From Streptomyces sp. LS1784 (lineage in GTDB: Bacteria > Actinomycetota > Actinomycetes > Streptomycetales > Streptomycetaceae), in NCBI RefSeq assembly GCF_020103755.1, contig NZ_JAHSQD010000002.1, positions 1 through 64,000 on the forward strand: a stretch of DNA of 64,000 nt, written 5' to 3'. Each line of letters begins with the position of its first letter. Position 1 is the first letter of the stretch. Both the position numbers and the translations under genes were made by a program. The notes below the pieces were generated by a model, which was not told where the DNA came from, did no database searches, and worked only from the letters and a program-made list of their open reading frames with translations. Positions 1 through 64,000 of this stretch are shown one piece after another.

Positions 1-2847
1 CGGGTGGCGGACGCGCAGCGCCGACTCGGCGCCGCCCAGCGCGACAGCGACGAGCAGGCCCTGCGCGGTGCCGAGCAGGTCGCGCAGTCCCGGCGCCGGC
101 TGGCCGACGTCCAGGAACGGGCGGTGGCACAGGTCGCCGCCGCCGACCGGCAGCTGGCGGCGGCGGAGCTCACGGTCACCCGCGCACACCAGGCCGCCGC
201 GCAGGCGCAGCAGGCGCTGAACGACGCCCGGCAGCAGGCCGCGCGGACCCTGGAGGACCTGAACCGGGACGCGGCCCGGGGGCCGCTGGAGGAGCAGAAG
301 GCGCTGCTCTCCCTGGAGCAGGCCCGTTCCCGGCTCAACCAGGTCAACGTCAGTCCGTTCTCGTCGGAGACGGACCGGCGCGAAGCCCAGATCTCCTACC
401 AGGAGGCGGTCAACCAGCTCGAGGACGTCCGCACCCGCAACAAGCGGCTCGCCGAGGACGTCAAGAAGGCCAACCAGCAGGGCGTCGAGGGCAGCGACCA
501 GGTCACCTCCGCGAAGGAGCAGCTGGCCCGCGCCCAGGAGGCCGAGCAGGACGCGGTCCGGGGTGTCCAGGAGGCCGAGCAGCAGGCCGCCCGGGCCCGC
601 GTCGAGGCGGTGCGCGAGGTCCAGGACGCGCACAACGACCTCGACAAGGCGGTGCGTGAGGCGCAGCGCCAGCAGCAGCGTTCCGCCGAGCAGGTAGCGG
701 ACGCCCAGCGGGACGTCGCCCGCGCGGTGCGGGACCAGTCGCAGGCGCTGGCCTCCGCCGCTGGCGCCGCCAGCGCCGCCGAACAGGCGCTCAACGCGCT
801 CTCCCCGGCCGGGCAGCGCTTCGCCCGGTTCATCTCCGGGACGGTGCAGCCTGCCCTGCGCGGGCTGCGGGACACCGCGCAGGAGGCGCTGCTGCCTCCA
901 CTGGAGACGGCGATCAGCCGCGGGCTGAGCCTGCTGCCGATCTTCAACCGGGCGATCGGCGACACCGGGCAGGTGCTCGGCCAGGCCGCCGTCCGGGGCG
1001 CGGAGATGGCCACGTCCGGGCCGTGGCGGGCGGACCTGGCGCAGGTCGCCTCGACCAACACGCGGGTCATCGGCTCGCTGGCGAACGCCGGCCTGAGCGC
1101 GGCCGACGGCCTGCGCAACATCACGGTCGCCGCCGCGCCGCTGCTGGAGCGCCTCGCCAGCGCCACCGAACGTGGTCTCGCCCTGGCCGCCGCGTTCATC
1201 CAGGCCCGCCGCGACGGCGGCCAGCTCGGTGCGTTCTTCCAGCGCGCCGGGGACACCGGCGCCCAGCTGTGGGGCATCCTGCGGGACATCGGCCTCGGTG
1301 TCCTCAACATCGGGCGCGCCGCCGCCCCCGCCGGACAGCAGCTCCTCAACTCTCTCGCCAACGCCGCGAGTTCCTTCCGCACGCTCACCGGCGAAGGTGA
1401 GACGCAGGCCAAGCTCGCCGGATACTTCGCCAACACCGTCCCCGTCCTCCAGGAGGTTGGGCGGCTGGTCGGCGCCCTCGGCGTCGCCTGGTTCAACTTC
1501 ACCAATAACCCGGCACTCGCGCCGCTGATCGCCCGGCTGCGTACCGAGGTGCTGCCCGCGGTCATGCAGCTGGCCGGATCGCTCGGCAACGGCCAGCTGT
1601 GGGACCAGCTGCTCGGGCTGCTCAACTCCATCGTCGGCATCGCCGCCCAACTCGGCGGCCTCGGCAACACCTTGTCCGGGTTCCTGTTCGTCATCCAGGC
1701 CGTCGCCTCCGCCGTGCAGTTGCTGCTGTCGATTCCCGGCATGGGCGCCTTCGTCTCGGCGCTGCTGACGATGGCCGGCGTCGCGGGCGGCATCGTGTTC
1801 GTCTCCAATGCGATCGGCGCGGTGCGCGGCGCCCTGACCTTGCTGTCCGCCAACCCGATCATGCTGATCGTCGCCGCGGCCGCCGCCCTGGTGCTGGCGT
1901 TCACCACCGCCTACCAGAAGTCCGAGTGGTTCCGTAACGTCGTCAACGGGGCGATCGGCGGGCTCGCCGACGGCGTGCGTTACGCCCTCGACAGCATGGT
2001 CTCCTTCGCGGCCTGGTCCTGGGGCAAGCTGTCGGGGATCTTCGCCCCGCCGATCCGCTTCCTCGTTAACACCGTGTACGACAACGGGATCAGGAAGGCC
2101 TGGAACTGGATCGCCGACAGCTTCGGCCTCGGCAAGCTCCCCAGCTTCACCGTCGGGTTCGCCCGAGGCGGTGTCGTGCCCGGGTACGCGCCCGGACGCG
2201 ACACCGTGCCTGCCATGCTCAGCCCGGGTGAGGGCGTACTCGTGCCGCAGGCCGTGCGCCAGCTCGGCGGCGAAGGCGGCATCACCGCCCTCAACGACGC
2301 CGCCCGCGCCGGCCGTCTCGCCGACGCCGGCGCGCCCGTGCAGGGCTTCTTCCTCGGCGGCCTCGTGGACGGCGCGGTCGACCAACTCCGCGGCTGGGCC
2401 GCCGGCGCCCTGGCCAAGGCCCTCAACCCGGTGAGGGGCTGGTTCAACTGGATGCCCGACAACGCGTGGGGCAAGATGCTGCGCGGCATGGTCAACCGGG
2501 CCGTGGACGGCGTACTGGCCTTCGTACGCGGCTACTCCACCGGGGGAGTGGTGCCCGGCTACGCGCCCGGCCAGGACAGCGCCCTGGCCCGCCTCAGCCC
2601 CGGCGAAGGCATCCTCACCCCGCAGGCCGTGCGCGGCCTCGGAGGCAGCGCCGCCGTCAGCGCGATCAACGCCGCCCGCGGGCAGCTCGCCGACAGCGCC
2701 CAGGGCGAGCGCATCGGCACCGTCATCTCGCCCGGCGCGATCGTGCAGTACATCACCAACCCGCTGCCCGAGACGCCGGGGGAGACCGTCAACAACCGGC
2801 TGCGGGCCCTCGCCAGCTTCGGCCTGTTCGACAAGGAGAGCGCCTGA
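1..2847 (+). CDS. Phage tail tape measure protein (5' end cut by window)
   Basis: The reading frame is open from base 1 and the first 260 or so residues are a long Ala/Gln/Arg/Glu coiled coil, so the true start probably lies to the left. About 948 residues are visible. Residues roughly 550-640 are strongly hydrophobic, as in tape measure proteins that span the tail lumen and reach the membrane. The C-terminal third carries two copies of a GGVVPGYAPG...LSPGEG...PQAVR..LGG motif at bases 2164-2275 and 2539-2650. This Gly/Pro motif is common near the C-terminus of actinophage tape measure proteins. The distal tail and hub genes follow directly with an ATGA overlap, the usual siphovirus order. 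The family assignment is secure and the length is unknown. Confidence 0.88.
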   Translation, partial: RVADAQRRLGAAQRDSDEQALRGAEQVAQSRRRLADVQERAVAQVAAADRQLAAAELTVTRAHQAAAQAQQALNDARQQAARTLEDLNRDAARGPLEEQKALLSLEQARSRLNQVNVSPFSSETDRREAQISYQEAVNQLEDVRTRNKRLAEDVKKANQQGVEGSDQVTSAKEQLARAQEAEQDAVRGVQEAEQQAARARVEAVREVQDAHNDLDKAVREAQRQQQRSAEQVADAQRDVARAVRDQSQALASAAGAASAAEQALNALSPAGQRFARFISGTVQPALRGLRDTAQEALLPPLETAISRGLSLLPIFNRAIGDTGQVLGQAAVRGAEMATSGPWRADLAQVASTNTRVIGSLANAGLSAADGLRNITVAAAPLLERLASATERGLALAAAFIQARRDGGQLGAFFQRAGDTGAQLWGILRDIGLGVLNIGRAAAPAGQQLLNSLANAASSFRTLTGEGETQAKLAGYFANTVPVLQEVGRLVGALGVAWFNFTNNPALAPLIARLRTEVLPAVMQLAGSLGNGQLWDQLLGLLNSIVGIAAQLGGLGNTLSGFLFVIQAVASAVQLLLSIPGMGAFVSALLTMAGVAGGIVFVSNAIGAVRGALTLLSANPIMLIVAAAAALVLAFTTAYQKSEWFRNVVNGAIGGLADGVRYALDSMVSFAAWSWGKLSGIFAPPIRFLVNTVYDNGIRKAWNWIADSFGLGKLPSFTVGFARGGVVPGYAPGRDTVPAMLSPGEGVLVPQAVRQLGGEGGITALNDAARAGRLADAGAPVQGFFLGGLVDGAVDQLRGWAAGALAKALNPVRGWFNWMPDNAWGKMLRGMVNRAVDGVLAFVRGYSTGGVVPGYAPGQDSALARLSPGEGILTPQAVRGLGGSAAVSAINAARGQLADSAQGERIGTVISPGAIVQYITNPLPETPGETVNNRLRALASFGLFDKESA

Positions 2848-3674
2848 TGGCCCGCGAACGCTGGCTGGTGGACGGCTACGACCTCACCGACGGCCTGGTG
2901 CGCGACGTCGAGTACCGGGCCGGGCTGACCGGAACCCCGGCCGTCGTCGGCACGAACGCCAGCGTGCCCAACCGCATCGGGGAGCTGTGGCGGCCCAAGC
3001 ACCACGGCCCCGGCAAGTTCACCCTCGCCCTGTGGCTGGCCCCTACCAGGGGCGGCTGGCAGGACGTCGAAGCGGCGTGGGAGGACCTGCTGCGCGTCGT
3101 CGCCCGGCCGCACCGGCTGCTCACCTTCGAGCGGCACACCGCCGCCGGCCAGGTGCGCCGCTGCGAGGGCGAGGTCCTGTCCGCGCTCACCCCGACGCCG
3201 CTGGGCCAGAGCGGCATGCGCATCAGCCTGGAGGTCAACGTGCCCGCCGGGTACTGGGTGTCCGCCGACACCAGCACCCGGGCGACCGCCCCCGGGACGC
3301 CCGTGCCCCAGGACCTGGTGCTGACCGAGTTCGCCGACGCGACCGCGCCGATGGAGCAGCTCGCCTATCTGCTCACCGGGCCGATCACCGCCCCGACCGT
3401 CACCGACACCACCGACGCAACCGGCGGCGACTCGTTCACCTACACCGGGCAGATCGGCGCCGGGCAGACCCTCACCGTGGACGCCGCCACCTGGCAGCTG
3501 ACCGGCGGTGGCGGCTTCGTCCCCGACCCGGGCCGCCTGACCAACACCGGGCCCGCCTTCCTGCGCCTGGCCCCCGGCCGCCCCGGCAAGCCGCCGAGCG
3601 TGCGCCTGACCGGAACCAACACCGGGCCCACCACCCAGCTCACCGTCACCGGCCGCCGCGCCTACCTGACCTGA
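2847..3674 (+). CDS. Distal tail (Dit-like) protein
   Basis: This 275-residue protein starts at an ATG that overlaps the tape measure stop codon (ATGA). It opens with a predicted beta-rich region (WLVDGYDLTDG) and contains a W-x-V-E-x-A-W-E-D-L segment with a following ring-like beta domain, as in distal tail proteins that join tail tube and baseplate in siphoviruses. Its place between the tape measure and the tail hub gene fits that role. The C-terminal 90 residues (from about position 185) look like an appended carbohydrate-binding-like beta sandwich. No catalytic motif is visible. The assignment rests mostly on gene order. Confidence 0.72.
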   Translation: MARERWLVDGYDLTDGLVRDVEYRAGLTGTPAVVGTNASVPNRIGELWRPKHHGPGKFTLALWLAPTRGGWQDVEAAWEDLLRVVARPHRLLTFERHTAAGQVRRCEGEVLSALTPTPLGQSGMRISLEVNVPAGYWVSADTSTRATAPGTPVPQDLVLTEFADATAPMEQLAYLLTGPITAPTVTDTTDATGGDSFTYTGQIGAGQTLTVDAATWQLTGGGGFVPDPGRLTNTGPAFLRLAPGRPGKPPSVRLTGTNTGPTTQLTVTGRRAYLT

Positions 3675-3687
3675 CCGGAGAACCACC

Positions 3688-6516
3688 GTGGCCGTCCACC
3701 TGCGCGTCTTGAGCCCGAGCGGCAGCCTGCTCGGGCTGCTGCCCTACCCCGCCGACCTCAAGACGCAGGCCGAGCACAACGGCGTCGGCACGTTGACCTT
3801 CACCTACCCGCGCAACGCCCCGGGCGCCGGCCTGCTGTCCGGGGACGACCCGCGGCTCTCCCTCGTCATCGACGGCGTCGAGAAGCCCGAGCGGTACCTG
3901 CTGGAGGACGACGGCGACGACCCGGCCGACGACGCGGGCGAGGCCCGGCCCATCCAGGTCGGCTGCCGGGGCGCCCTCGCCCTTCTGGAGCGCGCCGTGA
4001 TCTACCCGGTCGGCCACACCCCCGGCCAGGCCGTGCAGGGCCTCGACGCGCACTTCCCGTTCGTCAACGCCACCCCCGGGGTCGTCATCGCCACCCTCCT
4101 GCAGCGCGCCCAAGCCCGCGGCGCCCTGACTGAGATCACCTGGGACTTCACCTCCGCCGCCGACAGCGCCGGCCGCCCCTGGCCCACCACGTACACCGTC
4201 CAGTACGACGCCGGCGGCGACCTGCTCAAGACCGTCACCTCGATCACCGGCGCGGGGTGGGCAGACGTGCGGATGGAGGGCTACCGGCTGCGCGCCTACG
4301 TGCCCGACACCGTCTGCGCCACCGATCACCCGGGCATCGTGCTGTACCTGGGCCGGGACGTCCTCAAGGGCCCCCGGCAGCGCTCCCGCCGCTCGGTGCG
4401 TTCCCACCTGCTGGCCTCCGGCGACTCCGGCAACCTCGCCGAGGTCGTCAACCCGACCGCGGCCGCCCGATACGGACGCCGCGAGGCCTTTGACGGCCGG
4501 GGCGGCATCACCGACGCCACCACCCTCGCGGAACTCGCCCGGGTCACCCTCGGCGGCATGGGCGCCGCCTCCGAGGGCTTCACGATCGAACTCGACCCGG
4601 CCGCCACCCAGCACCGGCCCGGCATCGACTACCGGGCCGGGGACTACATCCGTTACGACCAGCGGCGCACCGACCCGGCCACGCTGGAGCCGCTGCGGGT
4701 GCGCACCATCGCCACCACGTACGACAACACCGGCCAGCCCAGCAGCAGCCTGGAACTCAACGACCTGTTCGTGGAGCAGCGCATCCGGGTGCAGCGGCAG
4801 CTGGATGCCCTCACCAACGGCTCGGCGACCGCCTCCCGTACCCCGCTGCCGCCGCTCGGCGACCGCAACGACACCGTCGCCCCCAAGGCCCCGGACGCGG
4901 TGCTGCTCGGCTCCTGGGCCTACCTGGACCGGGGCGGGCAGCAGCACGCCGCGCTGGCGGTGTCCTGGCCCGCGGTGACGCAGAACGCCGACGGCACCGT
5001 GTACGACGACGCCGGCAACTACTACGTCTCCTACCTGCTGCCCGGCCTGCGGATCGCGGGGCAGGACCCCCAGTGGTCCCCGGAGCAGGCGGTCAACGGC
5101 ACCATCGCCCACTACGACCAGCTGCCGGCCGGGCAGCGCGTCCAGGCCCGGGTGCGCACCGTGGACGCCTCCGGGAACTCCTCCACCTGGCGGCTGTCGG
5201 AGGAGACCATCCTCGCCAGCGACACCACCCCGCCCCCGGTGCCGTCGAAGCCAGCGGTGACCTCGCTGATCGGCGCGCTGCGGGCGGTGTGGGACGGGCG
5301 AGGGGCGCAGGGCGAGGAAATGCCCGCGGACTTCGCCGAGGTGGAGGTGCACGCCTCCAGGGCAGCCGGGTTCGCCCCCAGCGCGGCGACGATCGTCGAC
5401 CGGCTCGCCGGAGCGGCGGCCGCCCCGATCACCGGCCTGTCCTACGGCACCACCTACTACATCAAGTTCGTCGCCCGCGACCGGGCGGGCAACGCCTCGC
5501 AGCCCTCTGCCGAGGCCTCCGCCGTTCCGACCGTCGTCATCAGGTCCGACCTCGCCGACCAGATCATCGGGACCGCCCAGCTCGCCGATGCCACGATCAT
5601 CGGCGCGAAGATCGCGCTCGCCACCATCCAGGACGCCAACATCGGCACCGTCTCCGCGAGCAAGCTGACCGTCGGCAAGCTCAACGCGGACGTCACGGTC
5701 TCCGCGCGCATCAAGACCGCCGACACCGGCGCGAGGGTGGAGCTCAACTCCGCTGGCATCGAGGCGTGGAACGCCAACGGCGTGAAGACCGTCTCCGTCT
5801 CCGCGACCACCGGCGACGTGCGGATCGTCGGCGGCCTGTCCAGCGGAACCACCGGGCAGCGCATCGAGATCAACCCCGGCGGGGGCCTCCCGGAGATCCG
5901 CTTCTTCCCCACCAACGGCAACAACTACGCCTTCGTCAACGCGGTCGGTGGAAGCAACGGCGCGGCGTACATCGGGCTGAACAGCGGCACCTTCCAGCAC
6001 AACGGGCAGTCGACGGCCTACCGGCTCTACCTGACCGAGTACATGTCGGCGCTGGAGACGATCCGCACCGACACCCAGAGGCCGTGGGGCGGCACGGTCC
6101 GGATGAACGCGAGCCAAGGTGCCGCGCTCGCGTACATGGTCGAGGACTCGGTCAAGGGCTACGTGGTCGCTGCGGATTCAGGCGTCCAGATCGGCCGGAG
6201 CAACGACCGGGGCGGCAACACCGAACTGTGGATCGACGCCACGACCCTCCAGTACAAGGGCACTTTCCTGAACTACTGGTACGCCGAGCCGGACCGCGGG
6301 CTGTTCACCGGCACGGTCGGGATGACCAACTGGACGTCCATGTCGCTCTCCTACGGGCCGACGATGCAATCCGCGATGGTGCCGATCGTGACCCTGCGGG
6401 ACTGGCAAGCCGTGAGGGCCTGGCAGGTCACCGCATCCAGCCTCACCGGCTTCACCACCACCCTCGCCTCCGCCAGCAGCGACGGCTCCGTCGGCTTCTG
6501 GTGCTACCGCATCTGA
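3688..6516 (+). CDS. Tail hub / ReqiPepy6 Gp37-like protein with FN3 repeats
   Basis: The protein has 942 residues and a GTG start, with AGGAG-like bases nine nucleotides upstream. Residues 1-370 resemble the siphovirus ReqiPepy6 Gp37-like hub family: VHLRVLSPSG at the start, then YRAGDYIRYD near residue 315. Residues about 395-620 contain two fibronectin type III-like domains (DTTPPPVPSKPAV and YGTTYYIKFVARDRAGN). The C-terminus is Gly/Asn-rich and beta-structured, suggesting a fibre or receptor-binding tip. It follows the distal tail gene by 13 bases. It probably forms the tail tip that contacts the cell surface. No peptidase or glycosidase motif was recognised. Confidence 0.75.
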   Translation: MAVHLRVLSPSGSLLGLLPYPADLKTQAEHNGVGTLTFTYPRNAPGAGLLSGDDPRLSLVIDGVEKPERYLLEDDGDDPADDAGEARPIQVGCRGALALLERAVIYPVGHTPGQAVQGLDAHFPFVNATPGVVIATLLQRAQARGALTEITWDFTSAADSAGRPWPTTYTVQYDAGGDLLKTVTSITGAGWADVRMEGYRLRAYVPDTVCATDHPGIVLYLGRDVLKGPRQRSRRSVRSHLLASGDSGNLAEVVNPTAAARYGRREAFDGRGGITDATTLAELARVTLGGMGAASEGFTIELDPAATQHRPGIDYRAGDYIRYDQRRTDPATLEPLRVRTIATTYDNTGQPSSSLELNDLFVEQRIRVQRQLDALTNGSATASRTPLPPLGDRNDTVAPKAPDAVLLGSWAYLDRGGQQHAALAVSWPAVTQNADGTVYDDAGNYYVSYLLPGLRIAGQDPQWSPEQAVNGTIAHYDQLPAGQRVQARVRTVDASGNSSTWRLSEETILASDTTPPPVPSKPAVTSLIGALRAVWDGRGAQGEEMPADFAEVEVHASRAAGFAPSAATIVDRLAGAAAAPITGLSYGTTYYIKFVARDRAGNASQPSAEASAVPTVVIRSDLADQIIGTAQLADATIIGAKIALATIQDANIGTVSASKLTVGKLNADVTVSARIKTADTGARVELNSAGIEAWNANGVKTVSVSATTGDVRIVGGLSSGTTGQRIEINPGGGLPEIRFFPTNGNNYAFVNAVGGSNGAAYIGLNSGTFQHNGQSTAYRLYLTEYMSALETIRTDTQRPWGGTVRMNASQGAALAYMVEDSVKGYVVAADSGVQIGRSNDRGGNTELWIDATTLQYKGTFLNYWYAEPDRGLFTGTVGMTNWTSMSLSYGPTMQSAMVPIVTLRDWQAVRAWQVTASSLTGFTTTLASASSDGSVGFWCYRI

Positions 6517-6534
6517 CACGAACGGGGAGCAACC

Positions 6535-7188
6535 ATGCCCGAGGAGTACCGGGTACTCGAAGCGGCCCAGATCAATGTCGGGCCGACGCAGTGCTGGGCC
6601 GTGCGCCAGCAACGGCCGGACGGGGACCACCACGTCACCGTTTTCCCGACCACCTCGCTGGAGTGGCGGGCCGCCGAGTACGACATCGACCACACCACCC
6701 CGGACGGCATCGACATGATCCTCGACATGCTGCTCCACGAGCCGTGGATTCCAGACCCGCTGGAGCAGCGCAGCGCCGACCCGGCCGCCGCAAAGAGCTT
6801 CGCCGTCGGGGAGCCGGCGCCCGTCACCCTGCACAACGCGCCCGACCGGGCCACCGCCCGGCAGGCCCACCTCGAACGGATCGCCCACACCAAGCGGACC
6901 CGTGTCGCCGTCACGGCCGGACCCACCGCGGGCACGCGCCGCGCGGCAGCGGCGAAGCCCGCGCCGGATCCGCTCGACATCATCCGGCGCCACCACGGCA
7001 TCACCCCGGAGGGAGTGGCCGCGAAGACGGAGATCGTGGAGCAGACCCGCCGGCAAGTCGCCCAGCCCCGCCCGCCCGTCGAGGAGGAGACGACCCGCGT
7101 CAACCCGGACGCCTTCACCACACCGGTGTGGGACGCCGCGGTGCCCCGCCGTGACGAGGCGCAACGCATCGGAGAGGACGCGGCATGA
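6535..7188 (+). CDS. Phage protein of unknown function
   Basis: This 217-residue acidic protein starts with ATG after a GGGGAGCAACC ribosome binding site, 18 bases downstream of the tail hub gene. Residues 1-75 look like a compact domain (QCWAVRQQRPDGDHHVTVFP, then IDHTTPDGIDMILDMLL). The rest is Ala/Pro/Arg-rich and probably extended. It ends in an ATGA overlap with the next small gene, so it is part of the tail operon. Position suggests a minor virion or assembly protein, but no family is recognised. Confidence 0.7.
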   Translation: MPEEYRVLEAAQINVGPTQCWAVRQQRPDGDHHVTVFPTTSLEWRAAEYDIDHTTPDGIDMILDMLLHEPWIPDPLEQRSADPAAAKSFAVGEPAPVTLHNAPDRATARQAHLERIAHTKRTRVAVTAGPTAGTRRAAAAKPAPDPLDIIRRHHGITPEGVAAKTEIVEQTRRQVAQPRPPVEEETTRVNPDAFTTPVWDAAVPRRDEAQRIGEDAA

Positions 7189-7355
7189 CCGACGGCCCCA
7201 CCCCCGAACAGCTCGACCGTCTGCTCAGCACCGCCGACCGGCGCCGGCTCACCCCTGCCGAAGCCGCCCTGCTCCGGACTGGCGTCCAGCGCCTGCGGAA
7301 GACAGCCGACTGCACCCGGCCGGCCACCAGCGACACCACCAACCCGACGAAGTGA
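7185..7355 (+). CDS. Small phage protein, 56 residues
   Basis: This short gene begins MTDGPTPEQLDRLL and ends at a TGA at 7353-7355. Its ATG overlaps the preceding stop (ATGA), so translation is probably coupled. The sequence is predicted helical, with an L-x-x-A-E-A-A-L-L-R segment typical of small tail-operon proteins in Streptomyces phages and prophages. No function is known. Reading-frame coupling on both sides is the main support. Confidence 0.6.
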   Translation: MTDGPTPEQLDRLLSTADRRRLTPAEAALLRTGVQRLRKTADCTRPATSDTTNPTK

Positions 7356-7372
7356 ACGGAGCCCCCGCCACC

Positions 7373-7591
7373 ATGGAGCACAACACCCAGCCCATCACCG
7401 TGGACGCCGAGCTGTACATCGCCCGGCTGCGCAACCAGATGGCCGAGGCCTGGGGGCACGCGCAGGCGGAACTCGCTCTCGCCCGCGAGGAGATCGCCGT
7501 ACGCACTGCGCGGGAAGCCGACCTGGAACGGCGGATCGCCGAGCTCGAATCCACCATCGCCGAACTGCGCGGAACCTCGACGCGACCGTAG
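7373..7591 (+). CDS. Small coiled-coil phage protein
   Basis: The product is 72 residues and almost entirely a heptad-repeat coiled coil (EREADLERRIAELESTIAEL-like pattern toward the end). I chose the ATG at 7373, with GGAG 11 bases upstream. A GTG at 7352 overlapping the previous stop (GTGA) would add seven residues and is an alternative. The last codons overlap the GCGACC promoter box for the next gene. It is probably a tail-operon accessory protein of unknown role. Confidence 0.62.
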   Translation: MEHNTQPITVDAELYIARLRNQMAEAWGHAQAELALAREEIAVRTAREADLERRIAELESTIAELRGTSTRP

Positions 7592-7611
7592 ACACCGCCG
7601 CGCCCTACCGT
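7582..7611 (+). promoter_or_regulatory. GCGACC-N18-TACCGT promoter, copy 1
   Basis: GCGACC at 7582-7587 is followed after exactly 18 bases by TACCGT at 7606-7611. The same arrangement occurs at 11598 and 20706. The downstream GTG start is only eight bases after the -10 element, which suggests a leaderless transcript. Confidence 0.55.
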
Positions 7612-7619
7612 CCCCGGCT

Positions 7620-7862
7620 GTGGAACGGGACCCGGACGACCAGCAGCCTCCCGCTGGCCGACGACACCGACGGAGGACCAGATGGAGCGAGATCACCGGG
7701 TGGAAGTCGATCCGGGACCTGGTCCTGTTCCTGCTCGGAGCGGCGGTGATCGTGCGGGAGGCGTGGACGCCGCCGGCCGACCCGAGCGTGATCATCACGG
7801 GCCTGACCCTCGCGGGGTTGCCCGCCGCGCTGTCAAGGGACGAACGGCCGCCGCGCGAGTAG
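7620..7862 (+). CDS. Small membrane protein, possibly lysis-associated
   Basis: This 80-residue product has a basic N-terminal third (RRHRRRTRW) followed by two hydrophobic stretches, DLVLFLLGAAVIV and SVIITGLTLAGLPAAL. It is probably an inner-membrane protein with the N-terminus inside. No Shine-Dalgarno sequence precedes the GTG start, which lies eight bases after a -10 element, so the message is probably leaderless. It sits between the tail genes and the holin candidate, where actinophages often keep several small membrane proteins for lysis. Confidence 0.65.
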   Translation: MERDPDDQQPPAGRRHRRRTRWSEITGWKSIRDLVLFLLGAAVIVREAWTPPADPSVIITGLTLAGLPAALSRDERPPRE

Positions 7863-7954
7863 CCCCGCGCGCCGGCCTCCTGGCCCGATACCGGTTCACC
7901 GCCGGCTACCTGGCCGCCGCCGGCGTCGCGTTCGTCGCGACCTGGCCGCTCTGA
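7682..7954 (+). CDS. Possible second small membrane protein, start unclear
   Basis: Only the last 40 or so residues (ARYRFTAGYLAAAGVAFVAT) look like a real protein, resembling small one-span membrane proteins found next to holins in Streptomyces phages. The upstream part overlaps the preceding gene in another frame and has a low-quality composition. The only ATG in frame is at 7682, inside the previous gene. No better start codon is seen near 7860, so either a non-canonical start or ribosomal frameshifting from the previous gene would be needed. Confidence 0.3.
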   Translation: MERDHRVEVDPGPGPVPARSGGDRAGGVDAAGRPERDHHGPDPRGVARRAVKGRTAAARVAPRAGLLARYRFTAGYLAAAGVAFVATWPL

Positions 7955-7992
7955 GCGCCAAGCCCGCCCATCACCAGCACCAGGAGACGACC

Positions 7993-8301
7993 GTGAACAT
8001 CCTGAACGACACCGAGGCGTGGGGCCTGCTGCTCGGCGCCGTCACCCCCTGGGCGACCGCGCTCGTCCAGCAGCCGCACTGGACCAAGCCGGTGCGCGCC
8101 GTCGTCGGGGCCGTGGCCTCCGGCATCGTCGGCATCGTCACCGTCCTCGCCCGCGGGGACATCGCCCACGCGCAGACCGCCTTGACCACCGTCGCCCTTG
8201 CCGTTGTGGCCTCCAAGACGTTCTACGACGGCCTGTGGCAGCATGCCGGCGCCGGAGCGCTGGAGCGTGCGACCGCCCCGGACCGCCGGTCCGGTTGGTA
8301 G
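7993..8301 (+). CDS. Holin-like membrane protein
   Basis: The protein has 102 residues and a GTG start six bases after a CAGGAGACG ribosome binding site. It contains hydrophobic helices at about residues 10-28 (GLLLGAVTPWATALV), 35-52 (VVGAVASGIVGIVTVLA) and 63-80 (ALTTVALAVVAS), then a charged tail. This three-span pattern, small size and position at the end of the tail operon fit a phage holin. The endolysin gene lies 12.5 kb away rather than alongside, which is unusual and lowers certainty. Confidence 0.55.
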   Translation: MNILNDTEAWGLLLGAVTPWATALVQQPHWTKPVRAVVGAVASGIVGIVTVLARGDIAHAQTALTTVALAVVASKTFYDGLWQHAGAGALERATAPDRRSGW

Positions 8302-8331
8302 CCGGCCCTGTGTCTGCGGCCGGCGCTACCC

Positions 8332-8337
8332 TAGAGT
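8332..8337 (+). promoter_or_regulatory. Probable -10 element TAGAGT
   Basis: TAGAGT matches the Streptomyces TAGNNT -10 pattern. A start about seven bases downstream would place the 5' end exactly at the first base of the long stem described for 8343-8459. Confidence 0.4.
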
Positions 8338-8342
8338 GATGA

Positions 8343-8459
8343 TGTGGCCGCCGGGCCGACCGGCCGTGTGCTCTGGCAACAAGCCCTTCGGGGCTGTCTC
8401 CTATCAAGGGGAGCACGCGGACCCGGGCGGCTTCGCAACCCGCGGGCCCGGCGGCCACA
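8343..8459 (+). ncRNA. Candidate structured RNA closed by a 15-bp stem
   Basis: Bases 8343-8357 and 8445-8459 are perfect reverse complements (15 bp), enclosing 87 bases. Inside, GTGCTC pairs with GAGCAC, and within that AGCCC-TTCG-GGGCT forms a hairpin with a UUCG tetraloop. A third GC-rich hairpin follows before the closing strand. A -10 element ends six bases before the first stem base. There is no open reading frame of quality here and no U-tract after the closing stem. It could be a small RNA, or the 5' part of the leader for the RecT-like gene. It does not match a riboswitch or ribozyme I recognise. Confidence 0.5.
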
Positions 8460-8551
8460 CTTCCTAATCTCCCTGATCCGCAGCCGATTTGGCCACGTGG
8501 TGGGTGTTCCCACGCAGGCCGGGCTGACGTGAGTGTGGAGGCAGGCAGCCA

Positions 8552-8575
8552 CACCGGGGCCTGCGAACCCCGGTG
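8552..8575 (+). promoter_or_regulatory. Leader hairpin, copy A (variant loop CCTGCGAA)
   Basis: CACCGGGG at 8552-8559 pairs with CCCCGGTG at 8568-8575 around the loop CCTGCGAA. It lies just before the GGAAGG ribosome binding site of the RecT-like gene. The loop is close to the ACCGCGAA loop of the other copies. Confidence 0.5.
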
Positions 8576-8605
8576 CCGCCACGGAGACAAGGAAGGCACC
8601 CTGAG

Positions 8606-9841
8606 GTGACAGCAGCAGCTCAGCGAACACCCCCCGCGACCGAACCGGTCACCCCGCTGACGGACAACCGCGCGGAGATGACCATCGAGACGGCCGACCA
8701 GGTCCTGGAGATCACCGGCGAGCAGCGGTTCTGGACGAAGGCCCAGCGGGCCGCTCTCGCCGCCATCGGCCTCGCGCACGCCCCGACGCACGACCTCGTC
8801 GCGTTCTTCCACATCTGCAAGTCGACCGGCTTGGACCCCTTCCGCCGCGAGATCTACTACATCCAGCGCAAGCGCAAGGTGCAGGGCCAAGAGGAGCTGT
8901 ACTACACCGCGCAGACCGGCATCGACGGGTTCCGGCACATTGGGCAGCGCACCGGCCGGTTCATCCGCCGCGTCGGCCCGTTCTGGACCGGCCCCGAAGA
9001 CGACCCGACATGGTGGGTTCGGGGCGAGGACGGCATCAACCGCCGTCGCTGGGTTGACGTGTGGCTCCACGACCACCCGCCCGCCGCCGCGATGTGCCGC
9101 ATCGAACACCGCAGCATCGCCGGAGACGAGACGGTCACCCAAGCCGTCGCCCTCTTCTCCGAGTTCGCCGTCGGCAAGGACGAGTGGCAGGACGACCCGC
9201 GCACGGGCAGAGGAGTCAAAACCGGACGGCGCATCCTGACCGGCCTGTGGCCGACCATGGGCGCCCACATGATCGGCAAGGTGGCCGAAGCCCAGGCATG
9301 GCGCATCGCATTCCCCCGCGAGCTGGTGAACATCTACGAGCACACCGAGATGGAGCAAGCCGACGCTGCTCAGCGCGAACTGGAACGCGAGGCAGCAGCG
9401 GCGCGCCGACGCGAGGCCCGATCCCAGGAACAGCCCGGTGCCGTCATCCCCGGCACGGTGGTCAGCGCCTCCACCACCGAGACGGCCGACAGAGCCACCG
9501 GGCCAGGGGCGTCCGAGAGGGAGCCGGACGCGACCTCGGCGGAACCGGCTGACGAGCCCCCCACCGCAGATGAGCTGCGCGAGGAACTGCGCGCCTACGC
9601 CTCCGTGATGGGCAGCACCGTCGCCAAGATCACCTACCGATGGCGGAAGGCGACCGGGACCAGCCTCAACGAGGCAACCGGTGGGCAGCTCGCTGTTCTG
9701 CTCGCCGAGCTGCGCCCCTACGTTCTGTCCGCGCTGGGGTCCCACCCCGAGGCGGCCGAGCACGTCGAGGCAGGCGGCCTGCTGATCCGGCTCGACCCGG
9801 ACGCCACCGTGTGGAGCAGAGAGGACGCCCGCGAGGGCTAG
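8606..9841 (+). CDS. recT: RecT/Bet-family single-strand annealing protein
   Basis: This 411-residue protein contains the RecT/Bet signature FFHICKSTGLDPFRREIYYI followed by the beta segment with YYTAQTGIDGFRHIGQRTG, and a conserved GLWPTMGAHMIGKVAEAQAWR helix. RecT proteins anneal complementary single strands and work with a partner exonuclease in phage recombination. Residues after about 265 are a low-complexity linker and a small helical tail. I chose the GTG at 8606, downstream of GGAAGG. The PD-(D/E)XK nuclease gene follows after a terminator and is its probable partner. Two leader structures precede it, suggesting regulation at the RNA level. Confidence 0.85.
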   Translation: MTAAAQRTPPATEPVTPLTDNRAEMTIETADQVLEITGEQRFWTKAQRAALAAIGLAHAPTHDLVAFFHICKSTGLDPFRREIYYIQRKRKVQGQEELYYTAQTGIDGFRHIGQRTGRFIRRVGPFWTGPEDDPTWWVRGEDGINRRRWVDVWLHDHPPAAAMCRIEHRSIAGDETVTQAVALFSEFAVGKDEWQDDPRTGRGVKTGRRILTGLWPTMGAHMIGKVAEAQAWRIAFPRELVNIYEHTEMEQADAAQRELEREAAAARRREARSQEQPGAVIPGTVVSASTTETADRATGPGASEREPDATSAEPADEPPTADELREELRAYASVMGSTVAKITYRWRKATGTSLNEATGGQLAVLLAELRPYVLSALGSHPEAAEHVEAGGLLIRLDPDATVWSREDAREG

Positions 9842-9864
9842 CCCGCTTCCGCTGCCCACTCCAC

Positions 9865-9899
9865 CCGCAGGGCCGCGCCCCGGCGGCGCGGCCCTGCGG
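9865..9899 (+). terminator. Strong 15-bp hairpin after the RecT gene
   Basis: CCGCAGGGCCGCGCC at 9865-9879 pairs perfectly with 9885-9899 around a five-base loop. No U-tract follows, as is common in Streptomyces terminators. Confidence 0.6.
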
Positions 9900-9919
9900 C
9901 CTGCCCACACGGACACCTC

Positions 9920-11191
9920 ATGCAGCCCCTCATCGAGCAAGCCCGCACACTAGCCCGCGCCCGTCTCATCGGGCCCAGCCCTCTCCCCTGCCGCTGCGGC
10001 GCGCCCCGTCACGCGCACCGGGGACAGAAACGCTCCGGCGGCCACACCTCCACCAGCTGCGCCCGCTACCGCCGCGACCCCGCGGACGTGCTCCTCGAAC
10101 GCGCCCAAGCGGCAGCCCACGCCCGGCTCGGCGAAGACCTCGCCGCATCCGAGCGAGGCGGCCGCCGCCGCCGCTCCCGCCGCCCCAAGCAGCCCGGCCA
10201 GTGGTCGATCGGCGCCTCCGACACCAGTTCCTGCCGCCGCGCGATCTGGTACCGGGAGAACCCGCCACCCGGCTACGTCCCGGCCCCTGTGGACCGGCGC
10301 GCAGCCCGGGCCGGAACCCTGATCCACGACTCGGTGTCCCGCCGCCGGCGCGCCCTCTACCCGTGGCGGCTGTACGAGCAGTCCGTCACCCTGCCGGGCC
10401 TGGACCGGCCGAGCCGCTACGACGAGTACGACCCGGTCACCGGCGTCCTGTACGACTACAAGACCGCCGGAGACTGGAAGTGGGCGGTCGTCGGTGACGA
10501 CGGCCCGCCCGAGACGGAGTGGGACCAGACACAGCTCTACGCTCTCGCCCTGCACCTCGCTGGCGAGGCGGTGACCGAGGTGAGGATCATCTACTTCGAG
10601 CGCAAGAGCGGCGAGGACGAGGAGTTCACCCGGCCGTTCGACGAGCAGGCCGCCCGGCGGGCGCTCGGCCGGTTGACCGCGATCGCCACGGCCCTCGACC
10701 TGGGCACCGCCCTGCCCCGGGACCGGTCCGGGCCGAGTACCGACGTGATCTGCAAACGCTTTTGCCCGGCCCGCACCCACTGCTGGGGCATGGTCGAGGC
10801 CCAGGCCGCCGGACGCTCCCCGGAGTCGTACACCCTGGTGACCGACAGGTCCGACATCGAATGGGCCCTCGGCGAGTACGACAGGCACCGCGCCGCGAAG
10901 TCCGCCGCCGAGAAGGCGCAGAACGTTGCCCGAGTGCTGCTCGACGGCGTGGCTCCCGACACCTACGGCGAGTTCGAGTACGTGCGCACCGCCGGGCGTC
11001 TCAAGGCCCCTGAGCCGGACATCGCTGCGCGGGTGCGGCAGCTGGAGGCGTTCTGGGACCTCCCGCCCAGCGAGCGCCCGGCACTCCACGAACTCGACTA
11101 CCCCACCAAGCGGACCCGCACATCCGGCAGTACCCAGGTCCGCCGGGTACGCGCGGCCAAGCGGGGAGCGCCGCCGCGTGGAAGCCAGTAA
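9920..11191 (+). CDS. RecB/Cas4-like PD-(D/E)XK exonuclease
   Basis: The 423-residue protein has the nuclease motifs in order: a GTLIHDSV helix, the RYDEYDP acidic strand, DYKTAGDWKW (the D-x-K core) and a QTQLYALAL helix. CKRFCPARTHCW near the end provides cysteines typical of the iron-sulfur cluster in Cas4/AddB-type nucleases. The N-terminus has a CRCGAPRHAH metal-binding-like patch. It should resect DNA ends for the RecT-like annealing protein encoded just upstream. The two form a phage recombination module. The ATG start follows a weak ribosome binding site. Confidence 0.8.
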   Translation: MQPLIEQARTLARARLIGPSPLPCRCGAPRHAHRGQKRSGGHTSTSCARYRRDPADVLLERAQAAAHARLGEDLAASERGGRRRRSRRPKQPGQWSIGASDTSSCRRAIWYRENPPPGYVPAPVDRRAARAGTLIHDSVSRRRRALYPWRLYEQSVTLPGLDRPSRYDEYDPVTGVLYDYKTAGDWKWAVVGDDGPPETEWDQTQLYALALHLAGEAVTEVRIIYFERKSGEDEEFTRPFDEQAARRALGRLTAIATALDLGTALPRDRSGPSTDVICKRFCPARTHCWGMVEAQAAGRSPESYTLVTDRSDIEWALGEYDRHRAAKSAAEKAQNVARVLLDGVAPDTYGEFEYVRTAGRLKAPEPDIAARVRQLEAFWDLPPSERPALHELDYPTKRTRTSGSTQVRRVRAAKRGAPPRGSQ

Positions 11192-11335
11192 GGACGCCAA
11201 ACGCTGCGCGCATCGATCTCCCCGGTTAGGCGCTCCCGCGCGCGCCCGGCCGGGCCGATGAGGCCAGCGCAGCGGCCCCACTGTCCGTCGGTCGAACTAA
11301 CGTCCGCCTATCGCAGGCACGTTGAGAGGAACACC

Positions 11336-11566
11336 GTGACCAGCCCGTACGACCCCGCGCCCCACGCGCCTCGCTCGCCCTGGTTCACCGAGAGGCCGCC
11401 CGCTCCCCAGCCCGCCGCGCCCCTCGTACCGGCGCGGCCCGCCGGGGACGGCGGCGCGCCGATCTACGAACAGCTCGTCGCCGAGTTCGGCGACCCGTTC
11501 AGCCTGATCGGCCCGATCCACTCCCGCTACCCGCGCCGACGTCTCTCCGGCCCTGCCGGGAACTGA
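11336..11566 (+). CDS. Small Pro-rich protein of unknown function
   Basis: The 76-residue product begins VTSPYDPAPHAPRSPW and is rich in Pro and Ala, with one better-ordered segment, GAPIYEQLVAEFGDPF. GTG at 11336 follows GAGAGGAACACC. The Glu-Phe-Gly-Asp segment is reminiscent of short DNA-associated phage proteins, but no family can be named. It stands alone between the nuclease gene and the modification operon. Confidence 0.5.
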   Translation: MTSPYDPAPHAPRSPWFTERPPAPQPAAPLVPARPAGDGGAPIYEQLVAEFGDPFSLIGPIHSRYPRRRLSGPAGN

Positions 11567-11597
11567 ACCCCCACCTCAGGACCGGAAGTTGCTCGGC

Positions 11598-11627
11598 GCG
11601 ACCTAAGCCCCGGCGGCGGCCTAGGTT
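11598..11627 (+). promoter_or_regulatory. GCGACC-N18-TAGGTT promoter, copy 2
   Basis: GCGACC at 11598-11603, an 18-base spacer and TAGGTT at 11622-11627 lie directly before the ATG at 11636. Only eight bases separate the -10 element from the start codon, so the operon message should be leaderless. Confidence 0.6.
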
Positions 11628-11635
11628 CCCCGCTC

Positions 11636-12481
11636 ATGGCAGCCCCCCGCTACATCGACTACATGCCGCTGGACGCGATCCAGCCCGCCGCCCGAAACCC
11701 GAAAGGGCACGACGACGACGGGCTGGACCGCTCCGTCGAACAGTTCGACTTCACCGAGCCCGGCCTGCTGGACGAGCGCACCGACCGGCTGGTGGCCGGC
11801 CACGGCCGCTACGAGACCCTCGTCCGCCGCCGCGACGCGGGCAAGGCAGCCCCGGACGGCGTGGTCGTCACCGACGACGGCACATGGACCGTACCGGTCG
11901 TGCGCGGATGGGCATCCCGCGACGACGCCCACGCCGAGGCCTACCTGATCGCCTCCAACCACCTGACCACCGTCGGCGGCTGGGACGGCGAGGACCTGGC
12001 CGCGATGCTGTCCGACCTGGAGCAGGTCGACCCGGCGCTGTTTGTTGCCACCGGCTTCGACCACGCCCAGATCGACGCCATGCTCGCCGAGGTCACCCCG
12101 GGCGGCCCGGCCGACGACGCGAACGACGCGGACGACGACGGCGCCGACGAGCCCGAGCAGATCAACCGCGGCGACCTCCTGGCCCTGGCCGGCGTCACCG
12201 TCGGGGAGCCCGAGCACCAGGTCGAGACCGGGCAGGTGTGGGAGCTCGGTGACCACCGCCTCGTCGTCGCCGAGGTCTTCGACGGCTGGCCCACATGGAC
12301 CCCGCTGCTCATCGAGGGCAGCCTCTTCCTGCCCTACCCCACTCCGCTCGCCCCCTTCGCGGACCGCGCCGTCGGCCGACGCCTGGTGATGGTGCAGCCC
12401 GAGCGCTACCTGGCCGGTCACCTCCTGGACAAGTGGGCGCGCATCAGCGGGCAGGCGCCCACACTCCGGGACGAGTCGTGA
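11636..12481 (+). CDS. ParB-like protein fused to a remnant methyltransferase-like domain
   Basis: Residues 1-125 form a ParB N-terminal-like domain: DAIQPAARNPKGHD, then LVAGHGRYETLVRRR matching the GHGR motif, then AYLIASNHL. After an acidic linker (about residues 155-180), WELGDHRLVVAE resembles the entry to an adenine methyltransferase domain seen in ParB-methyltransferase fusions. The usual DPPY catalytic motif is absent, and the C-terminal 60 residues are a shortened domain (LVMVQPERYLAGHLLDKWA). It opens the deazaguanine operon, with a GTGA overlap to the first DpdA gene. It may direct or regulate the modification machinery, but this is inference. Confidence 0.7.
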   Translation: MAAPRYIDYMPLDAIQPAARNPKGHDDDGLDRSVEQFDFTEPGLLDERTDRLVAGHGRYETLVRRRDAGKAAPDGVVVTDDGTWTVPVVRGWASRDDAHAEAYLIASNHLTTVGGWDGEDLAAMLSDLEQVDPALFVATGFDHAQIDAMLAEVTPGGPADDANDADDDGADEPEQINRGDLLALAGVTVGEPEHQVETGQVWELGDHRLVVAEVFDGWPTWTPLLIEGSLFLPYPTPLAPFADRAVGRRLVMVQPERYLAGHLLDKWARISGQAPTLRDES

Positions 12482-13377
12482 CGACCGTCTTGCCGACCGC
12501 CGGAGGCACCTTCGACCAGGCGGAGCGGCCCATCTACTTCACCGCGGGCGGAGGCGAGTTCAACGCGGGCCCGCACGTGCTGACGGCCGTCAACGAGCTG
12601 ATGGGCGAAGCCGAGGAGCAGCGGCTGCGCGACCTGCTGGACGCCGGCTGCCGCGTCCTGCTGGACAGCGGCATCTTCTGGCTCACCAACCGGCACAGCC
12701 GGGCCCACGGCGTCTCCATGGACGAAGCGCTCGCGCTGCCGCCCGAGAGCATCGACGGGTTCGAGGAACTGCGCGAGCGGTACGTCTACCTGGCCCGCAC
12801 GTACGGCGACTGGCTGTGGGGCTACATCGAGCTGGACCAGGGCGGCCTGCTGCACAAGCGGGCGCAGCGGGCGGCCCTGCACGACCTCGGCCTGTCGCCG
12901 ATCCCCGTGTACCACCCGCTGGTGGACGGCTGGGACTACTTCGACGAGTTGGCCGGGCGGTACGACCGGATCTGCGTGGGCAACATCGTGCAAGCCTCCG
13001 GCCCGGTGCGGCTGCGACTGCTGCACACGATCTGGGAGCGCCGCCAGAAGTACCCGCATCTGTGGATTCACGCGCTCGGCCTGACCGCCAACGAGTGGTG
13101 CCTGCCGCTGGCCCCGGACTCCTGCGACTCCTCCTCCTGGCTGGCCCCGCTGCGCTGGAACCACCAGCGAATCGAGACCTCGATGCTGCGCCGTGTCGGC
13201 AACCTGCCCGCCGGCTTCCGCTACGCCCCTGGCGACAGCACCTCCTACCAGGCCGCCGCCCGGCTGTGCGCGGACGCCGCGACGGCTCTGGGCACCTGCT
13301 GGAGGCACGCCGCCCACCGCGTCCAGGAGCTGACCGGTGCCCCCGGCGGCACCGTTCTGGAAGGGGTGCAGCGATGA
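12478..13377 (+). CDS. dpdA: DpdA-like DNA guanine transglycosylase, paralogue 1
   Basis: The 299-residue protein is TGT-like. LLDSGIFW (Asp63) corresponds to the DSGG(F/Y) substrate-binding aspartate of tRNA-guanine transglycosylases. GYIELDQGG and HALGLT occupy the positions of later active-site segments. DpdA enzymes exchange guanine in DNA for a 7-deazaguanine base, in phages and in bacterial genomic islands. It is encoded with QueD, QueE and FolE, which make the base. The GTG start overlaps the previous stop. The next gene is a paralogue sharing more than half of its residues. Cysteines near the C-terminus are fewer than in the paralogue. Confidence 0.82.
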   Translation: MTTVLPTAGGTFDQAERPIYFTAGGGEFNAGPHVLTAVNELMGEAEEQRLRDLLDAGCRVLLDSGIFWLTNRHSRAHGVSMDEALALPPESIDGFEELRERYVYLARTYGDWLWGYIELDQGGLLHKRAQRAALHDLGLSPIPVYHPLVDGWDYFDELAGRYDRICVGNIVQASGPVRLRLLHTIWERRQKYPHLWIHALGLTANEWCLPLAPDSCDSSSWLAPLRWNHQRIETSMLRRVGNLPAGFRYAPGDSTSYQAAARLCADAATALGTCWRHAAHRVQELTGAPGGTVLEGVQR

Positions 13378-14312
13378 GCCCGAGCAGCCAGCCCGCCGCG
13401 GTGAAGCGCACCGGCGGTGGCGCGTTCGACCCGGCCGACCGGCACCTGTACTTTGCCGCCGGCGACTCCGAGCACTACCCGCACCACGTGCTGCTGGCCA
13501 CCAACGACCTGCTGACCGCCGGGCACGAACGCAGGCTCGTCGCCCTGCTGGACGCCGGGCACCGCGTCCTGCTGGACTCGGGGATCTTCTGGCTGACCAA
13601 CCAGTACAAGCGGGCCCACCCCGGCATCTCCATGGACGAGGCCCTGCGCCTCGCCCCCGAAGACATCGACGGCTTCGATGACCTGTACGCCCGGTACGTC
13701 GAACTGGTGCAGCGCCACGGCGACCGGTTGTGGGGCTACATCGAGCTCGACCAGGGCGGCCGGGACAACAAGATCCGCACCCGCGCCCGCCTCGAGGGCG
13801 AAGGCCTCGCGCCGATCCCCGTCTACCACCCGCTGGTGGACGGCTGGGACTACTTCGATGAGCTCGCCCAGCAGTACGACCGGATCTGCTTCGGCAACGT
13901 CGTCCAGGCGCCCGCGCCGGTGCGGCTGCGCCTGCTGCACACCCTGTGGGAACGCCACCGCCAGTACCCCGACCTGTGGGTGCACGTCCTCGGCCTGACG
14001 GTCAACGAATGGTGCCTGGCCGTCCCGCCGGACTCCTGCGACTCCTCCACCTGGCTCGGCCCGCTGCGCTGGCCCGACGTACGGATCGACTCCGCGCTGC
14101 TGCGCAAGGTCGGTGTGATCGACCGCGGCTTCGCGTACGACCTCGACCAGCCGGCCCACCCCACCCGCGGCCGTACCGCCTGCTGCCTGATGTGCGCGCA
14201 GACCGTCGATGCCACCACCAGCGTGTGGCGCCTCGCCCGCACCACCCGCGACGAGCTGCTCGGCCAGCCGTCCTACCCGCCCCTCACCGAACCGGAGGCA
14301 CGAACCTCGTGA
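13374..14312 (+). CDS. dpdA: DpdA-like DNA guanine transglycosylase, paralogue 2
   Basis: This 312-residue protein aligns along its length with paralogue 1, sharing VLLDSGIFWLTN, LWGYIELDQGG, IPVYHPLVDGWDYFDELA and CDSS-W-L-PLRW. The C-terminus differs: it has a CCLMC group followed by VWRLARTTRDEL, which may bind zinc as in canonical TGT enzymes. ATG at 13374 overlaps the preceding stop (ATGA). Two adjacent DpdA genes suggest either a heterodimer or two sequence or base specificities. The family assignment is firm; the division of labour is unknown. Confidence 0.82.
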   Translation: MSPSSQPAAVKRTGGGAFDPADRHLYFAAGDSEHYPHHVLLATNDLLTAGHERRLVALLDAGHRVLLDSGIFWLTNQYKRAHPGISMDEALRLAPEDIDGFDDLYARYVELVQRHGDRLWGYIELDQGGRDNKIRTRARLEGEGLAPIPVYHPLVDGWDYFDELAQQYDRICFGNVVQAPAPVRLRLLHTLWERHRQYPDLWVHVLGLTVNEWCLAVPPDSCDSSTWLGPLRWPDVRIDSALLRKVGVIDRGFAYDLDQPAHPTRGRTACCLMCAQTVDATTSVWRLARTTRDELLGQPSYPPLTEPEARTS

Positions 14313-14668
14313 AGTCAACTGTCAGCGTCTGGACCAAGGTCCAGCTGCCCGGATTCCACCACTGGCCCGGCGCGCCCGAGCACCGCTCCTACCTGCGGGC
14401 CCGGCACCGGCACCTGTTCCACATCACGGTCGGTGTCGCCGTCGCGCACGACGAACGCGACACCGAGTTCCACGACCTCGGCGACCTGATCCGCGGCTGG
14501 TGGGGCCCGGGCGCCCGCGAGTGCGGGGCGGCCTCGTGCGAAACCCTGGCCCGCACTCTCGCCGAGCACCTGAGCAGCGTTGGCCTGCGGGTGACGATGA
14601 GCGCGGTGTCCGAGGACGGCGAGGCCGGCGCGGTCGTGCACCTGGCCGAGACGGGGGAGCAGCAGTGA
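14309..14668 (+). CDS. Small T-fold-like protein in the deazaguanine operon
   Basis: The 119-residue product has an aromatic and His-rich core (PGFHHWPGAP, then RHRHLFHITVGVAV and EFHDLGDLI) that loosely resembles the tunnelling-fold proteins of pterin and deazaguanine metabolism. It lacks the QueD Cys/zinc arrangement, so it is probably not a second QueD. Its GTG start overlaps the DpdA2 stop and its end overlaps queD, so it is co-translated with the pathway. Function is not known. A role in base handling or in assembly of the modification complex would fit the context. Confidence 0.6.
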   Translation: MKSTVSVWTKVQLPGFHHWPGAPEHRSYLRARHRHLFHITVGVAVAHDERDTEFHDLGDLIRGWWGPGARECGAASCETLARTLAEHLSSVGLRVTMSAVSEDGEAGAVVHLAETGEQQ

Positions 14669-15141
14669 GCCGCCACAGTGTCACCGTCCGCCACAACTTC
14701 GAGACAGCGCACCGGCTGCCGCACCTCGCCGGGAAGTGCGAGAACCTGCACGGGCACTCCTGGGTGGTCGAGGTCACCGTGTCCGCTCCAGTGCTGGCGG
14801 CCGGCACCGTCGTGGAGTTCGGCGCGTTCAAGCGGGCTCTGCGGGAGTGGATCGACACCTTTCTCGACCACGGCACCATGCTCGGGGCCAGCGACCCGCT
14901 CGCCCCGGTCCTCGCCGGGCAGGGCAGCAAGCTGTTCCGCTTCGGTGCCGAGGATCCGACCGAGCAGGAGCAGCACGCCGCCGGTCTCGGCTGGCCGAGC
15001 GTGGAGGCCGTCGCTGAACTGCTCGGCCGCGTTGCCACGGAGGCCCTGCACACCCTGCCCCGCGCCGCGGGCGCGTACGTCTCCCACGTCGGCGTGTCCG
15101 AGACCGCCGTCAACGCCGCCTCCTGGACGGCGGCCCCGTGA
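14665..15141 (+). CDS. queD: 6-carboxy-5,6,7,8-tetrahydropterin synthase
   Basis: The 158-residue protein has the QueD zinc ligands HNFETAHRLP and ENLHGHSW, with the catalytic Cys in GKCENLHGH. It also has the DHG-TML segment and a SETAVNAASW C-terminal motif carrying the substrate-binding Glu. QueD converts dihydroneopterin triphosphate to 6-carboxytetrahydropterin, step two of 7-deazaguanine synthesis. GTG at 14665 overlaps the upstream stop (GTGA), with GGGGGAG eight bases before. Its end overlaps queE. Confidence 0.92.
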   Translation: MSRHSVTVRHNFETAHRLPHLAGKCENLHGHSWVVEVTVSAPVLAAGTVVEFGAFKRALREWIDTFLDHGTMLGASDPLAPVLAGQGSKLFRFGAEDPTEQEQHAAGLGWPSVEAVAELLGRVATEALHTLPRAAGAYVSHVGVSETAVNAASWTAAP

Positions 15142-15872
15142 GCGCCCTCGTCGTCCCCGACGCCGGCCTGCCCGTCGCCGAGATCTTCGGGCCCACCATC
15201 CAGGGAGAAGGGCCGACCGCCGGCCAGCGGGCCCTGTTCCTGCGCCTGGGCGGCTGCAACCTCAGCTGCGACTGGTGCGACACCCCGTACACCTGGGACG
15301 GCCAGCGGTACAACCTGCGCAAGGAGATCGGCCGCGTCCCGGTCGTCGAACTCGCCGAGTGGGCAGCCGAGCACCCGCACGCGATCGTCGTCATCACCGG
15401 TGGCGAGCCGCTGCTGCACCAGCGCACCGATGCCTGGCGCTCGCTGATGGCCGTGCTGCGCTACACCACCCGCCGCGTCGAGATCGAGACCAACGGCACC
15501 CTCGCGCCGCAGCACGTCAGCCTCGGCGTGCCGCGGCTGACCTTCAACGTCAGCGCCAAGCTGGCGAACTCCGGCATGCCGGAGGAGCGGCGGATCAAGC
15601 CGGACGCCCTGGAGGTCTTCGCCGGCCTCGCCCACCGCGGCCGCGCCCGCTTCAAGTTCGTCGCCGCCGGCCCGGATGACCTCGAGGAGATCGCCGACCT
15701 GGTCGAGCGCTTCCACCTTCCTCCGCACGCGACCTGGGTGATGCCCGAAGGGACCACCGCCGAGCGCACCATCGAGGTCGCCCGGGCCCTGGCCGACGAC
15801 GTGATCGCGCGCAACTGGAACCTGACGATGCGGCAGCACGTGCTGCTGTGGCCTGGAGAACGCAACCGATGA
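15138..15872 (+). CDS. queE: 7-carboxy-7-deazaguanine synthase (radical SAM)
   Basis: The 244-residue protein has EIFGPTIQGEGPTAGQ, typical of QueE, and the radical-SAM cluster CNLSCDWCDTPYTWDG (C-x3-C-x2-C). ITGGEPLLH binds S-adenosylmethionine, and EIETNGT is also present. It converts 6-carboxytetrahydropterin to 7-carboxy-7-deazaguanine (CDG). GTG at 15138 overlaps the queD stop, and the end overlaps folE (ATGA). The next enzyme of the standard pathway, QueC, is not encoded in this window. Confidence 0.93.
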   Translation: MSALVVPDAGLPVAEIFGPTIQGEGPTAGQRALFLRLGGCNLSCDWCDTPYTWDGQRYNLRKEIGRVPVVELAEWAAEHPHAIVVITGGEPLLHQRTDAWRSLMAVLRYTTRRVEIETNGTLAPQHVSLGVPRLTFNVSAKLANSGMPEERRIKPDALEVFAGLAHRGRARFKFVAAGPDDLEEIADLVERFHLPPHATWVMPEGTTAERTIEVARALADDVIARNWNLTMRQHVLLWPGERNR

Positions 15873-16462
15873 CCACCCCCGCCAACACCGCCGACCTGGT
15901 CCGCGCGGCCGAGCACGCCGCCGGTCTGCTCGCCGCCCTCGGCATCCCGTGCGACACCGAGTCCACCGCGGCCACCCCTCGCCGCATGGCCAAGGCCCTC
16001 GCAGAGCTGACCGCCGGCGTGTGCCTGGACCCGGCCCGGCACCTTGCCGTCACCTTCCCCCCGGAAGGAGAACGGGCAGGGCTGATCGCCGCCGTCGACG
16101 TGCCCTTCACCGCGCTCTGCGAGCACCACATGCTGCCGTTCACGGGCCGGGCCACCGTCGCCTACCTGCCGGCCCCCGGAGCCCGCATCGTCGGCCTGTC
16201 CAAGCTCGCCCGCCTCGTCCAGGAGTTCGCGGCCCGCCCGCAGGTCCAGGAACGGCTCGGCCAGCAGGTCGTAGATGCCCTCGGCGCGCACCTCGACATC
16301 CAGGGCGCGGCGTGCCTGATCCGCTCCCAGCACGCCTGCATGACGGCCCGCGGTGCCCGCGCGCACGGGGCCGCGATGGTCACCAGCCACCTGACCGGGG
16401 CCCTCCACGCCGCCCCGGCGCGGCGTGTCGAAGTGCTCGCGCTCGCGCCGCCACCAGCCTGA
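15869..16462 (+). CDS. folE: GTP cyclohydrolase I
   Basis: The 197-residue protein carries the FolE core: VPFTALCEHHMLPFTGRATVAYLP with the zinc Cys/His ligands, IVGLSKLARLVQEFA, and the late SQHACMTARGARA motif with the second zinc Cys. It performs the first step, GTP to dihydroneopterin triphosphate. A phage or island copy raises precursor flux for base modification. ATG at 15869 overlaps the queE stop, so folE is the last gene of the overlapping operon. Confidence 0.93.
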   Translation: MTTPANTADLVRAAEHAAGLLAALGIPCDTESTAATPRRMAKALAELTAGVCLDPARHLAVTFPPEGERAGLIAAVDVPFTALCEHHMLPFTGRATVAYLPAPGARIVGLSKLARLVQEFAARPQVQERLGQQVVDALGAHLDIQGAACLIRSQHACMTARGARAHGAAMVTSHLTGALHAAPARRVEVLALAPPPA

Positions 16463-16517
16463 CAGGGAACGGGAGTTGTGCCCAAGAGCCCGTTCGCGCG
16501 GGAGGATGGCAGGGCCA

Positions 16518-16540
16518 GGCCGGGACCGCGAATCCCGGCC
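16518..16540 (+). promoter_or_regulatory. Leader hairpin, copy B (loop ACCGCGAAT)
   Basis: GGCCGGG at 16518-16524 pairs with CCCGGCC at 16534-16540 around the nine-base loop ACCGCGAAT. It ends nine bases before the AAGGAGA ribosome binding site of the gene at 16562. Confidence 0.7.
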
Positions 16541-16561
16541 GCCCACACCAAGGAGACGACG

Positions 16562-17032
16562 ATGCTGCTCAGGGTTCCTGCTGACCTTCCCGCCACCGCG
16601 CTGCGGGTCGGCGACCTTCGCGGGTTTCTGGGGGTGATGCCCGACGACCTGCTGGTGGCCGCCGACTGTCCGGGGCAGGGCGGCCCGGTCCGTGTCCCGC
16701 TGGGGTGGCCGGTGAAGGCGTCGGTGCGCGACGAGTCCGGCCGCCGCGTGCCGGTGGTCGCCCTGCCCCAGGTCGGTATCGACGACGGGCAGGCCATGAC
16801 GGTGTCGCGCCTGTACTACCGGCTCGCGGACCTGCCTGCGGACGCGCTTGTGGTGACGGTCTGGGAGGTTGACGACGGCCCCCGACAGACCACGATCGGC
16901 ACCCCCCAGTTCGGCGACCTCATCAACGAGGCCTCCGGGCTCACGATCCGGGCGGTCGTCCTGTCCGCCGTCCTCAGCGGCGCGACCGGCACGGCGTACG
17001 ACGAGATCACCTACAACCTCGGCTGGGAGTAG
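16562..17032 (+). CDS. Unknown protein downstream of folE with conserved leader
   Basis: The 156-residue product starts MLLRVPADLPATALRVGDL and is beta-rich, with VPLGWPVKASVRDESGRRVPV and a C-terminal GTAYDEITYNLGWE. No family is recognised. ATG at 16562 follows AAGGAGACGACG, and the ACCGCGAAT hairpin sits just upstream, so it belongs to the hairpin-leader gene set rather than to the deazaguanine operon. It is followed by the palindrome cluster at 17054-17186. Confidence 0.65.
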   Translation: MLLRVPADLPATALRVGDLRGFLGVMPDDLLVAADCPGQGGPVRVPLGWPVKASVRDESGRRVPVVALPQVGIDDGQAMTVSRLYYRLADLPADALVVTVWEVDDGPRQTTIGTPQFGDLINEASGLTIRAVVLSAVLSGATGTAYDEITYNLGWE

Positions 17033-17053
17033 CTCGAAGGCCCGACAGGCCAA

Positions 17054-17085
17054 CTGGGCACCTAGTAACGTTACTAGGTGCCCAG
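17054..17085. repeat. Perfect 32-bp palindrome
   Basis: Bases 17054-17069 (beginning CTGGGCACCTAGTAAC) are the exact reverse complement of 17070-17085, with no spacer. The centre is AACGTT. It could act as a factor-independent terminator for the gene ending at 17032, or as a protein-binding site. Confidence 0.8.
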
Positions 17086-17107
17086 CTCGGCGTTGAGGCC
17101 TGCTTCT

Positions 17108-17129
17108 CAGCGCCTCGCGTGAGGCGCTG
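17108..17129. repeat. Inverted repeat with 9-bp arms, four-base loop
   Basis: CAGCGCCTC at 17108-17116 pairs with GAGGCGCTG at 17121-17129 around GCGT. It is the second member of a three-palindrome cluster in a gene-free stretch. Confidence 0.7.
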
Positions 17130-17170
17130 GCTGCCTGCTGGTCTGGTAGGCGGCCAGCGCCCTTGAAGAG

Positions 17171-17186
17171 CTACTCACGTGAGTAG
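17171..17186. repeat. Perfect 16-bp palindrome CTACTCACGTGAGTAG
   Basis: The 16 bases read identically on both strands and centre on CACGTG. It lies 52 bases before the stop of the small minus-strand gene and may be a terminator or operator. Confidence 0.65.
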
Positions 17187-17238
17187 GTAAGGGGTCTGCC
17201 GGCTGCTGTCCGTGCCAGCCCGCGCGGGGCCCGGGTGG

Positions 17239-17430
17239 CTACCGGCGGCGGAGCAGCGACCACAGGACCGGGCCGGTGAGTCCGATGAGGGCCGAGGTGG
17301 TCGTCGGCCAGCCGACCTGGTTGTGCAGGCTCGCGGTGGTCAGGGCGCCGTGGCCGCAGACCGCGAGGTCCCGCCAGGTCACCGGCAGGTCGCCGGGTGA
17401 CGGCGACGCAGATCCTTTGAACTGTGCCAT
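17239..17430 (-). CDS. Small minus-strand protein with one hydrophobic segment
   Basis: The 63-residue product begins MAQFKGSASPSPGDLPVTWRD and ends with a short hydrophobic stretch (SALIGLTGPVLWSLL) and basic residues, so it may be membrane-attached. A GGGAAC sequence lies about 12 bases before the ATG, a weak and rather distant ribosome binding site. It is the only minus-strand gene among the phage-like genes before 26 kb. No family is recognised, and it may be spurious. Confidence 0.4.
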   Translation of the reverse strand: MAQFKGSASPSPGDLPVTWRDLAVCGHGALTTASLHNQVGWPTTTSALIGLTGPVLWSLLRRR

Positions 17431-18069
17431 GATGGACGTGTTCCCTTTCTGCTAAATGAGGGCAGCATTGCGGAGCGCGCGGGTCACCCTCGTCACAGGG
17501 TGGCCCGCACCGCGCCCCGATACTAGGGACTTGGCTGACGTCTCGCCAAATCGCGAAAGTCTCTTCACGAATCGTTCCAGTTGAGGACCCCTCCGGGCTT
17601 CTCGGCGCAATGTGCTGATAGCCGTCCAGGGTTGCGCGAGGCGGCGCTCGGCTGGCACAGCTGTCGGTGCGGCCGACACTTCTTGTAACCCGCGCCCGCA
17701 AGGGTTGCTCGGGCCCGTTATGACAGGTGAACGGCCTATGGAGTCGAGGGGCGGTCAGTGAAATGACTTTATGCCGATTCTGCCGGAATGCCACTGGCGA
17801 AAGGATTGTCTAGATGGCTGGACATTTGCGTAGTGGGCGATTTCGCGTGATTGGATTCGACAATCCCCGAACTTGCTTTCAAGTAATTTATATCAACCTC
17901 CCTCGGGAAGTGGCTGCGGCGGCTCTTTGTTTTGTGCGGGGAGTCGGGCGGAAAGGCTTGGCGGAATGCAATTGCCAACTGTCGGCATGTCTGGTTTCTG
18001 CTTTGGGTGAGAGGCTCTCCCGGATGTGTCGAGAAGCCGTTGACCTGGGGTTCGTCATACGTTCGACCG
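17431..18069. other. Gene-free, relatively AT-rich stretch with small inverted repeats
   Basis: No convincing gene lies here. Parts between 17760 and 18050 are markedly less GC-rich than the rest of the element. Imperfect inverted repeats occur at about 17484-17509 (GGGTCACCCT and AGGGTGGCCC) and 17663-17679 (TGTCGG and CCGACA). It may hold promoters or operators for the genes on either side, or part of a packaging or replication site. Confidence 0.4.
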
Positions 18070-18699
18070 GTGAGTAGCCGCCGCGGTCGCCGTCCCGCCC
18101 TCGATCCGGAGGTGGAGAAGCGGCTCTTGGATGCCGTGCGCGCGGGCGTTCCGGTCAGCGATGCGGCGCCGATGGCCGGCATCCACCCGAGCACCGTGTA
18201 CCGGTGGCTGGAACGCGGGGAACAAGAGCAACAACGGCGGGAGGCCGGGCTGCGGGCCCGGTCCGGGGAGCAGGTGTTCTGCGAGTTCCGCGACAGGTTC
18301 ACGCGCGCGCGCAGCGAGGGCAAGGCGCAGCTGGTGCTGCTCGTGCGGAAGGCGGCGAGCGGGGGTCACGTGGTGCGGGAGCGCACCCGGACGGTGCGCG
18401 ACCCGGAGACCGGCGAGCGGGTCGTGCAGGTCGAGCGGGACTTCGCCCAGCCGGACTGGCGCGCGGCGCAGTTCCTCCTCGCGTGCCTGGCGCCGGAGAC
18501 GTTCGGCCGGGCGGCGCAGGCCCGGATCGAGGTCGCGCCGGCGGGCGGAGGCGAGCTGTCGGCGGCCGCGGTGGACCAGGGGCCCGGTGTCGAGCGGTTG
18601 GCGGTCCGGCTGGCCAAGATCCGGCAGGACTTCGCGGCGGAGCTGGAGGAGGACGCCGCGGTGGTCGACGCGGAGCTGGTGGACGGCCCGGAGGGCTGA
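18070..18699 (+). CDS. HTH DNA-binding protein, terminase small-subunit-like
   Basis: The 209-residue protein opens with a basic stretch (RRGRRPALD) and a helix-turn-helix in SDAAPMAGIHPSTVYRWLERG. A helical region follows, with FCEFRDRFTRARSEGKAQL and DWRAAQFLLACLAPETFG. This layout matches small terminase-like or transposase-like DNA-binding proteins of actinophages. No large terminase gene follows. GTG at 18070 has a poor ribosome binding site, and TTG at 17932 would add 46 poor-quality residues. It could instead be a regulator acting on the neighbouring palindromes. Confidence 0.45.
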   Translation: MSSRRGRRPALDPEVEKRLLDAVRAGVPVSDAAPMAGIHPSTVYRWLERGEQEQQRREAGLRARSGEQVFCEFRDRFTRARSEGKAQLVLLVRKAASGGHVVRERTRTVRDPETGERVVQVERDFAQPDWRAAQFLLACLAPETFGRAAQARIEVAPAGGGELSAAAVDQGPGVERLAVRLAKIRQDFAAELEEDAAVVDAELVDGPEG

Positions 18700-18792
18700 G
18701 GCGAGGGCCTCTCGGCCCCCGGGGCGGGCCTGTTCCGGGTGCGATCGGCTCGGGTGTCCGGGTAGGACATTCATCCCAACTCCCTTGTCATA

Positions 18793-18806
18793 TAAGGCTG
18801 TTGTCC
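18793..18806 (+). repeat. Direct repeat TAAGGCTGTTGTCC, left copy
   Basis: This 14-base sequence recurs exactly at 19969-19982, so the two copies bracket the gene at 18880-19971. Confidence 0.65.
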
Positions 18807-18879
18807 TGATTGCCGTCCCCTGGCGAGTGTGGGCGCAGCCGGGTCAAAGGGGCCCAAAGGGGGACAGGGGAGAGTCCGC

Positions 18880-19971
18880 ATGGCGAACAAAGACGTTGAA
18901 CTGGGCCGGGCCACGGCCATGGTGGCGGAGCGGGTCGTCGCCGAGCTGACGTCCGCCAACCGCGTGCTTCAGAGCGTTGGCCTCGGCGACCTTCCGGACC
19001 ACGCGATCAACGGAGGGGCCCTGGTCAGCTACCTCCCGCCTGGGGTGCTGAGTGTGTCCGAGGTGCGGCAGATGACCACCCTGGCCGCGCTGTGGCGGCT
19101 GTGGGCGAAGGGAAAGAACGTCGCCGCGATGCACCCCGACATGGCCTCGGAGCTGGCGACGTACCGGACCGGCAAGCTGCCGGGGCAACTGTTCCGCAAC
19201 CTGGCCCGCCATCCCAACCTGATGGTCGCGTTCGCCGAGCCGCCTACGGTCGAGCTCGTCGCGGGGGACGGCGGCAAGGGGCGGCTGCTGGTGATGCTCT
19301 TCAGCGGGCGGCGCACCCCGGACAAGCTGCTGTGCCTGACCAGCGACCACCGGATGGACGAGATCGTCGTCGTCGTGATCTGCGAGCCGATCGCCGAGGA
19401 CGGCACCCCGCTGCCGCCTCCGCCCGGCGGGACGACACCGGTGCTGGAGTTCTGTCACCTGTCGATCCCGGCCAGAATGGGCGACGAGTTCACCGTCGAG
19501 GACCTCGCGCTGAGGATCGCCCGTAAGAGCGGTCGGGAGGAGCCGACCGACGCCCAACGCGCGATCGTGACGAGGGCCCTGCAAGTCGCTGTCTACCTGT
19601 GTTCCTCGAAGGCGGACATCGCCGCCCCGCCGGCGCCGCGAGGCAAGGCCGCCAAACCCGGCAAGCAGTGGCGATGGAACAAGCCGGACACCTTCCTGCG
19701 CCTCGGCTGGCGGCTCGGCCCACGCCTGAAGGCCGCTCGAGTGCGCGCCCAGGAAGCGCGGCGCAGCGCCGCCCGGAGCACCGGCGGCAGCGGCGCAGCA
19801 GGAGGCTGGAGGCAGTACACCCACCTTCGGAGCGGACACCTCAAGACCGTCTGGTACGGGCCGGGGAAGAAGCTCTCCGACTCGCGGTTGATAGAGCCGT
19901 ACTGGGTGTCGGAGGACCTGCTCGATGAGGACGGGCAGGCCCCCGAAGGCATCATCCGGCCTGTGAGGTAA
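18880..19971 (+). CDS. Unknown protein with C-terminal H-x-R-x-G-H-x5-W-Y-G-P-G motif
   Basis: The 363-residue protein starts with ATG after AGGGGAGAG. Residues 1-245 are a mixed domain (MDEIVVVVICEPIAEDG, then VLEFCHLSIPARMGDEFTVEDLALRIA). The C-terminal 90 residues are basic, followed by YTHLRSGHLKTVWYGPGKKLSDSRLIEPYWV. That last motif recurs in proteins from actinobacterial mobile elements, where it follows different N-terminal domains, and its function is unknown. The gene is bracketed by a 14-bp direct repeat, one copy of which overlaps its stop codon. Confidence 0.6.
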   Translation: MANKDVELGRATAMVAERVVAELTSANRVLQSVGLGDLPDHAINGGALVSYLPPGVLSVSEVRQMTTLAALWRLWAKGKNVAAMHPDMASELATYRTGKLPGQLFRNLARHPNLMVAFAEPPTVELVAGDGGKGRLLVMLFSGRRTPDKLLCLTSDHRMDEIVVVVICEPIAEDGTPLPPPPGGTTPVLEFCHLSIPARMGDEFTVEDLALRIARKSGREEPTDAQRAIVTRALQVAVYLCSSKADIAAPPAPRGKAAKPGKQWRWNKPDTFLRLGWRLGPRLKAARVRAQEARRSAARSTGGSGAAGGWRQYTHLRSGHLKTVWYGPGKKLSDSRLIEPYWVSEDLLDEDGQAPEGIIRPVR

Positions 19972-19982
19972 GGCTGTTGTCC
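19969..19982 (+). repeat. Direct repeat TAAGGCTGTTGTCC, right copy
   Basis: This is an exact copy of 18793-18806. It begins with the TAA stop codon of the gene it closes. Confidence 0.65.
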
Positions 19983-20123
19983 GCCTCCGGGCGGGGCGGG
20001 GAGGGTGGAGGGGTCCGCCAACGCCGGGCCCCGCACCCTACTTCGCCGGGAAGGCACCGGGCCCGGGCGCCCGAGAGGCCCCGGGCCGGCTGGGGCTGGC
20101 GCTGGTGGACTCCATGTTGCCGA

Positions 20124-20142
20124 GCCCCGCCGCGAACGGGGC
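20124..20142 (+). promoter_or_regulatory. Leader hairpin, copy H (loop CCGCGAA, different stem)
   Basis: GCCCCG at 20124-20129 pairs with CGGGGC at 20137-20142 around CCGCGAA. The loop is that of the family while the stem sequence is reversed relative to other copies. It lies just before the GGAGG of the gene at 20159. Confidence 0.55.
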
Positions 20143-20158
20143 CTCCCCGGAGGACGAG

Positions 20159-20701
20159 ATGATCGACCTTGACCTGTCCGACCTGCCGCCCGCTCTGGCG
20201 GCCCGGCCGCGTGACGAGAAGCGAGGCCTGCCGATTCCCGTCGTCAGCATGCACGACGGTGGCGTTGTCGACTTCGTGACCCTCAACGGCACGGCTGCCC
20301 TGCGGCTGGCCCTCGCGAAGCAGTGTTCGCTGTGCGACGAGCCGCTGGCGGGGCCAGCCGCGTTCCTCGGCGGCCCGATGTCGGCGGAGGCGGGCCACTA
20401 CTCGGACCCGCCGATGCACGAGGCCTGCGCGCAGGCGGCGCTCACGTTGTGCCCGCACATCGCTCGGCCGCACGCCCGCCGCGCCAGCGCGCGGCGCGTC
20501 GCGGACGACGCCTCCATACCGGTCGGGTTCACCGAGGAGAAGCCCGAGGAATGGGTGCTGGTCATCGCGTCCGGCTACCTCGTCGGCGCCGCGCCCGCCG
20601 AGGGCGGCGGCCTGGTCCCGCTGTTTGTAGTGCGTGACCGGATACGCGAGCGTCGATTCGTCTACCAGGACGGTGTGTTGAATGAAACGGCCGCCGTCTG
20701 A
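20159..20701 (+). CDS. Unknown protein with Cys/His metal-binding motif
   Basis: The 180-residue product has CSLCDEPLAG with a later PPMHEACAQAALTLCPHI, a C-x2-C ... H-x3-C arrangement likely to bind zinc. Similar small proteins are frequent in actinophages, without known function. I chose ATG 20159 because GGAGG lies five bases upstream and the family hairpin lies before that. A GTG at 20105 and an ATG at 20114 would place the hairpin inside the coding region. The C-terminal half is a beta-rich domain ending VYQDGVLNETAAV. Confidence 0.65.
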   Translation: MIDLDLSDLPPALAARPRDEKRGLPIPVVSMHDGGVVDFVTLNGTAALRLALAKQCSLCDEPLAGPAAFLGGPMSAEAGHYSDPPMHEACAQAALTLCPHIARPHARRASARRVADDASIPVGFTEEKPEEWVLVIASGYLVGAAPAEGGGLVPLFVVRDRIRERRFVYQDGVLNETAAV

Positions 20702-20705
20702 CGGC

Positions 20706-20735
20706 GCGACCTTAACGACCGGTCCGGCCTAGCGT
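20706..20735 (+). promoter_or_regulatory. GCGACC-N18-TAGCGT promoter, copy 3
   Basis: GCGACC at 20706-20711, an 18-base spacer and TAGCGT at 20730-20735 drive the endolysin region. Unlike copies 1 and 2, a 30-base leader with a ribosome binding site follows. Confidence 0.55.
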
Positions 20736-20769
20736 CCCGGCACACCAACCACCCGACTGGGAGGAAACC

Positions 20770-20817
20770 GTGCCGACCATCAATCGGGCCGACCGAGGGC
20801 GGGAGGCGAGCCGATGA
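20770..20817 (+). CDS. Possible 15-residue leader peptide before the endolysin
   Basis: GTG at 20770 follows GGGAGGAAACC and opens a reading frame coding for VPTINRADRGREASR. The frame ends at a TGA that overlaps the endolysin ATG (ATGA). It could couple translation or delay lysis. The peptide is too short to judge by composition, so the good ribosome binding site and exact overlap are the only support. Confidence 0.4.
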   Translation: MPTINRADRGREASR

Positions 20818-21779
20818 AGCTCGTCTCCCGCTCCGAGTGGGGCGCAGCGGCGCCCACCGGCTCCTATACCCGCATCAGCTCCACCCGCGGTGTCAAGATC
20901 CACTACGAGGGCTCGGCGGTCCCCGGTGGCCTGCGGGGCGACCACGGCCGGTGCGCCGGCCACGTGCGCGACATCCAGCGCTCCCACCTCAACAACCGGA
21001 GCGAGGGCTGGCTCGACATCGCCTACTCGTTCGTGGTGTGCCCCCACGGGTACGTGTTCGAGGGGCGAGGCCTGAACCGGAAGAACGGCGCGAACGGCAA
21101 CTCCGCGCTCAACTCCGTCCACTACGCGGTGTGCGCGATGGTCGGTACCGAGGGCATCACCTCGCCGACCGACGCGATGCTCGACGGCCTGGTCGACGCG
21201 ATCGAGTACTGCCAGGCGCAGGGCGGCGCCGGCGGCGAAGTCCGCGGCCACAGGGACGGCTACGCGACGTCGTGCCCCGGCGACGAGCTGTACGACTGGG
21301 TGCAGCGAGGCGCCCCCCGGCCCGGCGGCGGTGGTGGCGGCGGGACGCCCGACCCTCAGCCGTCGGGCGACGGCGCTGGCGTCTACACCGTGCAGTCCGG
21401 CGACACCCTCAGCGCGATCGCCGGGCGGTTCGAGACCGGTGTGGCGCAGGTGGCGGCGCTCAACGGCATCGCCAACCCGGACCTGATACAGGTCGGCCAG
21501 CAGCTCCAGATCCCGGCCCCGCCGTTCCCGGGACGCGAGCACTTCGTACTGGGCGCGCACAGCCCCTACGCGAAGCAGTTGCAGACCTGGCTCCAGGCGG
21601 GCGACTGGGGTCCGCCCTACCGGGTCGGGCCGAGCGAGGACATGGAGCAGCTGGACCTGCGCAAGGTGCAGGCGCTCCAGGAGTACTACGTGGGCGACCT
21701 CGGGCCGGCGGATGGGCTGACCGGGCCGTTGACGTGGCTGTACGCCTTCCAGGCGGCTCACGGGCTGCGGGGTCGGTAG
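20814..21779 (+). CDS. Endolysin: amidase_2 with LysM and peptidoglycan-binding domains
   Basis: This 321-residue protein has three modules. Residues 1-170 are an N-acetylmuramoyl-L-alanine amidase of the PGRP/amidase_2 type, with zinc ligands in KIHYEG and GHRDGYATSCPGD. After a Gly/Pro linker comes a LysM domain (YTVQSGDTLSAIAGRF ... VGQQLQIP, about residues 188-235). A C-terminal peptidoglycan-binding-like helical domain follows (KQLQTWLQAGDW ... LTWLYAFQAAHGL). It should cut the amide bond between muramic acid and the stem peptide and cause lysis. No signal peptide is visible, so it needs a holin. It is expressed from a GCGACC-type promoter. Confidence 0.9.
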   Translation: MKLVSRSEWGAAAPTGSYTRISSTRGVKIHYEGSAVPGGLRGDHGRCAGHVRDIQRSHLNNRSEGWLDIAYSFVVCPHGYVFEGRGLNRKNGANGNSALNSVHYAVCAMVGTEGITSPTDAMLDGLVDAIEYCQAQGGAGGEVRGHRDGYATSCPGDELYDWVQRGAPRPGGGGGGGTPDPQPSGDGAGVYTVQSGDTLSAIAGRFETGVAQVAALNGIANPDLIQVGQQLQIPAPPFPGREHFVLGAHSPYAKQLQTWLQAGDWGPPYRVGPSEDMEQLDLRKVQALQEYYVGDLGPADGLTGPLTWLYAFQAAHGLRGR

Positions 21780-21834
21780 GGGTCAACTCGGTTGCGGGGC
21801 GGGCGCGTTGAGTGCCCGCCTCGAACTTAAAGTT

Positions 21835-21911
21835 ACTGAGGTCTTCTTATTTGACTCAGGTCTGTTTTATGCGAGGCTGGTCCTGCCAGCCGGGGACCGC
21901 GAACCCCCGGC
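21835..21911 (+). promoter_or_regulatory. Twin AGGTC boxes plus leader hairpin, copy C
   Basis: AGGTC at 21839-21843 recurs at 21858-21862, 19 bp apart. The hairpin GCCGGGG (21889-21895), loop ACCGCGAAC, CCCCGGC (21905-21911) follows. A competing hairpin, GGCTGG (21875-21880) with CCAGCC (21886-21891), shares bases with the 5' arm of the main one. Confidence 0.65.
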
Positions 21912-21931
21912 CCGACGAAGGAGATAGCCCG

Positions 21932-22534
21932 ATGACGAACGAGACCACCCCCGCCGAGGCCCCTGCCGAGGACGGAGCCCGCCGCCCCCGCCGGGCGGTG
22001 ACCCTGCGCCTGGACCTGCGGACCCTGGCGGCCGTCGGCCTGGCCGGGGCCGGGTTCATCACCGGCACGCTGGTGATGAGCCGCCCGGCGGCCACCCCGG
22101 TCCCCGGTGCCCAGCCCGCCCAGACCCCGGCCGTGCCGAGCCTGACGGCATCCCCGGTGCAGCTGGGCACCGAGGCCCCGACCGCCCCCGCGCTGCCGAC
22201 CCCGGCCCCCGCGCTGCCGGCCCTGACCCCAGCCCCGGGGGTCACCCCGGCCGCGCTGCCCGTGCCGGTGGCCTCCGAGCTGAGCCCGGTCCCGGTCCTG
22301 CCGTCGCAGCCCGGCGAGCAGGGCACCCCGGCCCCCGTCCCGACCGTGACCGTCACGGTCACCCACGTGCAGACCGCCCCGTCGGTCGGAGCCCCGTCCC
22401 CGACCGGCGGCCCGAGCGCCTGCGTCCCGAACCCGTCCCCGTCCCCGACCGGTGAGGTCAGCCCGACCCCCGGACCGAACCCGACCCCGACCAGCGCGCC
22501 GGTCACCCCCGGACGCCCGACCTCCAGTCACTGA
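21932..22534 (+). CDS. Membrane-anchored Pro/Thr-rich protein
   Basis: The 200-residue protein has a charged N-terminus, one transmembrane helix at about residues 32-50 (LAAVGLAGAGFITGTLVM) and then about 150 residues of Pro, Ala, Thr and Val with no predicted fold. The topology suggests a short cytoplasmic end and a long extracellular stalk. Stalk-like exported proteins of this type occur in phages and plasmids and may alter the cell surface. It has a GAAGGAGATAG ribosome binding site and the boxed leader. It is followed by a strong hairpin. No enzymatic domain is present. Confidence 0.65.
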   Translation: MTNETTPAEAPAEDGARRPRRAVTLRLDLRTLAAVGLAGAGFITGTLVMSRPAATPVPGAQPAQTPAVPSLTASPVQLGTEAPTAPALPTPAPALPALTPAPGVTPAALPVPVASELSPVPVLPSQPGEQGTPAPVPTVTVTVTHVQTAPSVGAPSPTGGPSACVPNPSPSPTGEVSPTPGPNPTPTSAPVTPGRPTSSH

Positions 22535-22540
22535 CCCCCC

Positions 22541-22569
22541 GACCGGCCCCGCCCCCGGCGGGGCCGGTC
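22541..22569 (+). terminator. 13-bp GC-rich hairpin
   Basis: GACCGGCCCCGCC at 22541-22553 pairs with 22557-22569 around three cytosines, seven bases after a stop codon. Confidence 0.6.
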
Positions 22570-22595
22570 AGCCCCCGCCCGAAAGGACACTGCCC

Positions 22596-22820
22596 ATGCG
22601 CGGCACCGCCCTGCTCGTCGGCTCCCTCCTCGCCGGACTGGTGCTCGGAAGCATCAGCGGCGCCGCCGTGGCCCGCAACGCCGACGGCCCCGCCCCGGCC
22701 CCGGCCGTCACCACCTCCCAGCCCGCCGACCCGACCTGCCCCGCCCCGGCCAAGCCCGCCACGGGCTCGCCGCAGCCCTCCCCGGGCCCGACCCTGATGC
22801 CCGCGCCCCGATCCGCGTAG
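22596..22820 (+). CDS. Small exported or anchored Pro-rich protein
   Basis: The 74-residue product begins MRGTALLVGSLLAGLVLGS, a signal-anchor-like hydrophobic stretch, followed by a Pro/Ala/Thr-rich tail with two cysteine-proximal prolines (TCPAPAKPATG). It resembles a shortened version of the preceding protein, so the two may act together at the cell surface. ATG follows GAAAGGACACTGCCC. Function unknown. Confidence 0.55.
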   Translation: MRGTALLVGSLLAGLVLGSISGAAVARNADGPAPAPAVTTSQPADPTCPAPAKPATGSPQPSPGPTLMPAPRSA

Positions 22821-22906
22821 GCACCCCGTAGACCCCCCGGGCCGGGCGACGTGACCACGCACCGTCCCCGGCCCGGGGTCCAACACCGAACCCAGGAGCC
22901 AGACCC

Positions 22907-23263
22907 ATGACCGTCAACAAGCGCGTCCTCATCGACCGCGTCGCCCCCGCGCTCGGAGGCCGGCAGCCCGCCGCCCGCGCCGTCGAGGCCGTCCTCGACG
23001 CCATCGTGCGCGCCGTCGTCGACGGCGAGCGCGTGTCCGTCACCGGCTTCGGCACCTTCCAGGCCGTCGAGGTCGCGAGCCGGAGCGCCCGCAACCCCCA
23101 GACCGGCGGCAGGGTCGTCGTGCCGGCGAGTCGAGTCCCGCGCTTCCGCGCCCACGAGCGCTTCCGCGACTTCGCCGACGGCCGCCGCGAGATGCCGCAG
23201 GAGGGCAGCGTGACCCGCAAGGACCCCAAGGGCACCCACACCTCGAGGGGAGGCGCGGCGTGA
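22907..23263 (+). CDS. hup: HU-family DNA-binding protein
   Basis: The 118-residue protein matches HU/IHF. It starts MTVNKRVLIDRVAPAL, has GERVSVTGFGTFQAVEVASRSARNPQTG at the turn into the DNA-binding arms, and PRFRAHERFRDFADG at the end of the fold. About 25 extra residues follow. HU proteins bend and compact DNA; phage copies often assist replication, recombination or packaging. ATG follows CAGGAGCCAGACCC. The stop overlaps the next start (GTGA), indicating co-translation with that unknown gene. Confidence 0.9.
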   Translation: MTVNKRVLIDRVAPALGGRQPAARAVEAVLDAIVRAVVDGERVSVTGFGTFQAVEVASRSARNPQTGGRVVVPASRVPRFRAHERFRDFADGRREMPQEGSVTRKDPKGTHTSRGGAA

Positions 23264-23703
23264 ACCGCCTCGCGGCCCGACTCGCGGACTTCGTCGCCCA
23301 GTTCGAGCCCGAGCCCCCCACCCCGTACGTGCTGCGCCGCGACGTCGACGTGACCGGCGTCTCCGGCACGGGCGTGGTGGCGGAAGGCGCGATCTTCTCG
23401 GCCGCCGCCGGCTCCACCGGGGTCACCCGCTGGCGTGGCGAGCGGGGTTCCACCGTCGCCTGGGACCGCGCCCGGGACATCGAGCCGATCCACGGGCACG
23501 GCGGCGCGACCCGCGTCGTCCTGCTGCCGGTGTCGGCCATGCTCGGCGCGCTCGCCTCCGTTGCCGAACTCGGGCAGCAGGGGGGCGGTGGCGAGTGGGC
23601 GAGGGGCTGGAACGAGGCGCTGCGCACGGTTCACGGCCTGGTGGACCGGGCCCTGGGGCCGCATCTGGCCGCAGCCGAGGAGCACGCAACCCCAGTCGAA
23701 TAG
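23260..23703 (+). CDS. Unknown protein co-translated with HU
   Basis: The 147-residue product starts at GTG 23260, overlapping the HU stop codon. It has a beta-rich N-terminal half (PYVLRRDVDVTGVSGTGVVA) and a helical C-terminal half (WARGWNEALRTVHGLVDRAL). No family is recognised. Coupling to HU suggests a nucleic-acid-related role, but nothing in the sequence proves it. Confidence 0.6.
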   Translation: MNRLAARLADFVAQFEPEPPTPYVLRRDVDVTGVSGTGVVAEGAIFSAAAGSTGVTRWRGERGSTVAWDRARDIEPIHGHGGATRVVLLPVSAMLGALASVAELGQQGGGGEWARGWNEALRTVHGLVDRALGPHLAAAEEHATPVE

Positions 23704-23704
23704 A

Positions 23705-23781
23705 CATAGGTCTTCTTTATTGACCTGAGTCTGTTTGTGCGGGAGGCTGATACCGCCAGCCGGGGACCGCGAACCCCCGGC
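23705..23781 (+). promoter_or_regulatory. Twin AGGTC-like boxes plus leader hairpin, copy D
   Basis: AGGTC at 23708-23712 and GAGTC at 23727-23731 are 19 bp apart. GCCGGGG (23759-23765), loop ACCGCGAAC, CCCCGGC (23775-23781) form the hairpin. GGCTG (23745-23749) can instead pair with CAGCC (23757-23761), excluding it. Confidence 0.65.
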
Positions 23782-23802
23782 CCGACCTAGGAGAGACCGA
23801 CG

Positions 23803-24087
23803 ATGGCCTTCAGCAACGGAACCCACCCGCCCCTGGCGGACGGCACGACCGTGGAGTACCTCGGGCGGGTGGAGTCCCTGCACCACCGGATGCTCACCAC
23901 CCGGCGCGGTACGAGCACCTGCGACACGTACACCGACGAGACCGGCGCGCAGCAGCACCTGTACGACCTGCTCGACGGTGACGAACTGGTGCTGAGCCAC
24001 GTGCACCCGGCCGACCTCATGGACTGGACCCCGCCGACGGACGAGAACGGGCAGCTGCTCGACCCCTTCGCCCCGCAGCACGGCTAA
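23803..24087 (+). CDS. Unknown small acidic protein with boxed leader
   Basis: The 94-residue product contains TVEYLGRVESLHHRMLTTRRG and a TYTDETGAQQHLYDLLDGDELVLSHVHP segment, suggesting a small beta-barrel-like domain. It is preceded by the twin boxes, the conserved hairpin and a GGAGAG ribosome binding site, and is followed at once by a strong terminator. It is therefore a single-gene transcript. No family is recognised. Confidence 0.6.
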   Translation: MAFSNGTHPPLADGTTVEYLGRVESLHHRMLTTRRGTSTCDTYTDETGAQQHLYDLLDGDELVLSHVHPADLMDWTPPTDENGQLLDPFAPQHG

Positions 24088-24093
24088 CCCGAA

Positions 24094-24129
24094 GGGCCCG
24101 GCGGCAGCGACCACCCTGCCGCCGGGCCC
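24094..24129 (+). terminator. 14-bp hairpin after a stop codon
   Basis: GGGCCCGGCGGCAG at 24094-24107 pairs with 24116-24129 around an eight-base loop. Confidence 0.65.
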
Positions 24130-24169
24130 GCGCCGACCGCCCACCCCGTCACCAGAGCAGGAGCACACC

Positions 24170-24754
24170 GTGGAGCCGACCAGGGCCATCTACCACGGCA
24201 GCAAGACCGAACTGCACGGCCGCATCTTCACCGTCACCACCAACGAGGGCTGCGCCGGCCACATCGAGGCGCCCTTCGGCGGCGTCGAGGACTGCATCGC
24301 CCTCCTCGCCCCTGACGGCAGCGGCCTCCGGCACGTCCACCCGGACAGCATCACGATCCTCGCCCCCGACGGCGACCCGCTCCACCGCCCCGCCCGGGAC
24401 GGTGACTGGACATGGGTGCCCGGCGTCGGTGAAGTCCGCTTCGCCTACGCCGAGTCCGGCATCAGCTACTGGACCGTGTGGGTCCACTACTACGCCTTCA
24501 CCGGCCGCTGGATCATCCTGTCCGCGCGCGTGCGCCGAGACGAACGCACCGCCAAGCGCTCCCGCTACAGCTCCCCGCACGACGTCCTCACCTGGCGCAT
24601 CCGCGCCTGCCTGGACGACCTCGCCGCCGACCGCAACCACGCCATCACCGACGCCTACGAGCGCTGCGCCGACGGCCTGGAACGGCACATGCAGCAGATC
24701 GAACTTGCCCTGCCCGCTGCGCCGCGCGCCGGCCACCCGGCCGCAAGCCACTGA
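24170..24754 (+). CDS. Unknown phage-like protein
   Basis: The 194-residue protein begins at GTG after GAGCAGGAGCACACC. Its first half resembles the short protein encoded just upstream (TELHGRIFTVTTNEG, then ALLAPDGSGLRHVHPDSI), so the two may be related domains. The second half is helical and Arg-rich. It begins a run of closely spaced genes that ends with SSB. No function can be given. Confidence 0.6.
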   Translation: MEPTRAIYHGSKTELHGRIFTVTTNEGCAGHIEAPFGGVEDCIALLAPDGSGLRHVHPDSITILAPDGDPLHRPARDGDWTWVPGVGEVRFAYAESGISYWTVWVHYYAFTGRWIILSARVRRDERTAKRSRYSSPHDVLTWRIRACLDDLAADRNHAITDAYERCADGLERHMQQIELALPAAPRAGHPAASH

Positions 24755-24768
24755 ACTGAGAGGACCCC

Positions 24769-25320
24769 ATGCGCGTCTTCACCGCCACCACCTACCAGGA
24801 CGACGGCCAGGCCGTCACCCCGGTGAGCATCGCCCTCCTGCGCGAGGACGGCGCCTCCTACTACGCCATCAACGCCTCGATCGGGCACGCCAGCCTCGAC
24901 CCCACCCAGACGGTCGGACCCGGCCTCGCCCACCTGCCGTGGTACGACGGCCACCTCGACCGCCGCGACCCGGACGTGCGCAACCGCGACCGGCTCGCCT
25001 GCGAGCTCGGGTGGTTCCTCAAGGACACCCCCAGCCCCGAACTGTGGTCATGGCGCGGGGACACCGACCACCTGGTCCTCGGGCGCATGTGCCACCGCCT
25101 CGGCGCGCTGCCCACTGCCGTGCCTGACTGGGTCGGCAGCCTGCGTCAGGAAGCCCACCGCCTCGCCCTGGCCATACGGGACCTGCCCCGGTGGCCGCGT
25201 CGCGACGCCCACCCCATGGAGACGGCCCGCCACTTCCAGCGCATCGCCCGCTGCCTGGACGCCGCCGCCGCCACCGATCCCCGCGAGCTGGACACCGCAC
25301 ACCGGGGCGGTGGCTGGTGA
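24769..25320 (+). CDS. Degenerate DEDD-type exoribonuclease-like protein (Rv2179c-like), probably inactive
   Basis: The 183-residue protein lines up with the small 3'-5' exoribonucleases related to Mycobacterium Rv2179c. The start pattern (M-R-x-F ... EDG ... SI ... EDG..YYAIN) and the middle PELWSWRGDTDHLVL are recognisable. The catalytic D-x-E of the family's DTEF motif is replaced (TATTY), and the last conserved acidic segment is also changed. The central Asp in TDHL remains. It probably no longer cuts RNA and may only bind it. Its end overlaps the SSB start (GTGA), linking it to DNA replication genes. Confidence 0.5.
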   Translation: MRVFTATTYQDDGQAVTPVSIALLREDGASYYAINASIGHASLDPTQTVGPGLAHLPWYDGHLDRRDPDVRNRDRLACELGWFLKDTPSPELWSWRGDTDHLVLGRMCHRLGALPTAVPDWVGSLRQEAHRLALAIRDLPRWPRRDAHPMETARHFQRIARCLDAAAATDPRELDTAHRGGGW

Positions 25321-25649
25321 ACCTCCCGAACCACACCACCCTGATCGGCAGCCTGTTGCAGGACCCGGAGCTCTACGAGGCGCCCGGCGCGCCCCCACGG
25401 GTGAAGTTCACCCTGCTACAGCGCCCGCGGCTCGCCGAGCCAGGCCAGCCGCGCGACCCGCAGGACAGACAGCTGACCGTGCGCTGCGTCGCCCTGCGGG
25501 ACCTCGCGCACAGGATCGCCGAGACGTTGCGGGCGAACGACCGGGTCATCGTGATCGGGCGCCTCACCCAACGCGTGCACCAGCCGCCCGGCGAAAGCCC
25601 CCGGCTGCTGGTCGAAGTGACCGTCGAGGCGATCGGCACCCTGCTGTAG
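25317..25649 (+). CDS. ssb: Single-stranded DNA-binding protein
   Basis: The 110-residue product is an OB-fold SSB: HTTLIGSLLQDPEL at the first strand, LTVRCVALRDLAHRIAETL in the middle, and DRVIVIGRLTQRVHQPPG near the end. It lacks the acidic DDxxF-type tail that recruits partners in host SSB, as in many phage and plasmid SSBs. GTG at 25317 overlaps the previous stop. It should protect single strands during element replication or RecT-mediated annealing. Confidence 0.8.
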   Translation: MNLPNHTTLIGSLLQDPELYEAPGAPPRVKFTLLQRPRLAEPGQPRDPQDRQLTVRCVALRDLAHRIAETLRANDRVIVIGRLTQRVHQPPGESPRLLVEVTVEAIGTLL

Positions 25650-25773
25650 AACCCGTGCCCGCGCCCTGCCCCGCAGAGCGCGGGCACGCCACGCTGTTCG
25701 CCAGCCCCCGCAGCCCCTGGTAGACATAGACGACCCCCGGCCCGGCCGGACCGCAGCACGAAGGAGAGTACCG

Positions 25774-26133
25774 ATGAGCGGCAAGGAGCCGGCCGCGACG
25801 CCGAAGCGCAGCAAGATGCGCCGAACCGCGGTGAGCCCCGGCGAGCGACTTGCCGCCGCCGCCCAGGAACTCCAGGCCGCGCTGGCGGCCGTCGAGGAAG
25901 CCGGCCTGGAGCCGATGGACCTCCTTGAGCAGTTGCGTGACCCGCTCGCGGTGATCGACGACACCGCGACCAAGATGCGCGAGATGCGCCTTAAGAGAGT
26001 CCTGGACGTCTACCCCGATCGGTCCGTCCCGGTCTACCGCATCTCCGACGCCTCCGGGCTGGCCGCCGCCCTCGTCACCCGGTACGCCAAGCAAGCCGGA
26101 CTGGAACCGCGCAACCGCCGCGCGGGCAGCTAG
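25774..26133 (+). CDS. Small basic helical protein
   Basis: The 119-residue product has a basic N-terminus, a long amphipathic helix (ERLAAAAQELQAALAAVEEAG) and a C-terminal segment YRISDASGLAAALVTRYAKQAG that could be a helix-turn-helix. The leader (TAGACATAGACGACC and GGACCGCAGC) resembles a decayed form of the boxed hairpin leaders. It closes this block: the following genes are on the opposite strand. Possibly a small DNA-binding regulator. Confidence 0.55.
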   Translation: MSGKEPAATPKRSKMRRTAVSPGERLAAAAQELQAALAAVEEAGLEPMDLLEQLRDPLAVIDDTATKMREMRLKRVLDVYPDRSVPVYRISDASGLAAALVTRYAKQAGLEPRNRRAGS

Positions 26134-26224
26134 TCGCCGACCAACTGCTCGCGAAGCTCGGCGAGAAGGTCCCGGCCGACCGATCGAGGGTGGGGATTGG
26201 CCGGCCCGACGCTGGTGCCGGCGT

Positions 26225-27256
26225 TCACCGGGCCCTCATCTTCCGGAGACAGGTGGCAGCCAGGGCGCCGTTGTAGACGAGCGCCGCTGCGGGGACCCAG
26301 GGCGGCGCACCGCCGCTGTCCGAGTCCGTCAGTTTGACGGTGAGCAGCACGGCCATGACGGCCGTAAAGGAAAGGGCGCCCAGGAACCGGCGGCGGATCC
26401 GGTTGCGTTCGCGCACTGGGCCGTCGGTCAGGTTCATGGCGTAGATCTCCACCTGGCCGAGTTCCTGCTGCGCGGCGCGCCCGGTGGCTGCCAGGTGCTC
26501 CCGTGCTTCGGTCACGTGCTGCTGGGCTGTGTGCCTGGGAAAGCCGTGCCGCCCGTACAGCAACTCGCCCAGTCGGCGCAGCCATTGTTCGTCGTCGAGC
26601 CGTCGGCCCTCGCTCGGGGAGAACCACCGGCTCACGATCCGCTCGGGTATGGCCAGCCCCAGGGTCGCGAGGAGCAGCGCGAACCCGAATGCCGCGGAAG
26701 GCGGGAACGGGAAGGAGTGCGCTTCCCGGACTGCGGGGAGTAACGCCGAACCGATGCTGGCCGCGGCGATGACGCCGGCACCGCTGCCAAAGAGCCAGGC
26801 CGTTCGAGTCCGTCCGGCCGCGCGCAGGGCGGGGAGGACCGCGAAGGTGGCGGCCACGAACACGGTGGCGGAAAAGGACGCGAGGAGAACCAAGGCGCCG
26901 GAGTGCCCCTTGTAGCCGAAGGTCCATACCGCGGCCATGATCAGGATGGCGATGCTTCCTGCCACCATGCCCTGCTGGAAATGCGTGAATGGTGCTCTTC
27001 CTTCGAGGTCGCGTGTGCTGCGGTGCCTGGGGTCGACCCGCTCGGTGGCCACCGCGGTGGCGTACTCCTTGGCGGGGCCGAAGAGTTCCTCCGCCGACTC
27101 CCCCGTCTCGGTCACCGCCTCGGCAACCTCCCCCAGCACACGGTTCACGAGGTCGCGCGGCACGCGGTGGACGAGGGTGAGCTCTCGTTCCAGCTTGTCG
27201 GTCCAGGCAGTGCGGCCGCTGTTGCCCGTCCGGGTCCCGGCCGTGGTCTTCGTCAT
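26225..27256 (-). CDS. Multi-span membrane protein paired with PadR regulator
   Basis: The 343-residue protein has a cytoplasmic N-terminal region of about 110 residues, including an ELTLVHRVPRDLVNRVLGEV segment. Four or more hydrophobic spans follow (VAGSIAILIMAAVWTFGY; LVLLASFSATVFVAATFAVL; AFGFALLLATLGLAI; and a pair near the end). ATG at 27256 overlaps the PadR stop (ATGA), so both are one operon. This arrangement, PadR plus a DUF1700/DUF1129-like membrane protein, is common on actinobacterial chromosomes. It points to an inserted chromosomal cassette within the phage-like region. Confidence 0.65.
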   Translation of the reverse strand: MTKTTAGTRTGNSGRTAWTDKLERELTLVHRVPRDLVNRVLGEVAEAVTETGESAEELFGPAKEYATAVATERVDPRHRSTRDLEGRAPFTHFQQGMVAGSIAILIMAAVWTFGYKGHSGALVLLASFSATVFVAATFAVLPALRAAGRTRTAWLFGSGAGVIAAASIGSALLPAVREAHSFPFPPSAAFGFALLLATLGLAIPERIVSRWFSPSEGRRLDDEQWLRRLGELLYGRHGFPRHTAQQHVTEAREHLAATGRAAQQELGQVEIYAMNLTDGPVRERNRIRRRFLGALSFTAVMAVLLTVKLTDSDSGGAPPWVPAAALVYNGALAATCLRKMRAR

Positions 27257-27618
27257 GGGTTCTCCTGTTCGTGGGGTGTGGCAGGGGCCGCTGCCGGGAT
27301 CGTCGCCGTCGTGTCGACTGCCGTGCGGAACTCCTGCCACGCCCGGCGCTCCCGCGCCAGCCGCTCCCGCCCCGTGTCGGTCAGCCGGTAGTACTTCCGG
27401 CCGGGCCCGCCCTCTCCGGGGGCCCACCGGACCTCGACCGCGCCGTCATCGGCGAGCCGTGTCAGCGCCGGGTACAGCACGGCTCCCTTGACGGTGCCGA
27501 GTCCCGACTCTTCGAGCTGCTGGGACAGCGCGTATCCGTAACTCTCTCCGCGCTCCAGCGTGGCCAGAAGGCACAGCGGCAGGACGGCGCGGAGCCATGC
27601 GGGCTGGGTGTCGCCCAT
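27253..27618 (-). CDS. PadR-family transcriptional regulator
   Basis: The 121-residue protein is a winged-helix PadR regulator: LLATLERGESYGYALSQQLEESGLGTVKGAVLYPALTRLA spans the recognition helices, and YYRLTDTGRERLARER is the wing and dimer helix. PadR proteins usually repress an adjacent gene and their own promoter in response to small molecules. ATG follows GGGAGGTTGATGC. It is co-transcribed with the membrane protein gene. Confidence 0.88.
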   Translation of the reverse strand: MGDTQPAWLRAVLPLCLLATLERGESYGYALSQQLEESGLGTVKGAVLYPALTRLADDGAVEVRWAPGEGGPGRKYYRLTDTGRERLARERRAWQEFRTAVDTTATIPAAAPATPHEQENP

Positions 27619-27619
27619 G

Positions 27620-27690
27620 CATCAACCTCCCAAGATCACGACTAGTATGAGTTTCAGAATAGTCGGGCGTCAAGAGTATGAGCATCGGCC
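27620..27690 (-). promoter_or_regulatory. PadR operon promoter and probable operator
   Basis: On the minus strand TTGACG is followed about 18 bases later by CATACT. The inverted pair GACTA ... TAGTC overlaps this promoter and is a plausible autoregulatory site. Confidence 0.45.
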
Positions 27691-27957
27691 CTGTCTCTGG
27701 CGTCAGCGGCGGCTGTCGGACGCCCGCATCGCTCGTGCGGGCGACCGCTACCGTGGGCTCCCGCCGGGCGCCGGGCCGTCGCGCCTAGGGTCCCGGCAAT
27801 TCGTTTCCGCTCAGGCTCTCGGGGTGCGCTGCGGGCGTGCCGAGTGGTGGAGGCGAGGCCCGGCGGCCGTGGCGCCATAGTGCCGTGCCCGCTCGGCTGG
27901 GTGGGGGTGCACTCCAATTTCCTGCTTCGAAGGGTGTGCCCAAGGGCGCCCGCCCAA
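27691..27957. other. Gene-free stretch between the PadR operon and the boxed leader
   Basis: No convincing gene is seen. A GCGCCTAGGGTCCCGG sequence near 27781 resembles a -10 region but lacks the GCGACC box. GGGTGTGCCC lies just before the copy E boxes and recurs before copy F. Confidence 0.35.
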
Positions 27958-27960
27958 GAA

Positions 27961-28025
27961 TAGACTGAGGTCAGGAAAGCAGACGGAAGTCAGCTTCGTT
28001 GCCGGCCCGGACCGCGAATCCGGGC
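27961..28025 (+). promoter_or_regulatory. Twin AGGTC-like boxes plus leader hairpin, copy E
   Basis: AGGTC at 27968-27972 and AAGTC at 27987-27991 are 19 bp apart. GCCCGG (28005-28010), loop ACCGCGAAT, CCGGGC (28020-28025) form the hairpin before the AGGAGA ribosome binding site. Confidence 0.7.
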
Positions 28026-28046
28026 AGACCTCACAGGAGAAACCCC

Positions 28047-29084
28047 ATGCGCGACAGCGACGTCATCACCGGCCGGGCCGACCTCGGCGCCATCGACAAC
28101 ACCACCGGCGAGGCAGCCTTCTACTCCCACCGCCAGCCCGCCTGGCACGGCCTCGGCACCGTCACCGAGGAGGCCAAGACCAGCAAGGAGGTGCTGCACC
28201 TCGCCAAGCTGGACTGGGAGGTCGAGAAGCTGCCGATCCTGCCGATGAACAAGGGCAAGCTCGGCAAGAAGATCCCCAACCGCTTCGCCACCGTCCGTAC
28301 CGACACCGGTGACTGGGTCGGCGGCCTCGTCGGCAACACCTGGACCCCGATCCAGAACCGCGACGCCTTCACCTTCCTGGACGAGTTGGTGGGCGGCGGC
28401 CACGTCACCTACGAGACCGCCGGTGCGCTCGACGGCGGCCGGGTCGTCTTCATGTCCGTCAAGTCCCCGAGCATCACCCTCGACCCCGAGGGCGCGGCCG
28501 ACCGCATCGACCTCTACACGCTCTTCGCCAACAGCCACGACGGTCGCTCCGCCGCCGTCGCCGTCGAGACCCCGGTGCGGGCGGTGTGCACCAACACCCT
28601 CGACATGGCCGTCAACGAGGCCCAGCGCGTCTGGAAGGTCCGCCACACCATCGACGCCCTTGACCGGCTGGAGGAGGCCCGGCGCACCCTCGGCTTCACC
28701 GAGCACTACGCCGCAGCCCTGGAGGCCGAGGCCACCGCCCTGTACCAGCAGGCGATGACCAACCAGGAGTTCGACAAGCTGATCACCCGGCTCTGGGGGG
28801 GCCCGAGCAAGGATGCGCGCAAGCACATCGTCGCCGCCCACGAGGAGCGCCGGGACCGGCTGCACCATCTGTTCGCCGAGGCCCACACCCAGGACAACAT
28901 CCGGGGCACCCGCTGGGCCGCCCTCCAGGCCGTCGTGGAGTTCGAGGACTACTTCCGAACCGTCAAGACCCCCGATTCCCTGACCGAGCAGGAGCACCGC
29001 GCCAACCTGGCGATGACCACCCTGCTGCACGACCAGAAGAGCCCGCTCACGGACCCGGCGACGGCCCTGCTCCTCGCGGCGTGA
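28047..29084 (+). CDS. DUF932-like (TIGR03299-type) phage/plasmid protein
   Basis: The 345-residue protein matches the DUF932 phage/plasmid family. AFYSHRQPAWHGLGTVTEE at the start and GDWVGGLVGNTWTPIQNRDAFTFLDELVG are characteristic, and VRAVCTNTLDMAV lies in the centre. Members are common on actinobacterial plasmids and phages, often next to DUF4192 genes as here, and their molecular role is not established. ATG at 28047 follows CAGGAGAAACCCC. A strong terminator follows, so it is a one-gene transcript under the boxed leader. Confidence 0.82.
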   Translation: MRDSDVITGRADLGAIDNTTGEAAFYSHRQPAWHGLGTVTEEAKTSKEVLHLAKLDWEVEKLPILPMNKGKLGKKIPNRFATVRTDTGDWVGGLVGNTWTPIQNRDAFTFLDELVGGGHVTYETAGALDGGRVVFMSVKSPSITLDPEGAADRIDLYTLFANSHDGRSAAVAVETPVRAVCTNTLDMAVNEAQRVWKVRHTIDALDRLEEARRTLGFTEHYAAALEAEATALYQQAMTNQEFDKLITRLWGGPSKDARKHIVAAHEERRDRLHHLFAEAHTQDNIRGTRWAALQAVVEFEDYFRTVKTPDSLTEQEHRANLAMTTLLHDQKSPLTDPATALLLAA

Positions 29085-29089
29085 CCCGG

Positions 29090-29117
29090 CGGCCGGGGGC
29101 CTGCGGGCCCCCGGCCG
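29090..29117 (+). terminator. 12-bp GC hairpin after the DUF932-like gene
   Basis: CGGCCGGGGGCC at 29090-29101 pairs with GGCCCCCGGCCG at 29106-29117 around TGCG. Confidence 0.65.
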
Positions 29118-29191
29118 ACCGCCAGCCGCTCCATGTCACCCCGGCCGCGCCGCCCGCCGGCGCGGCCCCATCCCTGGAACGAGGACCCGCC

Positions 29192-30175
29192 ATGTCCGAC
29201 AGCAACAACACCCCCTTCGTCCTCGAGACGGCCGACCTGGCCGACTTCGTGGCCGGTGCGCTCGGGCGCGAACCGGCCGGGCAGATCGCCGTCGCCGAGC
29301 TCGGCGAGCCCCTGCGGATATACCTCGCGGACATCCCGGAGGAGCGGTACCGCTCGGTGTCCTTCGCCCGGGCGTTCATCGGCGACATCGCCGGGATGCC
29401 GGCCACCAGCCGCGGGCAGCGCGACGTCGCGCTGCTCATCTACGCCCGCGACGGCCACGGCGTCGAGGACGTCGACTCCTACAACGCCCTGTGGCTCAAG
29501 CTCAAGGTCGTGTGTGAGCGGTACGGCCTGACCGTCGTCGAGAGCCAGTTCATCACCCCCACCCGCTGGTGGCCCATGCCGTCCATCGGCGACTCCGGTC
29601 CGGGAAGGCCGCGCGCCGCCGAGCGGCCGACGGCCGACGGGGGCCCCGCGGTCGGGGCGGAGGATGCCGCAGACGTGGTGGCCGACGCCGTGCGTGCCTT
29701 CGCACGCGAGCTGGAAGCCGGCCACGAGGCCGCCAAGCGGAGCCTCAAGCCGCTGCTCGCCGCCGTGCTGACCGGTCGCCGCGACGTCGAGGACCTGACC
29801 GATGAGGAGGCGGCGCGCCTGCTCATCGCGGTCCAGAACGGGGACATCCTGCACACGGCCTCGACGTACTGCGAACCCGAGGAGGTGAAGAGGGCGGCGC
29901 CGCTGTGGTCGCGCGTCGCCCGCCTGTGCGTCGACCCCTATCGCCGCATGGCTGCCGCGCCGCTCACCCTGCTGGGCATCGCGCTGCTGCTCGACGGCGA
30001 CGTGCCGGCGGCCGGAGGCGCGGCACTCCTCGCGCTGGAGGTCAAGCCGGAGGACGAGGAGGCGCAGGTGCTGCTGGGGCTGGTCTCCCGGGCCGAGCTT
30101 GAGCAGGTCATCCGCGTGCCGGTCAGCGCGGCGGAGGCGCTGAGGGCCGCCCTTCGCGAGGACCGCGAGGAGTAG
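29192..30175 (+). CDS. DUF4192 family protein, first of three
   Basis: The 327-residue protein has the DUF4192 layout: an N-terminal alpha/beta region, QRDVALLIYARDGHG in the centre, the ITPTRWWPMP segment, and a C-terminal helical region with LTLLGIALLLDGDVPAAGGAALLALE. Its N-terminus is divergent and lacks the usual LLPFLLGFHP motif seen in the other two copies. ATG follows GAACGAGGACCCGCC. Function of the family is unknown. It ends before a strong terminator. Confidence 0.75.
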   Translation: MSDSNNTPFVLETADLADFVAGALGREPAGQIAVAELGEPLRIYLADIPEERYRSVSFARAFIGDIAGMPATSRGQRDVALLIYARDGHGVEDVDSYNALWLKLKVVCERYGLTVVESQFITPTRWWPMPSIGDSGPGRPRAAERPTADGGPAVGAEDAADVVADAVRAFARELEAGHEAAKRSLKPLLAAVLTGRRDVEDLTDEEAARLLIAVQNGDILHTASTYCEPEEVKRAAPLWSRVARLCVDPYRRMAAAPLTLLGIALLLDGDVPAAGGAALLALEVKPEDEEAQVLLGLVSRAELEQVIRVPVSAAEALRAALREDREE

Positions 30176-30194
30176 CCGGGGGCTGCGGGTGGCG

Positions 30195-30228
30195 CCGGGT
30201 GTCCGTCCCTGCGGGGGCGGGCACCCGG
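30195..30228 (+). terminator. 15-pair hairpin with two G-U pairs
   Basis: Bases 30195-30209 pair with 30214-30228 around TGCG, 19 bases after the DUF4192 stop codon. Confidence 0.6.
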
Positions 30229-30290
30229 GCCCGGCTCCGACTGCGCCCCAAACCGGGGGAGTTGGGGTGTGCCCAACCGGCACGCCCTCA

Positions 30291-30355
30291 AATAGACTGA
30301 GGTCAAGAAAGAAGACGGAAGTCCTTCTGTTGCCACTCCGGACCGCGAATCCGGA
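30291..30355 (+). promoter_or_regulatory. Twin AGGTC-like boxes plus leader hairpin, copy F
   Basis: AGGTC at 30300-30304 and AAGTC at 30319-30323 are 19 bp apart. TCCGG (30337-30341), loop ACCGCGAAT, CCGGA (30351-30355) form the hairpin. Upstream TTGGG-GTGTG-CCCAA is a small inverted repeat partly shared with copy E. Confidence 0.7.
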
Positions 30356-30374
30356 CCAACCCTGATAGGGACCC

Positions 30375-31421
30375 ATGACCGACAAGCTGCTCCTGCTGAA
30401 CGGCCCCGAGGGCCTCGTTCACTTGCTGCCGTTCCTCTTCGACTACCACCCCGAGGACAGTGTGGTTCTGGCCGGCATCACCCCGGCCGGTGTACCGCTC
30501 GGGTTCGTCCGAACCGGACTGCCCGCTGACCCCGCCCACTGGCCGTCCCTGGCCGAAGAACTGCTCGCCCACCAGCGGGACGAGGCCGCGTCGTTCGAGT
30601 TCCCGATCCCCCGGATCGTCGCCTACATCTGCCCCGACCCGGACGACCCCGACTACGGGCAGCAGTCCCGCCTCACCCACCAGCCCATCGCCGACCACCT
30701 GCGCGACGCCTGCCGCCGCCAGGGGCTGGTCCTGAGCGAAGCCGTGTACGTGACCCGCACCCGCTACTGGCCGATGCTGGCGGCCGGTCCCAGCGACGGG
30801 CACCCCATCCCCGAGCCGCCCGCAGAGCTCGACTCGACGGGCCTGCCGCGCAGCAGCGACGTCCTGAAGTCCCTTGCCCCTGTCACCGGGGCGCGGGCCG
30901 CCGCCATGGCCACCACCCTCGACACCGCCGTCCGCGCCATGCACGCCGAGATCCGCTCCGGCGGGCACCAGAGCGTCGTGGACGGCGCGATCAACCTGGT
31001 GACCACCACCATCGCCGAACTGGTCGCCGGGGTCCGGAAGGCCACGGACACCCCTGACGACCTCGCGGCCCGACTGCTGCTCGCCCTCCAGTACGACGAC
31101 GTGCGCAACACCGGGCTCGTGCACTGCGAGGACCACGAGCTGACGGCCGCGAACGAGCTGTGGCTCGCCCTGGCCCATCGCTGCCCCGCCGCCTACGCCG
31201 ACCACGCGGCCGTGCCGCTCGCCCTCCACGCGTTCATGGCGTGGGCGCTCGGCGACGACGCCAGGTCCCGGCTCGCCCTTCAGGCCGCCGAGACGTGCCT
31301 CCCGGACCAGGGCCTGACCCGCCTCCTCCTCGGCATGTTCAACGACGGAGCAGCCTTCGGGCACGTACGCGAGTACCTGCGCGAGCACCGTGCCGCCTGG
31401 GGCATCCCCGTCGCGGGCTGA
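30375..31421 (+). CDS. DUF4192 family protein, second of three
   Basis: The 348-residue product is a typical DUF4192 member: LLPFLFDYHPEDSVVLAGITPAGVPLGFVRTGLP at the start in two segments, then EAVYVTRTRYWPM, and the C-terminal helical repeats AVPLALHAFMAWALGDDARSRLALQAAETCLPD in two blocks. The C-terminal part resembles the tetratricopeptide-like end of family members. It has its own boxed leader, unlike the first copy. The biochemical function is unknown. Confidence 0.82.
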   Translation: MTDKLLLLNGPEGLVHLLPFLFDYHPEDSVVLAGITPAGVPLGFVRTGLPADPAHWPSLAEELLAHQRDEAASFEFPIPRIVAYICPDPDDPDYGQQSRLTHQPIADHLRDACRRQGLVLSEAVYVTRTRYWPMLAAGPSDGHPIPEPPAELDSTGLPRSSDVLKSLAPVTGARAAAMATTLDTAVRAMHAEIRSGGHQSVVDGAINLVTTTIAELVAGVRKATDTPDDLAARLLLALQYDDVRNTGLVHCEDHELTAANELWLALAHRCPAAYADHAAVPLALHAFMAWALGDDARSRLALQAAETCLPDQGLTRLLLGMFNDGAAFGHVREYLREHRAAWGIPVAG

Positions 31422-31430
31422 CCCGCTCCC

Positions 31431-31461
31431 GGCAGGGGCCGCGAGTCGAGCGGCCCCTGCC
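31431..31461 (+). terminator. 12-bp hairpin between DUF4192 genes
   Basis: GGCAGGGGCCGC at 31431-31442 pairs with 31450-31461 around GAGTCGA. It may also act as a leader structure for the third copy, which starts 35 bases later. Confidence 0.55.
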
Positions 31462-31495
31462 CTACCCCCCAACGACCACGAGCGGAGAGATCCCC

Positions 31496-32596
31496 TTGAA
31501 CATCAACTCGGTGCCCGCCTTCGACGTCCGCAGCCCCGCCCAAGCCGTCGAGGCACTGCCCTACCTCCTGAGCTTCCGGCCCGACGGCCCCGACGGCATG
31601 GTGTTCGTCCTCGCCCACGACACCCTGCACAACCGCCCGCTGTTCAGCCAGAAGTTCGAGCTGCCCGGCGGCGAGGACAACCCGAACGAGGCCGCGCACC
31701 ACATGATGCACAGCACGCTGCACCGCCTGGAGAAGTTCGCCACCGGTCCGGCCGCCATCCTGGTGTACCTGTGCGCGCGCCAGCAGGACACGGGCGACGG
31801 CTACGCCGCGATGACCCGGCACCGGGCGGTGGCGGACGCACTCCTGCTGTCCGCCGAGACCCACGGCATCGACACCCTCGCCGCCATGTTCGTCACCCCC
31901 ACCCACTGGTGGGTGTACCACCACGACAACCCCAACTTTCGGCACGAGGGCATGCCCGTCGACGGTCCGGACAACCCGGGCGTGGTCACCATGAACGCCC
32001 GCGCCGTCGGCATCCCCACGCCGCCCAGCCAAGCCGCGATCTCTGCCGCCTTCGAACCCGTCACAGGGGAGGAAGCGGAGGCCCAGCGCGCCGCGATCCT
32101 GCACGCCGTCGGGGAGCGGGCCGACCGCGTGCACGCCAGCAGCTTCGACACCGAGACCGAACGGATCACGGCGATCCTCGACCGGCTGCTGCTCGGCGGC
32201 GGCGACGGCACCCCCCTGGAAAGCCTCACCCCGGGCGAGACGGCAGAGCTGATCGTCGGGCTGCGGCACCGGCCCCTGCGGGACATCGCGATCGGATACA
32301 TCGAACCGGACGAGCTCGCTCGCGCCCGGGAGCTGTGGGCGCTGCTGGCCCGCCGGTGCGCCAGCGCCACCACGACGTTCGTCGCCGCCCCCCTGACCCT
32401 CGCCGCGTTCACCGCCGCCGTGGCCGGGGAGTTCCCGGCCGCACTCGTCGCCCTCGAACGGGCGCGTGCCGCCGACCCGCGCTACCTTCTGGCCCAGCTG
32501 CTGATGGAGCAGATCGTGATGGCGGGCTCCGTGGACCAGATAGCCGACTCAATCCGGCAGGAGCGCGAAGAGCGCCTTCGCGGCCGCGACAGCTGA
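31496..32596 (+). CDS. DUF4192 family protein, third of three
   Basis: The 366-residue protein has ALPYLLSFRPDGPDGMVFVLAHD at the start, AAILVYLCARQQ, MFVTPTHWWVYHH and APLTLAAFTAAVAGEFPAAL, all DUF4192 hallmarks. The TTG start at 31496 follows GGAGAGATCCCC, and no ATG or GTG is nearby in frame. Three consecutive divergent copies suggest diversification within the element. It ends at a GC-extreme gap. Confidence 0.8.
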   Translation: MNINSVPAFDVRSPAQAVEALPYLLSFRPDGPDGMVFVLAHDTLHNRPLFSQKFELPGGEDNPNEAAHHMMHSTLHRLEKFATGPAAILVYLCARQQDTGDGYAAMTRHRAVADALLLSAETHGIDTLAAMFVTPTHWWVYHHDNPNFRHEGMPVDGPDNPGVVTMNARAVGIPTPPSQAAISAAFEPVTGEEAEAQRAAILHAVGERADRVHASSFDTETERITAILDRLLLGGGDGTPLESLTPGETAELIVGLRHRPLRDIAIGYIEPDELARARELWALLARRCASATTTFVAAPLTLAAFTAAVAGEFPAALVALERARAADPRYLLAQLLMEQIVMAGSVDQIADSIRQEREERLRGRDS

Positions 32597-32735
32597 CCGC
32601 CCGGCCGGGGCGGGGGGCGGGCGCGCGCCCCGCCGCGGGCCGCCCCGCCACCGCACACCCCCCGGCCGGGGCGGTCCCCGCGCGCCCCCCCCGGCCGGCC
32701 CACACAGTCCCGCCAACCCAGAGCAGGGGAACACC

Positions 32736-33092
32736 GTGAACTCCAACCGACCGCAGCCCGAGCCCGACGACGACCCGGCGCCGGCCGTCGCCGACCCCGC
32801 CACCGGGGAGGTCCGGGTCCTTGCCCGCCTGTGCGACACCTGCATCTACCACCCAGGCAACCTGATGCACCTTGCCCCCGGCCGCCTGAGGCAGCTCGCC
32901 ACCGAGGCCCTCGCCGCCGACGGGCACATCGTCTGCCACTCGACCCTGCCCGCCCTCGCCCCGCCCAGCACGAAGGGCGCCATCTGCCGCGGCTTCGCCA
33001 ACGTCCACGGCAACGCGATCTTCGCGCTGCGCATGGGCGCCGCCTTCGGCCGTATCGTCGAGGTGCCGCCGCCGGTCAAGGCGAAGGTCTGA
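32736..33092 (+). CDS. Small four-cysteine (zinc-binding) phage/plasmid protein
   Basis: The 118-residue product has LCDTCIYHPGNLMHL, GHIVCHSTLP and GAICRGF, giving a C-x2-C ... C ... C arrangement likely to hold one zinc ion. This small family is common in Streptomyces phages and plasmids without a known role. GTG at 32736 follows CAGGGGAACACC. It is the last gene of the phage-like block before the decayed region. Confidence 0.7.
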   Translation: MNSNRPQPEPDDDPAPAVADPATGEVRVLARLCDTCIYHPGNLMHLAPGRLRQLATEALAADGHIVCHSTLPALAPPSTKGAICRGFANVHGNAIFALRMGAAFGRIVEVPPPVKAKV

Positions 33093-33102
33093 TCTCCGGG
33101 TG

Positions 33103-33290
33103 CTACGCCGAGGCCTTGACGCTGGCGGAGATCCGCTTGAACTCGCTGCGGGCCACCACCCGTTCCTTGCCGGACAACGGCGCCCAGAACTCGTAGGCCG
33201 TCACCGTCAGAGCGGCCTGCCGCTCACTCTCCGCCGGGCGCCTCGACTCCGCCAGCTGCCCATCATCCAGCCCACGACCGGGCGGCCTTC
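33103..33290 (-). pseudogene. C-terminal fragment of an unrecognised gene
   Basis: A minus-strand frame ending at TAG 33103-33105 has good coding composition (ALTVTAYEFWAPLSGKERVV, then SEFKRISASVKASA) but no start: the frame decays upstream near 33290. On the plus strand, a short frame at 33320-33460 (MPIEQASELMPCYSDG) is another possible fragment. Together they suggest a recombination scar at the edge of the phage-like block. Confidence 0.4.
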
Positions 33291-33417
33291 AGATCGCCAC
33301 CCCAGACGGAGACGCATGGATGCCGATCGAGCAGGCCAGCGAGCTGATGCCCTGCTACTCGGACGGGGTGGAGGCACTTCTTGCCGCGGGTGGTGTCGCG
33401 CACAGCGCCACCCGTAA

Positions 33418-33967
33418 TCAGCACCCCGGTGACTCCGGGGTGAGCGGCGCGGCCGGATGAGCGGGCGATAGCGCCGCCGCTTGCAGGATCAGCTGCGCAG
33501 AGCTGTCCAAGCTGCTGTCCGGACCGATTAGTACCTCTCCGACTCCGGGGAGGACGTCCGTGGGCGATGAACCACCTTCGCATCTCGGCCGGCCCGAACT
33601 CCTGCGACTTCCGGCGGGTGACGTGCCGAACAAGAAGTTCAGGCCACGGAAGGTCGAAGTAGAAGAAGCAGCTCCGGCCACCATGGTCCCGATGCAGCCC
33701 GCGAAGCATCTCGCCGTACCGCTCGGACGCGAGGATGCCTTCGAGGGCGACGTGGAAGCCCCGGCGGAGGGCGACGCGGGCCATGCCGCTGATCATCTCG
33801 ATGTTGGCCCCGCCTTGGACGTCGGGCTCCCCGAGAACGTTGATGCGCACGGTGTCCTGCGAGATGATCGCCAGGCCCTCACCGACGAGGGACCGCAGAC
33901 GCCAGGCTGTACTCGTCTTCCCCGACGCCGAGTTGCCCCGCAGGACGATCAGGGTTGGGCCGCTCAC
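33418..33967 (-). pseudogene. P-loop kinase gene broken by a one-base frameshift
   Basis: Read from GTG 33967, the frame encodes LIVLRGNSASGKTSTAW, a Walker A typical of small AAA/adenylylsulfate-kinase-like proteins. It continues to RRWFIAH near 33560, where the family normally continues D-x-LPGV-E-x-I. That continuation (DVLPGVGEVLIGPDSSLDSS) lies in the next frame. One extra base in the CC pair near 33558-33559 explains the break. Restored length is about 182 residues. Start and preceding gene overlap (GTGA). It is either a recent inactivation or a sequencing error. Confidence 0.65.
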
Positions 33968-35337
33968 GCCTGAACCGGCGACCGGTTGTTCCACCGCTCC
34001 TCCTCCGTCCTGTCGCGCAGCTGGGCAACAAGCCAGGGCACCAGCCGAGGGGCCGGCACGACCACCACCTGTTCGGTGGGGTGGAGGAGACCGCGGGAGC
34101 ACTGCTCGGCCGTCCAGACGGTCACCCGGGCCAGCGGGGCGGCGGGGTTCACGCCGACCTCGCCCTTCGGACCGCAGGAGCTGTTGAAGGGCGCGCTGAT
34201 GCTCCGGCGATTCCAGTACGTCCACGCCTCCGCCGCCTTCTCCTGCTCGAACAGGTGATACAGCTGCGGGTACCGGTCCAGGAGGCGGACCTCGCGGAAC
34301 AGGAGCTGGCCGAGCAGCGGCGTGGCCGACGTCCGCAGTTCGTCGGTGGTCGCCGCGGTGAAGGAGAACGTGGAGGCGTCGGCGGTCGGTGCGAGGGCGG
34401 TGGCCGTGAAGCGGTGGGAGAGGCGGTCACGGACGAAGCCGGCGGCGGCCTCGGACAGCCCCGGCTCGATGGCGTCGACGAGCTGGAGCAGCCGACGGTG
34501 GCCAGGGTGGAACCGGCCGAGGTCGAACAGGGTGCCCATGCCGGCGACGGCGGTGAGGGCGAGCTGCTTGTAGAGGTGGTTGTTCATCTCGCCCAGCCCC
34601 GCGTAGGTCTTCGTCGCGGTGCTGGTGGAGTGGAGCATCAGGTACTCGGCGACGGTCTCGAAGTAGAGGTAGCCGAGGTAGGGCATCACCGGCACGGCGG
34701 CGGCCAGCCGGTCGAGGAAGAGACCGGTTTCCGGGCGGCTGCGGCCGGAGGCGAGGTCGAGCATCAGGTTGAGCAGCGGGGCGGCGGCGCGCACCCGGTC
34801 GGCCACCGACCGAGCCACCTTCTCGTCCTCGGCGGGTGTCAAGGCGTGGCGGTGGCGGTCGAAGGCCCGCAGGTGCACTGCGCCCAGGCGCAGGTAGTCC
34901 AGGCCCGCGGCCTCGACCGGGCGGTCGGGGGTGATCTCGATGACCAGGGGGATGCTGTCGCGCCTGCTGTCGAGGTCGGGGCGGGTGTCGAGGAGGTGGG
35001 TACCGAGGTTGTGCGGCCGCAGCGCGCCGCCGGGCAGCGGGGTGAGCGGGGATCCGTAGATCGCGCCGACGAGGCAGCCGGTGGAGGCGAGCAGGTGGCC
35101 GCTGGTGCGGACGACGTCCAGCGAGCGGGTCAGGTGCAGCAGGCTCAGGGGGCGACCGGAAGCGAGGGCGGTGAGCATGGCGTTGCCGTCGGGCCGTAGG
35201 AGGTGCCCGTTGGGGGCGTGCTGGAGGCGCTGGCGCCAGTGGTCCGGGGCGGTGGTGAGGCCGGCGGGCAGGTGAGCGCCGGTGGGGGAGTCGAGGTTGG
35301 TGTGGGCGAGGTCCCAGTCAGCGTGCACGGGCGTCAC
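33964..35337 (-). CDS. Unknown 457-residue protein in HD/kinase operon
   Basis: The protein starts at GTG 35337, directly adjacent to the HD gene stop, and ends overlapping the kinase start. It contains SIPLVIEITPDRPVEAAGLDYLRLGAVHLRAF in two blocks, a helical middle, and LARVTVWTAEQCSRGLLHPTEQVVVVP near the end. No transmembrane segment is seen. It forms one minus-strand operon with the HD-domain and kinase genes. No family is recognised. Confidence 0.65.
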   Translation of the reverse strand: MTPVHADWDLAHTNLDSPTGAHLPAGLTTAPDHWRQRLQHAPNGHLLRPDGNAMLTALASGRPLSLLHLTRSLDVVRTSGHLLASTGCLVGAIYGSPLTPLPGGALRPHNLGTHLLDTRPDLDSRRDSIPLVIEITPDRPVEAAGLDYLRLGAVHLRAFDRHRHALTPAEDEKVARSVADRVRAAAPLLNLMLDLASGRSRPETGLFLDRLAAAVPVMPYLGYLYFETVAEYLMLHSTSTATKTYAGLGEMNNHLYKQLALTAVAGMGTLFDLGRFHPGHRRLLQLVDAIEPGLSEAAAGFVRDRLSHRFTATALAPTADASTFSFTAATTDELRTSATPLLGQLLFREVRLLDRYPQLYHLFEQEKAAEAWTYWNRRSISAPFNSSCGPKGEVGVNPAAPLARVTVWTAEQCSRGLLHPTEQVVVVPAPRLVPWLVAQLRDRTEEERWNNRSPVQA

Positions 35338-36087
35338 CTATTCGGCGGACAGGGCGCGGAGCGCCAGGCGGACGGCATGAGCGTCGGAGGCACCGTCGAG
35401 GCGAGCCTGCTCGGTGAGTACCACCAGGTCGTGGGCGAGGACGGGCGCCCAGGCGGGGACCTGGAGGCGCAGCAGGTGCAGGGCGGGCCACCAGCGGGTG
35501 GCGGGGAGGCGGTAGCGGTCGAGGGCGTCGGCGGCCTTGAGCAGGTCGACGGCGGTCCGGTGCCGCCGGTAGGCGGCCTGCAGCTCGGGCGTGAAGGCGT
35601 GCGGGGGAACGTCGTGGAGGGCGACGGCGGTGATCGCCTCGGCGTTGGGCATGTGGCCGAACGCGACCTGGAGGTCAGCCAGGTGCTCGGTGAGCCAGTC
35701 GGCGGCGCGCTGGCCGTGGCCGGGGTCAGTGCGGTCGTTGAAGCGGCGGCAGTCGTGGCAGGCCGCCGCCGCAGCGAGCGCGAGCACCCGGCCGGGCTTG
35801 AGGTGGTGGCCGACGGCAAGCAACTGGACGAGGACGGCGACCCGGGCACCGTGCAGGACGCCGTGGATGGAGGTGGCGGTCTCCGTGCGGGCGAACCAGG
35901 CCCGATCGGGTACCAGGGCCTTCGCGGGGTGTGGCAGTCTGGGCCGCACACCCGGACCGCCCGGCCGCTGGCCGGCGATCCACTCCAGCGTCGGCTGGTC
36001 CATCACCTGGTGGTCGGGCAAGCGGCCCGCGGCCGCCAGCTCGTGCAGCGACCGGTGGTCGTCGGCCGTGGGTGTCGGAGAGTTCAT
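35338..36087 (-). CDS. HD-domain phosphohydrolase-like protein
   Basis: The 249-residue protein has an HD-type metal site: SIHGVLHGARV, then AAACHDCRRFNDRTDPGHG supplying the His-Asp pair, and KAADALDRYRL with the last Asp. Such proteins hydrolyse phosphates of nucleotides or other small molecules; the substrate is unknown. ATG at 36087 follows GAGGACTCG. Its start is only 29 bp from the divergent glycosyltransferase start, leaving almost no room for two separate promoters. Confidence 0.7.
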   Translation of the reverse strand: MNSPTPTADDHRSLHELAAAGRLPDHQVMDQPTLEWIAGQRPGGPGVRPRLPHPAKALVPDRAWFARTETATSIHGVLHGARVAVLVQLLAVGHHLKPGRVLALAAAAACHDCRRFNDRTDPGHGQRAADWLTEHLADLQVAFGHMPNAEAITAVALHDVPPHAFTPELQAAYRRHRTAVDLLKAADALDRYRLPATRWWPALHLLRLQVPAWAPVLAHDLVVLTEQARLDGASDAHAVRLALRALSAE

Positions 36088-36116
36088 CGAGTCCTCGAAG
36101 GGTCAGGTCGGTTCGC

Positions 36117-36995
36117 ATGGGCGTCACGCTGGGCGTGGTGGTGCTGACGATGGGCAACCGGCCCGCCGAGCTGGCGGCGTTGCTGGAGTCGGTGCAGGCC
36201 CAGGACGGCGCCGACACCGGGGTGCGTACGGTGGTTCTCGGGCAGGGCATCAAGCTGCCCGAGCTGCCGCAGTGGGTGGACGCGGTCGAGCTGCCGGAGA
36301 ACCTGGGAATCCCGGGCGGGCGCAACGCCGGGGTGGAGCGGCTGCGCGAGCTCGGCGGCACGGACGTGCTGGTCGTGCTGGATGACGATGGCCTGCTGCC
36401 GCGCACCGACACCTTCCGCCTGATCCGGGAGGCTTTCGAGCAGGACCGGCGGCTGGGCATCGTCTCGTTCCGGATCGCGGACGAGACCGGGTTCACCCAG
36501 CGCAGGCACGTCCCCCGCCTCGGCGCGTCCGACCCGATGCAGTCCGGGCCCGTCACGACGTTCCTCGGCGGCGGTCACGCCATCCGCATGTCCGTGATCG
36601 ACCAGGTCGGCCTGTTCCCTGCCCCGTTCTTCTACGCCCACGAGGAAACCGACTTCGCGTGGCGGGCCCTGGACGCCGGCTGGGGCATCGACTACCGCGC
36701 CGACATGGTGCTGCAGCACCCCCGCACCGACCCGGCCCGCCACGCCGCCTACTACCGCATGACCGCCCGCAACCGCGTCTGGCTCGCCAAGCGCCACCTG
36801 CCAGCGCTCCTCGTGCCCGTCTACCTGGCCTCCTGGATCGGCTACACCCTGCTGCGCCGCCCGCCGATGGAGGGCCTGAAGGCGTGGTGGGGCGGCTTCT
36901 TCGAGGGCATCCGGGTTTCGTGCCCGCCGCGTCGGCCGATGCGGTGGAGCACGGTGCGAAGGATGGCCCAGCTGGGGCGGCCGCCGATCTTCTGA
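36117..36995 (+). CDS. Family 2 glycosyltransferase
   Basis: The 292-residue enzyme has the GT-A fold marks: VVLTMGNRPAELAALLESV at the nucleotide-binding start, LPENLGIPGGRNAGV, the DXD-like VVLDDDG, and FFYAHEETDFAWRALDAGW with the catalytic-base region. A hydrophobic stretch, LLVPVYLASWIGYTLL, near residue 240 could attach it to the membrane. It probably transfers a sugar made by the divergent epimerase/aminotransferase genes onto a glycan or natural product. Confidence 0.85.
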   Translation: MGVTLGVVVLTMGNRPAELAALLESVQAQDGADTGVRTVVLGQGIKLPELPQWVDAVELPENLGIPGGRNAGVERLRELGGTDVLVVLDDDGLLPRTDTFRLIREAFEQDRRLGIVSFRIADETGFTQRRHVPRLGASDPMQSGPVTTFLGGGHAIRMSVIDQVGLFPAPFFYAHEETDFAWRALDAGWGIDYRADMVLQHPRTDPARHAAYYRMTARNRVWLAKRHLPALLVPVYLASWIGYTLLRRPPMEGLKAWWGGFFEGIRVSCPPRRPMRWSTVRRMAQLGRPPIF

Positions 36996-37018
36996 CGGCC
37001 GCCCCGCCCAGGGGTTGG

Positions 37019-38185
37019 TCAGACCCATATGGCGTGCATCGCGTCGATGACCCGTTGCACGTCGGTGGCGGTCATCGCCGGGTAGCACGGCAGGGACAGC
37101 TGCTGGGCGGCCACCTGTTCGGTGACGGGTAGGTGGGCCTCCAGCTGCCGGTACGCCGCGAGCCGGTGCACGGGCGCGAAGTGCACGCTGGTACCGATCC
37201 CGTGCACCTCGCGTAGTGCCTCGGCCACGGTGTCCCGGGAGCGGCCGAAGGCCGGGCCGATCAGCACCGGGTACAGGAACCAACCATGCCGGACCCCATC
37301 GAGGACGGTCGGCAGGCGCAGCCCCGGAAGGCCGGTCAGGGACCGGTCGTAGGCGGCGGCGATCTGGGCCCGGGCGGCGGTGAAGTCCTCCAGCTTCTCC
37401 CACTGCCGCACGCCGACCGCCGCCGTGATGTCCGGCATCGTGTACTTCAGGCCCGGGACGGTGACCTCGTAGTCGGCGGTGCGCCGCTCGCCGTGCCGCC
37501 GCCACGCGGAGGAGTCGATGCCGTGCCGTCCCAGCAGCCGCGCCTTCTCGACGAGGTCACCGCGCCCGGCGAGCATGCCGCCTTCACCCGTGGTGATGAC
37601 CTTGTTGGCGTAGAAGGAGAAGACGGCCAGGTCGCCGACGGAGCCGGCCCGCGCGCCGTCGCGCCAGGCGTGCAGCGCGTGGGCGGCGTCCTCGATCAGC
37701 AGAAGCCTGTGGTCGTCGGCCAGTCTGCGGAACGCGGCGAGGTCGCAGGGCTGGCCACCGTAGTGCATGACGACGATCGCCTTCGTCCTGGAGGTGATCG
37801 CCGCCTCGGCTGCCGCGGGGTCGAGGTTGAAGGTCACCGCGTCGACGTCTGCGAAGACCGGGGCGGCGCCGCACTGGACGACGGCGTTCGGCACCGCGCA
37901 GAACGTCAGGCTCGGCGTGATCACCTCGTCCCCGGGCCCGATCCCGGCGGCGAGCAGCGCCAAGTGCACGGCCGCGGTACAGGAGGAGACCGCGAACGCG
38001 TCCTCCGTGCCGAGCGCCTCCCGCACGGCCTCCTCGAAGCGAGCCGCCTTCGGCCCGTGGGTCAGCCAGCCCGAGCGAAGCGTGTGCAGGACCTCCGCTT
38101 CCTCCTGCGGGCCGATCGAGGGCCGGTTCCACGGCAGGAACCGTGCGGTGGTGGCCGACTTGGCCGATGCGGCGGAGACGGTCAT
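37019..38185 (-). CDS. DegT/DnrJ/EryC1 sugar aminotransferase
   Basis: The 388-residue protein is a PLP-dependent sugar aminotransferase: FLPWNRPSIGPQEEAEVL, FAVSSCTAAVHLALLAAGI, LIEDAAHALHAWRDG and FSFYANKVITTGEGGM with the PLP-binding lysine. It should add an amino group to a keto-sugar nucleotide. ATG at 38185 overlaps the upstream epimerase stop (ATGA). It is the last gene of a three-gene minus-strand nucleotide-sugar operon. Confidence 0.9.
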   Translation of the reverse strand: MTVSAASAKSATTARFLPWNRPSIGPQEEAEVLHTLRSGWLTHGPKAARFEEAVREALGTEDAFAVSSCTAAVHLALLAAGIGPGDEVITPSLTFCAVPNAVVQCGAAPVFADVDAVTFNLDPAAAEAAITSRTKAIVVMHYGGQPCDLAAFRRLADDHRLLLIEDAAHALHAWRDGARAGSVGDLAVFSFYANKVITTGEGGMLAGRGDLVEKARLLGRHGIDSSAWRRHGERRTADYEVTVPGLKYTMPDITAAVGVRQWEKLEDFTAARAQIAAAYDRSLTGLPGLRLPTVLDGVRHGWFLYPVLIGPAFGRSRDTVAEALREVHGIGTSVHFAPVHRLAAYRQLEAHLPVTEQVAAQQLSLPCYPAMTATDVQRVIDAMHAIWV

Positions 38186-39234
38186 GACGCCTTCCATGCG
38201 CTGGTGTACTCGGTGCCGTAGCGCCGGCACTCGGCGGTGGCCAGGCGGCCGACCCTTCCGGAGGTGACGGCGGCGATCAGCCCGCGGTGGTTGTCGTACT
38301 GGGCCTGCCCGGGGTTGGTGATGGCACCGGTCAGCACCAGGTCGGCGACTTCCCGCGCACCGTCCTTGAGGGGCGTGGAGCACGTGCCGGGCAGTGCGCG
38401 CTGGAGGCTGGCGAAGGAGACCCGGTAGTCGCGGGCGTCGGCCTCGTCCCGCTCCGGGCCCCGGTCGATCACCGCGCCGGGCACCACGTCGGCCACCGTG
38501 GCGGCGATGTCGCCGATGGTGTGGTTCTCTTCGTCGCTGCCCACGTTCCAGGCGCCGGTCAGCCGCTGCTCCAGCACCCCGGCCAGGACCCGGGCGACGT
38601 CCCCGACGTGCACGAGCGGTCGGCGCTGGGCGCCGCCGTTGAGGGGGATGCGGCCGGTGGAGGCCGCGTGGGACGCCATCTTGTTGACCACCGAGTCGAG
38701 CCGCTGGCGGGGCGAGGCGCCGTGCACAGTGGCCAGGCGGAGGCTCGTCAGCGCTGTACCGCCCAGCACCTCGGGGAGCCGCCGTTCGGCCAGCACCTTC
38801 GTGCGGGCGTAGATGCCCAGCGGGTTCGGTGCGGTGTCCTCGTTCACGGTGCCCTCGTGCAGCCCGTAGACGCTGCACGAGGAGAAGAAGACGTAGTGCC
38901 CCACGCCTGCCCCGGCCGCGGCTTCGGCGGCGATCATCGGGGAGGCGTAATTGAGTTCGACCGCGAGCTGCTCGTCCAGTTGGCTGGCTGGCTCGCCGAC
39001 GATCCCGCCCAGGTGCACGATCGCCTCCGCGTCCGTGCTCACCCGGGCCAGCAGGTCGGCGTCTCGCAGGTCCCCGTGCACGAAGCGGGCGGTGCGGGGC
39101 AGCAGAGCGGCGGGGTCGTCCCCGCGATGGTAGATCAGCCCGTCTACCACGGTGACGTCGTGGCCGAGGGCGGTCAGGTGGTGGGAGGCGGCGGTGCCCA
39201 GGTAGCCGGCTCCGCCGAGCAGTACGACGCGCAT
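38182..39234 (-). CDS. NAD-dependent epimerase/dehydratase, copy 1
   Basis: The 350-residue protein is an extended SDR: MRVVLLGGAGYLGTAASHHL has the GxxGxxG NAD motif, FFSSCSVYG has the catalytic Ser, and GIYARTKVLAE has the Y-x3-K pair. Such enzymes act on nucleotide sugars. ATG at 39234 follows GAAGGGATCATCCTG. It lies 17 bases after a second, related epimerase gene, and the two probably act in sequence. Confidence 0.88.
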   Translation of the reverse strand: MRVVLLGGAGYLGTAASHHLTALGHDVTVVDGLIYHRGDDPAALLPRTARFVHGDLRDADLLARVSTDAEAIVHLGGIVGEPASQLDEQLAVELNYASPMIAAEAAAGAGVGHYVFFSSCSVYGLHEGTVNEDTAPNPLGIYARTKVLAERRLPEVLGGTALTSLRLATVHGASPRQRLDSVVNKMASHAASTGRIPLNGGAQRRPLVHVGDVARVLAGVLEQRLTGAWNVGSDEENHTIGDIAATVADVVPGAVIDRGPERDEADARDYRVSFASLQRALPGTCSTPLKDGAREVADLVLTGAITNPGQAQYDNHRGLIAAVTSGRVGRLATAECRRYGTEYTSAWKAS

Positions 39235-39251
39235 CAGGATGATCCCTTCGT

Positions 39252-40304
39252 TCAGGCGGCCAGTGCGGCCGAGGTCGGGGTGGTGAACCAGTCCGGGACG
39301 GCCTCGGGGGTGGCTTTCAGCCAGGCCACGTAGCGGTCGATGCCGTCGTCCAGAGGGATGCCGGGCTGCCAGCCGAGCAGGTCGGCGGCGCGGCGGGTGT
39401 CGGCGTAGCCGCCGCGCGGGTCGCCTGCGGGCATCGGCGTCGTGATGAACTCCGCGCCGGGGTAGTGGTCGGCGATCAGCTCGGCGATCTCCCGGACCGA
39501 GGTGGGCACGCCGGTGCCCACGTTGACCGTCCGGCCGGCCATCTGGTCGCTGACGAGCGCGAGGATGGTGGCGCGGGCGATGTCCTCGACGTGCACCATG
39601 TCGCGCACCTGCCGACCGCCGCCGTTGAGCCGGATGGGCTGCCCGGTATGGGCGGACATGGCCATCCACGGCACCATCCACGAGTGCGAGTGCGGCTTGG
39701 GCACCTGCGGGTTGCCGTAGACGGAGAAGTACCGGACGATCGCGTGCTCCGTGCCGGTACCAGCGAGCAGCAGCCGCACCTGGTGCTCCGCCCAGACCTT
39801 GGTGTTGGCGTAGACGGAGATCGGGTCGAGCGGCTGGTCCTCGGTGAACCGGGACGGGCCGTCCGCCGCCGGGATGCCGTCGCCGTACACGGACGCGGAG
39901 GACACGAAGACCATCCGCTTCACGGCGGAGTCCAGCACCGCGTCCAGCAGGACCTGCGTGCCGTGCACGTTGGAGGCGAACGCGATGTCGGGGCGCCGTG
40001 TGCACGCCGCGACGTCCGCGTACGCCGCAGCGTGGACCACGAAGTCCGCCCGCCGGGCCAACCAGTTCACGGTGGCCCGCTCCCGGACGTCACCGAGGAC
40101 GACCTCGGCCGCATACCGGTCCACCTCGAACCGGTCCCGCACCGGGTGAGGGTAGGCGTCGAAGCGGTCGAGAACGAGCGGGCTGGCCCCGGCGGCGGCG
40201 AGCTGCGCGACGATGCGGCTGCCGACCAGGCCACCGCCGCCGGTGACCAGCACCGTGGCGCCGGCCAGCTGTCGCAGTTGCGGATCGGAGGACACGTCAG
40301 CCAT
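39252..40304 (-). CDS. NAD-dependent epimerase/dehydratase, copy 2
   Basis: The 350-residue extended SDR has LVTGGGGLVGSRIVAQL (NAD-binding), VFVSSASVYGDG and ISVYANTKVWAEHQ with the Y-x3-K catalytic pair, and VRYFSVYGNPQ. It resembles UDP-glucose 4-epimerase and dTDP-sugar dehydratase relatives; the exact substrate cannot be told. ATG at 40304 follows AGGAGGTTCATTCCTC. It is the first gene of the minus-strand sugar operon, divergent from the TPR regulator. Confidence 0.88.
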   Translation of the reverse strand: MADVSSDPQLRQLAGATVLVTGGGGLVGSRIVAQLAAAGASPLVLDRFDAYPHPVRDRFEVDRYAAEVVLGDVRERATVNWLARRADFVVHAAAYADVAACTRRPDIAFASNVHGTQVLLDAVLDSAVKRMVFVSSASVYGDGIPAADGPSRFTEDQPLDPISVYANTKVWAEHQVRLLLAGTGTEHAIVRYFSVYGNPQVPKPHSHSWMVPWMAMSAHTGQPIRLNGGGRQVRDMVHVEDIARATILALVSDQMAGRTVNVGTGVPTSVREIAELIADHYPGAEFITTPMPAGDPRGGYADTRRAADLLGWQPGIPLDDGIDRYVAWLKATPEAVPDWFTTPTSAALAA

Positions 40305-40395
40305 GAGGAATGAACCTCCTGAGGGAGTGTGGTTGGGTGCCGCCAGTGAACCGCCCGAACAGCCCGCAGCGGTACGGTGGCGGCTCACCCATCCC

Positions 40396-40420
40396 GTTCA
40401 ATCTGTTCAAGATCGTTTCA
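40396..40420. promoter_or_regulatory. Three GTTCAA-like repeats in the divergent promoter region
   Basis: GTTCAA at 40396-40401 and 40405-40410, then GTTTCA at 40415-40420, are spaced nine to ten bases apart, about one helical turn. They lie between the epimerase operon and the regulator gene and are a likely binding site for the regulator. Confidence 0.45.
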
Positions 40421-40431
40421 GGGAGGCCGAG

Positions 40432-41793
40432 TTGACTGACAAACGGCAACGCAACCAGCAGCTCGCCGCAGCCATCGAAGAATCCGGGTACACGTACGAA
40501 GCCCTCGCCAAGGCGACCCGCGCAGTCGCGGCCGAATCGGGAGAGCTGCTGCGCACCTCCCGCTCAGCGGTCCACTACTGGGTAGCCGGCGGCACTCCGA
40601 CCGGGCGGGCGCCGGGCTATCTCGCCGAAGCCCTGGGAAGGAAGCTCCAACGCAAGGTGACCGTGGCGGAACTCGCCCTAGGCTGCGACCCGGTCGAGGA
40701 AACCATGCACCCCGACCCGCTGGCCGCCGCCGCCGACCTCAGGAGGCTCATCGTGCACCGCCGCCGTGACTTCCTCGCGCTCGCGTTCTCCACCGCCGCC
40801 GTCGCGCTCCCGCTCACCTACGACCACCAGGCCGCCGCCGCCGTCTTGCGTGCGGTGGCCAACGGACGCCGGATCGGCGCCGGCGAACTCGAAACCGTCC
40901 GACAGTTCACCGAGATGTTCCGCACCGCCGACGAGCGGCACGGCGGCGGCCACGGCCTAGCCGCCATCACCACCTACCTCGACGACGTCGTCACCCCCAT
41001 GCTCCACGCGGGCGCCTTCCCGAACGAAGAGATCCGCGCCAGCGCCTTCGGCGCGGCTGCCGAACTGACCACCCTGATCGGCTGGAAGTGCCATGACGCA
41101 GGCAGGGAAGGCGCCGCGCAGAAGTTCTACCTGCTCGCCTACCAATTCGCCTGCGAGGGCGACCCCACCGGACACACGGCATGGACGATGCGTGCCCTCG
41201 TCCACCAGGCGCTCGACCTGAAACACCCCGCCGGCTGCGTCGGCCTAGCCCAGGCGGCGGTCGAGCGGGCACGCGGCAAGGTCGACCGGCAGACCGAAGC
41301 GCTGCTGCTCATCACGGCGGCCCGCGCTCACGGGGCAGACGGTGACAGAGTGACCGCCGCCAAGCTCATCCTCGCCGCCGAGGACGCCATGCTCGCGGGT
41401 GGCGCCGACACCATCCCCGCCTACGCCGCAGCCGCCGGCCCTGCCGCGGCCACCGTGGCCTCCCACACCGGACGCACCCTGACCGAGATGGGGGACAACA
41501 AGGCCGCCGAACGCCACTACCGCACAGCCCTGGACAACCGCCGCCCGGGCACCTACCACCGCCTCCGCGGCACAACCCTCGCCAACATCGCCAAGGCCGT
41601 CGCAGCCCAAGGACGCTACGAAGAAGCCGTGGGCCTGTGGAGCCAGAGCCTGGACCTGATGGAAGGCGTCGCCTCTCGCCGCAACCGGGCAGAGCTGGAC
41701 ACCATGCACTCCGCCCTCGGTCTTTACGCCAGGCGAGGAGTCCGTGGCGCTGCCGAACTCGCCAGCCGGGCCGTACTGCTGCGGGCGGAGTGA
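40432..41793 (+). CDS. Streptomyces-type HTH regulator with TPR-like domain
   Basis: The 453-residue protein begins at TTG after GGGAGGCCGAG. Residues 1-80 carry an XRE-like helix-turn-helix (YTYEALAKATRAVA, then TSRSAVHYWVAGGTPTGRAPGYLAEAL). A hydrophobic segment (DFLALAFSTAAVALPL) follows near residue 110, and the rest is helical repeats ending with KAAERHYRTALDNRRPG and RYEEAVGLWSQSLDLM. This family is abundant in Streptomyces and usually controls adjacent biosynthetic genes. It probably regulates the divergent sugar operon. Confidence 0.82.
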   Translation: MTDKRQRNQQLAAAIEESGYTYEALAKATRAVAAESGELLRTSRSAVHYWVAGGTPTGRAPGYLAEALGRKLQRKVTVAELALGCDPVEETMHPDPLAAAADLRRLIVHRRRDFLALAFSTAAVALPLTYDHQAAAAVLRAVANGRRIGAGELETVRQFTEMFRTADERHGGGHGLAAITTYLDDVVTPMLHAGAFPNEEIRASAFGAAAELTTLIGWKCHDAGREGAAQKFYLLAYQFACEGDPTGHTAWTMRALVHQALDLKHPAGCVGLAQAAVERARGKVDRQTEALLLITAARAHGADGDRVTAAKLILAAEDAMLAGGADTIPAYAAAAGPAAATVASHTGRTLTEMGDNKAAERHYRTALDNRRPGTYHRLRGTTLANIAKAVAAQGRYEEAVGLWSQSLDLMEGVASRRNRAELDTMHSALGLYARRGVRGAAELASRAVLLRAE

Positions 41794-41799
41794 CCTGCG

Positions 41800-42130
41800 G
41801 ATTCGCGCAACACGTCGACCTATCTCACCCGCCCCGTCACCCTCGAGCAAGCCGACCGCTGGTCCGCCGCCGGATGCCCCGTCCGCACCGACGGCGACGG
41901 CCACTGACGGGCCAGCGTTGGCTGGCTGCTCGAACTCATCGGTTGCCACCCCGGCCACAAGGTCGCCGACGGTATCCACTGCTCCGACCGGCGCGCGCTG
42001 ACCGTCACGGCCCGCGGTGAGACCACGGCAGCTGCCTTCGCCCATGCCCTCGCCGACCTGGCCGCACGGGTCAACGCCGCCACCGGGATCAACCTGAGCC
42101 CCGAGCCCGTCCCGTCGGCCAATGGCCCGC
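41800..42130 (+). pseudogene. Small gene with in-frame stop, decayed
   Basis: A frame of good coding quality reads TYLTRPVTLEQADRWSAAG, then VRTDGDGH, is stopped by TGA at 41905-41907, and resumes RASVGWLLELIGCHPGHK. A TGG at the stop would restore a tryptophan. No start codon is found before the conserved part. It is a non-functional remnant just after the regulator gene. Confidence 0.5.
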
Positions 42131-42224
42131 GTAGGTCCCGCGCCCGTCGGCGAAGGCGCGGCGCGAGTCCAACGGCCCACCCCAGTAGGAAACTTGGTGT
42201 GCCCAGCCGGTGGGCGGTTGGAGA

Positions 42225-42269
42225 GGTTGGGGGTGGTGGGGCTGCCAATGAGCCCCACCACCCCCAACC
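42225..42269 (+). repeat. Perfect inverted repeat with 18-bp arms
   Basis: Bases 42225-42242 (GGTTGGGGGTGGTGGGGC) are the exact reverse complement of 42252-42269 around TGCCAATGA. It lies 39 bases before the next ATG. A smaller hairpin, GCAGGG-ACCGAC-CCCTGC at 42274-42291, follows and faintly resembles the leader hairpin family. Confidence 0.7.
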
Positions 42270-42307
42270 CGTCGCAGGGACCGACCCCTGCTTGACCGAA
42301 GGCCGCC

Positions 42308-42874
42308 ATGCCGACACTGCCGCCGAAACCTGCCACCGCCGAGATTGTTACGGCCGCCCGCGACCGGCACCGCCGAGCCGCCGCCGACACCAACCTCGGC
42401 CCCACCGCACGCCGCTACCACCAGCACGCCGCCTGCGGCTACGACTGGGCACTCCAAGCCCACGGCACCCCGACGGCCGCCCGCCACCTCGGCTACGCCC
42501 ACGCCTACGCCGAGCAGGCCGCCAACCACGCGCCCGCCACCAGCAGGTGGACGCTCATCCTGCCCGGCCCGTTCTGCGACTGGCTGACCGAAAACGGGCA
42601 TCTGCCCGACGACTTCACCGGCGACGAGCCCACCGACCGGGTGCTGCTCGCCTACCGCGCCGGCGTCCCGCACCGCATCGACGCCTCCAGCTGGAGCCTG
42701 ACGATCCCAGCCCACGACCCCGTGGCGATGCACGAGCTCACCCAGATCGCGCTGCGCTTCGCTCAGCACTGCTCGCACGACAACCCCCACACGCCCGCCC
42801 AGGCCCGCGCCGCAGTCGCGCTCACCGACCGGATCGCAGACCTCTCCAAGCGCATGCTGCACGCCACCAACTGA
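42308..42874 (+). CDS. Unknown helical protein
   Basis: The 188-residue product is mostly helical: PATAEIVTAARDRHRRAAAD at the start, ARHLGYAHAYAEQAANH, and QARAAVALTDRIADLSKRML at the end. The centre has a WTLILPGPFCDWLTENG segment. A weak GAAGGCCGCC ribosome binding site precedes the ATG, below two hairpins. No family is recognised. It is probably transcribed with the small gene that follows. Confidence 0.6.
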   Translation: MPTLPPKPATAEIVTAARDRHRRAAADTNLGPTARRYHQHAACGYDWALQAHGTPTAARHLGYAHAYAEQAANHAPATSRWTLILPGPFCDWLTENGHLPDDFTGDEPTDRVLLAYRAGVPHRIDASSWSLTIPAHDPVAMHELTQIALRFAQHCSHDNPHTPAQARAAVALTDRIADLSKRMLHATN

Positions 42875-42880
42875 CGCCCG

Positions 42881-42901
42881 CCGGGCCGCGAACCGGCCCG
42901 G
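42881..42901 (+). promoter_or_regulatory. Weak variant of the leader hairpin, copy G
   Basis: CCGGGCC at 42881-42887 pairs with GGCCCGG at 42895-42901, and the interior reads GCGAAC. The loop register differs from the other copies, so membership is uncertain. Confidence 0.3.
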
Positions 42902-42923
42902 ACACGACCCGCCCAGGACCGCC

Positions 42924-43151
42924 ATGCCGAACTCCCGACCGATCCTCGCGCCGACCGGGCCCGCCCCCTACCGGCGCACCGACCCGAGCAGAAGCTTCCA
43001 AGACGCGCTGCTCCGCGAGGCCGAAGCCCAGCAAGGCGTCGCCGTCACCGCCTACGAACTCGTCGCCGCCCACGCCCGGACCCACGCCCCCGAGGCCGCC
43101 GCCATCGAGTTCGAGGAAACCCCCGCCTCCGACCGCATCCAGGCCCTGTGA
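42924..43151 (+). CDS. Small unknown protein
   Basis: The 75-residue product has a Pro/Arg-rich start and a helical middle (FQDALLREAEAQQGVAVTAY), ending IEFEETPASDRIQAL. It sits 49 bases after the previous gene, with a hairpin between, and has only a weak ribosome binding site. No family is recognised. Confidence 0.5.
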   Translation: MPNSRPILAPTGPAPYRRTDPSRSFQDALLREAEAQQGVAVTAYELVAAHARTHAPEAAAIEFEETPASDRIQAL

Positions 43152-43159
43152 GTCAACCC

Positions 43160-43470
43160 CCGTGATCACCGGTACCCGACCCCACCGCTGCTGTGGCGTC
43201 GCGCCACCACGCTGACTGCCATACCACCCTGGCTGACGAAAGCGGACCGCCTGCTGCCCGCCGTCCTGCTCGGGGCACACCTGCCGGTCATCGAGCTGGC
43301 CGGCCCCCGCCCGGGCCGCCGCCTCCTCAACCTTCCGGCCCCAGACGTAGCCGCCGCCTTCGCCTCCCGCATCCGCCGAGCCTTCCCGCAGGCGACCGCG
43401 CTCCTGCTCAGCCGAGTCTTTGCAATCCGAGGTCCTTCGAAAACGGCAGTAATCCCTCTGACGTGAGGAA
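43160..43470 (+). pseudogene. Start-less coding fragment
   Basis: A plus-strand frame of good composition reads AIPPWLTKADRLLPAVLLGA, VIELAGPRPGRRLLNLPAPD and VAAAFASRIRRAFPQ, but has no start codon after the preceding stop at 43149-43151. It runs into unrelated sequence near 43415, where it meets a truncated minus-strand gene. It appears to be the remains of a deleted gene. Confidence 0.4.
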
Positions 43471-43545
43471 GCGCTTGACATCCGTCGGGTTCCCAATGGC
43501 CGCAAGTCCATCGCCGTCGCTGATCAGCCGAATTTTGTTATCCAT
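43408..43545 (-). pseudogene. Truncated Streptomyces protein (N-terminal 45 residues only)
   Basis: ATG at 43545, with AGGAG upstream, opens MDNKIRLISDGDGLAAIGNP, the start of a longer protein family I recall from Streptomyces chromosomes. It continues TDVKRFLTSEGLLPFSKDLG but stops after GLQRLG at 43408. The remaining several hundred residues are missing. The cut coincides with the end of the plus-strand fragment, marking a deletion or insertion junction. Confidence 0.55.
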
Positions 43546-43705
43546 CGCCCGCTCCTGTAGTAAATAATCGAAGTTGAGGGGAGCTGGGGTGGGCGGCGCA
43601 AGAGCTTCCATCGCCGGAAAGCGCCGACCCCTACCTGGCCACCGACGCGCACCGCACACCTTCATGCGGCGGATTTGGCCGCGTCGAACGTCCGGCGGCC
43701 GGATG

Positions 43706-45316
43706 TTACTGGGCCGCCCAGCCCTGCTTCCACTTCTCCAGAACCAGCCAGAACTCGCGAGGCCATGACATCGTCAACGGATCGAAGGCGTAGCTCTCGG
43801 CTGAAGCCGTCTTCCAGAGATTGAGCGCGTTCTCCGCCTCATCTGCAAGGAGTCCTGCGGCGACCAAGAGGTCTCGTGCGGTGCCGTAGTCCCTGCGCTC
43901 TGCAGCGCTTGCGAGACTAGGCCAGAGTTCCCACACCAGGTGTTGTTGGAGTTCTCGAAGGTGATCGCCGGTTCTGCGCTCCACACCGTCGCGCACGTTC
44001 TGGTCAACCTCCTCCTCCTGGCGGTCGAGTTCACCAAGCTGGTCGTTATCCCAGCCGTGCTTCTCGACGAGCTCCCTCCAAAACATCCAGGCGCGCTCAG
44101 CCTCGGTGCGTGCGTACTCGTTGAGTCCTTCCTGAGTCAGTCGAGGGAATTGCCGGGCATCCAGCTCCTCGGAGCCGGGAGTCTCCATAGGTGAACTGGG
44201 CCCATTGCCGTACCGGATCTGCGTGAGGACCTCCAGCAGGCGGAGCGAGGATGCGACCTCCTCATCACGGATCACATGGCAGATGTCGGCAACATCCTGG
44301 ACGACCTCTTCCCAGCTTTCCTCCGCGATGTGGTTATCGAGCTGATCGGCCAGCGAGTCCGCCGAGCCTCGCTCGCGCAAGTCGCCCAGAAGCTCTTCGA
44401 TCTTGGCGTCAAGTCGCTCTACGGCTGCCTCAGCGGCCTCCTGGTCGCGCCTCGCCGCGGCTTCCTTCTCGGCACGCTCGACAGCCTCCCGACGCTGCTT
44501 GCGGGCTGCCTCGGAAGAAGGGAGACGGGTCTGCAAGGCCCGCATCTCCTCCGCTTTCGTCAGGTCGATCTCGTTGAGCAGCCCGATAGCGTGCATGCGG
44601 TGTCCGGCCTGGACGATCGGATCCGATGCGAGGCAGCAGAGCAGGCCCACAGCATCCTTCGGAGCACGTTGTGCCACGGCCACGGCAAGCGCTAGTCGGG
44701 TCGCGCTCGATGCACCCTGGTGCGCAACAAGCTGCTCCACGGCCTCAGGCACGTATCCGGCAGGGTGCTTGTGCTCGGCGAGAGCCAGACCTACCCGCAT
44801 GCGGGTGGTGAGCGGGGCCGTCTCGTCCGCGGCAAAGAGGTTTGCCGTCCACAGCGCCCACCCGTCACGTACGGCATCCGCTAGCCAATCCCAGCTGTTC
44901 CTGGGAAGCAGGTAGCGGGCTTCCAAGTAGCCCAGGTCGTCACGGCCGTGCGCCAACGTGTCGGCCGCCCGGTGCCGCAGTCCCGCGGGGAGGCCCTTGG
45001 CGCCGGCGACGTAGCAGAGACCGACTGTGTAGTCGGAGGCGGAGTAACTAGGCCGGTCAACCTGCACTCTGGACAGTTGCAGGATCCGCTGCAAGTCCTC
45101 GTGCCAGGGACCTGGTGCCCGGACGATGAATGAGGCTGCCGCGAGTGCTGGGCCGCCGCGAATGTTGCATGCTTCCAGACTGGAAGTGCGCCAGTGGTCG
45201 GCTAGCGACTCGTTTGCCAACCTGACGAGGCATGTCAAGGTGGCGTCGCTCGGCTTCCTGGAGCGTGCCGGTACCTCGCAGTCGGGCAGGAATTCGGGCC
45301 TTCCGGCGCTTCCCAT
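43706..45316 (-). CDS. Coiled-coil protein of unknown function, defence island
   Basis: The 536-residue protein starts at ATG 45316 with AAGGGGGA five bases upstream; an ATG at 45340 would add eight residues. Residues about 30-270 look like helical repeats (LRHRAADTLAHGRDDLGYLEARYLL). Residues about 285-335 form a charged coiled coil (REAVERAEKEAAARRDQEAAE). Two helical domains with many Trp and Glu follow. No catalytic motif is seen. Codon use is less GC-biased than in the phage block. It lies beside an HEPN-like and a Rad50-like gene on the same strand, so a defence role is plausible but unproven. Confidence 0.6.
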   Translation of the reverse strand: MGSAGRPEFLPDCEVPARSRKPSDATLTCLVRLANESLADHWRTSSLEACNIRGGPALAAASFIVRAPGPWHEDLQRILQLSRVQVDRPSYSASDYTVGLCYVAGAKGLPAGLRHRAADTLAHGRDDLGYLEARYLLPRNSWDWLADAVRDGWALWTANLFAADETAPLTTRMRVGLALAEHKHPAGYVPEAVEQLVAHQGASSATRLALAVAVAQRAPKDAVGLLCCLASDPIVQAGHRMHAIGLLNEIDLTKAEEMRALQTRLPSSEAARKQRREAVERAEKEAAARRDQEAAEAAVERLDAKIEELLGDLRERGSADSLADQLDNHIAEESWEEVVQDVADICHVIRDEEVASSLRLLEVLTQIRYGNGPSSPMETPGSEELDARQFPRLTQEGLNEYARTEAERAWMFWRELVEKHGWDNDQLGELDRQEEEVDQNVRDGVERRTGDHLRELQQHLVWELWPSLASAAERRDYGTARDLLVAAGLLADEAENALNLWKTASAESYAFDPLTMSWPREFWLVLEKWKQGWAAQ

Positions 45317-45452
45317 GCATCCCCCTTGATCGACAGCCATGGGCATACTAGCCACGGCCCGTGCGGTGCGGTGGCCCATCTCACTTCTCTCCTGGCAGGC
45401 GGCTTGAAACAGCGTTTTCAACGCGGCAGACGCTGTCCTGCCCTGCGGGTGT

Positions 45453-45821
45453 TCAGACACGAAGGGCTCGCAGCACGAATGCGACTTCGTCCCGCCATCC
45501 GAGGAGCTCGCCGACCGTCGGGGGCAACGCGAACTGCTGGTAGTGGCAGGCCCCGCTGAGGTTGCGCCAGACCGCCGCAAGCCGGCCGGCCAACCGGACG
45601 TCGAGGTGGTGGGCGAGCCATACAACCTTGGTTTCCGTCCGGCAGCGGCCGAGGGCCGGCCGGTGGGCGGAGATGTAGGCGTCGAGTCCCGCTTCCAGGG
45701 CACGGCGGAGCAGGAACACCGCGGCGCGCGGGTGGGCGGTTCCGGAGGATCCGGCATCGAGAAGCGATGCGGCGGCGGTCATGCGGTCCGCTGAGGCCAG
45801 CACATCGGCTGTAGCAGTCAC
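45453..45821 (-). CDS. HEPN-like protein coupled to the Rad50-like ATPase
   Basis: The 122-residue helical product has ARMTAA-type helices, PRAAVFLLRRALEAGLDAYI and then RNLSGACH at residues 86-93, an R-N-x5-H arrangement matching the R-x4-6-H motif of HEPN RNases and toxins. GTG at 45821 overlaps the ATPase stop (GTGA), so the two are translated together. In defence systems, HEPN proteins often serve as RNA-cleaving effectors released by a sensor. The length and motif fit; no experiment or search supports it here. Confidence 0.5.
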   Translation of the reverse strand: MTATADVLASADRMTAAASLLDAGSSGTAHPRAAVFLLRRALEAGLDAYISAHRPALGRCRTETKVVWLAHHLDVRLAGRLAAVWRNLSGACHYQQFALPPTVGELLGWRDEVAFVLRALRV

Positions 45822-48247
45822 AGGGATCGCAGTCCTTCCGTGGCAGTGGCCACCCGGTTGATGAACGCCATGGCGTCGTCCGTGTCCGGGATGGTGGCGT
45901 GGGCACCCTTGTTGCACAGTCCGACGACGCTGCTTGCATCGGGACCGATCCGGCGGCTGATCTCCCGGTACACATCGGCCTTGCTACGGGGCTCCCCGAA
46001 CAGGGCCAGGGCGGCCAGATTGGTCAGCTCACTGGCCCTGCCGATGCGCTCCTCGATGGCGAGATGCCCCATGCCGGTGCCGAGGAGGGTGCGGCGGGCC
46101 GACTCCTGGAGGGCGGCCTCCAGAGCGAGGCGGCACTGGCCGGGCAGGACCTCACCGAGGATCGCAGCAGTAACTTTGTTGTCCCGGGCGACCGCACGAG
46201 CGGCGGCCAGCTCACGCTTGACCGGGTCGTCGACGGAACGGACGGTCACCTTCGAACGTCGGAACCGGCCGACCTCGAGGATCGTGGCCTTGATCCGGTG
46301 GAAGCGCAGGGCGTCCGGCAGCCGGGTGTCATGGGAGAAGACCACGACCTGGTGGGTCCGGGCGATCTCTTCCAGCAGCCGGGCGAGGCCCTCGACCTTC
46401 CGAGGGTCCATGGACTGCACCGGATCGTCGATGACGACGAAGCCGAACGGGCTCTGCGGGGCCATGGCCCGGGGCAGGAACAGGGCCAGCGCGAGGGAGA
46501 ACAGTTCGCCCTGGCTCACGACACCCAGCGCGGAGGCGTCGACGTCGTCCACGGTGACGTTCAGTGCCACGCCCCGGCCGCTGTACGTCTCGGAGCCCTT
46601 GAGCATGACGTCACCGAGGGCGACGTTGCTCTCCTGGCTGAGGTACTGCCAGATGCTCTGCGCAGTTTCGGCGATGGAGCGCATACGGGCTTCACGCAGC
46701 TCGGCCTGCACCTCCTTGAGCCATGCCCTCGCCTTCTTGACCTGGGCCAGCAGCGGCTTGGCGGCGGCTGCCTCATCGGCCAGCGCGAGCCACGATGCGA
46801 GCTGCGGGACTACGCCGCGCCACTGCTCGTCCTGCTCCGCCAGCCGATGCTTCGCCTCCTGGCGGACATGCCGGCAGGCGTCGGCGAGTGCCGCCGCCTG
46901 CTTCTCGGCGCGAGCCGCGAGCTCGTGCGGGTCGCGAATGCCGCGGCAGGCGACCCATTCGTCCCAGAGGACGTGCAGGTGATCGGGCAGGTCAGTCGCG
47001 CGGCTATGGATCAGTGCCCGCAGGTCGTCCGTGGAGTCCCGCACGGCCTGCTGCGCGCACCGGGCCTCGGCGGCCTCCTCGCGGAGCAGGTCGGCCTGGG
47101 CGGCTGCCGCGGCGGCCCACGCATCGTCGAGGCGGTCCGCACTCCGGCAGACCGGGCAGGTGTGGTCCGCGGGGTGCTGGGAGCGCAGCCGCAGGGCCCA
47201 GTCGAGGAGGTCGGCGCGGGCGAGCGCGGTGCCGGCGTCACTGTGCCGGACGTCCTCGGCCGCTGCGACGGCCTCCCGCAGTCGGGCGACGGCTTCGGTC
47301 ACCGCGTCGGTGTCCGGGCCGCTGAGCGCGGCCAGCCGGTGCAGCCGGGCCAGCTCCGTCGTGTCAGCGAGCGGCGCCCCCGCGATCAGGGCGCGGATGC
47401 GCTCGCGGTCCGGGAATCGCTGCCGGAGCGCCGTCACCGCATCGTGGACGCGCTCGTCCGGAACGTCCGCGAGGGCCGCCACCAGGGGCGGCAGCGCGGT
47501 CTTGGCCTGCTTCTCGCTCAGCGTCAGCTGCTGTTCGCGTGCGGCGAGCCGATCGGCGGCTTCGCTGAGCGTCTCGAGGCCCAGAAGCGTGGCGAGCCGG
47601 TCGTACATCCGGCTGGGCTTGGCGCTCATCATCTGGCCGAGCTCACTGTAGGAGAGGATCGGCCGGAACGACCGCAGGTCCTCCGCCCAGCCGAGAGCTG
47701 CGAGCGGCAGCGGGGTCGGCCCGAGCCCGAGGACCGCCGACTCGGACTCGGAGAACGACGTGGTGTCGGCCCAGGTACGGGTGATCGTGAGTGGTCGGAC
47801 CCGGCCGGACGCGAGGAGTTCCAGCTCGAGACGGTGCGGTCCGGAGTGGTGCAGGTTACGCCAGCCGTCCTGCTGGGCGGTCTGCACGTTCTTGCCGTCC
47901 TCGTCCTCCCAACGGCGATTGCGCCCGGTGAGGGCGACCTCAATTCCCTCGGCGAAGCTGGACTTGCCGCTGCCGTTCCTCCCCTGCACCACCGTCAGGC
48001 CCGGGCCCGGCGGGATGTGGAGCGTGGCGGCTTCCCCGATGCCGCGGAAGCCTTCGACGGTGATCGACTTCAGGTAGGCGCCACGGACGGCGGCGGCCTC
48101 GGAACCTTCGACACCGTCCAGAGCTTCGCGAACCAGTGCGTCGACCTCCTCGGACAGCGGAGCGGACTCCAGCCGCTGGACGACGGCCGCGATCGGCGAT
48201 GCCGGCAGTGCGGGTGCGGTGGGTGCGGGGCTGGTGCTGGTCGTCAT
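45818..48247 (-). CDS. Rad50/RloC-like zinc-hook ATPase
   Basis: The 809-residue protein has a Walker A (GRNGSGKS, residues 89-96), a coiled coil interrupted by a CPVC zinc hook (364-367), a second coiled coil, a VSQGE signature-like segment (577-581) and Walker B in VVIDDPVQSMD (604-614). This is the layout of SMC/Rad50 ATPases, and of RloC anticodon nucleases associated with type I restriction loci. A C-terminal helical region (ALAALFGEP-like, ending LCNKGAHATI) follows the ATPase head and could be a HEPN-like or partner-binding domain. ATG 48247 follows CCAGGAGCGCGCT. Confidence 0.75.
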   Translation of the reverse strand: MTTSTSPAPTAPALPASPIAAVVQRLESAPLSEEVDALVREALDGVEGSEAAAVRGAYLKSITVEGFRGIGEAATLHIPPGPGLTVVQGRNGSGKSSFAEGIEVALTGRNRRWEDEDGKNVQTAQQDGWRNLHHSGPHRLELELLASGRVRPLTITRTWADTTSFSESESAVLGLGPTPLPLAALGWAEDLRSFRPILSYSELGQMMSAKPSRMYDRLATLLGLETLSEAADRLAAREQQLTLSEKQAKTALPPLVAALADVPDERVHDAVTALRQRFPDRERIRALIAGAPLADTTELARLHRLAALSGPDTDAVTEAVARLREAVAAAEDVRHSDAGTALARADLLDWALRLRSQHPADHTCPVCRSADRLDDAWAAAAAAQADLLREEAAEARCAQQAVRDSTDDLRALIHSRATDLPDHLHVLWDEWVACRGIRDPHELAARAEKQAAALADACRHVRQEAKHRLAEQDEQWRGVVPQLASWLALADEAAAAKPLLAQVKKARAWLKEVQAELREARMRSIAETAQSIWQYLSQESNVALGDVMLKGSETYSGRGVALNVTVDDVDASALGVVSQGELFSLALALFLPRAMAPQSPFGFVVIDDPVQSMDPRKVEGLARLLEEIARTHQVVVFSHDTRLPDALRFHRIKATILEVGRFRRSKVTVRSVDDPVKRELAAARAVARDNKVTAAILGEVLPGQCRLALEAALQESARRTLLGTGMGHLAIEERIGRASELTNLAALALFGEPRSKADVYREISRRIGPDASSVVGLCNKGAHATIPDTDDAMAFINRVATATEGLRSL

Positions 48248-48320
48248 AGCGCGCTCCTGGAGAAGAGGAGGTGGGGACGATGACACGGCTGCCGTGGCGA
48301 CGACGGCAGCACGAGCTGTG

Positions 48321-48360
48321 CAAGCAGATCTAGATAAGCAGATCTCTGAAAGCATTGTCA
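48321..48360 (-). promoter_or_regulatory. Minus-strand promoter overlapped by AAGCAGATCT direct repeats
   Basis: On the minus strand TTGACA (48355-48360) is followed after 18 bases by TTATCT (48331-48336). AAGCAGATCT at 48321-48330 recurs at 48335-48344 and covers the -10 element. The HTH-methyltransferase encoded divergently is a candidate repressor. Confidence 0.6.
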
Positions 48361-48427
48361 ATCGAATGTATACCTTGACGGGTGGTGTAGAGTGTTTACC
48401 GTCCACTTCCGAGAGGGGCGGGGCTCC

Positions 48428-50599
48428 ATGCCGCAAAAGTCAGTGACGCCGCCGTCCGCACAGGTGACGGCCGCAGAGATCTCCCGTATCGCCGGGGTCA
48501 CCCGCGCCACCGTCAGCAACTGGCGGCGGCGCCATGCCGACTTCCCCGCGCCCAGTGGCGGCACCGAGAGCAGCCCGCTCTACGACCTGGGCGCCGTACA
48601 GCAGTGGCTCCGAAGCCGGGGACACACCTCTGCCGCGTCACCCGAGGAGGATCTGCGGACGACGCTGCGGCTTCTCGGGGCGGGCGTGGACGCCGCCCGC
48701 TTCTTCCCACTGTTGGCAGGTGCGGCGCGGCTTCCGGAGCAGGAATCGGGCCAGCTTCTTGAACTGCCCGACGACCGGCTCGCCACAGCTGCCAACAATT
48801 TCCTGGCCGCCCGGACGACATCCGAGACCCGGTCCGTGAAGTACGAGACCGAAGACGCCGGTGTGATCCGCGCGCTCCTGGCGTGTGTACGCGGTCCGGG
48901 TGCGCAGGCCGCGCTGGACGTCCTCGCCGAACGCGACCTCGACGAGAGCGCGGCCAGCGGCACCTACCGCACTCCCCGGGGCCTTGCCGACCTCATGGCA
49001 GGACTGCTGCCCGACACCGTGACCCGCGTGCTCGACCCCGCCTGCGGCAGCGGCACGCTCCTCGCCGCCGCCCGCAGGCGCGGCGCACGTGAGCTGTACG
49101 GACAGGACATCCGTGCGCTTCAAGCGCAGCGGGCCTCAGTGGCCCTTCAACTTGACGAGCCCGCCTCGGCTGCGGGGGCGGAGGAGGTCGTGATCGCCGC
49201 CGGTGACAGCCTGCGGGCCGACGCCTTTCCGGGCCTGACGGTCGATGCCGTGCTGTGCAACCCGCCCTTCGGCGACCGCGACTGGGGCCACGACGAACTC
49301 GCCTACGACCCCAGATGGGCCTACGGCGTGCCCTCACGCTTCGAGTCGGAGCTGGCGTGGGTCCAGCACGCACTGGCACATGTCGAGCCCGGTGGGTACG
49401 TCGTCATGTTGCTGCCGCCCGCCCTCGCCTTCCGCACCTCCGCCCGCCGCATCCGAGCCGAACTCGTCCGCAGCAGGGCCGTGCGCGCCGTCGTCTCCCT
49501 GCCCGCCCGCGTCGCCTACCCGCTGCACATCGCCCTGCACATCTGGATACTGCAGCGGCCCGACCCCGGCGCCGCCGAGCGCACCTCCGTACTCTTCATC
49601 GATGGAGACGGCGAGGGCAGTGTCGGCACTGTCACAAGGAGCGGCTCACCGGGGAGTGCCGCCTTCGACTGGGCCGGCCTCGCGGAGCGCGTGCTGACAC
49701 CATGGAAGGCGTATCGAGACCAGCCCGACGGTTTTACCGACGAGTCGGGGCTGGCCCGCGCCGTCCCGGTGGTCGACCTTCTCGACGATGTCGTGGACCT
49801 CACCCCGGGCCGGCAGGTCCGCACGGCCGCGGCCGATGTCGACCCGGCGGCGCTCGTTGGCAGGATCACCGCGCTGCATGGCCAACTGGGATCGCAACTG
49901 GACGAACTGACCACGCTCAGCGGAGCGGCGAAATGGGAGACGGCCAGTACGTCGATGCGTGAATGGCGTACCGCAACTGTCGCCGACCTCACCCGCGGAG
50001 GCGCCCTCGCGGTTGTCCGGTCGGTGGCGCTTGGCAGCGGACGCGACTCCAAGAGCGGAGGCGTCGTCACTGAGGGAACCGGGTGCCAGCCGGTGCTGAC
50101 GGCACATGATGTCTTGGCCGGCAGCGCGCCCTCGGGCGCGACCGGGGATGCCCATCCGGACATCAGCCAAACGGTCGCGGAGGGAGACGTATTGCTGCGC
50201 GCAGTCTCCAGCCCAAGCTCTACGGGACTGATGACCCGGGTCGCGGACGAGAGCGATGCCGGCGCGCTCCTCGGCTCCGCCCTGCACCTCCTCCGTCCGG
50301 ACCCGGCCCGCCTCGACCCGTGGTTCCTCGCCGGATTCCTCGGCGCAGCCGACAACATCACCGCCGCCTCGACCGGCACCACCATGGTCCAGGTCAACCC
50401 GGCGCGGTTGCGCGTCCCCCTCATGCCGCTGGCGGAGCAACGCCACTACGGCGACGCCTTCCGCCGCGCCTACCAGCTGCGCGTCGCCGCCCATCGCGCC
50501 GCGGCGTTGGCCACGGAGGCCGCGAACGCGGTGACCGCGGGACTCACCGTAGGCGCGCTCCTGCCGCCGATGTCCGGCGACCAGCACCAATCCGGCTGA
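48428..50599 (+). CDS. HTH - N6-adenine methyltransferase - specificity-domain fusion
   Basis: The 723-residue protein begins with a helix-turn-helix (AEISRIAGVTRATVSNWRRR). Residues about 170-450 form a type I-like adenine methyltransferase with LDPACGSG (202-209) and CNPPFGDRDW (277-286). Residues about 535-720 resemble half of a type I specificity subunit. No nuclease domain is present. ATG 48428 follows GAGAGGGGCGGGGCTCC. It heads a plus-strand set that continues with complete HsdM, HsdS and HsdR, so the island carries two adenine methyltransferases. It may modify its own target or regulate the divergent ATPase operon through its HTH. Confidence 0.75.
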   Translation: MPQKSVTPPSAQVTAAEISRIAGVTRATVSNWRRRHADFPAPSGGTESSPLYDLGAVQQWLRSRGHTSAASPEEDLRTTLRLLGAGVDAARFFPLLAGAARLPEQESGQLLELPDDRLATAANNFLAARTTSETRSVKYETEDAGVIRALLACVRGPGAQAALDVLAERDLDESAASGTYRTPRGLADLMAGLLPDTVTRVLDPACGSGTLLAAARRRGARELYGQDIRALQAQRASVALQLDEPASAAGAEEVVIAAGDSLRADAFPGLTVDAVLCNPPFGDRDWGHDELAYDPRWAYGVPSRFESELAWVQHALAHVEPGGYVVMLLPPALAFRTSARRIRAELVRSRAVRAVVSLPARVAYPLHIALHIWILQRPDPGAAERTSVLFIDGDGEGSVGTVTRSGSPGSAAFDWAGLAERVLTPWKAYRDQPDGFTDESGLARAVPVVDLLDDVVDLTPGRQVRTAAADVDPAALVGRITALHGQLGSQLDELTTLSGAAKWETASTSMREWRTATVADLTRGGALAVVRSVALGSGRDSKSGGVVTEGTGCQPVLTAHDVLAGSAPSGATGDAHPDISQTVAEGDVLLRAVSSPSSTGLMTRVADESDAGALLGSALHLLRPDPARLDPWFLAGFLGAADNITAASTGTTMVQVNPARLRVPLMPLAEQRHYGDAFRRAYQLRVAAHRAAALATEAANAVTAGLTVGALLPPMSGDQHQSG

Positions 50600-50687
50600 A
50601 CTGCCTCGGCCGGCACGACACATCGACCAGACTGCATACGTTCCGCTGAGAGTGGCGGACGACCCGAGAGAAGACCGGGGAAACCCT

Positions 50688-52679
50688 TTGAACAGCAGCA
50701 AGCATACGGAGCTGGCGAACCACGCCTGGTCCGTCGCCGACCTCCTGCGCGGTGACTACAAGCAGTCCGACTACGGAAAGGTGATCCTGCCCTTCACCGT
50801 CCTGCGGCGGCTGGAATGCGTACTCGCGCCGACCCGTGAGAAGGTCGCGGAGCGGGCCGCCGAGCTCGCTGGCCAGGAGCTGGACGAGGACCGCTTCCTG
50901 CGCAAGGCCTCCGGCCACTCCTTCTACAACAGGAGCTCCCTCACCCTGCGGAAGATCGCCGGCGACCCGCAGAACGCCGCGAAAAACCTGCAGCTCTACG
51001 TGGCCGCGTTCTCGGACAACGCCCGCGAGGTCCTGGAGAAGTACGAGTTCAACCAGCAGATCCGCAAGCTGGACAGCGCGAAGCTGATCTACCAGGTCAT
51101 CGGCCGGTTCACCGACCTCGACCTGCGCCCCGAGGTCGTGTCCAACCACAACATGGGCTACATCTTCGAGGAGCTCATCCGACGCTTCGCGGAGCAGTCG
51201 AACGAAACCGCGGGTGAGCACTTCACCCCGCGCGAGGTCATCAAGCTGATGGTCAACCTGTTGGTGGGGCCCGACGCGGACGCACTGAGCCTGCCCGGCG
51301 TGGTGCGTACCGTACTCGACCCAGCCTGCGGCACCGGCGGCATGCTCAGCGCCGCCGAGGAGCACATCACCGCGCTCAACCCTGGCGCCGAGGTGGAGGC
51401 CTACGGTCAGGAGCTCAACCCCGAGTCCTGGGCCATCTGCCGGTCCGACCTGATGATCAAGGGCCAGGACCCCGACAACATCGCCTTCGGCAACTCCTTC
51501 AGCGACGACGGCCACAGGCGCGAGAAGTTCGACTACCTCCTCGCCAACCCACCGTTCGGTGTGGAGTGGAAGAAGGTCAAGGACGAGGTCGAGCACGAAT
51601 TCGAGACCCTCGGCGACTCTGGGCGCTTTGGCGCCGGTCTGCCGCGGATCAACGACGGTTCGCTGCTCTTCCTGCAACACATGCTCTCGAAGATGAAGCC
51701 GGTCGACGTCAACGGAGGCGGCGGCTCCCGGGTCGCTATCGTCTTCAACGGCTCACCGCTCTTCTCGGGTGCGGCCGAGTCCGGCGAGTCCAACATCCGC
51801 CGGTGGATCCTGGAGAACGACTGGCTGGAGGCAATCGTCGCCCTGCCTGACCAACTCTTCTACAACACCGCTATCTCTACGTACTTTTGGATCCTCACCA
51901 ACCGCAAGTCCGCCGACCATAAGGGCAAGGTCGTGCTGCTGGACGCGCGGGACTACTGGGTGAAGATGCGGAAGTCACTGGGCGACAAGCGCAAGGAGCT
52001 GAGCGAGCAGCACATTCGCGAGATCACCCGACTTTACGGGGAGGCCCTGCAGGCCGCCCGTGATCCGGAGCATCCTCTGCACGGCAAGGTCAAGGTCTTC
52101 AAGAACGAGGACTTCGGCTACCAGCGCATCACCGTCGACCGACCGCTCAAGCTGCGGTTCGAGGTCACGGAGGAGACCCTGACGGCACTGGCCGAGGCCA
52201 AGCCCGTCCAGAAGCTGGAGCACACAGACGACTTCGTCGCAGCGGTGCGAGTGCTGGATAGCCAGAGCTGGCAAACGAAGTCCGAGGCGTTCGTCGCACT
52301 CAAGGACGCGGTCGTAGCAGCCGGCCTGCTTTGGCCGACGAGCGCATCGTTCGCGAAGGCCGCGCGGGACGCAATCGGCGTCCGGGACACGGACGGCGAG
52401 GTCCAGATGATCAAGGGCTCACCGGAACCGGACACCGACCTGCGTGACTTCGAGAACGTTCCTCTGGACGAGGACGTTGAGGGCTACCTCGAGCGCGAGG
52501 TGCTGCCATACGTGCCGGATGCGTGGATCGACCACAGCAAGACGAAGATCGGGTACGAGATCCCGTTCACCCGGCACTTCTACGTTTACAAACCACCGAG
52601 GCCGCTCGCCGAGATCGACGCGGAACTGAAGTCACTGGAGGCCGAGATCCAGACGCTGATTGGGGAGGTGACGGAATGA
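50688..52679 (+). CDS. hsdM: Type I restriction-modification methyltransferase subunit
   Basis: The 663-residue protein has the HsdM N-terminal helical domain (HTELANHAWSVADLLRGDYK), AdoMet motif LDPACGTGG (Asp at 211) and the catalytic NPPFG (287-291). It methylates adenine at the site chosen by HsdS. I chose TTG at 50688 after CCGGGGAAACCCT because HsdM proteins normally start at that point; a GTG at 50652 would add 12 residues. Its end overlaps hsdS (ATGA). Confidence 0.93.
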   Translation: MNSSKHTELANHAWSVADLLRGDYKQSDYGKVILPFTVLRRLECVLAPTREKVAERAAELAGQELDEDRFLRKASGHSFYNRSSLTLRKIAGDPQNAAKNLQLYVAAFSDNAREVLEKYEFNQQIRKLDSAKLIYQVIGRFTDLDLRPEVVSNHNMGYIFEELIRRFAEQSNETAGEHFTPREVIKLMVNLLVGPDADALSLPGVVRTVLDPACGTGGMLSAAEEHITALNPGAEVEAYGQELNPESWAICRSDLMIKGQDPDNIAFGNSFSDDGHRREKFDYLLANPPFGVEWKKVKDEVEHEFETLGDSGRFGAGLPRINDGSLLFLQHMLSKMKPVDVNGGGGSRVAIVFNGSPLFSGAAESGESNIRRWILENDWLEAIVALPDQLFYNTAISTYFWILTNRKSADHKGKVVLLDARDYWVKMRKSLGDKRKELSEQHIREITRLYGEALQAARDPEHPLHGKVKVFKNEDFGYQRITVDRPLKLRFEVTEETLTALAEAKPVQKLEHTDDFVAAVRVLDSQSWQTKSEAFVALKDAVVAAGLLWPTSASFAKAARDAIGVRDTDGEVQMIKGSPEPDTDLRDFENVPLDEDVEGYLEREVLPYVPDAWIDHSKTKIGYEIPFTRHFYVYKPPRPLAEIDAELKSLEAEIQTLIGEVTE

Positions 52680-53962
52680 CAGCAGTGCGACTTCGTCACC
52701 TCGCTCAGGTTAATCCTCTGACTCCGGCATTTGACCGTCTAAACGATGAGGATCACCTGACATTCCTTCCCATGGAGGCTGTCTGGCCAGGCGATCGGCT
52801 GGACACCACGCGTCAACGGACCAAGGCTTCCGTCGCTACAGGCTACACACGCTTCCAGGACGGAGACGTTCTGGTTCCCAAAATTACGCCAACGTTTGAA
52901 GCTGGCCGCGCAATCCGCATCACTGGCCTCTTGGGAGGAGTTGGAGCTGGCACGACGGAGCTTCACGTAGTACGCCCGGGCCCGAGCATCGACCCGCGAT
53001 TTCTGCTCCATGTCGTCAATACTCATAGTTTTCTCAAATTGGGCGAAGCGGAGATGTACGGTGTAGCTGGCCAGCAGCGCGTGCCGGACAGCTTCCTGCG
53101 GGACCTTCGGGTTGACCTGCCCAAGCTGGAAGAGCAGCGCAGGATCGCCGACTTCCTCGACGCCGAGACCTCGCGCATCGATGCTTTGGTGAGCACCGAG
53201 CAGAGGGTTCTCGACCGCCTTGCCGAGCGCAGGAAATCAGGCGTGGTCGCAGCCGTTTCAGGCATTGAGGAAGCTGATCGTCGCCAGTCCACACTCCCAT
53301 GGCTCGAATCAATTCCAGAGAGCTGGCCAGAGGTCCGCATCGGCCTCTTGGCCCGCATGGGCAGTGGCCACACGCCCAGTCGATCACGACCTGAGTGGTG
53401 GATTGGCTGCGATATCCCGTGGATCACTACCGGCGAGGTCAAGCAGGTCCGTAATGACCGCATTGAGGAGCTCTACGAAACGCGCGAAAAGATTAGCAAG
53501 TTGGGGCTAGAGAACTCTTCCGCTGAATTGCATCCAGCTGGGACCGTATTCCTCTGCCGGACGGCTGCTTCGGCAGGATACTCTGGCATCATGGGTTTGG
53601 ACATGGCCACAAGTCAGGACTTCGCGACGTGGACTTGCGGCCCAGACCTCAACTCGTATTACCTCTTGTGGTGTCTGCGGGCTATGCGACCAGACCTGCT
53701 GGGGCGCCTCGCTATGGGGTCCACGCATAAAACCATCTATGTGCCGGACCTTCAGATGCTGCGTATCCCGCTGCCGCCGCTCGAGAGCCAGATTAGGATC
53801 GTTAAGACGATTCGCGATCGGAATACTCGAATTGATGTCCTTGTAGACAAGGTCCGGCGCCAAATGAGCCTGCTCGCCGAGCGCCGCCAAGCCCTCATCA
53901 CCGCAGCCGTCACCGGCCAGTTCGACGTGTCCACCGCATCCGGTCGAGGAGTTACGGAGTAA
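52676..53962 (+). CDS. hsdS: Type I restriction-modification specificity subunit
   Basis: The 428-residue protein has two target-recognition domains separated by conserved helices: LEEQRRIADFLDAETSRIDAL centrally, and PLESQIRIVKTIRDRNTRIDVLV near the end. It sets the bipartite DNA sequence recognised by the complex. GC content is visibly lower than in hsdM and hsdR, as usual for horizontally exchanged specificity genes. ATG 52676 overlaps the hsdM stop. Confidence 0.92.
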   Translation: MTAVRLRHLAQVNPLTPAFDRLNDEDHLTFLPMEAVWPGDRLDTTRQRTKASVATGYTRFQDGDVLVPKITPTFEAGRAIRITGLLGGVGAGTTELHVVRPGPSIDPRFLLHVVNTHSFLKLGEAEMYGVAGQQRVPDSFLRDLRVDLPKLEEQRRIADFLDAETSRIDALVSTEQRVLDRLAERRKSGVVAAVSGIEEADRRQSTLPWLESIPESWPEVRIGLLARMGSGHTPSRSRPEWWIGCDIPWITTGEVKQVRNDRIEELYETREKISKLGLENSSAELHPAGTVFLCRTAASAGYSGIMGLDMATSQDFATWTCGPDLNSYYLLWCLRAMRPDLLGRLAMGSTHKTIYVPDLQMLRIPLPPLESQIRIVKTIRDRNTRIDVLVDKVRRQMSLLAERRQALITAAVTGQFDVSTASGRGVTE

Positions 53963-53967
53963 ACGCC

Positions 53968-56900
53968 ATGCCCCCGATCCACACCGAGGCCGCCTTCGGC
54001 GCGGCCATCGTCGCCGCGATGACCGAGCGCGGGTGGCGTGAGGCCCGGCCGGAGGACTACCGGGCCGAGCTCGGGCTGGACACCAAGGAGTTGTTCAGCT
54101 TCATCGGCAAGACCCAGGGTGACGAGTGGGAGGAGCTGGTCACCACCCAGTACGCCGGCGATCAGACCGAGGCGCAGCGCGGGTTCGCGAAGCGTCTCGG
54201 GCAGGCGATCGCCAGCGACGGGCTGCTCAAGGTGCTGCGCGAGGGCGTGAAGGACCGCAGCGTCCTTCTCCGGGTTGCGTACTTCCGCCCCAACCTGGTC
54301 GAGGACGACTCCGTCCTCGACGGCTACCGGGCCAACCACCTCACCGTCGTCCGTGAGCTGGAGTATGCGACGAAGCAGGCCGACCGGGGCAACCGGCTCG
54401 ACCTGGCCCTCTTCCTCAACGGGATCCCGGTCGCCACCGCCGAGTTAAAGAACCCGCTGACCGGTCAGGGAGTCGACAAGGCCAAGAAGCAGTACCGTGA
54501 GAAGCGCGACCCCAGCGAGCTGATCTTCACGAGCCGCGTCGTCGCGAACTTCGCCGTCGATCCCGACCTGGTCTTCGTCGCGACCAAACTGCGCGGGCTG
54601 AAGACGCACTTCCTCCCGTTCAACACCGGCTCGGAGGGCCCGGGCGAGCCCGGCGGCAAGGGGAACCCCGTCCCCACCACGCCCGGCACCTACGCCACCT
54701 CCTACCTGTGGGAGCGGGTCTGGCAGCGCGACAACTGGCTGGATCTCCTCCAGCGGTTCGTTCATCTCCACAAGGAGAAGACGCCGGGCGGCGGCAGCAC
54801 CCAGAAGCTGATCTTCCCCCGCTTCCACCAGTGGGACGTGGTGCGGAAGCTCACCGCCCACGCCGCCGTCCACGGGGCCGGGCACAACTACCTGGTCATG
54901 GCCTCCGCCGGATCGGGCAAGTCGAACACCATCGGCTGGCTCGCCCACCGGCTGAGCGACCTGCACACGCCCACCGATCCGGCCGGTCTGGACCCGGATG
55001 CTCTGGCGGCCGGCCTCAAGCCGGGTGTGCCGGTGTTCGACAAGGTCATTGTCATCACCGACCGCCGTAACCTGGACTCCCAGCTCCGGGAGACGGTCGG
55101 CAGCTTCGAGCAGACCGCCGGACTTGTTGTGAAGATCGACGAGAACCAGGGCGCGAAGGGCGCCCAGCTGGCGCGGGCGCTCTCCCGGGAGACCGGGAAG
55201 ATCGTCACGGTCACCCTCCACTCGTTCCCGGCCCTGCTCAACTTCCTCAAGCAGAACCCGACCGAGATACAGGGCCACAACTTCGCCATCGTCGTGGACG
55301 AGGCTCATTCCTCCCAGTCGGGCGACGCGGCCACCGCCGTCCGGGCCGCCCTGCGCGACCTCGGCCTCGACGCGGACTCCGACGACAAGGGAGCCACCGA
55401 GGCCGCAAGCACCGAGGCCCCCGCGACCCTTCAGGAGCGCCTCAAGGACAAGGCCTCGCAGCGCTCCCACGCCGCGAACCTCTCCTACTTCGCGTTCACG
55501 GCGACGCCCAAGGCGAAGACCCTGGAGTTGTTCGGCACGCTCCAGGACGTCGATGGCGAGGCCAAGTACCGTCCTTTCCACACCTACTCGATGCGACAGG
55601 CGATCGAGGAGGGCTTCATCCTCGACCCGCTGCGCAACTACGTCACCTACGACACCTACTGGAAGCTGGTCAACAAGAACCCGGAGGAGCGCGAGGTCGA
55701 CCCGAAGAAGGCGAACCCCCTGCTCGCCCGGTTCGCCTTGACGCACGACTACACCGTGGCCCAGCACGCCCAGGTGATCGTGGAGCACTTCCTCGCTCAC
55801 ACCCGCGGACGGCTCGGGGGTCGTGCCAAGGCGATGGTGGTGACGGCGTCCCGCCAGTCCGCCGTGCAGATGTCCCGTGCGATCAAGAGCTATCTCAAGG
55901 ACCTCGGCTACGACGTCAAGTACCCGGACCTCGGTGTGCTGGTGGCGTTCTCCGGCTCTCTCACCTTCGAGGGCGAGGAGACGACCGAGCCCAAGGAGAA
56001 CGACGGGCTGTCCGAGGGCGCGCTGCCCAAGGCCTTCGCCTACACCCGTGCCGACGACAAGGCCGTCCGTGCCGGCGGCCCGGGCAAGCCGGAGTACCGG
56101 ATCCTGGTTGTTGCGGAGAAGTACCAGACCGGCTTCGACCAGCCGCTGCTGACGACCATGTACGTCAACAAGACGCTCACCGGTATCTCCGCCGTGCAGA
56201 CGCTGTCGCGGCTGAACCGCACCGCCGAGCGCAAGACACAAGCGGACCTCGCAGTCATCGATTTCGTCAACGAGGCCGAGGACATCAAGGCTGCCTTCAG
56301 CCCGTACTTCCTGGAGGCCCGGACGTTCCCGTCCGACCCGAACCTGCTCTACGAGGCGCAGAGCCGGGTCATGTCCGCACCGATCCTCACCGCACGCGAG
56401 ATGGACGAGTTCGCCGAGGCGTACTTCGCCGCGCAGGAAATGGCTGGCGGGTCCGCTACGAAGTGGGAGAAGCTGCACGCAGAGCTGTACCGGCTGCTCG
56501 CCCCGGCGGTGGTCCGCTTCGAGGCGCTGCTGAACAGTGAGGACGAGGACGACCAGAAGACGGCTGAGGACTTCCGCGCGAACCTGCACGACTACGTGCG
56601 CAAGTACGGCTTCCTGGCGCAGATCGTCCCGTACACCGACCCCGACCTGGAGCGGCTCCACCTGTACGGGCGGTATCTGCTCAATCGGCTGCCGCGCCGG
56701 GCCGACGGCGGTGTCGACATCGGGGAGGTGGACCTCAGCCACCTGCGGGTGGAGAAGACCGGCGAGTACGACGTGGGCCTGACCGTGGAAGAGCCGGCCC
56801 TGATCCGGAACGTCGGGGAGGGTGTGGGCGGCACGAAGGAGCAGGAGAAGTCCCTGCTGTCCGAGCTCATCGCTAAGTTCAACGACAAGTTCGGAACGGA

Positions 56901-57174
56901 CTTCACCGAGCAGGACCTGCTGCCTGCCTTCAACGCGACCCTCGCCGAGACTGAGGTCCGCCAGGCGGCGGTCGTGAACGACGAGGACAACTTCGGCAAG
57001 GTCTTCGACCGGGTCTTCGCCGACAAGGTCGAGGACTACGTCGGCATCGTCACCGACCTCGGCAAGCGGTACTTCGCCCCTGACAAGGGGTTCCAGTCCA
57101 GTCTCAACCGCAGCGCTCGCCGCGCCGCCTGGCGCATGATCAGGCGCGAGGAGGGCGTGGACGACGCGGCCTGA
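53968..57174 (+). CDS. hsdR: Type I restriction endonuclease, motor and nuclease subunit
   Basis: The 1068-residue protein has the nuclease core (LDLALFLNG, then ATAELKNPLTG with E-x-K near residue 159). Helicase motifs follow: ASAGSGKS (312-319), VVDEAHSSQ (DEAH at 444-447), YFAFTATPK and the late EKYQTGFDQPLLTTMYV. It translocates DNA and cuts unmethylated DNA at a distance. ATG 53968 is five bases after hsdS. The C-terminus (from about residue 900) is the usual helical domain for HsdM contact. Confidence 0.94.
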   Translation: MPPIHTEAAFGAAIVAAMTERGWREARPEDYRAELGLDTKELFSFIGKTQGDEWEELVTTQYAGDQTEAQRGFAKRLGQAIASDGLLKVLREGVKDRSVLLRVAYFRPNLVEDDSVLDGYRANHLTVVRELEYATKQADRGNRLDLALFLNGIPVATAELKNPLTGQGVDKAKKQYREKRDPSELIFTSRVVANFAVDPDLVFVATKLRGLKTHFLPFNTGSEGPGEPGGKGNPVPTTPGTYATSYLWERVWQRDNWLDLLQRFVHLHKEKTPGGGSTQKLIFPRFHQWDVVRKLTAHAAVHGAGHNYLVMASAGSGKSNTIGWLAHRLSDLHTPTDPAGLDPDALAAGLKPGVPVFDKVIVITDRRNLDSQLRETVGSFEQTAGLVVKIDENQGAKGAQLARALSRETGKIVTVTLHSFPALLNFLKQNPTEIQGHNFAIVVDEAHSSQSGDAATAVRAALRDLGLDADSDDKGATEAASTEAPATLQERLKDKASQRSHAANLSYFAFTATPKAKTLELFGTLQDVDGEAKYRPFHTYSMRQAIEEGFILDPLRNYVTYDTYWKLVNKNPEEREVDPKKANPLLARFALTHDYTVAQHAQVIVEHFLAHTRGRLGGRAKAMVVTASRQSAVQMSRAIKSYLKDLGYDVKYPDLGVLVAFSGSLTFEGEETTEPKENDGLSEGALPKAFAYTRADDKAVRAGGPGKPEYRILVVAEKYQTGFDQPLLTTMYVNKTLTGISAVQTLSRLNRTAERKTQADLAVIDFVNEAEDIKAAFSPYFLEARTFPSDPNLLYEAQSRVMSAPILTAREMDEFAEAYFAAQEMAGGSATKWEKLHAELYRLLAPAVVRFEALLNSEDEDDQKTAEDFRANLHDYVRKYGFLAQIVPYTDPDLERLHLYGRYLLNRLPRRADGGVDIGEVDLSHLRVEKTGEYDVGLTVEEPALIRNVGEGVGGTKEQEKSLLSELIAKFNDKFGTDFTEQDLLPAFNATLAETEVRQAAVVNDEDNFGKVFDRVFADKVEDYVGIVTDLGKRYFAPDKGFQSSLNRSARRAAWRMIRREEGVDDAA

Positions 57175-57198
57175 CACCGGCGGCACCACAGCCCGGCA

Positions 57199-57229
57199 CG
57201 GTAGGCGGCCCACAACGGTCCGCCTACCG
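57199..57229 (+). terminator. 10-bp hairpin after hsdR
   Basis: CGGTAGGCGG at 57199-57208 pairs with CCGCCTACCG at 57220-57229 around an 11-base loop. Confidence 0.6.
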
Positions 57230-57409
57230 CGCCGGGGGGGCGCGTAAGAGCCTGGACCGGTGATCGCCACACACGCCACACTAGGTACGCGTCCCGGCAC
57301 GTTCGAGCACCCGGAGTCGCAGCCGGCCGGTACCCGCACCGACCCGGACCGAACTGCTGCACCACACACCACAGCCATCGACCACGCACGCAGAAACGGG
57401 GGTAGCCGC

Positions 57410-58990
57410 GTGCCGGCGACCATGATCTCCGATCGCTACGAACTCCTGGACGAGCTTAACCACGGCGGTATGGGCGACGTCTGGCGCGGCTACGATGCCG
57501 TGCTCGACCGGCCCGTGGCGGTGAAGTTGATCCGACAGGCGGCGGTCACCTCGCCGCAGCTGGCCGAGGAACTGGCCAAGCGGTTCCGCCGGGAGGCGCG
57601 CATCACTGCACGCATCCAGCACCCCGGCGTGCCCCAGGTCTACGACGCGGTGCTGGACGACAGCTACGAGCGGCTGTTCCTGGTGATGGAACTCGTCGAG
57701 GGCGTGCCGCTCTCCGCCTACCTCCAGCCCAACCAGTCGCTGCCCGTCAGCTGGGCCGCAGCCGTCGCCGCCCAGGTTGCCACCGTGCTCTCCCACGCGC
57801 ACGACGTCCCAGTGATCCACCGCGACCTCAAGCCGAGCAACACCCTCGTCGCCCGCGACGGCACGGTGAAGGTCCTCGACTTCGGCATCGCGGCGATCCT
57901 GCGGACGGATATCACCAAGCTCACCGCGACGGGCAGCCCCATCGGCACCCACCAGTACATGTCGCCGGAGCAGGTCCGCGGTGGGCGGATCACCCCGCAG
58001 ACGGACCTGTACGCCCTCGGCTGCTTGCTGCATGAACTCCTCGCCGGCCGACCAGTCTTCGAGGGCAACGAGTACGCACTGATGCACCAGCACCTCACCG
58101 CCCCACCAATCCCACTGCGACTGCTCCGCGCCGATGTGCCCGAGCCGTTGGAGAAGCTCGTCCTTCACCTCCTGCGCAAGGCATCGGAGAGCCGCCCCGC
58201 CGACACCCAGGAGGTCTACGAGAGCCTCCTGCCCTTCCTGCCGGCAGCCGGCTCCGTGCCCACACAGGCCGAGGCTGGCCCCCTTGGAGCTCCGGACCCG
58301 ACCCGCCTCTTCCGCCACCCCTACGCGCCCCGCTCCCGGGTGCAGAAGCCGCCCGCAATCGTCCGCACGCCCACCACGGTCGAACTCCAGCCGCTGCCCG
58401 TCCTGGAGCAGGTACGCGCCGCGATCAAGGAGGCGTATGCCCACTCGGATCTCCTCCTGGGCGACGAGCGGTTCGCCCAGGCAGTGGAGGTACTCGGCGC
58501 TATCATCGAACCGGCCGCCCACGCGCTCGGGACCGACAGCAAGGAGGTTCTCGGCCTGCGCGAACGGCGCGCCGTGATCCGCTTCCTCGGCGGCGACTAC
58601 CGGGCCGCCCTGCCCGAGTTCGAGACCCTGGCCGCCGCCTTCGGCCGGACCGCTGGCCCCACCAGCACGTCCGCCCGCGAATGCCGGGCCCAGGCGGCCC
58701 GCTGCCGCGCCGAACTCGGTCAGGTCACCGAGGCTCTCCACGAACTTCAGGACGTGCTCGACACTGTCCGTGCGCTCGACGGCGACGTCAGCGAGGAAGC
58801 CATCGACCTTCGTCACGGCATCGCCGTTCTCCTCCTCGCACGGGGCAGTGTCGCCGAGGCCCTGCGACTCCTGGAGCCTCTTCAGGAGGACCTGGTCATG
58901 GTCTACGGCCCTGAGGACGAGTTGGTCCTGGAGGTGGTGGAAATGCTTGCCCGCATCCGCCTGGACCTGAACGGTCGCGCCCCTGACTGA
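57410..58990 (+). CDS. Ser/Thr protein kinase with TPR-like C-terminal half
   Basis: The 526-residue protein has a complete kinase domain: LDELNHGGMGDVWRGYD loop, VAVKLI (Lys39), HRDLKPSN (137-144), DFGIA (157-161) and GTHQYMSPEQ. Residues about 330-520 form helical repeats (YRAALPEFETLAAAFGR; EALHELQDVLDTVRALDG; AEALRLLEPLQEDL) resembling TPRs, without a transmembrane segment. I chose GTG 57410 after GGGGGTAGCC; ATG 57422 is a close alternative. It lies next to the type I genes but after a terminator. Soluble kinases with repeat domains occur in phage-defence loci, and a link is possible but unproven. Confidence 0.82.
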   Translation: MPATMISDRYELLDELNHGGMGDVWRGYDAVLDRPVAVKLIRQAAVTSPQLAEELAKRFRREARITARIQHPGVPQVYDAVLDDSYERLFLVMELVEGVPLSAYLQPNQSLPVSWAAAVAAQVATVLSHAHDVPVIHRDLKPSNTLVARDGTVKVLDFGIAAILRTDITKLTATGSPIGTHQYMSPEQVRGGRITPQTDLYALGCLLHELLAGRPVFEGNEYALMHQHLTAPPIPLRLLRADVPEPLEKLVLHLLRKASESRPADTQEVYESLLPFLPAAGSVPTQAEAGPLGAPDPTRLFRHPYAPRSRVQKPPAIVRTPTTVELQPLPVLEQVRAAIKEAYAHSDLLLGDERFAQAVEVLGAIIEPAAHALGTDSKEVLGLRERRAVIRFLGGDYRAALPEFETLAAAFGRTAGPTSTSARECRAQAARCRAELGQVTEALHELQDVLDTVRALDGDVSEEAIDLRHGIAVLLLARGSVAEALRLLEPLQEDLVMVYGPEDELVLEVVEMLARIRLDLNGRAPD

Positions 58991-59060
58991 CCGCAGCGCC
59001 CTCAACCATCGGCCATCGCTCTGACGTGGTCCGCTGCTGGCGAGCCTGGTTCAGCTTCGC

Positions 59061-59094
59061 CCCCGACGCTTTGCCAGCGAGCAGGGCGTCGGGG
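59061..59094 (+). terminator. 9-bp hairpin after the kinase gene
   Basis: CCCCGACGC at 59061-59069 pairs with GCGTCGGGG at 59086-59094. Confidence 0.5.
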
Positions 59095-59134
59095 CCTTAC
59101 AGCGTGTCCATATGGTGATCAGGTCGTTGGATCG

Positions 59135-59625
59135 GTCATGGGAGTGGCGGGTGGGGCTGGACCGTTCCTGATGGCCTCTGGGATCCGGTGGAGCCGTTGC
59201 TGCCGGCGGTGCGGGTGCGGCCGCAGGGGCAGTGGGACCACGAACCTGGACGACGAGGCGATGTTCGCGGCGGTTGTCTACAAGCTGACGACCGGGTGCG
59301 CCTGGCGGCATCTGCCGCCGTGCTTCGGGCTGTCGAAGACGCTGTGCACCGCCGCTTCACGATCTGGACCAGGGACGGCCTGTGGCGTCGGCTGAGGCGG
59401 GTGATGCTGGAGCGCCTGGCCGCCGCGGACGTGCTCGATGTGTCGCGGCTGATCGTCGACTCGGTGCACGGCCGTGCGCGAAGGGGGATCGTACGGTCCC
59501 AGCCCCGTCGACAGGGGCAAGCCCAGCTCCAAGGTGTACGTCCTGTCCGACCGCAGCGGGCTGCCCCTCGTCGTCGGTATCTCCGCCGGCAACACCCACG
59601 ACCAGCACGGACTGATCCCGCTCTG
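59135..59625 (+). mobile_element. Decayed, truncated IS5-like transposase
   Basis: Three frames carry successive parts of one transposase: EPLLPAVRVRPQGQ, then DEAMFAAVVYKLTTGCAWRHLP, then FTIWTRDGLWRRLRRVMLER with LIVDSVHGRA, then SPVDRGKPSSKVYVLSDRSG. At least three frameshifts separate them. The catalytic Asp of VDS remains, but the C-terminal Glu region is missing because the sequence stops at the AIPR gene end. No terminal inverted repeat pair is evident. Confidence 0.65.
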
Positions 59626-61797
59626 TCAGTTGCGTGCTGGCGCTTCGCCGTCGTCCGGTTCCTCAAGCTCGCCGAGAATTCGCCACGCTAGATCGGCGAG
59701 GGTCTCACCGGTTGCGGTAACCCATCGGGCTGTGCCCTGATTGGCGACAGGCCGTTGTTCCCACTCCGCGAGTTCCCACATCCGGGTGATCAGGCCGGAC
59801 GGCGAATATTGCTTGCCATCGGCTGCCCAGAGGACCGGCTTGGTGCGGTGCTTGGTCCAGGTGGCCCGGCTGCGCTTCTCGTCCTGGGCCAGCCAGTCCT
59901 TCAGGGCCTCGGCTTCCAACGGGTAGGCCGTGGTGAGCGTGAGCGAGGCGCCTTCGTCAAGTACTCCCCGGTCGATGAGGACGTGCACAGCGTTGGGGCG
60001 ACGGGGCTTGCGCTGTGCCGGGACTCGGCGGTACTTGTCGGGTGCTGGCAGGTCCCCGGGTGCGGCAGTGGCGTGTAGTACGCGGTCTGCGACCTCCCGA
60101 CAGCGGGCGACGTCCGCGCACACGGCCCGAATCTGTGAGCGTTCGCCGTAGAGTTCGTCGATCGCTGCGGCAACCGCGGGCAGCAGGTCCTTCACCAGGC
60201 CGGGTACCTGTGCCACGGCAGCAGAAGCCCATTCCTGCGTGGGGTCCGGCTCGTCGATGGACTCGGTGTCAAGCCGGCGGAAGACGAGATGGGTGAGCAG
60301 GTAGAGACCCTGTTCGGTGAGCGCGGCACCTCGACCTTCATACCCCGGGCGCAGGGTGTGCAGGGTGCGGCGGACCTCCCGCAGGATCTGCACAGTGTTC
60401 CACAGCAGGTGAGCGCTGGGCTGAGGCCGGAACAGCACGTCGTAGATGCCCTGTGAACCCCGCTCCCACAGCACGTCGAGGGTAGTTGCCATCCTGGCCA
60501 CGTATTGACTGTCGGGGTGGGCGCAGGCGAGCGCGCAGGCGGCTTCCACCACGGAGCAGCCGGAGTCCTCGGTGGGGTCCAGTTCGCTGCGCCGGACGCT
60601 GTACTCCAAACCGAGTTCGGCCCGCATCTCTTCCAGGATGGCGGCCTGAACCGGGTCGAGAGCGATGAAGTCGCGTGCTTCCACGCGGTTCTGCCGGTTG
60701 GTGGCCTGGGTAGTGCGCTTTGCGAATTCCGCAGCCTTGCCGGTCACGATGATCCTGACCCCCACCTGTGCGTCCGCGGCCGACTCATCGGCTGCGACGG
60801 CCTCGGCGACCGACCGGACAGTCTGGGCGCCATTGACCACGCTGGCATTGTGAAGGGTCAGGGTGATAGGGCGTGACTGGGGGTTCCGGATGGCCTGATT
60901 CGTCCTCTCCACCGACTCACAGAGCACCGTGACGCCGTTGTTGAAGTACCAGAACTTGGCAGGCTCCTCAGTGAGGGTGCCGATCAATTCGTTGTTGATC
61001 GGCGTTCTGCCGAGCGGATTGCGGATGTTCAGGTTGAACAGGTTTGCGCCATGGCCCATCCACTCAGCCACTTGCTCAGCCTCAACAACACCCTGGTACG
61101 ACTCGTACGGAAGGCTGATGGCGAACCAAGGGAACAGATTGGCCGTGAGCTGGACCGGCTGGGGCGCCAGGTCGTCGCGCACGGAGGCCCAGACCTCGGG
61201 CGCCAGGATGATCCGGTGGTCCAGCACGTCCCCGTGGCGGTTGAACTCCCTCTCACCGTCGACGAGGGCGTGGCGGAATCCCTCGCTCACCTCATCGGCC
61301 CGCATGAGGACCGCGACCTGAGTGACCGGGGTCGGGCCCTTGGCCATGACAACCTTGGCGTGCTCAGCAAGCTGCCGCCCGCGCGGGTTGAACGCGGCGA
61401 AGTCCTCGTCGTCGATGAGCCGCAGTCCCGCAAGTAGCTCCCAGACCGTCTCCCGCTCGCCCTTGGCCTTGCCGTCCTTGCTCCACTTAGCCTGGACCAG
61501 ATAGACGTGCGGGTCCGGGCCGTCCACCACGGCGATGGCGTCGATGCCCTTGTCGGCGATGCCATCGATCACCGTGAGCGCCGCTTCCTGCGGGCTGAAG
61601 CCGGTGACGATCCGGACAGCCTGGGCACAGAGGGCTCGCGAGAGCATGCGTTTCTCGAGGTCGTCGCCCGTCTTCCCGACCAGGTCGCTGCCGTCGATGA
61701 GTCCGGAGTCCACGTAGACGGCCTTCAGGGCCTGCCTCACCTGGCGGACCTGCAAGGCCACGTCTGGCTCGCCGCCCCCGGCGTGTTTGGTCGTCAT
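59626..61797 (-). CDS. AIPR-family abortive-infection protein with PD-(D/E)XK-like N-terminus
   Basis: The 723-residue protein has GIADKGIDAIAV (Asp86) and YLVQAKWSKDG (Q-x-K, 102-104), a restriction-endonuclease-like core. The AIPR (abortive infection phage resistance) domain follows, with NPLGRTPINNELIGTL, FWYFNNGVTVLCE (285-291) and SVVNGAQTV, RIIVT and ATNRQNRV. AIPR proteins act in phage resistance in several bacteria. ATG 61797 follows GGGGAGGGATCGACC. The gene lies between the IS remnant and the attachment site, on its own transcript. The C-terminal 200 residues are not recognised. Confidence 0.82.
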   Translation of the reverse strand: MTTKHAGGGEPDVALQVRQVRQALKAVYVDSGLIDGSDLVGKTGDDLEKRMLSRALCAQAVRIVTGFSPQEAALTVIDGIADKGIDAIAVVDGPDPHVYLVQAKWSKDGKAKGERETVWELLAGLRLIDDEDFAAFNPRGRQLAEHAKVVMAKGPTPVTQVAVLMRADEVSEGFRHALVDGEREFNRHGDVLDHRIILAPEVWASVRDDLAPQPVQLTANLFPWFAISLPYESYQGVVEAEQVAEWMGHGANLFNLNIRNPLGRTPINNELIGTLTEEPAKFWYFNNGVTVLCESVERTNQAIRNPQSRPITLTLHNASVVNGAQTVRSVAEAVAADESAADAQVGVRIIVTGKAAEFAKRTTQATNRQNRVEARDFIALDPVQAAILEEMRAELGLEYSVRRSELDPTEDSGCSVVEAACALACAHPDSQYVARMATTLDVLWERGSQGIYDVLFRPQPSAHLLWNTVQILREVRRTLHTLRPGYEGRGAALTEQGLYLLTHLVFRRLDTESIDEPDPTQEWASAAVAQVPGLVKDLLPAVAAAIDELYGERSQIRAVCADVARCREVADRVLHATAAPGDLPAPDKYRRVPAQRKPRRPNAVHVLIDRGVLDEGASLTLTTAYPLEAEALKDWLAQDEKRSRATWTKHRTKPVLWAADGKQYSPSGLITRMWELAEWEQRPVANQGTARWVTATGETLADLAWRILGELEEPDDGEAPARN

Positions 61798-62392
61798 GGT
61801 CGATCCCTCCCCGGGCCGCGACGGTTTGGTGCACGACTGGCCCGCAGCCCAAGATCCTCCCACGGCCAGTACGTGCCGCGCGGTGCGTTCACAGAATGGG
61901 GTTCGTGCACCCTGTGGGAGCGCTACGAAGTGAAACGCACAGAGTATGACTACAAGACCTTCCGCTACCGAGGTAGGCGACCTCACCTCGGCTGCCTGTC
62001 CATCCAACTGGAGGGCCTTGCTGGCCCACCTACGCACCGGGATTGGCAGCCTCGACCACGACGCGATCACGGCCATCGCCGTGGTCGCGACCAAGCGCAA
62101 ACGCCGAAGCTTCCTGCAGAGATCCTTTCTGATGCCCTGCTACATCTGCAGCAGCAGAGACTGGCCAAGCCGGCCCCGGAGGACCCAACAGAAACGGCCG
62201 GCGAGATGGGTGCGCAAGATCGCAAACTTCTGGCAGTGCACCACAGCGGTCGGCAGATCGGGAGACGTAGCCTTGTTGTTGGGGACGAAGCAGGGACCAC
62301 ACCTGGTAGATCGATGCGCGCGAGCCTCGTCCTCCAACACGGACGGCGCGTTCCGTTCAGCGCACATCAGGCTGGATCGCGCATTGCCGGGC
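61798..62392. other. Gene-free or decayed stretch between the AIPR gene and the tRNA remnant
   Basis: Several short frames exist on both strands, but none has a clear start, ribosome binding site or recognisable family. The promoter of the AIPR gene must lie at its left end. The rest may hold remnants of an integration or excision gene, though none can be identified. Confidence 0.4.
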
Positions 62393-62436
62393 GACTGGGG
62401 GTCAAGGGGTCGCAGGTTCAAATCCTGTCGTCCCGA
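62393..62436 (+). tRNA. 3' fragment of tRNA-Pro(GGG): probable attachment-site remnant
   Basis: GACTGGGGGTCAAG supplies the anticodon loop with GGG and the 3' anticodon stem. GCAGG-TTCAAAT-CCTGT is the T arm, and CGTCCCG-A the acceptor 3' strand and discriminator base. The 5' half of the tRNA is absent upstream. Such 3' fragments are left when an element integrates into a tRNA gene. The orientation implies that the element lies to the left and the chromosome to the right. Confidence 0.7.
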
Positions 62437-62462
62437 CTGGGGTTCGCCCCATTGTCGCAGGT

Positions 62463-62500
62463 CAGAGGCCGTTTTCTCGTTCGCGAGGAAGCGGCCTCTG
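62463..62500 (+). terminator. Long hairpin after the tRNA remnant
   Basis: CAGAGGCCG (62463-62471) pairs with CGGCCTCTG (62492-62500), and the interior continues pairing up to a TTCG loop at 62480-62483, about 17 pairs in all. Confidence 0.55.
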
Positions 62501-62686
62501 GCGTGCTCTGGGGCCTGCCTCTCACATTCGTCTCACGGTTTTCACGGTTCGACTCCGTGGGTGGAGGCTACTAGGCGCCGGGGGCTGGTGACTATTTGCG
62601 CTGTTCCTGCACGTATGTCCGATCTGTCGATCACTGCTATGGGCTCGCTGGTTGCTCGCCGTGATCGCATATTCTGGCTGAGACGT

Positions 62687-62721
62687 GCGCACTTGACGCT
62701 TCTGTCATCGATCAAGTGCGC
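62687..62721 (-). terminator. 10-bp hairpin at the end of the CHAT transcript
   Basis: GCGCACTTGA at 62687-62696 pairs with TCAAGTGCGC at 62712-62721. It overlaps the end of a small minus-strand gene. Confidence 0.45.
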
Positions 62722-62941
62722 GCCGATAGGTCCAGAGGCTGCCCAAGTGCCGGATGAGTCGGTGGATGATGAGGCGGCCGCAGCTAAGTTCGTCTCGCGA
62801 CACGAGGTGCAGCCGCTCCTGGCGTGGCGTCAGGTGCCTGGGGTGGCGAAAATCCAGGGTCGGGCGGATGGCCTCGCCGTGGAGGGTGGCGGTGCTGATG
62901 ACCGAAATGGTCTCGTCGCCGGTCGGGGCGCTGGTGACCAT
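62705..62941 (-). CDS. Small protein downstream of the CHAT gene
   Basis: The 78-residue product begins MVTSAPTGDETISVISTATL and ends RHLGSLWTYRRALDR. It starts 40 bases after the CHAT stop on the same strand, without a good ribosome binding site, and its stop lies within a terminator-like hairpin. It could be a real small gene or the remnant of one. No family is recognised. Confidence 0.35.
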   Translation of the reverse strand: MVTSAPTGDETISVISTATLHGEAIRPTLDFRHPRHLTPRQERLHLVSRDELSCGRLIIHRLIRHLGSLWTYRRALDR

Positions 62942-62981
62942 TAACCGCTGACGGGCTGCTGCGAGGCCACGGCGGTTGTTC

Positions 62982-64000
62982 CTACTCTGGGCCCAGATGT
63001 AGGTACGGAGCCCAGCGGGTCGGATCGTCAGGGGTCCTGCGGCGCGCCTCGAGTGCGGCGCTACGCAAGGCTGCGGCCGAGTCCTTCAGACGGAGGCCGC
63101 CGGAGCCCCGAGTCTCGAGCAGATGGTCATAGACGGCGCGGGTTAGGTCGACGGTGCTGGTGTCGTACACGGGCCACAGAGTGGCGATGACGTGCCGGTA
63201 GCCGGCGAGTTGCAGGGCGGATCCGACGCTGAGGCACTCGTCGAAGCCGTCGCCCGTGGAGCTGTAGGTGGCGCAGGCGGAAACGAACGTGAGTGCGCCG
63301 TCTGGGACGTCCGCAGCGGCGATCTGGCGGGCGGTCAACGGGCCGTCGTGGAGCAGGAGGCGCCCCCCGTCGTGGGTGTGCGGTGCGCGTTCGCCGTGGC
63401 AGGAGAAGTGGGTCCAGGCGTGGTCTTGCATGGCGGCGGTGACGGCATCGATAGTGGCGGCCTGTTCGGCGAGCAGATGGTGCTCGGGGCATCGGCGGGT
63501 GAGGTCGCCGATCTCCGCTTGGGCGCCCGGCAGGTCTCGCTGGTCGGGGGTGCTGGGCATCGCAACGATCAGCGGGCGCGGATCGGGCAGTACACCGATT
63601 CCGGGGCGGCTGCGCTGGTGTTGCAGCGCCCGCAGGGTCGGGGTGTAGGAGGAGGTGACACGGTCGAGGGCGCCGTCGTGGTGGTCCGCGTTCGGCGGAT
63701 GGCCGGCTGCATGGAGGGGGAGGGCTGCCGCGGAGCCGGTCGGGCACCACCACAAGCGCGGAGCGCTAGCTGTGGGGTCGGCCGGCGCGGTGATCGCGAG
63801 GGCACGGAGGATCGGTGCGGTGACGGTCTCCCAGATCCGGGTGAAGGTCTTGGTGATGATGACGTGCGCCGGGCCGCGTGCCTGGGCTGCGGCTTGCGCG
63901 GTTCTGACGGCTTCCCGAAGGGTCTTGGCGTATCCGTCGACGTCGTCGCGGGTTAGTCCGGGCAGGGGGATCAGACCGAGGCCACGTGGGGTGATGGCGA
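62982..64000 (-). CDS. CHAT-domain (caspase-like) protease, N-terminus beyond window
   Basis: The frame is open to the right edge, so at least 338 residues are visible and the start lies outside. WWCPTGSAAALPLHAAG, FSCHGERAP (catalytic His) and TFVSACAT (catalytic Cys) mark a CHAT peptidase, followed by SVGSALQLAGYRHVIATLWPV. In Streptomyces such domains often follow TPR repeats; in other bacteria some act as caspase-like effectors. It lies beyond the tRNA remnant and so may be chromosomal. Confidence 0.82.
   Translation of the reverse strand, partial: AITPRGLGLIPLPGLTRDDVDGYAKTLREAVRTAQAAAQARGPAHVIITKTFTRIWETVTAPILRALAITAPADPTASAPRLWWCPTGSAAALPLHAAGHPPNADHHDGALDRVTSSYTPTLRALQHQRSRPGIGVLPDPRPLIVAMPSTPDQRDLPGAQAEIGDLTRRCPEHHLLAEQAATIDAVTAAMQDHAWTHFSCHGERAPHTHDGGRLLLHDGPLTARQIAAADVPDGALTFVSACATYSSTGDGFDECLSVGSALQLAGYRHVIATLWPVYDTSTVDLTRAVYDHLLETRGSGGLRLKDSAAALRSAALEARRRTPDDPTRWAPYLHLGPE

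Follow-up and report, generated by a model that had tools for sequence, protein, structure and literature searches.

The window, by which I mean the whole stretch of 64,000 nucleotides analysed, belongs to a contig of 79,316 bases (C407) in a 9.56-Mb genome, and its left part is a prophage. There one finds tape measure and tail genes, a gene for a small protein of 102 amino acids (7993-8301), recT, an exonuclease gene, and a gene cassette described below, with the terminase small subunit and an endolysin further downstream. By identity, the relatives of the contig are Kitasatospora humi, Streptomyces sp. FH025, and Streptomyces sp. CB01881, and the genus is called Kitasatospora. The recT gene, encoding a single-strand annealing protein, occupies 8606..9841 of the plus strand, starts with GTG, and matches PHROG 2780 (E 4.8e-38) and Pfam RecT (E 1e-13). 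The earlier note placed a holin gene upstream. An open reading frame is indeed there, the one of 102 amino acids, but neither PHROGs nor Pfam gives it a significant match. Between its end at 8301 and the GTG of recT at 8606 lies a gap of 304 bp, which holds the leader considered here. Far to the right, on the minus strand, 45818-48436 encodes a large ATPase of the SMC/RecF/AbiEii type, possibly a defence gene.

The cassette (11636-16462) comprises a ParB-like protein, two tandem DpdA-like transglycosylases (58% identical), QueD, QueE, and FolE, and these genes make it a phage cassette for 7-deazaguanine DNA modification. QueC was not recognised in any of the scanned proteins, and without it, I presume, the product of the cassette may be the 7-carboxy form. 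The order recT-exo-ParB-DpdA-QueD-QueE-FolE is kept in five of the six relatives fetched. The exception is K. humi, whose copy (L054 1505-14483) carries an island of about 13 kb, with DndA/SspA-, DndB-, DndD/PbeC-, and MzaB-like genes, between recT-exo and ParB-DpdA. The K. humi prophage holds two DNA-modification systems side by side. At 17046-17169 there are two or more long near-perfect inverted repeats, in place of which the relatives have different, equally strong repeats; they likely mark the end of the transcription unit.

The features of the leader all lie on the plus strand. Its 5' domain, 117 nt long (8343..8459), is closed by a stem, P1, of 15 bp (8343-8357/8445-8459) that is 100% complementary and encloses 87 nt, exactly as the earlier note described it. 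Inside are P2 (8360-8374/8410-8426), inner hairpins, one of them capped by the UUCG tetraloop also recorded there (8387-8390, closed by CCC/GGG as cUUCGg, 8384-8393), and another hairpin at 8427-8443. The predicted fold has an energy of -77.9 kcal/mol, against a mean of -57.95 (sd 3.89) for dinucleotide shuffles (z -5.13), and none of 200 shuffles was as low. An equal or lower GC-adjusted energy was reached by 5 of the 3195 overlapping 117-nt segments of the window. The window has three sites with a perfect stem of 15 bp or more around a loop of 3-150, and such stems are present in 4 of 100 shuffles of it. All six distinct elements known (see below) fold in this sense, with z from -3.6 to -6.6 and none of 200 shuffles as low in any case. 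The 117-nt element is thus among the strongest structures of the window. The top GC-adjusted fold is at 42161-42314, with a perfect 19-bp stem, between converging open reading frames. The element had been called noncoding, and no reading frame is kept among relatives. A protein-coding leader was considered, using an ATG frame from 8342 that gives similar peptides in some relatives, and was rejected: one relative reads ATG-TGA, and 1-nt indels within the element shift others.

Adjoining the 3' end of P1 is an anti-Shine-Dalgarno stretch, CUUCCU..UCUCC (8460..8472), which complements GGAGA..AGGAAG in the ribosome-binding site of recT; its predicted partner is 8583-8596. Then come a middle hairpin, GUGGG-UGUU-CCCAC (8500..8513), and a nearly invariant 3' block (8541..8580), which contains GCAGGC (8541-8546), CACCGGGG (8552-8559), GCCUGC (8559-8564), CCCCGGUG (8568-8575), and GGUGCC (8572-8577). 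The Shine-Dalgarno of recT, AGGAAGG, lies at 8590..8596, and AGGAAGGC is kept in all six leaders.

Where does this RNA begin and end? A hairpin (8297..8330; GGTAGC..GCTACC) lies at the end of the upstream gene and probably stops transcription coming from upstream. Its pairs, as predicted from the alignment, show changes on one or both sides, and 0.52 of its 33 columns are invariant. Next comes a -10-like hexamer, TAGAGT (8332..8337), with 6 of 6 columns invariant in the six distinct leaders. From this hexamer the earlier note set the 5' end on the first stem base. The hexamer is present and invariant, but the promoter scan turned up no -35-like partner for it, and the transcription start (~8344) is therefore inferred. 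A second copy of the promoter was considered and discarded, since the pattern was found once, as chance expects. At the other end, a scan of 7900-8700, of a kind that does not cover the T-less terminators of actinobacteria, found no T-run terminator, which agrees with the view that the element is not a simple terminator. The same view had it as a discrete RNA. Its structure does exceed chance, but its discreteness is not supported: conservation runs on to the recT Shine-Dalgarno and there is nothing like a 3' end at 8459, so the element is better taken for the first, 5' module of a leader on the recT mRNA. The conserved unit, as the alignment delimits it, is a leader of ~262 nt (about 8344-8605) up to the recT start.

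Of 70 genomes of the genus, 7 carry the leader, counting that of the window, in six distinct sequences. A DNA search gives nine loci, the window among them, and the two leaders on viral contigs are identical to the copies in genomes G019 and G031. Distinct copies that are not sisters are 77-93% identical, with up to 96% in the closest pair. A structured cis-regulatory leader should keep a fixed place before one gene family, and all six distinct leaders precede the same recT, whose product is by alignment 65-86% identical to the window's. Against two spacers in which 20 of 52 columns are invariant stand the element with 87 of 120 (Fisher p 2.8e-5), its inner core with loops included (8370..8414; 37 of 45, p 1.1e-5), the middle hairpin region (8494-8512; 15 of 20, p 0.0055), and the block at 8541-8580 (39 of 40, p 5e-10), p values that are descriptive because spacers and regions were picked by eye after viewing the alignment. 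In the neighbouring genes the invariant share is 0.68 (upstream gene) and 0.65 (recT, 8666-9300), which puts the element roughly level with coding sequence and the 3' block above it.

Covariation adds evidence that is suggestive, not strong. In the six-sequence alignment 97.7% of 262 cells are paired, a level reached by 7 of 500 shuffles, and the covariation score was matched by 25 of 500. The sole doubly changed pair goes from G-C to U-A, and 478 of 500 shuffles have as many pairs changed on both sides; G-U exchanges come in addition. If a single bulged base is tolerated, K. humi also replaces U-A by A-U close to the end of P1, a change read by eye and uncounted. Loss of the paired arms without compensation, named beforehand as grounds for abandoning the element, is mainly not seen; single sequences do break some pairs, for instance in the CB01881 copy, where a G of P1 has become A.

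The leader is narrowly distributed. DNA searches (E up to 1e-6 or 1e-8) find it in 4 of 150 genomes of a family sample and, in a class sample of 394 genomes, in its own genome alone. In another search, at E 0.001, 17 of 150 relatives match, 7 of them over the full length; the other 10, like a second place in G019, match over just 25-50 bases and are left out of the leader count. A covariance model of the element, R1, has matches in 8 of 394 genomes of the family, namely the seven already known and G292 (34 bits, E 0.0086), the last treated as chance. Phages and plasmids gave no DNA match to the leader. Window-type RecT was found, at E 1e-20, in 0 phages and 1 plasmid, and R1 has no match in the RecT-bearing stretch of that plasmid, nor in a mycobacterial prophage stretch. 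A core-pattern search of viral contigs returned two contigs, both already in the set, and a shorter pattern returned four further ones that proved to be unrelated phage hairpins. Aligning RecT to genome contigs gave three loci, all likewise in the set. Among 4227 Rfam families none matches the window at its gathering cut-off. The best sub-threshold match in 8280-8640, NiCo-AnGGAG, scored 17.9 bits against 64.5 needed, and this and the others there were rejected as chance.

Then there is the matter of how the leader could act on recT. In the predicted fold of the full leader, the Shine-Dalgarno pairs with the 8460-8472 stretch in all six relatives, with a probability of at least 0.83 at the core bases. 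Set against shuffles of the spacer, the energy of this duplex gives p 0.030, 0.157, 0.020, 0.012, 0.021, and 0.749 in the six leaders, the last of which does no better than its shuffles, and the summed energy lies below all 1000 sets with shuffled spacers, a comparison that treats related sequences as independent. The 3' block has three predicted states: a hairpin (8552-8575), the same hairpin with a pseudoknot formed by GCAGG/CCUGC, and a third in which GCAGGC and GCCUGC make a helix and GGUGCC pairs with GGCAC(C) beside the Shine-Dalgarno. In fragments starting 75 bases before the loop of the 3' block, the alternative helices are favoured over the hairpin in five of six cases; in the full leader, by predicted energies, the hairpin is favoured in five of six. 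A pairing of the 5' strand of P1 with GGCAGCCACA of the 3' block was also considered and dropped, since in K. humi a U of P1 is replaced by A while the block stays the same, which breaks it.

Other results temper this picture. Occlusion of the Shine-Dalgarno is not exceptional in this GC-rich phage: recT comes 13th of 25 prophage starts, ordered from most to least occluded, in a ranking whose start sites come from a mechanical choice of open reading frames and may in some cases be wrong. The stretch 8486-8608 is no more stable than its shuffles (z 0.26). The predicted pairing of the Shine-Dalgarno is unchanged when the 117-nt domain is removed, so any link between that domain and the switch is putative.

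I propose that the region is a selected, structured RNA leader, a reading to which I would give about three chances in four, and that it probably represents a new family of RNA, though one whose kind of control element is already known. As to mechanism, translational control of recT leads, because the stretch after the stem is predicted to pair with the Shine-Dalgarno of recT in every one of the six leaders, and I hold it tentatively, at a little short of even odds. Transcription would start at the first stem base (~8344) and the compact 5' domain would fold first. The 8460-8472 stretch would then pair with the Shine-Dalgarno of recT and keep translation low, until the block at 8541-8580 swaps partner, or a protein or ligand holds it, opening the ribosome-binding site or keeping it closed. 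The likeliest job of such a device would be timing or feedback control of RecT translation.

An alternative view looks to the genes further on. The gap between recT and the exonuclease gene contains a terminator-like hairpin (9865..9899, plus strand) of 15 bp without a T-run (z -4.71), and the same gap carries hairpins in all six relatives, partly different in sequence (z -2.39 to -6.82). It looks like a terminator or a processing site inside the unit, and since such a hairpin follows recT in every relative, the genes behind recT may need read-through. This is the best argument for supposing an RNA-based antitermination or anti-pausing like that of HK022 put, in which the nascent 5' domain, lying as it does directly behind the inferred start, would bind the polymerase and let it pass the terminators of the operon. 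I think this improbable though worth keeping in mind: the 5' domain occurs once in the window, against two copies of put in HK022, the hairpin behind recT could as well serve processing or stability, and the near-invariant block beside the Shine-Dalgarno is left unexplained. It is a somewhat longer shot that the two ideas combine, the 5' domain acting on the polymerase or sensing a signal while coupled to a bistable or pseudoknotted block that opens the ribosome-binding site of recT; this would make it an RNA device of actinobacterial phages with two modules. If that were true, recombination, and perhaps the DNA-modification genes behind it, would be timed by RNA without a dedicated repressor. 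That the stems are there simply to be cut by RNase III, or to protect the mRNA, with no sensing at all, has its precedent in the leaders of phage lambda and would suit the stems of 15 bp, or nearly so, that stand in the leader and behind recT. It would not explain why the core loops and the 3' block are invariant, and I rate it very low. Hardly better are the odds for a small RNA that works independently in trans, either set free from the leader or ending at 8459. The domain is compact and closed exactly by its own ends, but no terminator follows 8459, conservation continues into recT, and the element is confined to the recT locus. The hairpins might also act as DNA, in a replication origin or operator, for they adjoin replication or recombination genes and the reverse strand of the element is stable too (z -4.25). 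Such an element is about equally unlikely: there are no repeated iteron-like units, the 3' block occurs once in the window, and one-sided changes in helices lean, on the strand of the leader, towards G-U over A-C (7 vs 4 pairs), which is suggestive only.

The least credible reading is the one that the neighbourhood invites, a riboswitch that responds to a preQ0-like 7-deazaguanine produced by the operon. Genes of this kind modify phage DNA, according to PMC6884629, in which riboswitches have 0 mentions. In favour of the idea is the downstream series of two DpdA-like transglycosylases, QueD, QueE, and FolE, in order in five of six relatives. It is too much to expect, in the face of what happens when cassette and leader are parted. 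Seven viral contigs have the ParB-DpdA-Que cassette without the window-type recT and without the leader, and in K. humi the 13-kb island separates the cassette from a leader that is intact. By these comparisons the leader tracks recT, not the 7-deazaguanine genes. Covariance models of preQ1 riboswitches, moreover, match neither the window nor the leader region.

Translational control of recT, the reading preferred here, would give a handle on when annealing-type recombination turns on in such phages, and the leader would be a candidate part for recombineering in Streptomyces and its relatives. The model is easily tested, since the modules are defined, the predicted pairings are clear, and six variants occur naturally. 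To our knowledge, few structured leaders of actinobacterial phages have been described. A literature search found no structured leader of such prophages, absence from that search not being absence from print.

Three known systems offer a comparison. Translational leader switches share with the recT leader a structured 5' domain, an anti-Shine-Dalgarno, and, next to the ribosome-binding site, a conserved block that can pair in alternative ways; they differ in having a ligand or protein, whereas the recT leader has no Rfam match and stands solely before one prophage recT. The preQ1 riboswitches are similar in heading an operon with queD, queE, and folE and in the possibility of a pseudoknot beside the ribosome-binding site, but the leader has no match to them in Rfam and follows recT instead of the que genes. 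The putRNA of HK022, too, is structured and comes immediately after a phage promoter, a putative one in the case of the recT leader, with early-type genes and a terminator-like hairpin further on. According to PMC9378689, putL is just downstream of its own promoter and putRNA is about 70 nt with two stem-loops, whereas the leader domain is 117 nt with one long closing stem of 15 bp. The copies of put stand behind two early promoters, while R1 finds a single place in the window (the minus-strand match being the same place), a count for a contig that starts at the window edge, where part of the prophage may be missing. Finally, putRNA binds the zinc-binding domain of beta' and suppresses termination.

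Follow-up and report, generated by a model that had tools for sequence, protein, structure and literature searches.

The window analyzed here, a stretch of 64,000 nucleotides, carries seven consecutive genes on the + strand, read directly from the DNA between positions 11636 and 16462: a ParB-like gene, dpdA-a, dpdA-b, a small gene that we call X, queD, queE and folE. Every junction from the ParB-like gene to folE is a four-base overlap (GTGA or ATGA) in which the start codon lies on the preceding stop. Tape measure and tail genes lie to the left of this operon, genes for a RecT-like annealing protein (8573..9841, + strand; PF03837, phrog_2780) and a Cas4-like phage exonuclease (9920..11191, + strand; phrog_1674, phrog_1990) lie upstream, and those for a terminase small subunit (17932..18699, + strand; phrog_4102, 1e-18) and an endolysin lie downstream. 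The operon is embedded among phage genes and therefore belongs to a prophage; the actinomycete assembly that contains it measures 9.56 Mb. On the right, beyond the prophage genes, stand three consecutive DUF4192 genes (29081-32596), and type I restriction-modification genes (N6-methylase-like, HsdM and HsdR; 48392-57174) follow the prophage; the SMC-like, protein kinase, AIPR and CHAT genes beside them give this region the appearance of a defence island.

The first gene of the operon (11636..12481) encodes a ParB-like protein of 281 amino acids with matches to phrog_498, phrog_620 and phrog_723. It is followed by dpdA-a (12478..13377, GTG start, 299 amino acids; phrog_887, 5e-15) and its tandem paralogue dpdA-b (13374..14312, ATG start, 312 amino acids; phrog_887, 8e-18), both of the DNA guanine transglycosylase family, and by gene X (14309..14668, GTG start, 119 amino acids; phrog_17812, a family annotated as 'hypothetical protein'), which encodes a divergent protein with a predicted QueD fold. 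The last three genes are queD, encoding CPH4 synthase with its canonical Cys (GKCENLHGH) and Asp-His (LDH) motifs (14665..15141, GTG start; PF01242, 2e-22), queE, encoding the radical SAM enzyme CDG synthase with a CNLSCDWC motif (15138..15872, GTG start; PF04055, 1.6e-10; phrog_2076, 1.5e-60), and folE, encoding GTP cyclohydrolase I (15869..16462, ATG start; PF01227, 3e-51). The assignments of QueD, QueE and FolE are secure by both Pfam and PHROGs. An earlier note on this DNA had described folE, queD, queE and two dpdA genes as a chain of four-base overlaps; its coordinates, 12478-16462, are exact, and the chain gains X and the ParB-like gene, which the note had omitted. A DpdA-type transglycosylase encoded together with FolE, QueD and QueE is characteristic of the phage 7-deazaguanine DNA-modification systems, and both the enzyme families and the gene order support the note's view of the locus as an operon of this kind. 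The seven-gene operon probably replaces some guanines with a 7-deazaguanine base. FolE, QueD and QueE would convert GTP to 7-carboxy-7-deazaguanine (CDG), and a DpdA protein would exchange guanine in phage DNA for the modified base.

Neither DpdA copy has a match in Pfam, and both match a PHROG family annotated as 'queuine tRNA-ribosyltransferase' (phrog_887). The AlphaFold model of DpdA-a (pLDDT 89) has the TGT fold, with a Z score of 17.5 to 1iq8_A over 258 residues and an rmsd of 3.5; a sequence search of PDB with the DpdA profile gave no match, whereas the fold search did. In DpdA-a the residues D63SG, H146, H198 and D217SS are all invariant in the family, and DpdA-b carries D68SG, H204 and D223SS; the correspondence with the catalytic Asp residues of TGT is assigned by motif. 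The family-invariant His aligns with His196 of the 9g-type DpdA, a residue noted in PMC6884629, so that the TGT fold (in the model of copy a), the DSG and D-S-S motifs and the conserved His that mark a 9g-type DpdA are found in both copies. We consider it barely credible that these transglycosylases act on tRNA or other RNA and not on DNA. The TGT fold would suit such a target, as would a host without its own Tgt (none was found in the assembly by a family search), whose tRNA could be free for modification, but the best profile relatives of both copies are phage DpdA proteins, the invariant His has its counterpart in one of them, and the surrounding genes belong to phage DNA metabolism and include one for a ParB-like DNA-binding partner.

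DpdA-a and DpdA-b share 59% identity. An alignment of 46 sequences of the family contains 44 invariant residues, and both copies keep all of them, on which ground we reject the possibility that one copy is dead; the earlier note had allowed for an inactive member of the pair, and both paralogues look intact. T130 and E135, which are 80-90% conserved elsewhere, are changed in copy a only. Each copy forms its own clade, and the dN/dS ratios between orthologues range from 0.11 to 0.37 for both copies, with the caveat that high GC content may bias dS. Judging from these comparisons, both copies appear to be under purifying selection and to be catalytically intact. This DpdA is carried by 7 of 70 genomes of the genus, and all seven carriers have exactly the tandem pair and one X; full QueC is present in none of the other six. 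Most other cassettes have a single DpdA. It is improbable, in our judgment, that the element is defective or the modification silent in this host, with one DpdA redundant and no guanine replaced. Prophage genes can decay, but here all seven are open and joined by four-base coupling, the dN/dS values of both DpdA copies lie far below 1, every congeneric carrier found retains the tandem pair, and dozens of other viruses have this cassette as well.

The pair is probably the product of an old tandem duplication. Because both copies are intact and retained, it is also probable that they form a heterodimer or act in different sequence contexts. The 44 fixed differences between the copies lie mostly near residues 18-48, 99-109 and 220-239 and at the C-terminus, and this location suggests altered contacts with a partner or with DNA. 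When known phages were searched by tblastn at 1e-5, DpdA-a gave no match and DpdA-b only weak ones; therefore this DpdA subfamily is poorly represented among isolated phages. An unrelated viral contig (L099:1-1277) also encodes two tandem DpdA proteins, 72% identical over the 121 residues in which they overlap, apparently as the result of an independent duplication.

The ParB-like protein combines a domain resembling the ParB N-terminal domain with a conserved C-terminal piece (VQPd.Y.AGh.lDk...G), and its relatives likewise show weak ParB_N matches and C-terminal conservation. By eye, the C-terminus looks like a degenerate methyltransferase remnant. In 74 of 79 cassettes a gene of this kind precedes DpdA and ends no more than 150 nt before it. 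Our guess is that it serves as a DNA-targeting partner of DpdA, and it would probably help DpdA to find or bind DNA.

QueC or Gat-QueC, which is required for the preQ0 or archaeosine pathway of the 9g/Rosebush type, is absent from both the phage and the host. A profile search with PF06508 identified no queC in the window or in the 9.56-Mb host assembly, which is 99.99% complete, so the earlier observation that no QueC was visible holds for the window and extends to the entire assembly. The only host match was weak (E 2e-4), covered profile positions 1-67 only and belongs to GMP synthase; those of the comparably weak matches in relatives that were inspected proved to be GMP or asparagine synthases. 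The operon queD is the only PTPS match of the genome, leaving no second QueD in the host, and no enzyme set for synthesis of preQ0 by the known route was found in the assembly. Since queC is absent from element and host, preQ0 is an unlikely product.

The gene found between dpdA-b and queD offers a candidate for what happens to CDG instead. X aligns over its full length with the QueD proteins of the same cassettes in a profile comparison (HHalign 95%, E 2e-8), and the best structural match of its AlphaFold model (pLDDT 90.9) is E. coli QueD (4ntk; Z 14.0, rmsd 2.1 over 111 residues, 16% identity). The model predicts a T-fold with QueD topology and the zinc His triad: H17, H33 and H35 fall at the QueD zinc-binding positions, from which we infer that X binds zinc, and a C-terminal Glu (E102) is also kept. 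At the aligned positions, X lacks the Cys and the Asp-His pair that are catalytic in CPH4 synthase. The X family has 19 invariant residues, and R26, R50, E53, H55, C77 and D103 were gained relative to QueD. As judged from these residues, X is a QueD-fold protein and not a CPH4 synthase; the operon encodes a canonical QueD as well, and X is therefore a paralogue with a reworked site.

Position in the slot of QueC would fit a role of X as a QueC replacement of different fold that yields ADG or preQ0 by a route of its own, in which case the DNA would carry dADG or dPreQ0. We regard this as quite improbable, because X is a protein of 119 amino acids with a QueD fold and no ATP-binding PP-loop motif, while both amidation and nitrile formation by QueC need ATP (PMC13329287). 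An amide or a nitrile is not a likely product of a QueD-fold protein that lacks an ATP site.

In order to compare the distribution of X with that of QueC, we collected loci from scans of viral contigs and genomes using DpdA and X, together with phage records, which gave 102 non-redundant loci, and QueC was sought in the whole records of DpdA cassettes. X is present in 86 of the 102 loci, and FolE, QueD or QueE is encoded nearby in 83 of these 86. True QueC is found in none of the 68 X-bearing DpdA cassettes as compared with 7 of the 11 X-less ones (Fisher p 1e-7, with kinship ignored); the seven include JenP1, an outgroup chosen deliberately, and leaving it out changes the X-less figure to 6 of 10. 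Moreover, the cassettes with X are not mutually independent, and those with QueC may correspond to about four swaps. Four X-less cassettes, some of them fragments, also have no QueC and carry another slot protein. Searches of whole records showed no QueC above the cut-off in phiST, ACP17 and nine other X-bearing phages, while Xanthomonas phage X1 has one partial, sub-threshold QueC match; QueC is present in phi38:2 and Mufasa8. The mutual exclusion of X and QueC and their shared slot indicate that X most likely takes over from QueC at the CDG step. As X alternates with QueC, the inserted base is likelier to be a product made by X from CDG than CDG itself. The proposal of the earlier note that the base is CDG or a derivative is accordingly upheld in its setting aside of preQ0, and of its two options the derivative is the likelier.

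The other option, insertion of CDG itself to give dCDG, with X as a partner of DpdA that binds or delivers CDG, is in our opinion unlikely but deserves to be weighed. It agrees with the absence of QueC from element and host and with the position of X, which lies directly downstream of DpdA in 63 of 69 cassettes. Moreover, X keeps the QueD-like zinc site and pterin-type pocket and has lost the catalytic residues of CPH4 synthase, which could mean binding without catalysis. On the other hand, the 19 invariant residues, with R, E, H, C and D positions unlike those of QueD among them, argue for a reworked active site, and X is strictly exchanged with QueC, an enzyme that transforms CDG.

We therefore favor, as a moderately probable reading, a prophage operon that stops short of preQ0, in which X acts on CDG, likely giving 7-deazaguanine, and DpdA inserts the product. 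With QueC absent, X would most likely remove the carboxylate of CDG, and the exchange of guanine for 7-deazaguanine would yield 2'-deoxy-7-deazaguanosine (dDG) in phage DNA; the replacement of guanine probably serves restriction evasion. A CDG decarboxylase giving dDG, and not dCDG or dPreQ0, is our best guess for X, although its role might also be to modify CDG otherwise, to carry it or to aid its insertion. Both dDG and dCDG have reportedly been found in phage DNA, in work by Cui et al. in 2023 that is also said to have predicted a CDG decarboxylase, DpdL. X may correspond to DpdL: DpdL was reportedly proposed for dDG-making phages without QueC, the distribution of X fits this, and X occurs in phages of the kind reportedly studied in that work. 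A more elaborate version, possible but clearly less probable, is that the two DpdA proteins constitute an obligate two-part transglycosylase, either as a heterodimer or with different contexts or bases for each, which is guided by the ParB-like protein with its degenerate methyltransferase tail and inserts plain 7-deazaguanine, the product of X as a zinc decarboxylase of QueD fold that took the place of QueC.

The pathway is of a known kind, and its variant features are the QueD-fold protein that replaces QueC and the stably kept DpdA pair. Genes gp1-gp6 of Mycobacterium phage Quesadilla (NC_051584.1) have the same order of ParB-like gene, DpdA, slot gene, QueD, QueE and FolE with short overlaps, but there the slot gene is QueC and DpdA is single. 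FolE, QueD, QueE and a DpdA also occur in Enterobacteria phage 9g and in Rosebush (PMC6884629), and the DpdA of the 9g-like phage JenP1 has the conserved His and matches our DpdA profile. In contrast to our operon, 9g and Rosebush have QueC or Gat-QueC and carry dG+ or dPreQ0 as the inserted base (PMC6884629); neither X nor a second dpdA has been described for them. Cellulophaga phage phiST and Acidovorax phage ACP17 resemble our operon in having FolE, QueD, QueE and an X homologue (36-37% identity) and no QueC, and differ from it in gene order and in that no DpdA was found by our profile in the stretches examined. Outside of phages, FolE, QueD and QueE homologues of the tubercidin cluster TubA-F make CDG, which is subsequently decarboxylated (PMC6112128); however, that decarboxylase belongs to the UbiD family and acts after ribosylation, whereas X has a predicted QueD fold.

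The exclusion of X and QueC offers a sequence rule for predicting which phages make CDG-derived and which make preQ0-derived bases, and it also suggests that a step of poorly known chemistry is catalysed by a protein with the QueD fold. Eukaryotic tRNA-guanine transglycosylase is split into specialised subunits, and whether DNA guanine transglycosylases can split in this way as well is a question for which the tandem DpdA pair provides a natural test. Because stable pairs occur in an actinomycete genus that can be cultivated, the question is directly accessible to experiment.

Mycobacterium phage Bipper (gp1-gp7; KU728633) also encodes a ParB-like protein, a DpdA, a small slot protein, QueD, QueE and FolE and no QueC, and it could carry CDG (PMC6884629). 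It differs from our operon in its single, much diverged DpdA (42.5 bits with our profile) and in its slot protein gp4, which belongs to another family with no detectable match to X; the idea that gp4 is a divergent X received no support from HMM and profile-profile comparisons. This second family of small slot proteins follows DpdA in several X-less cassettes (L015:10921-11325, L016, L043, L163, L172 and L070:2047-2472, the last being Bipper gp4) and is characterized by the motif GPI.IFF.N.N..MGL..H.H...TNED.A...IGHDd..T.Y. QueC is encoded elsewhere on the L015 contig and is not found in Bipper; the family may represent another enzyme of the deazaguanine pathway. In phiST (L002:7418-8005) a gene for a MazG-like pyrophosphatase precedes X and overlaps FolE, and its product perhaps acts on dGTP or pterin triphosphates.
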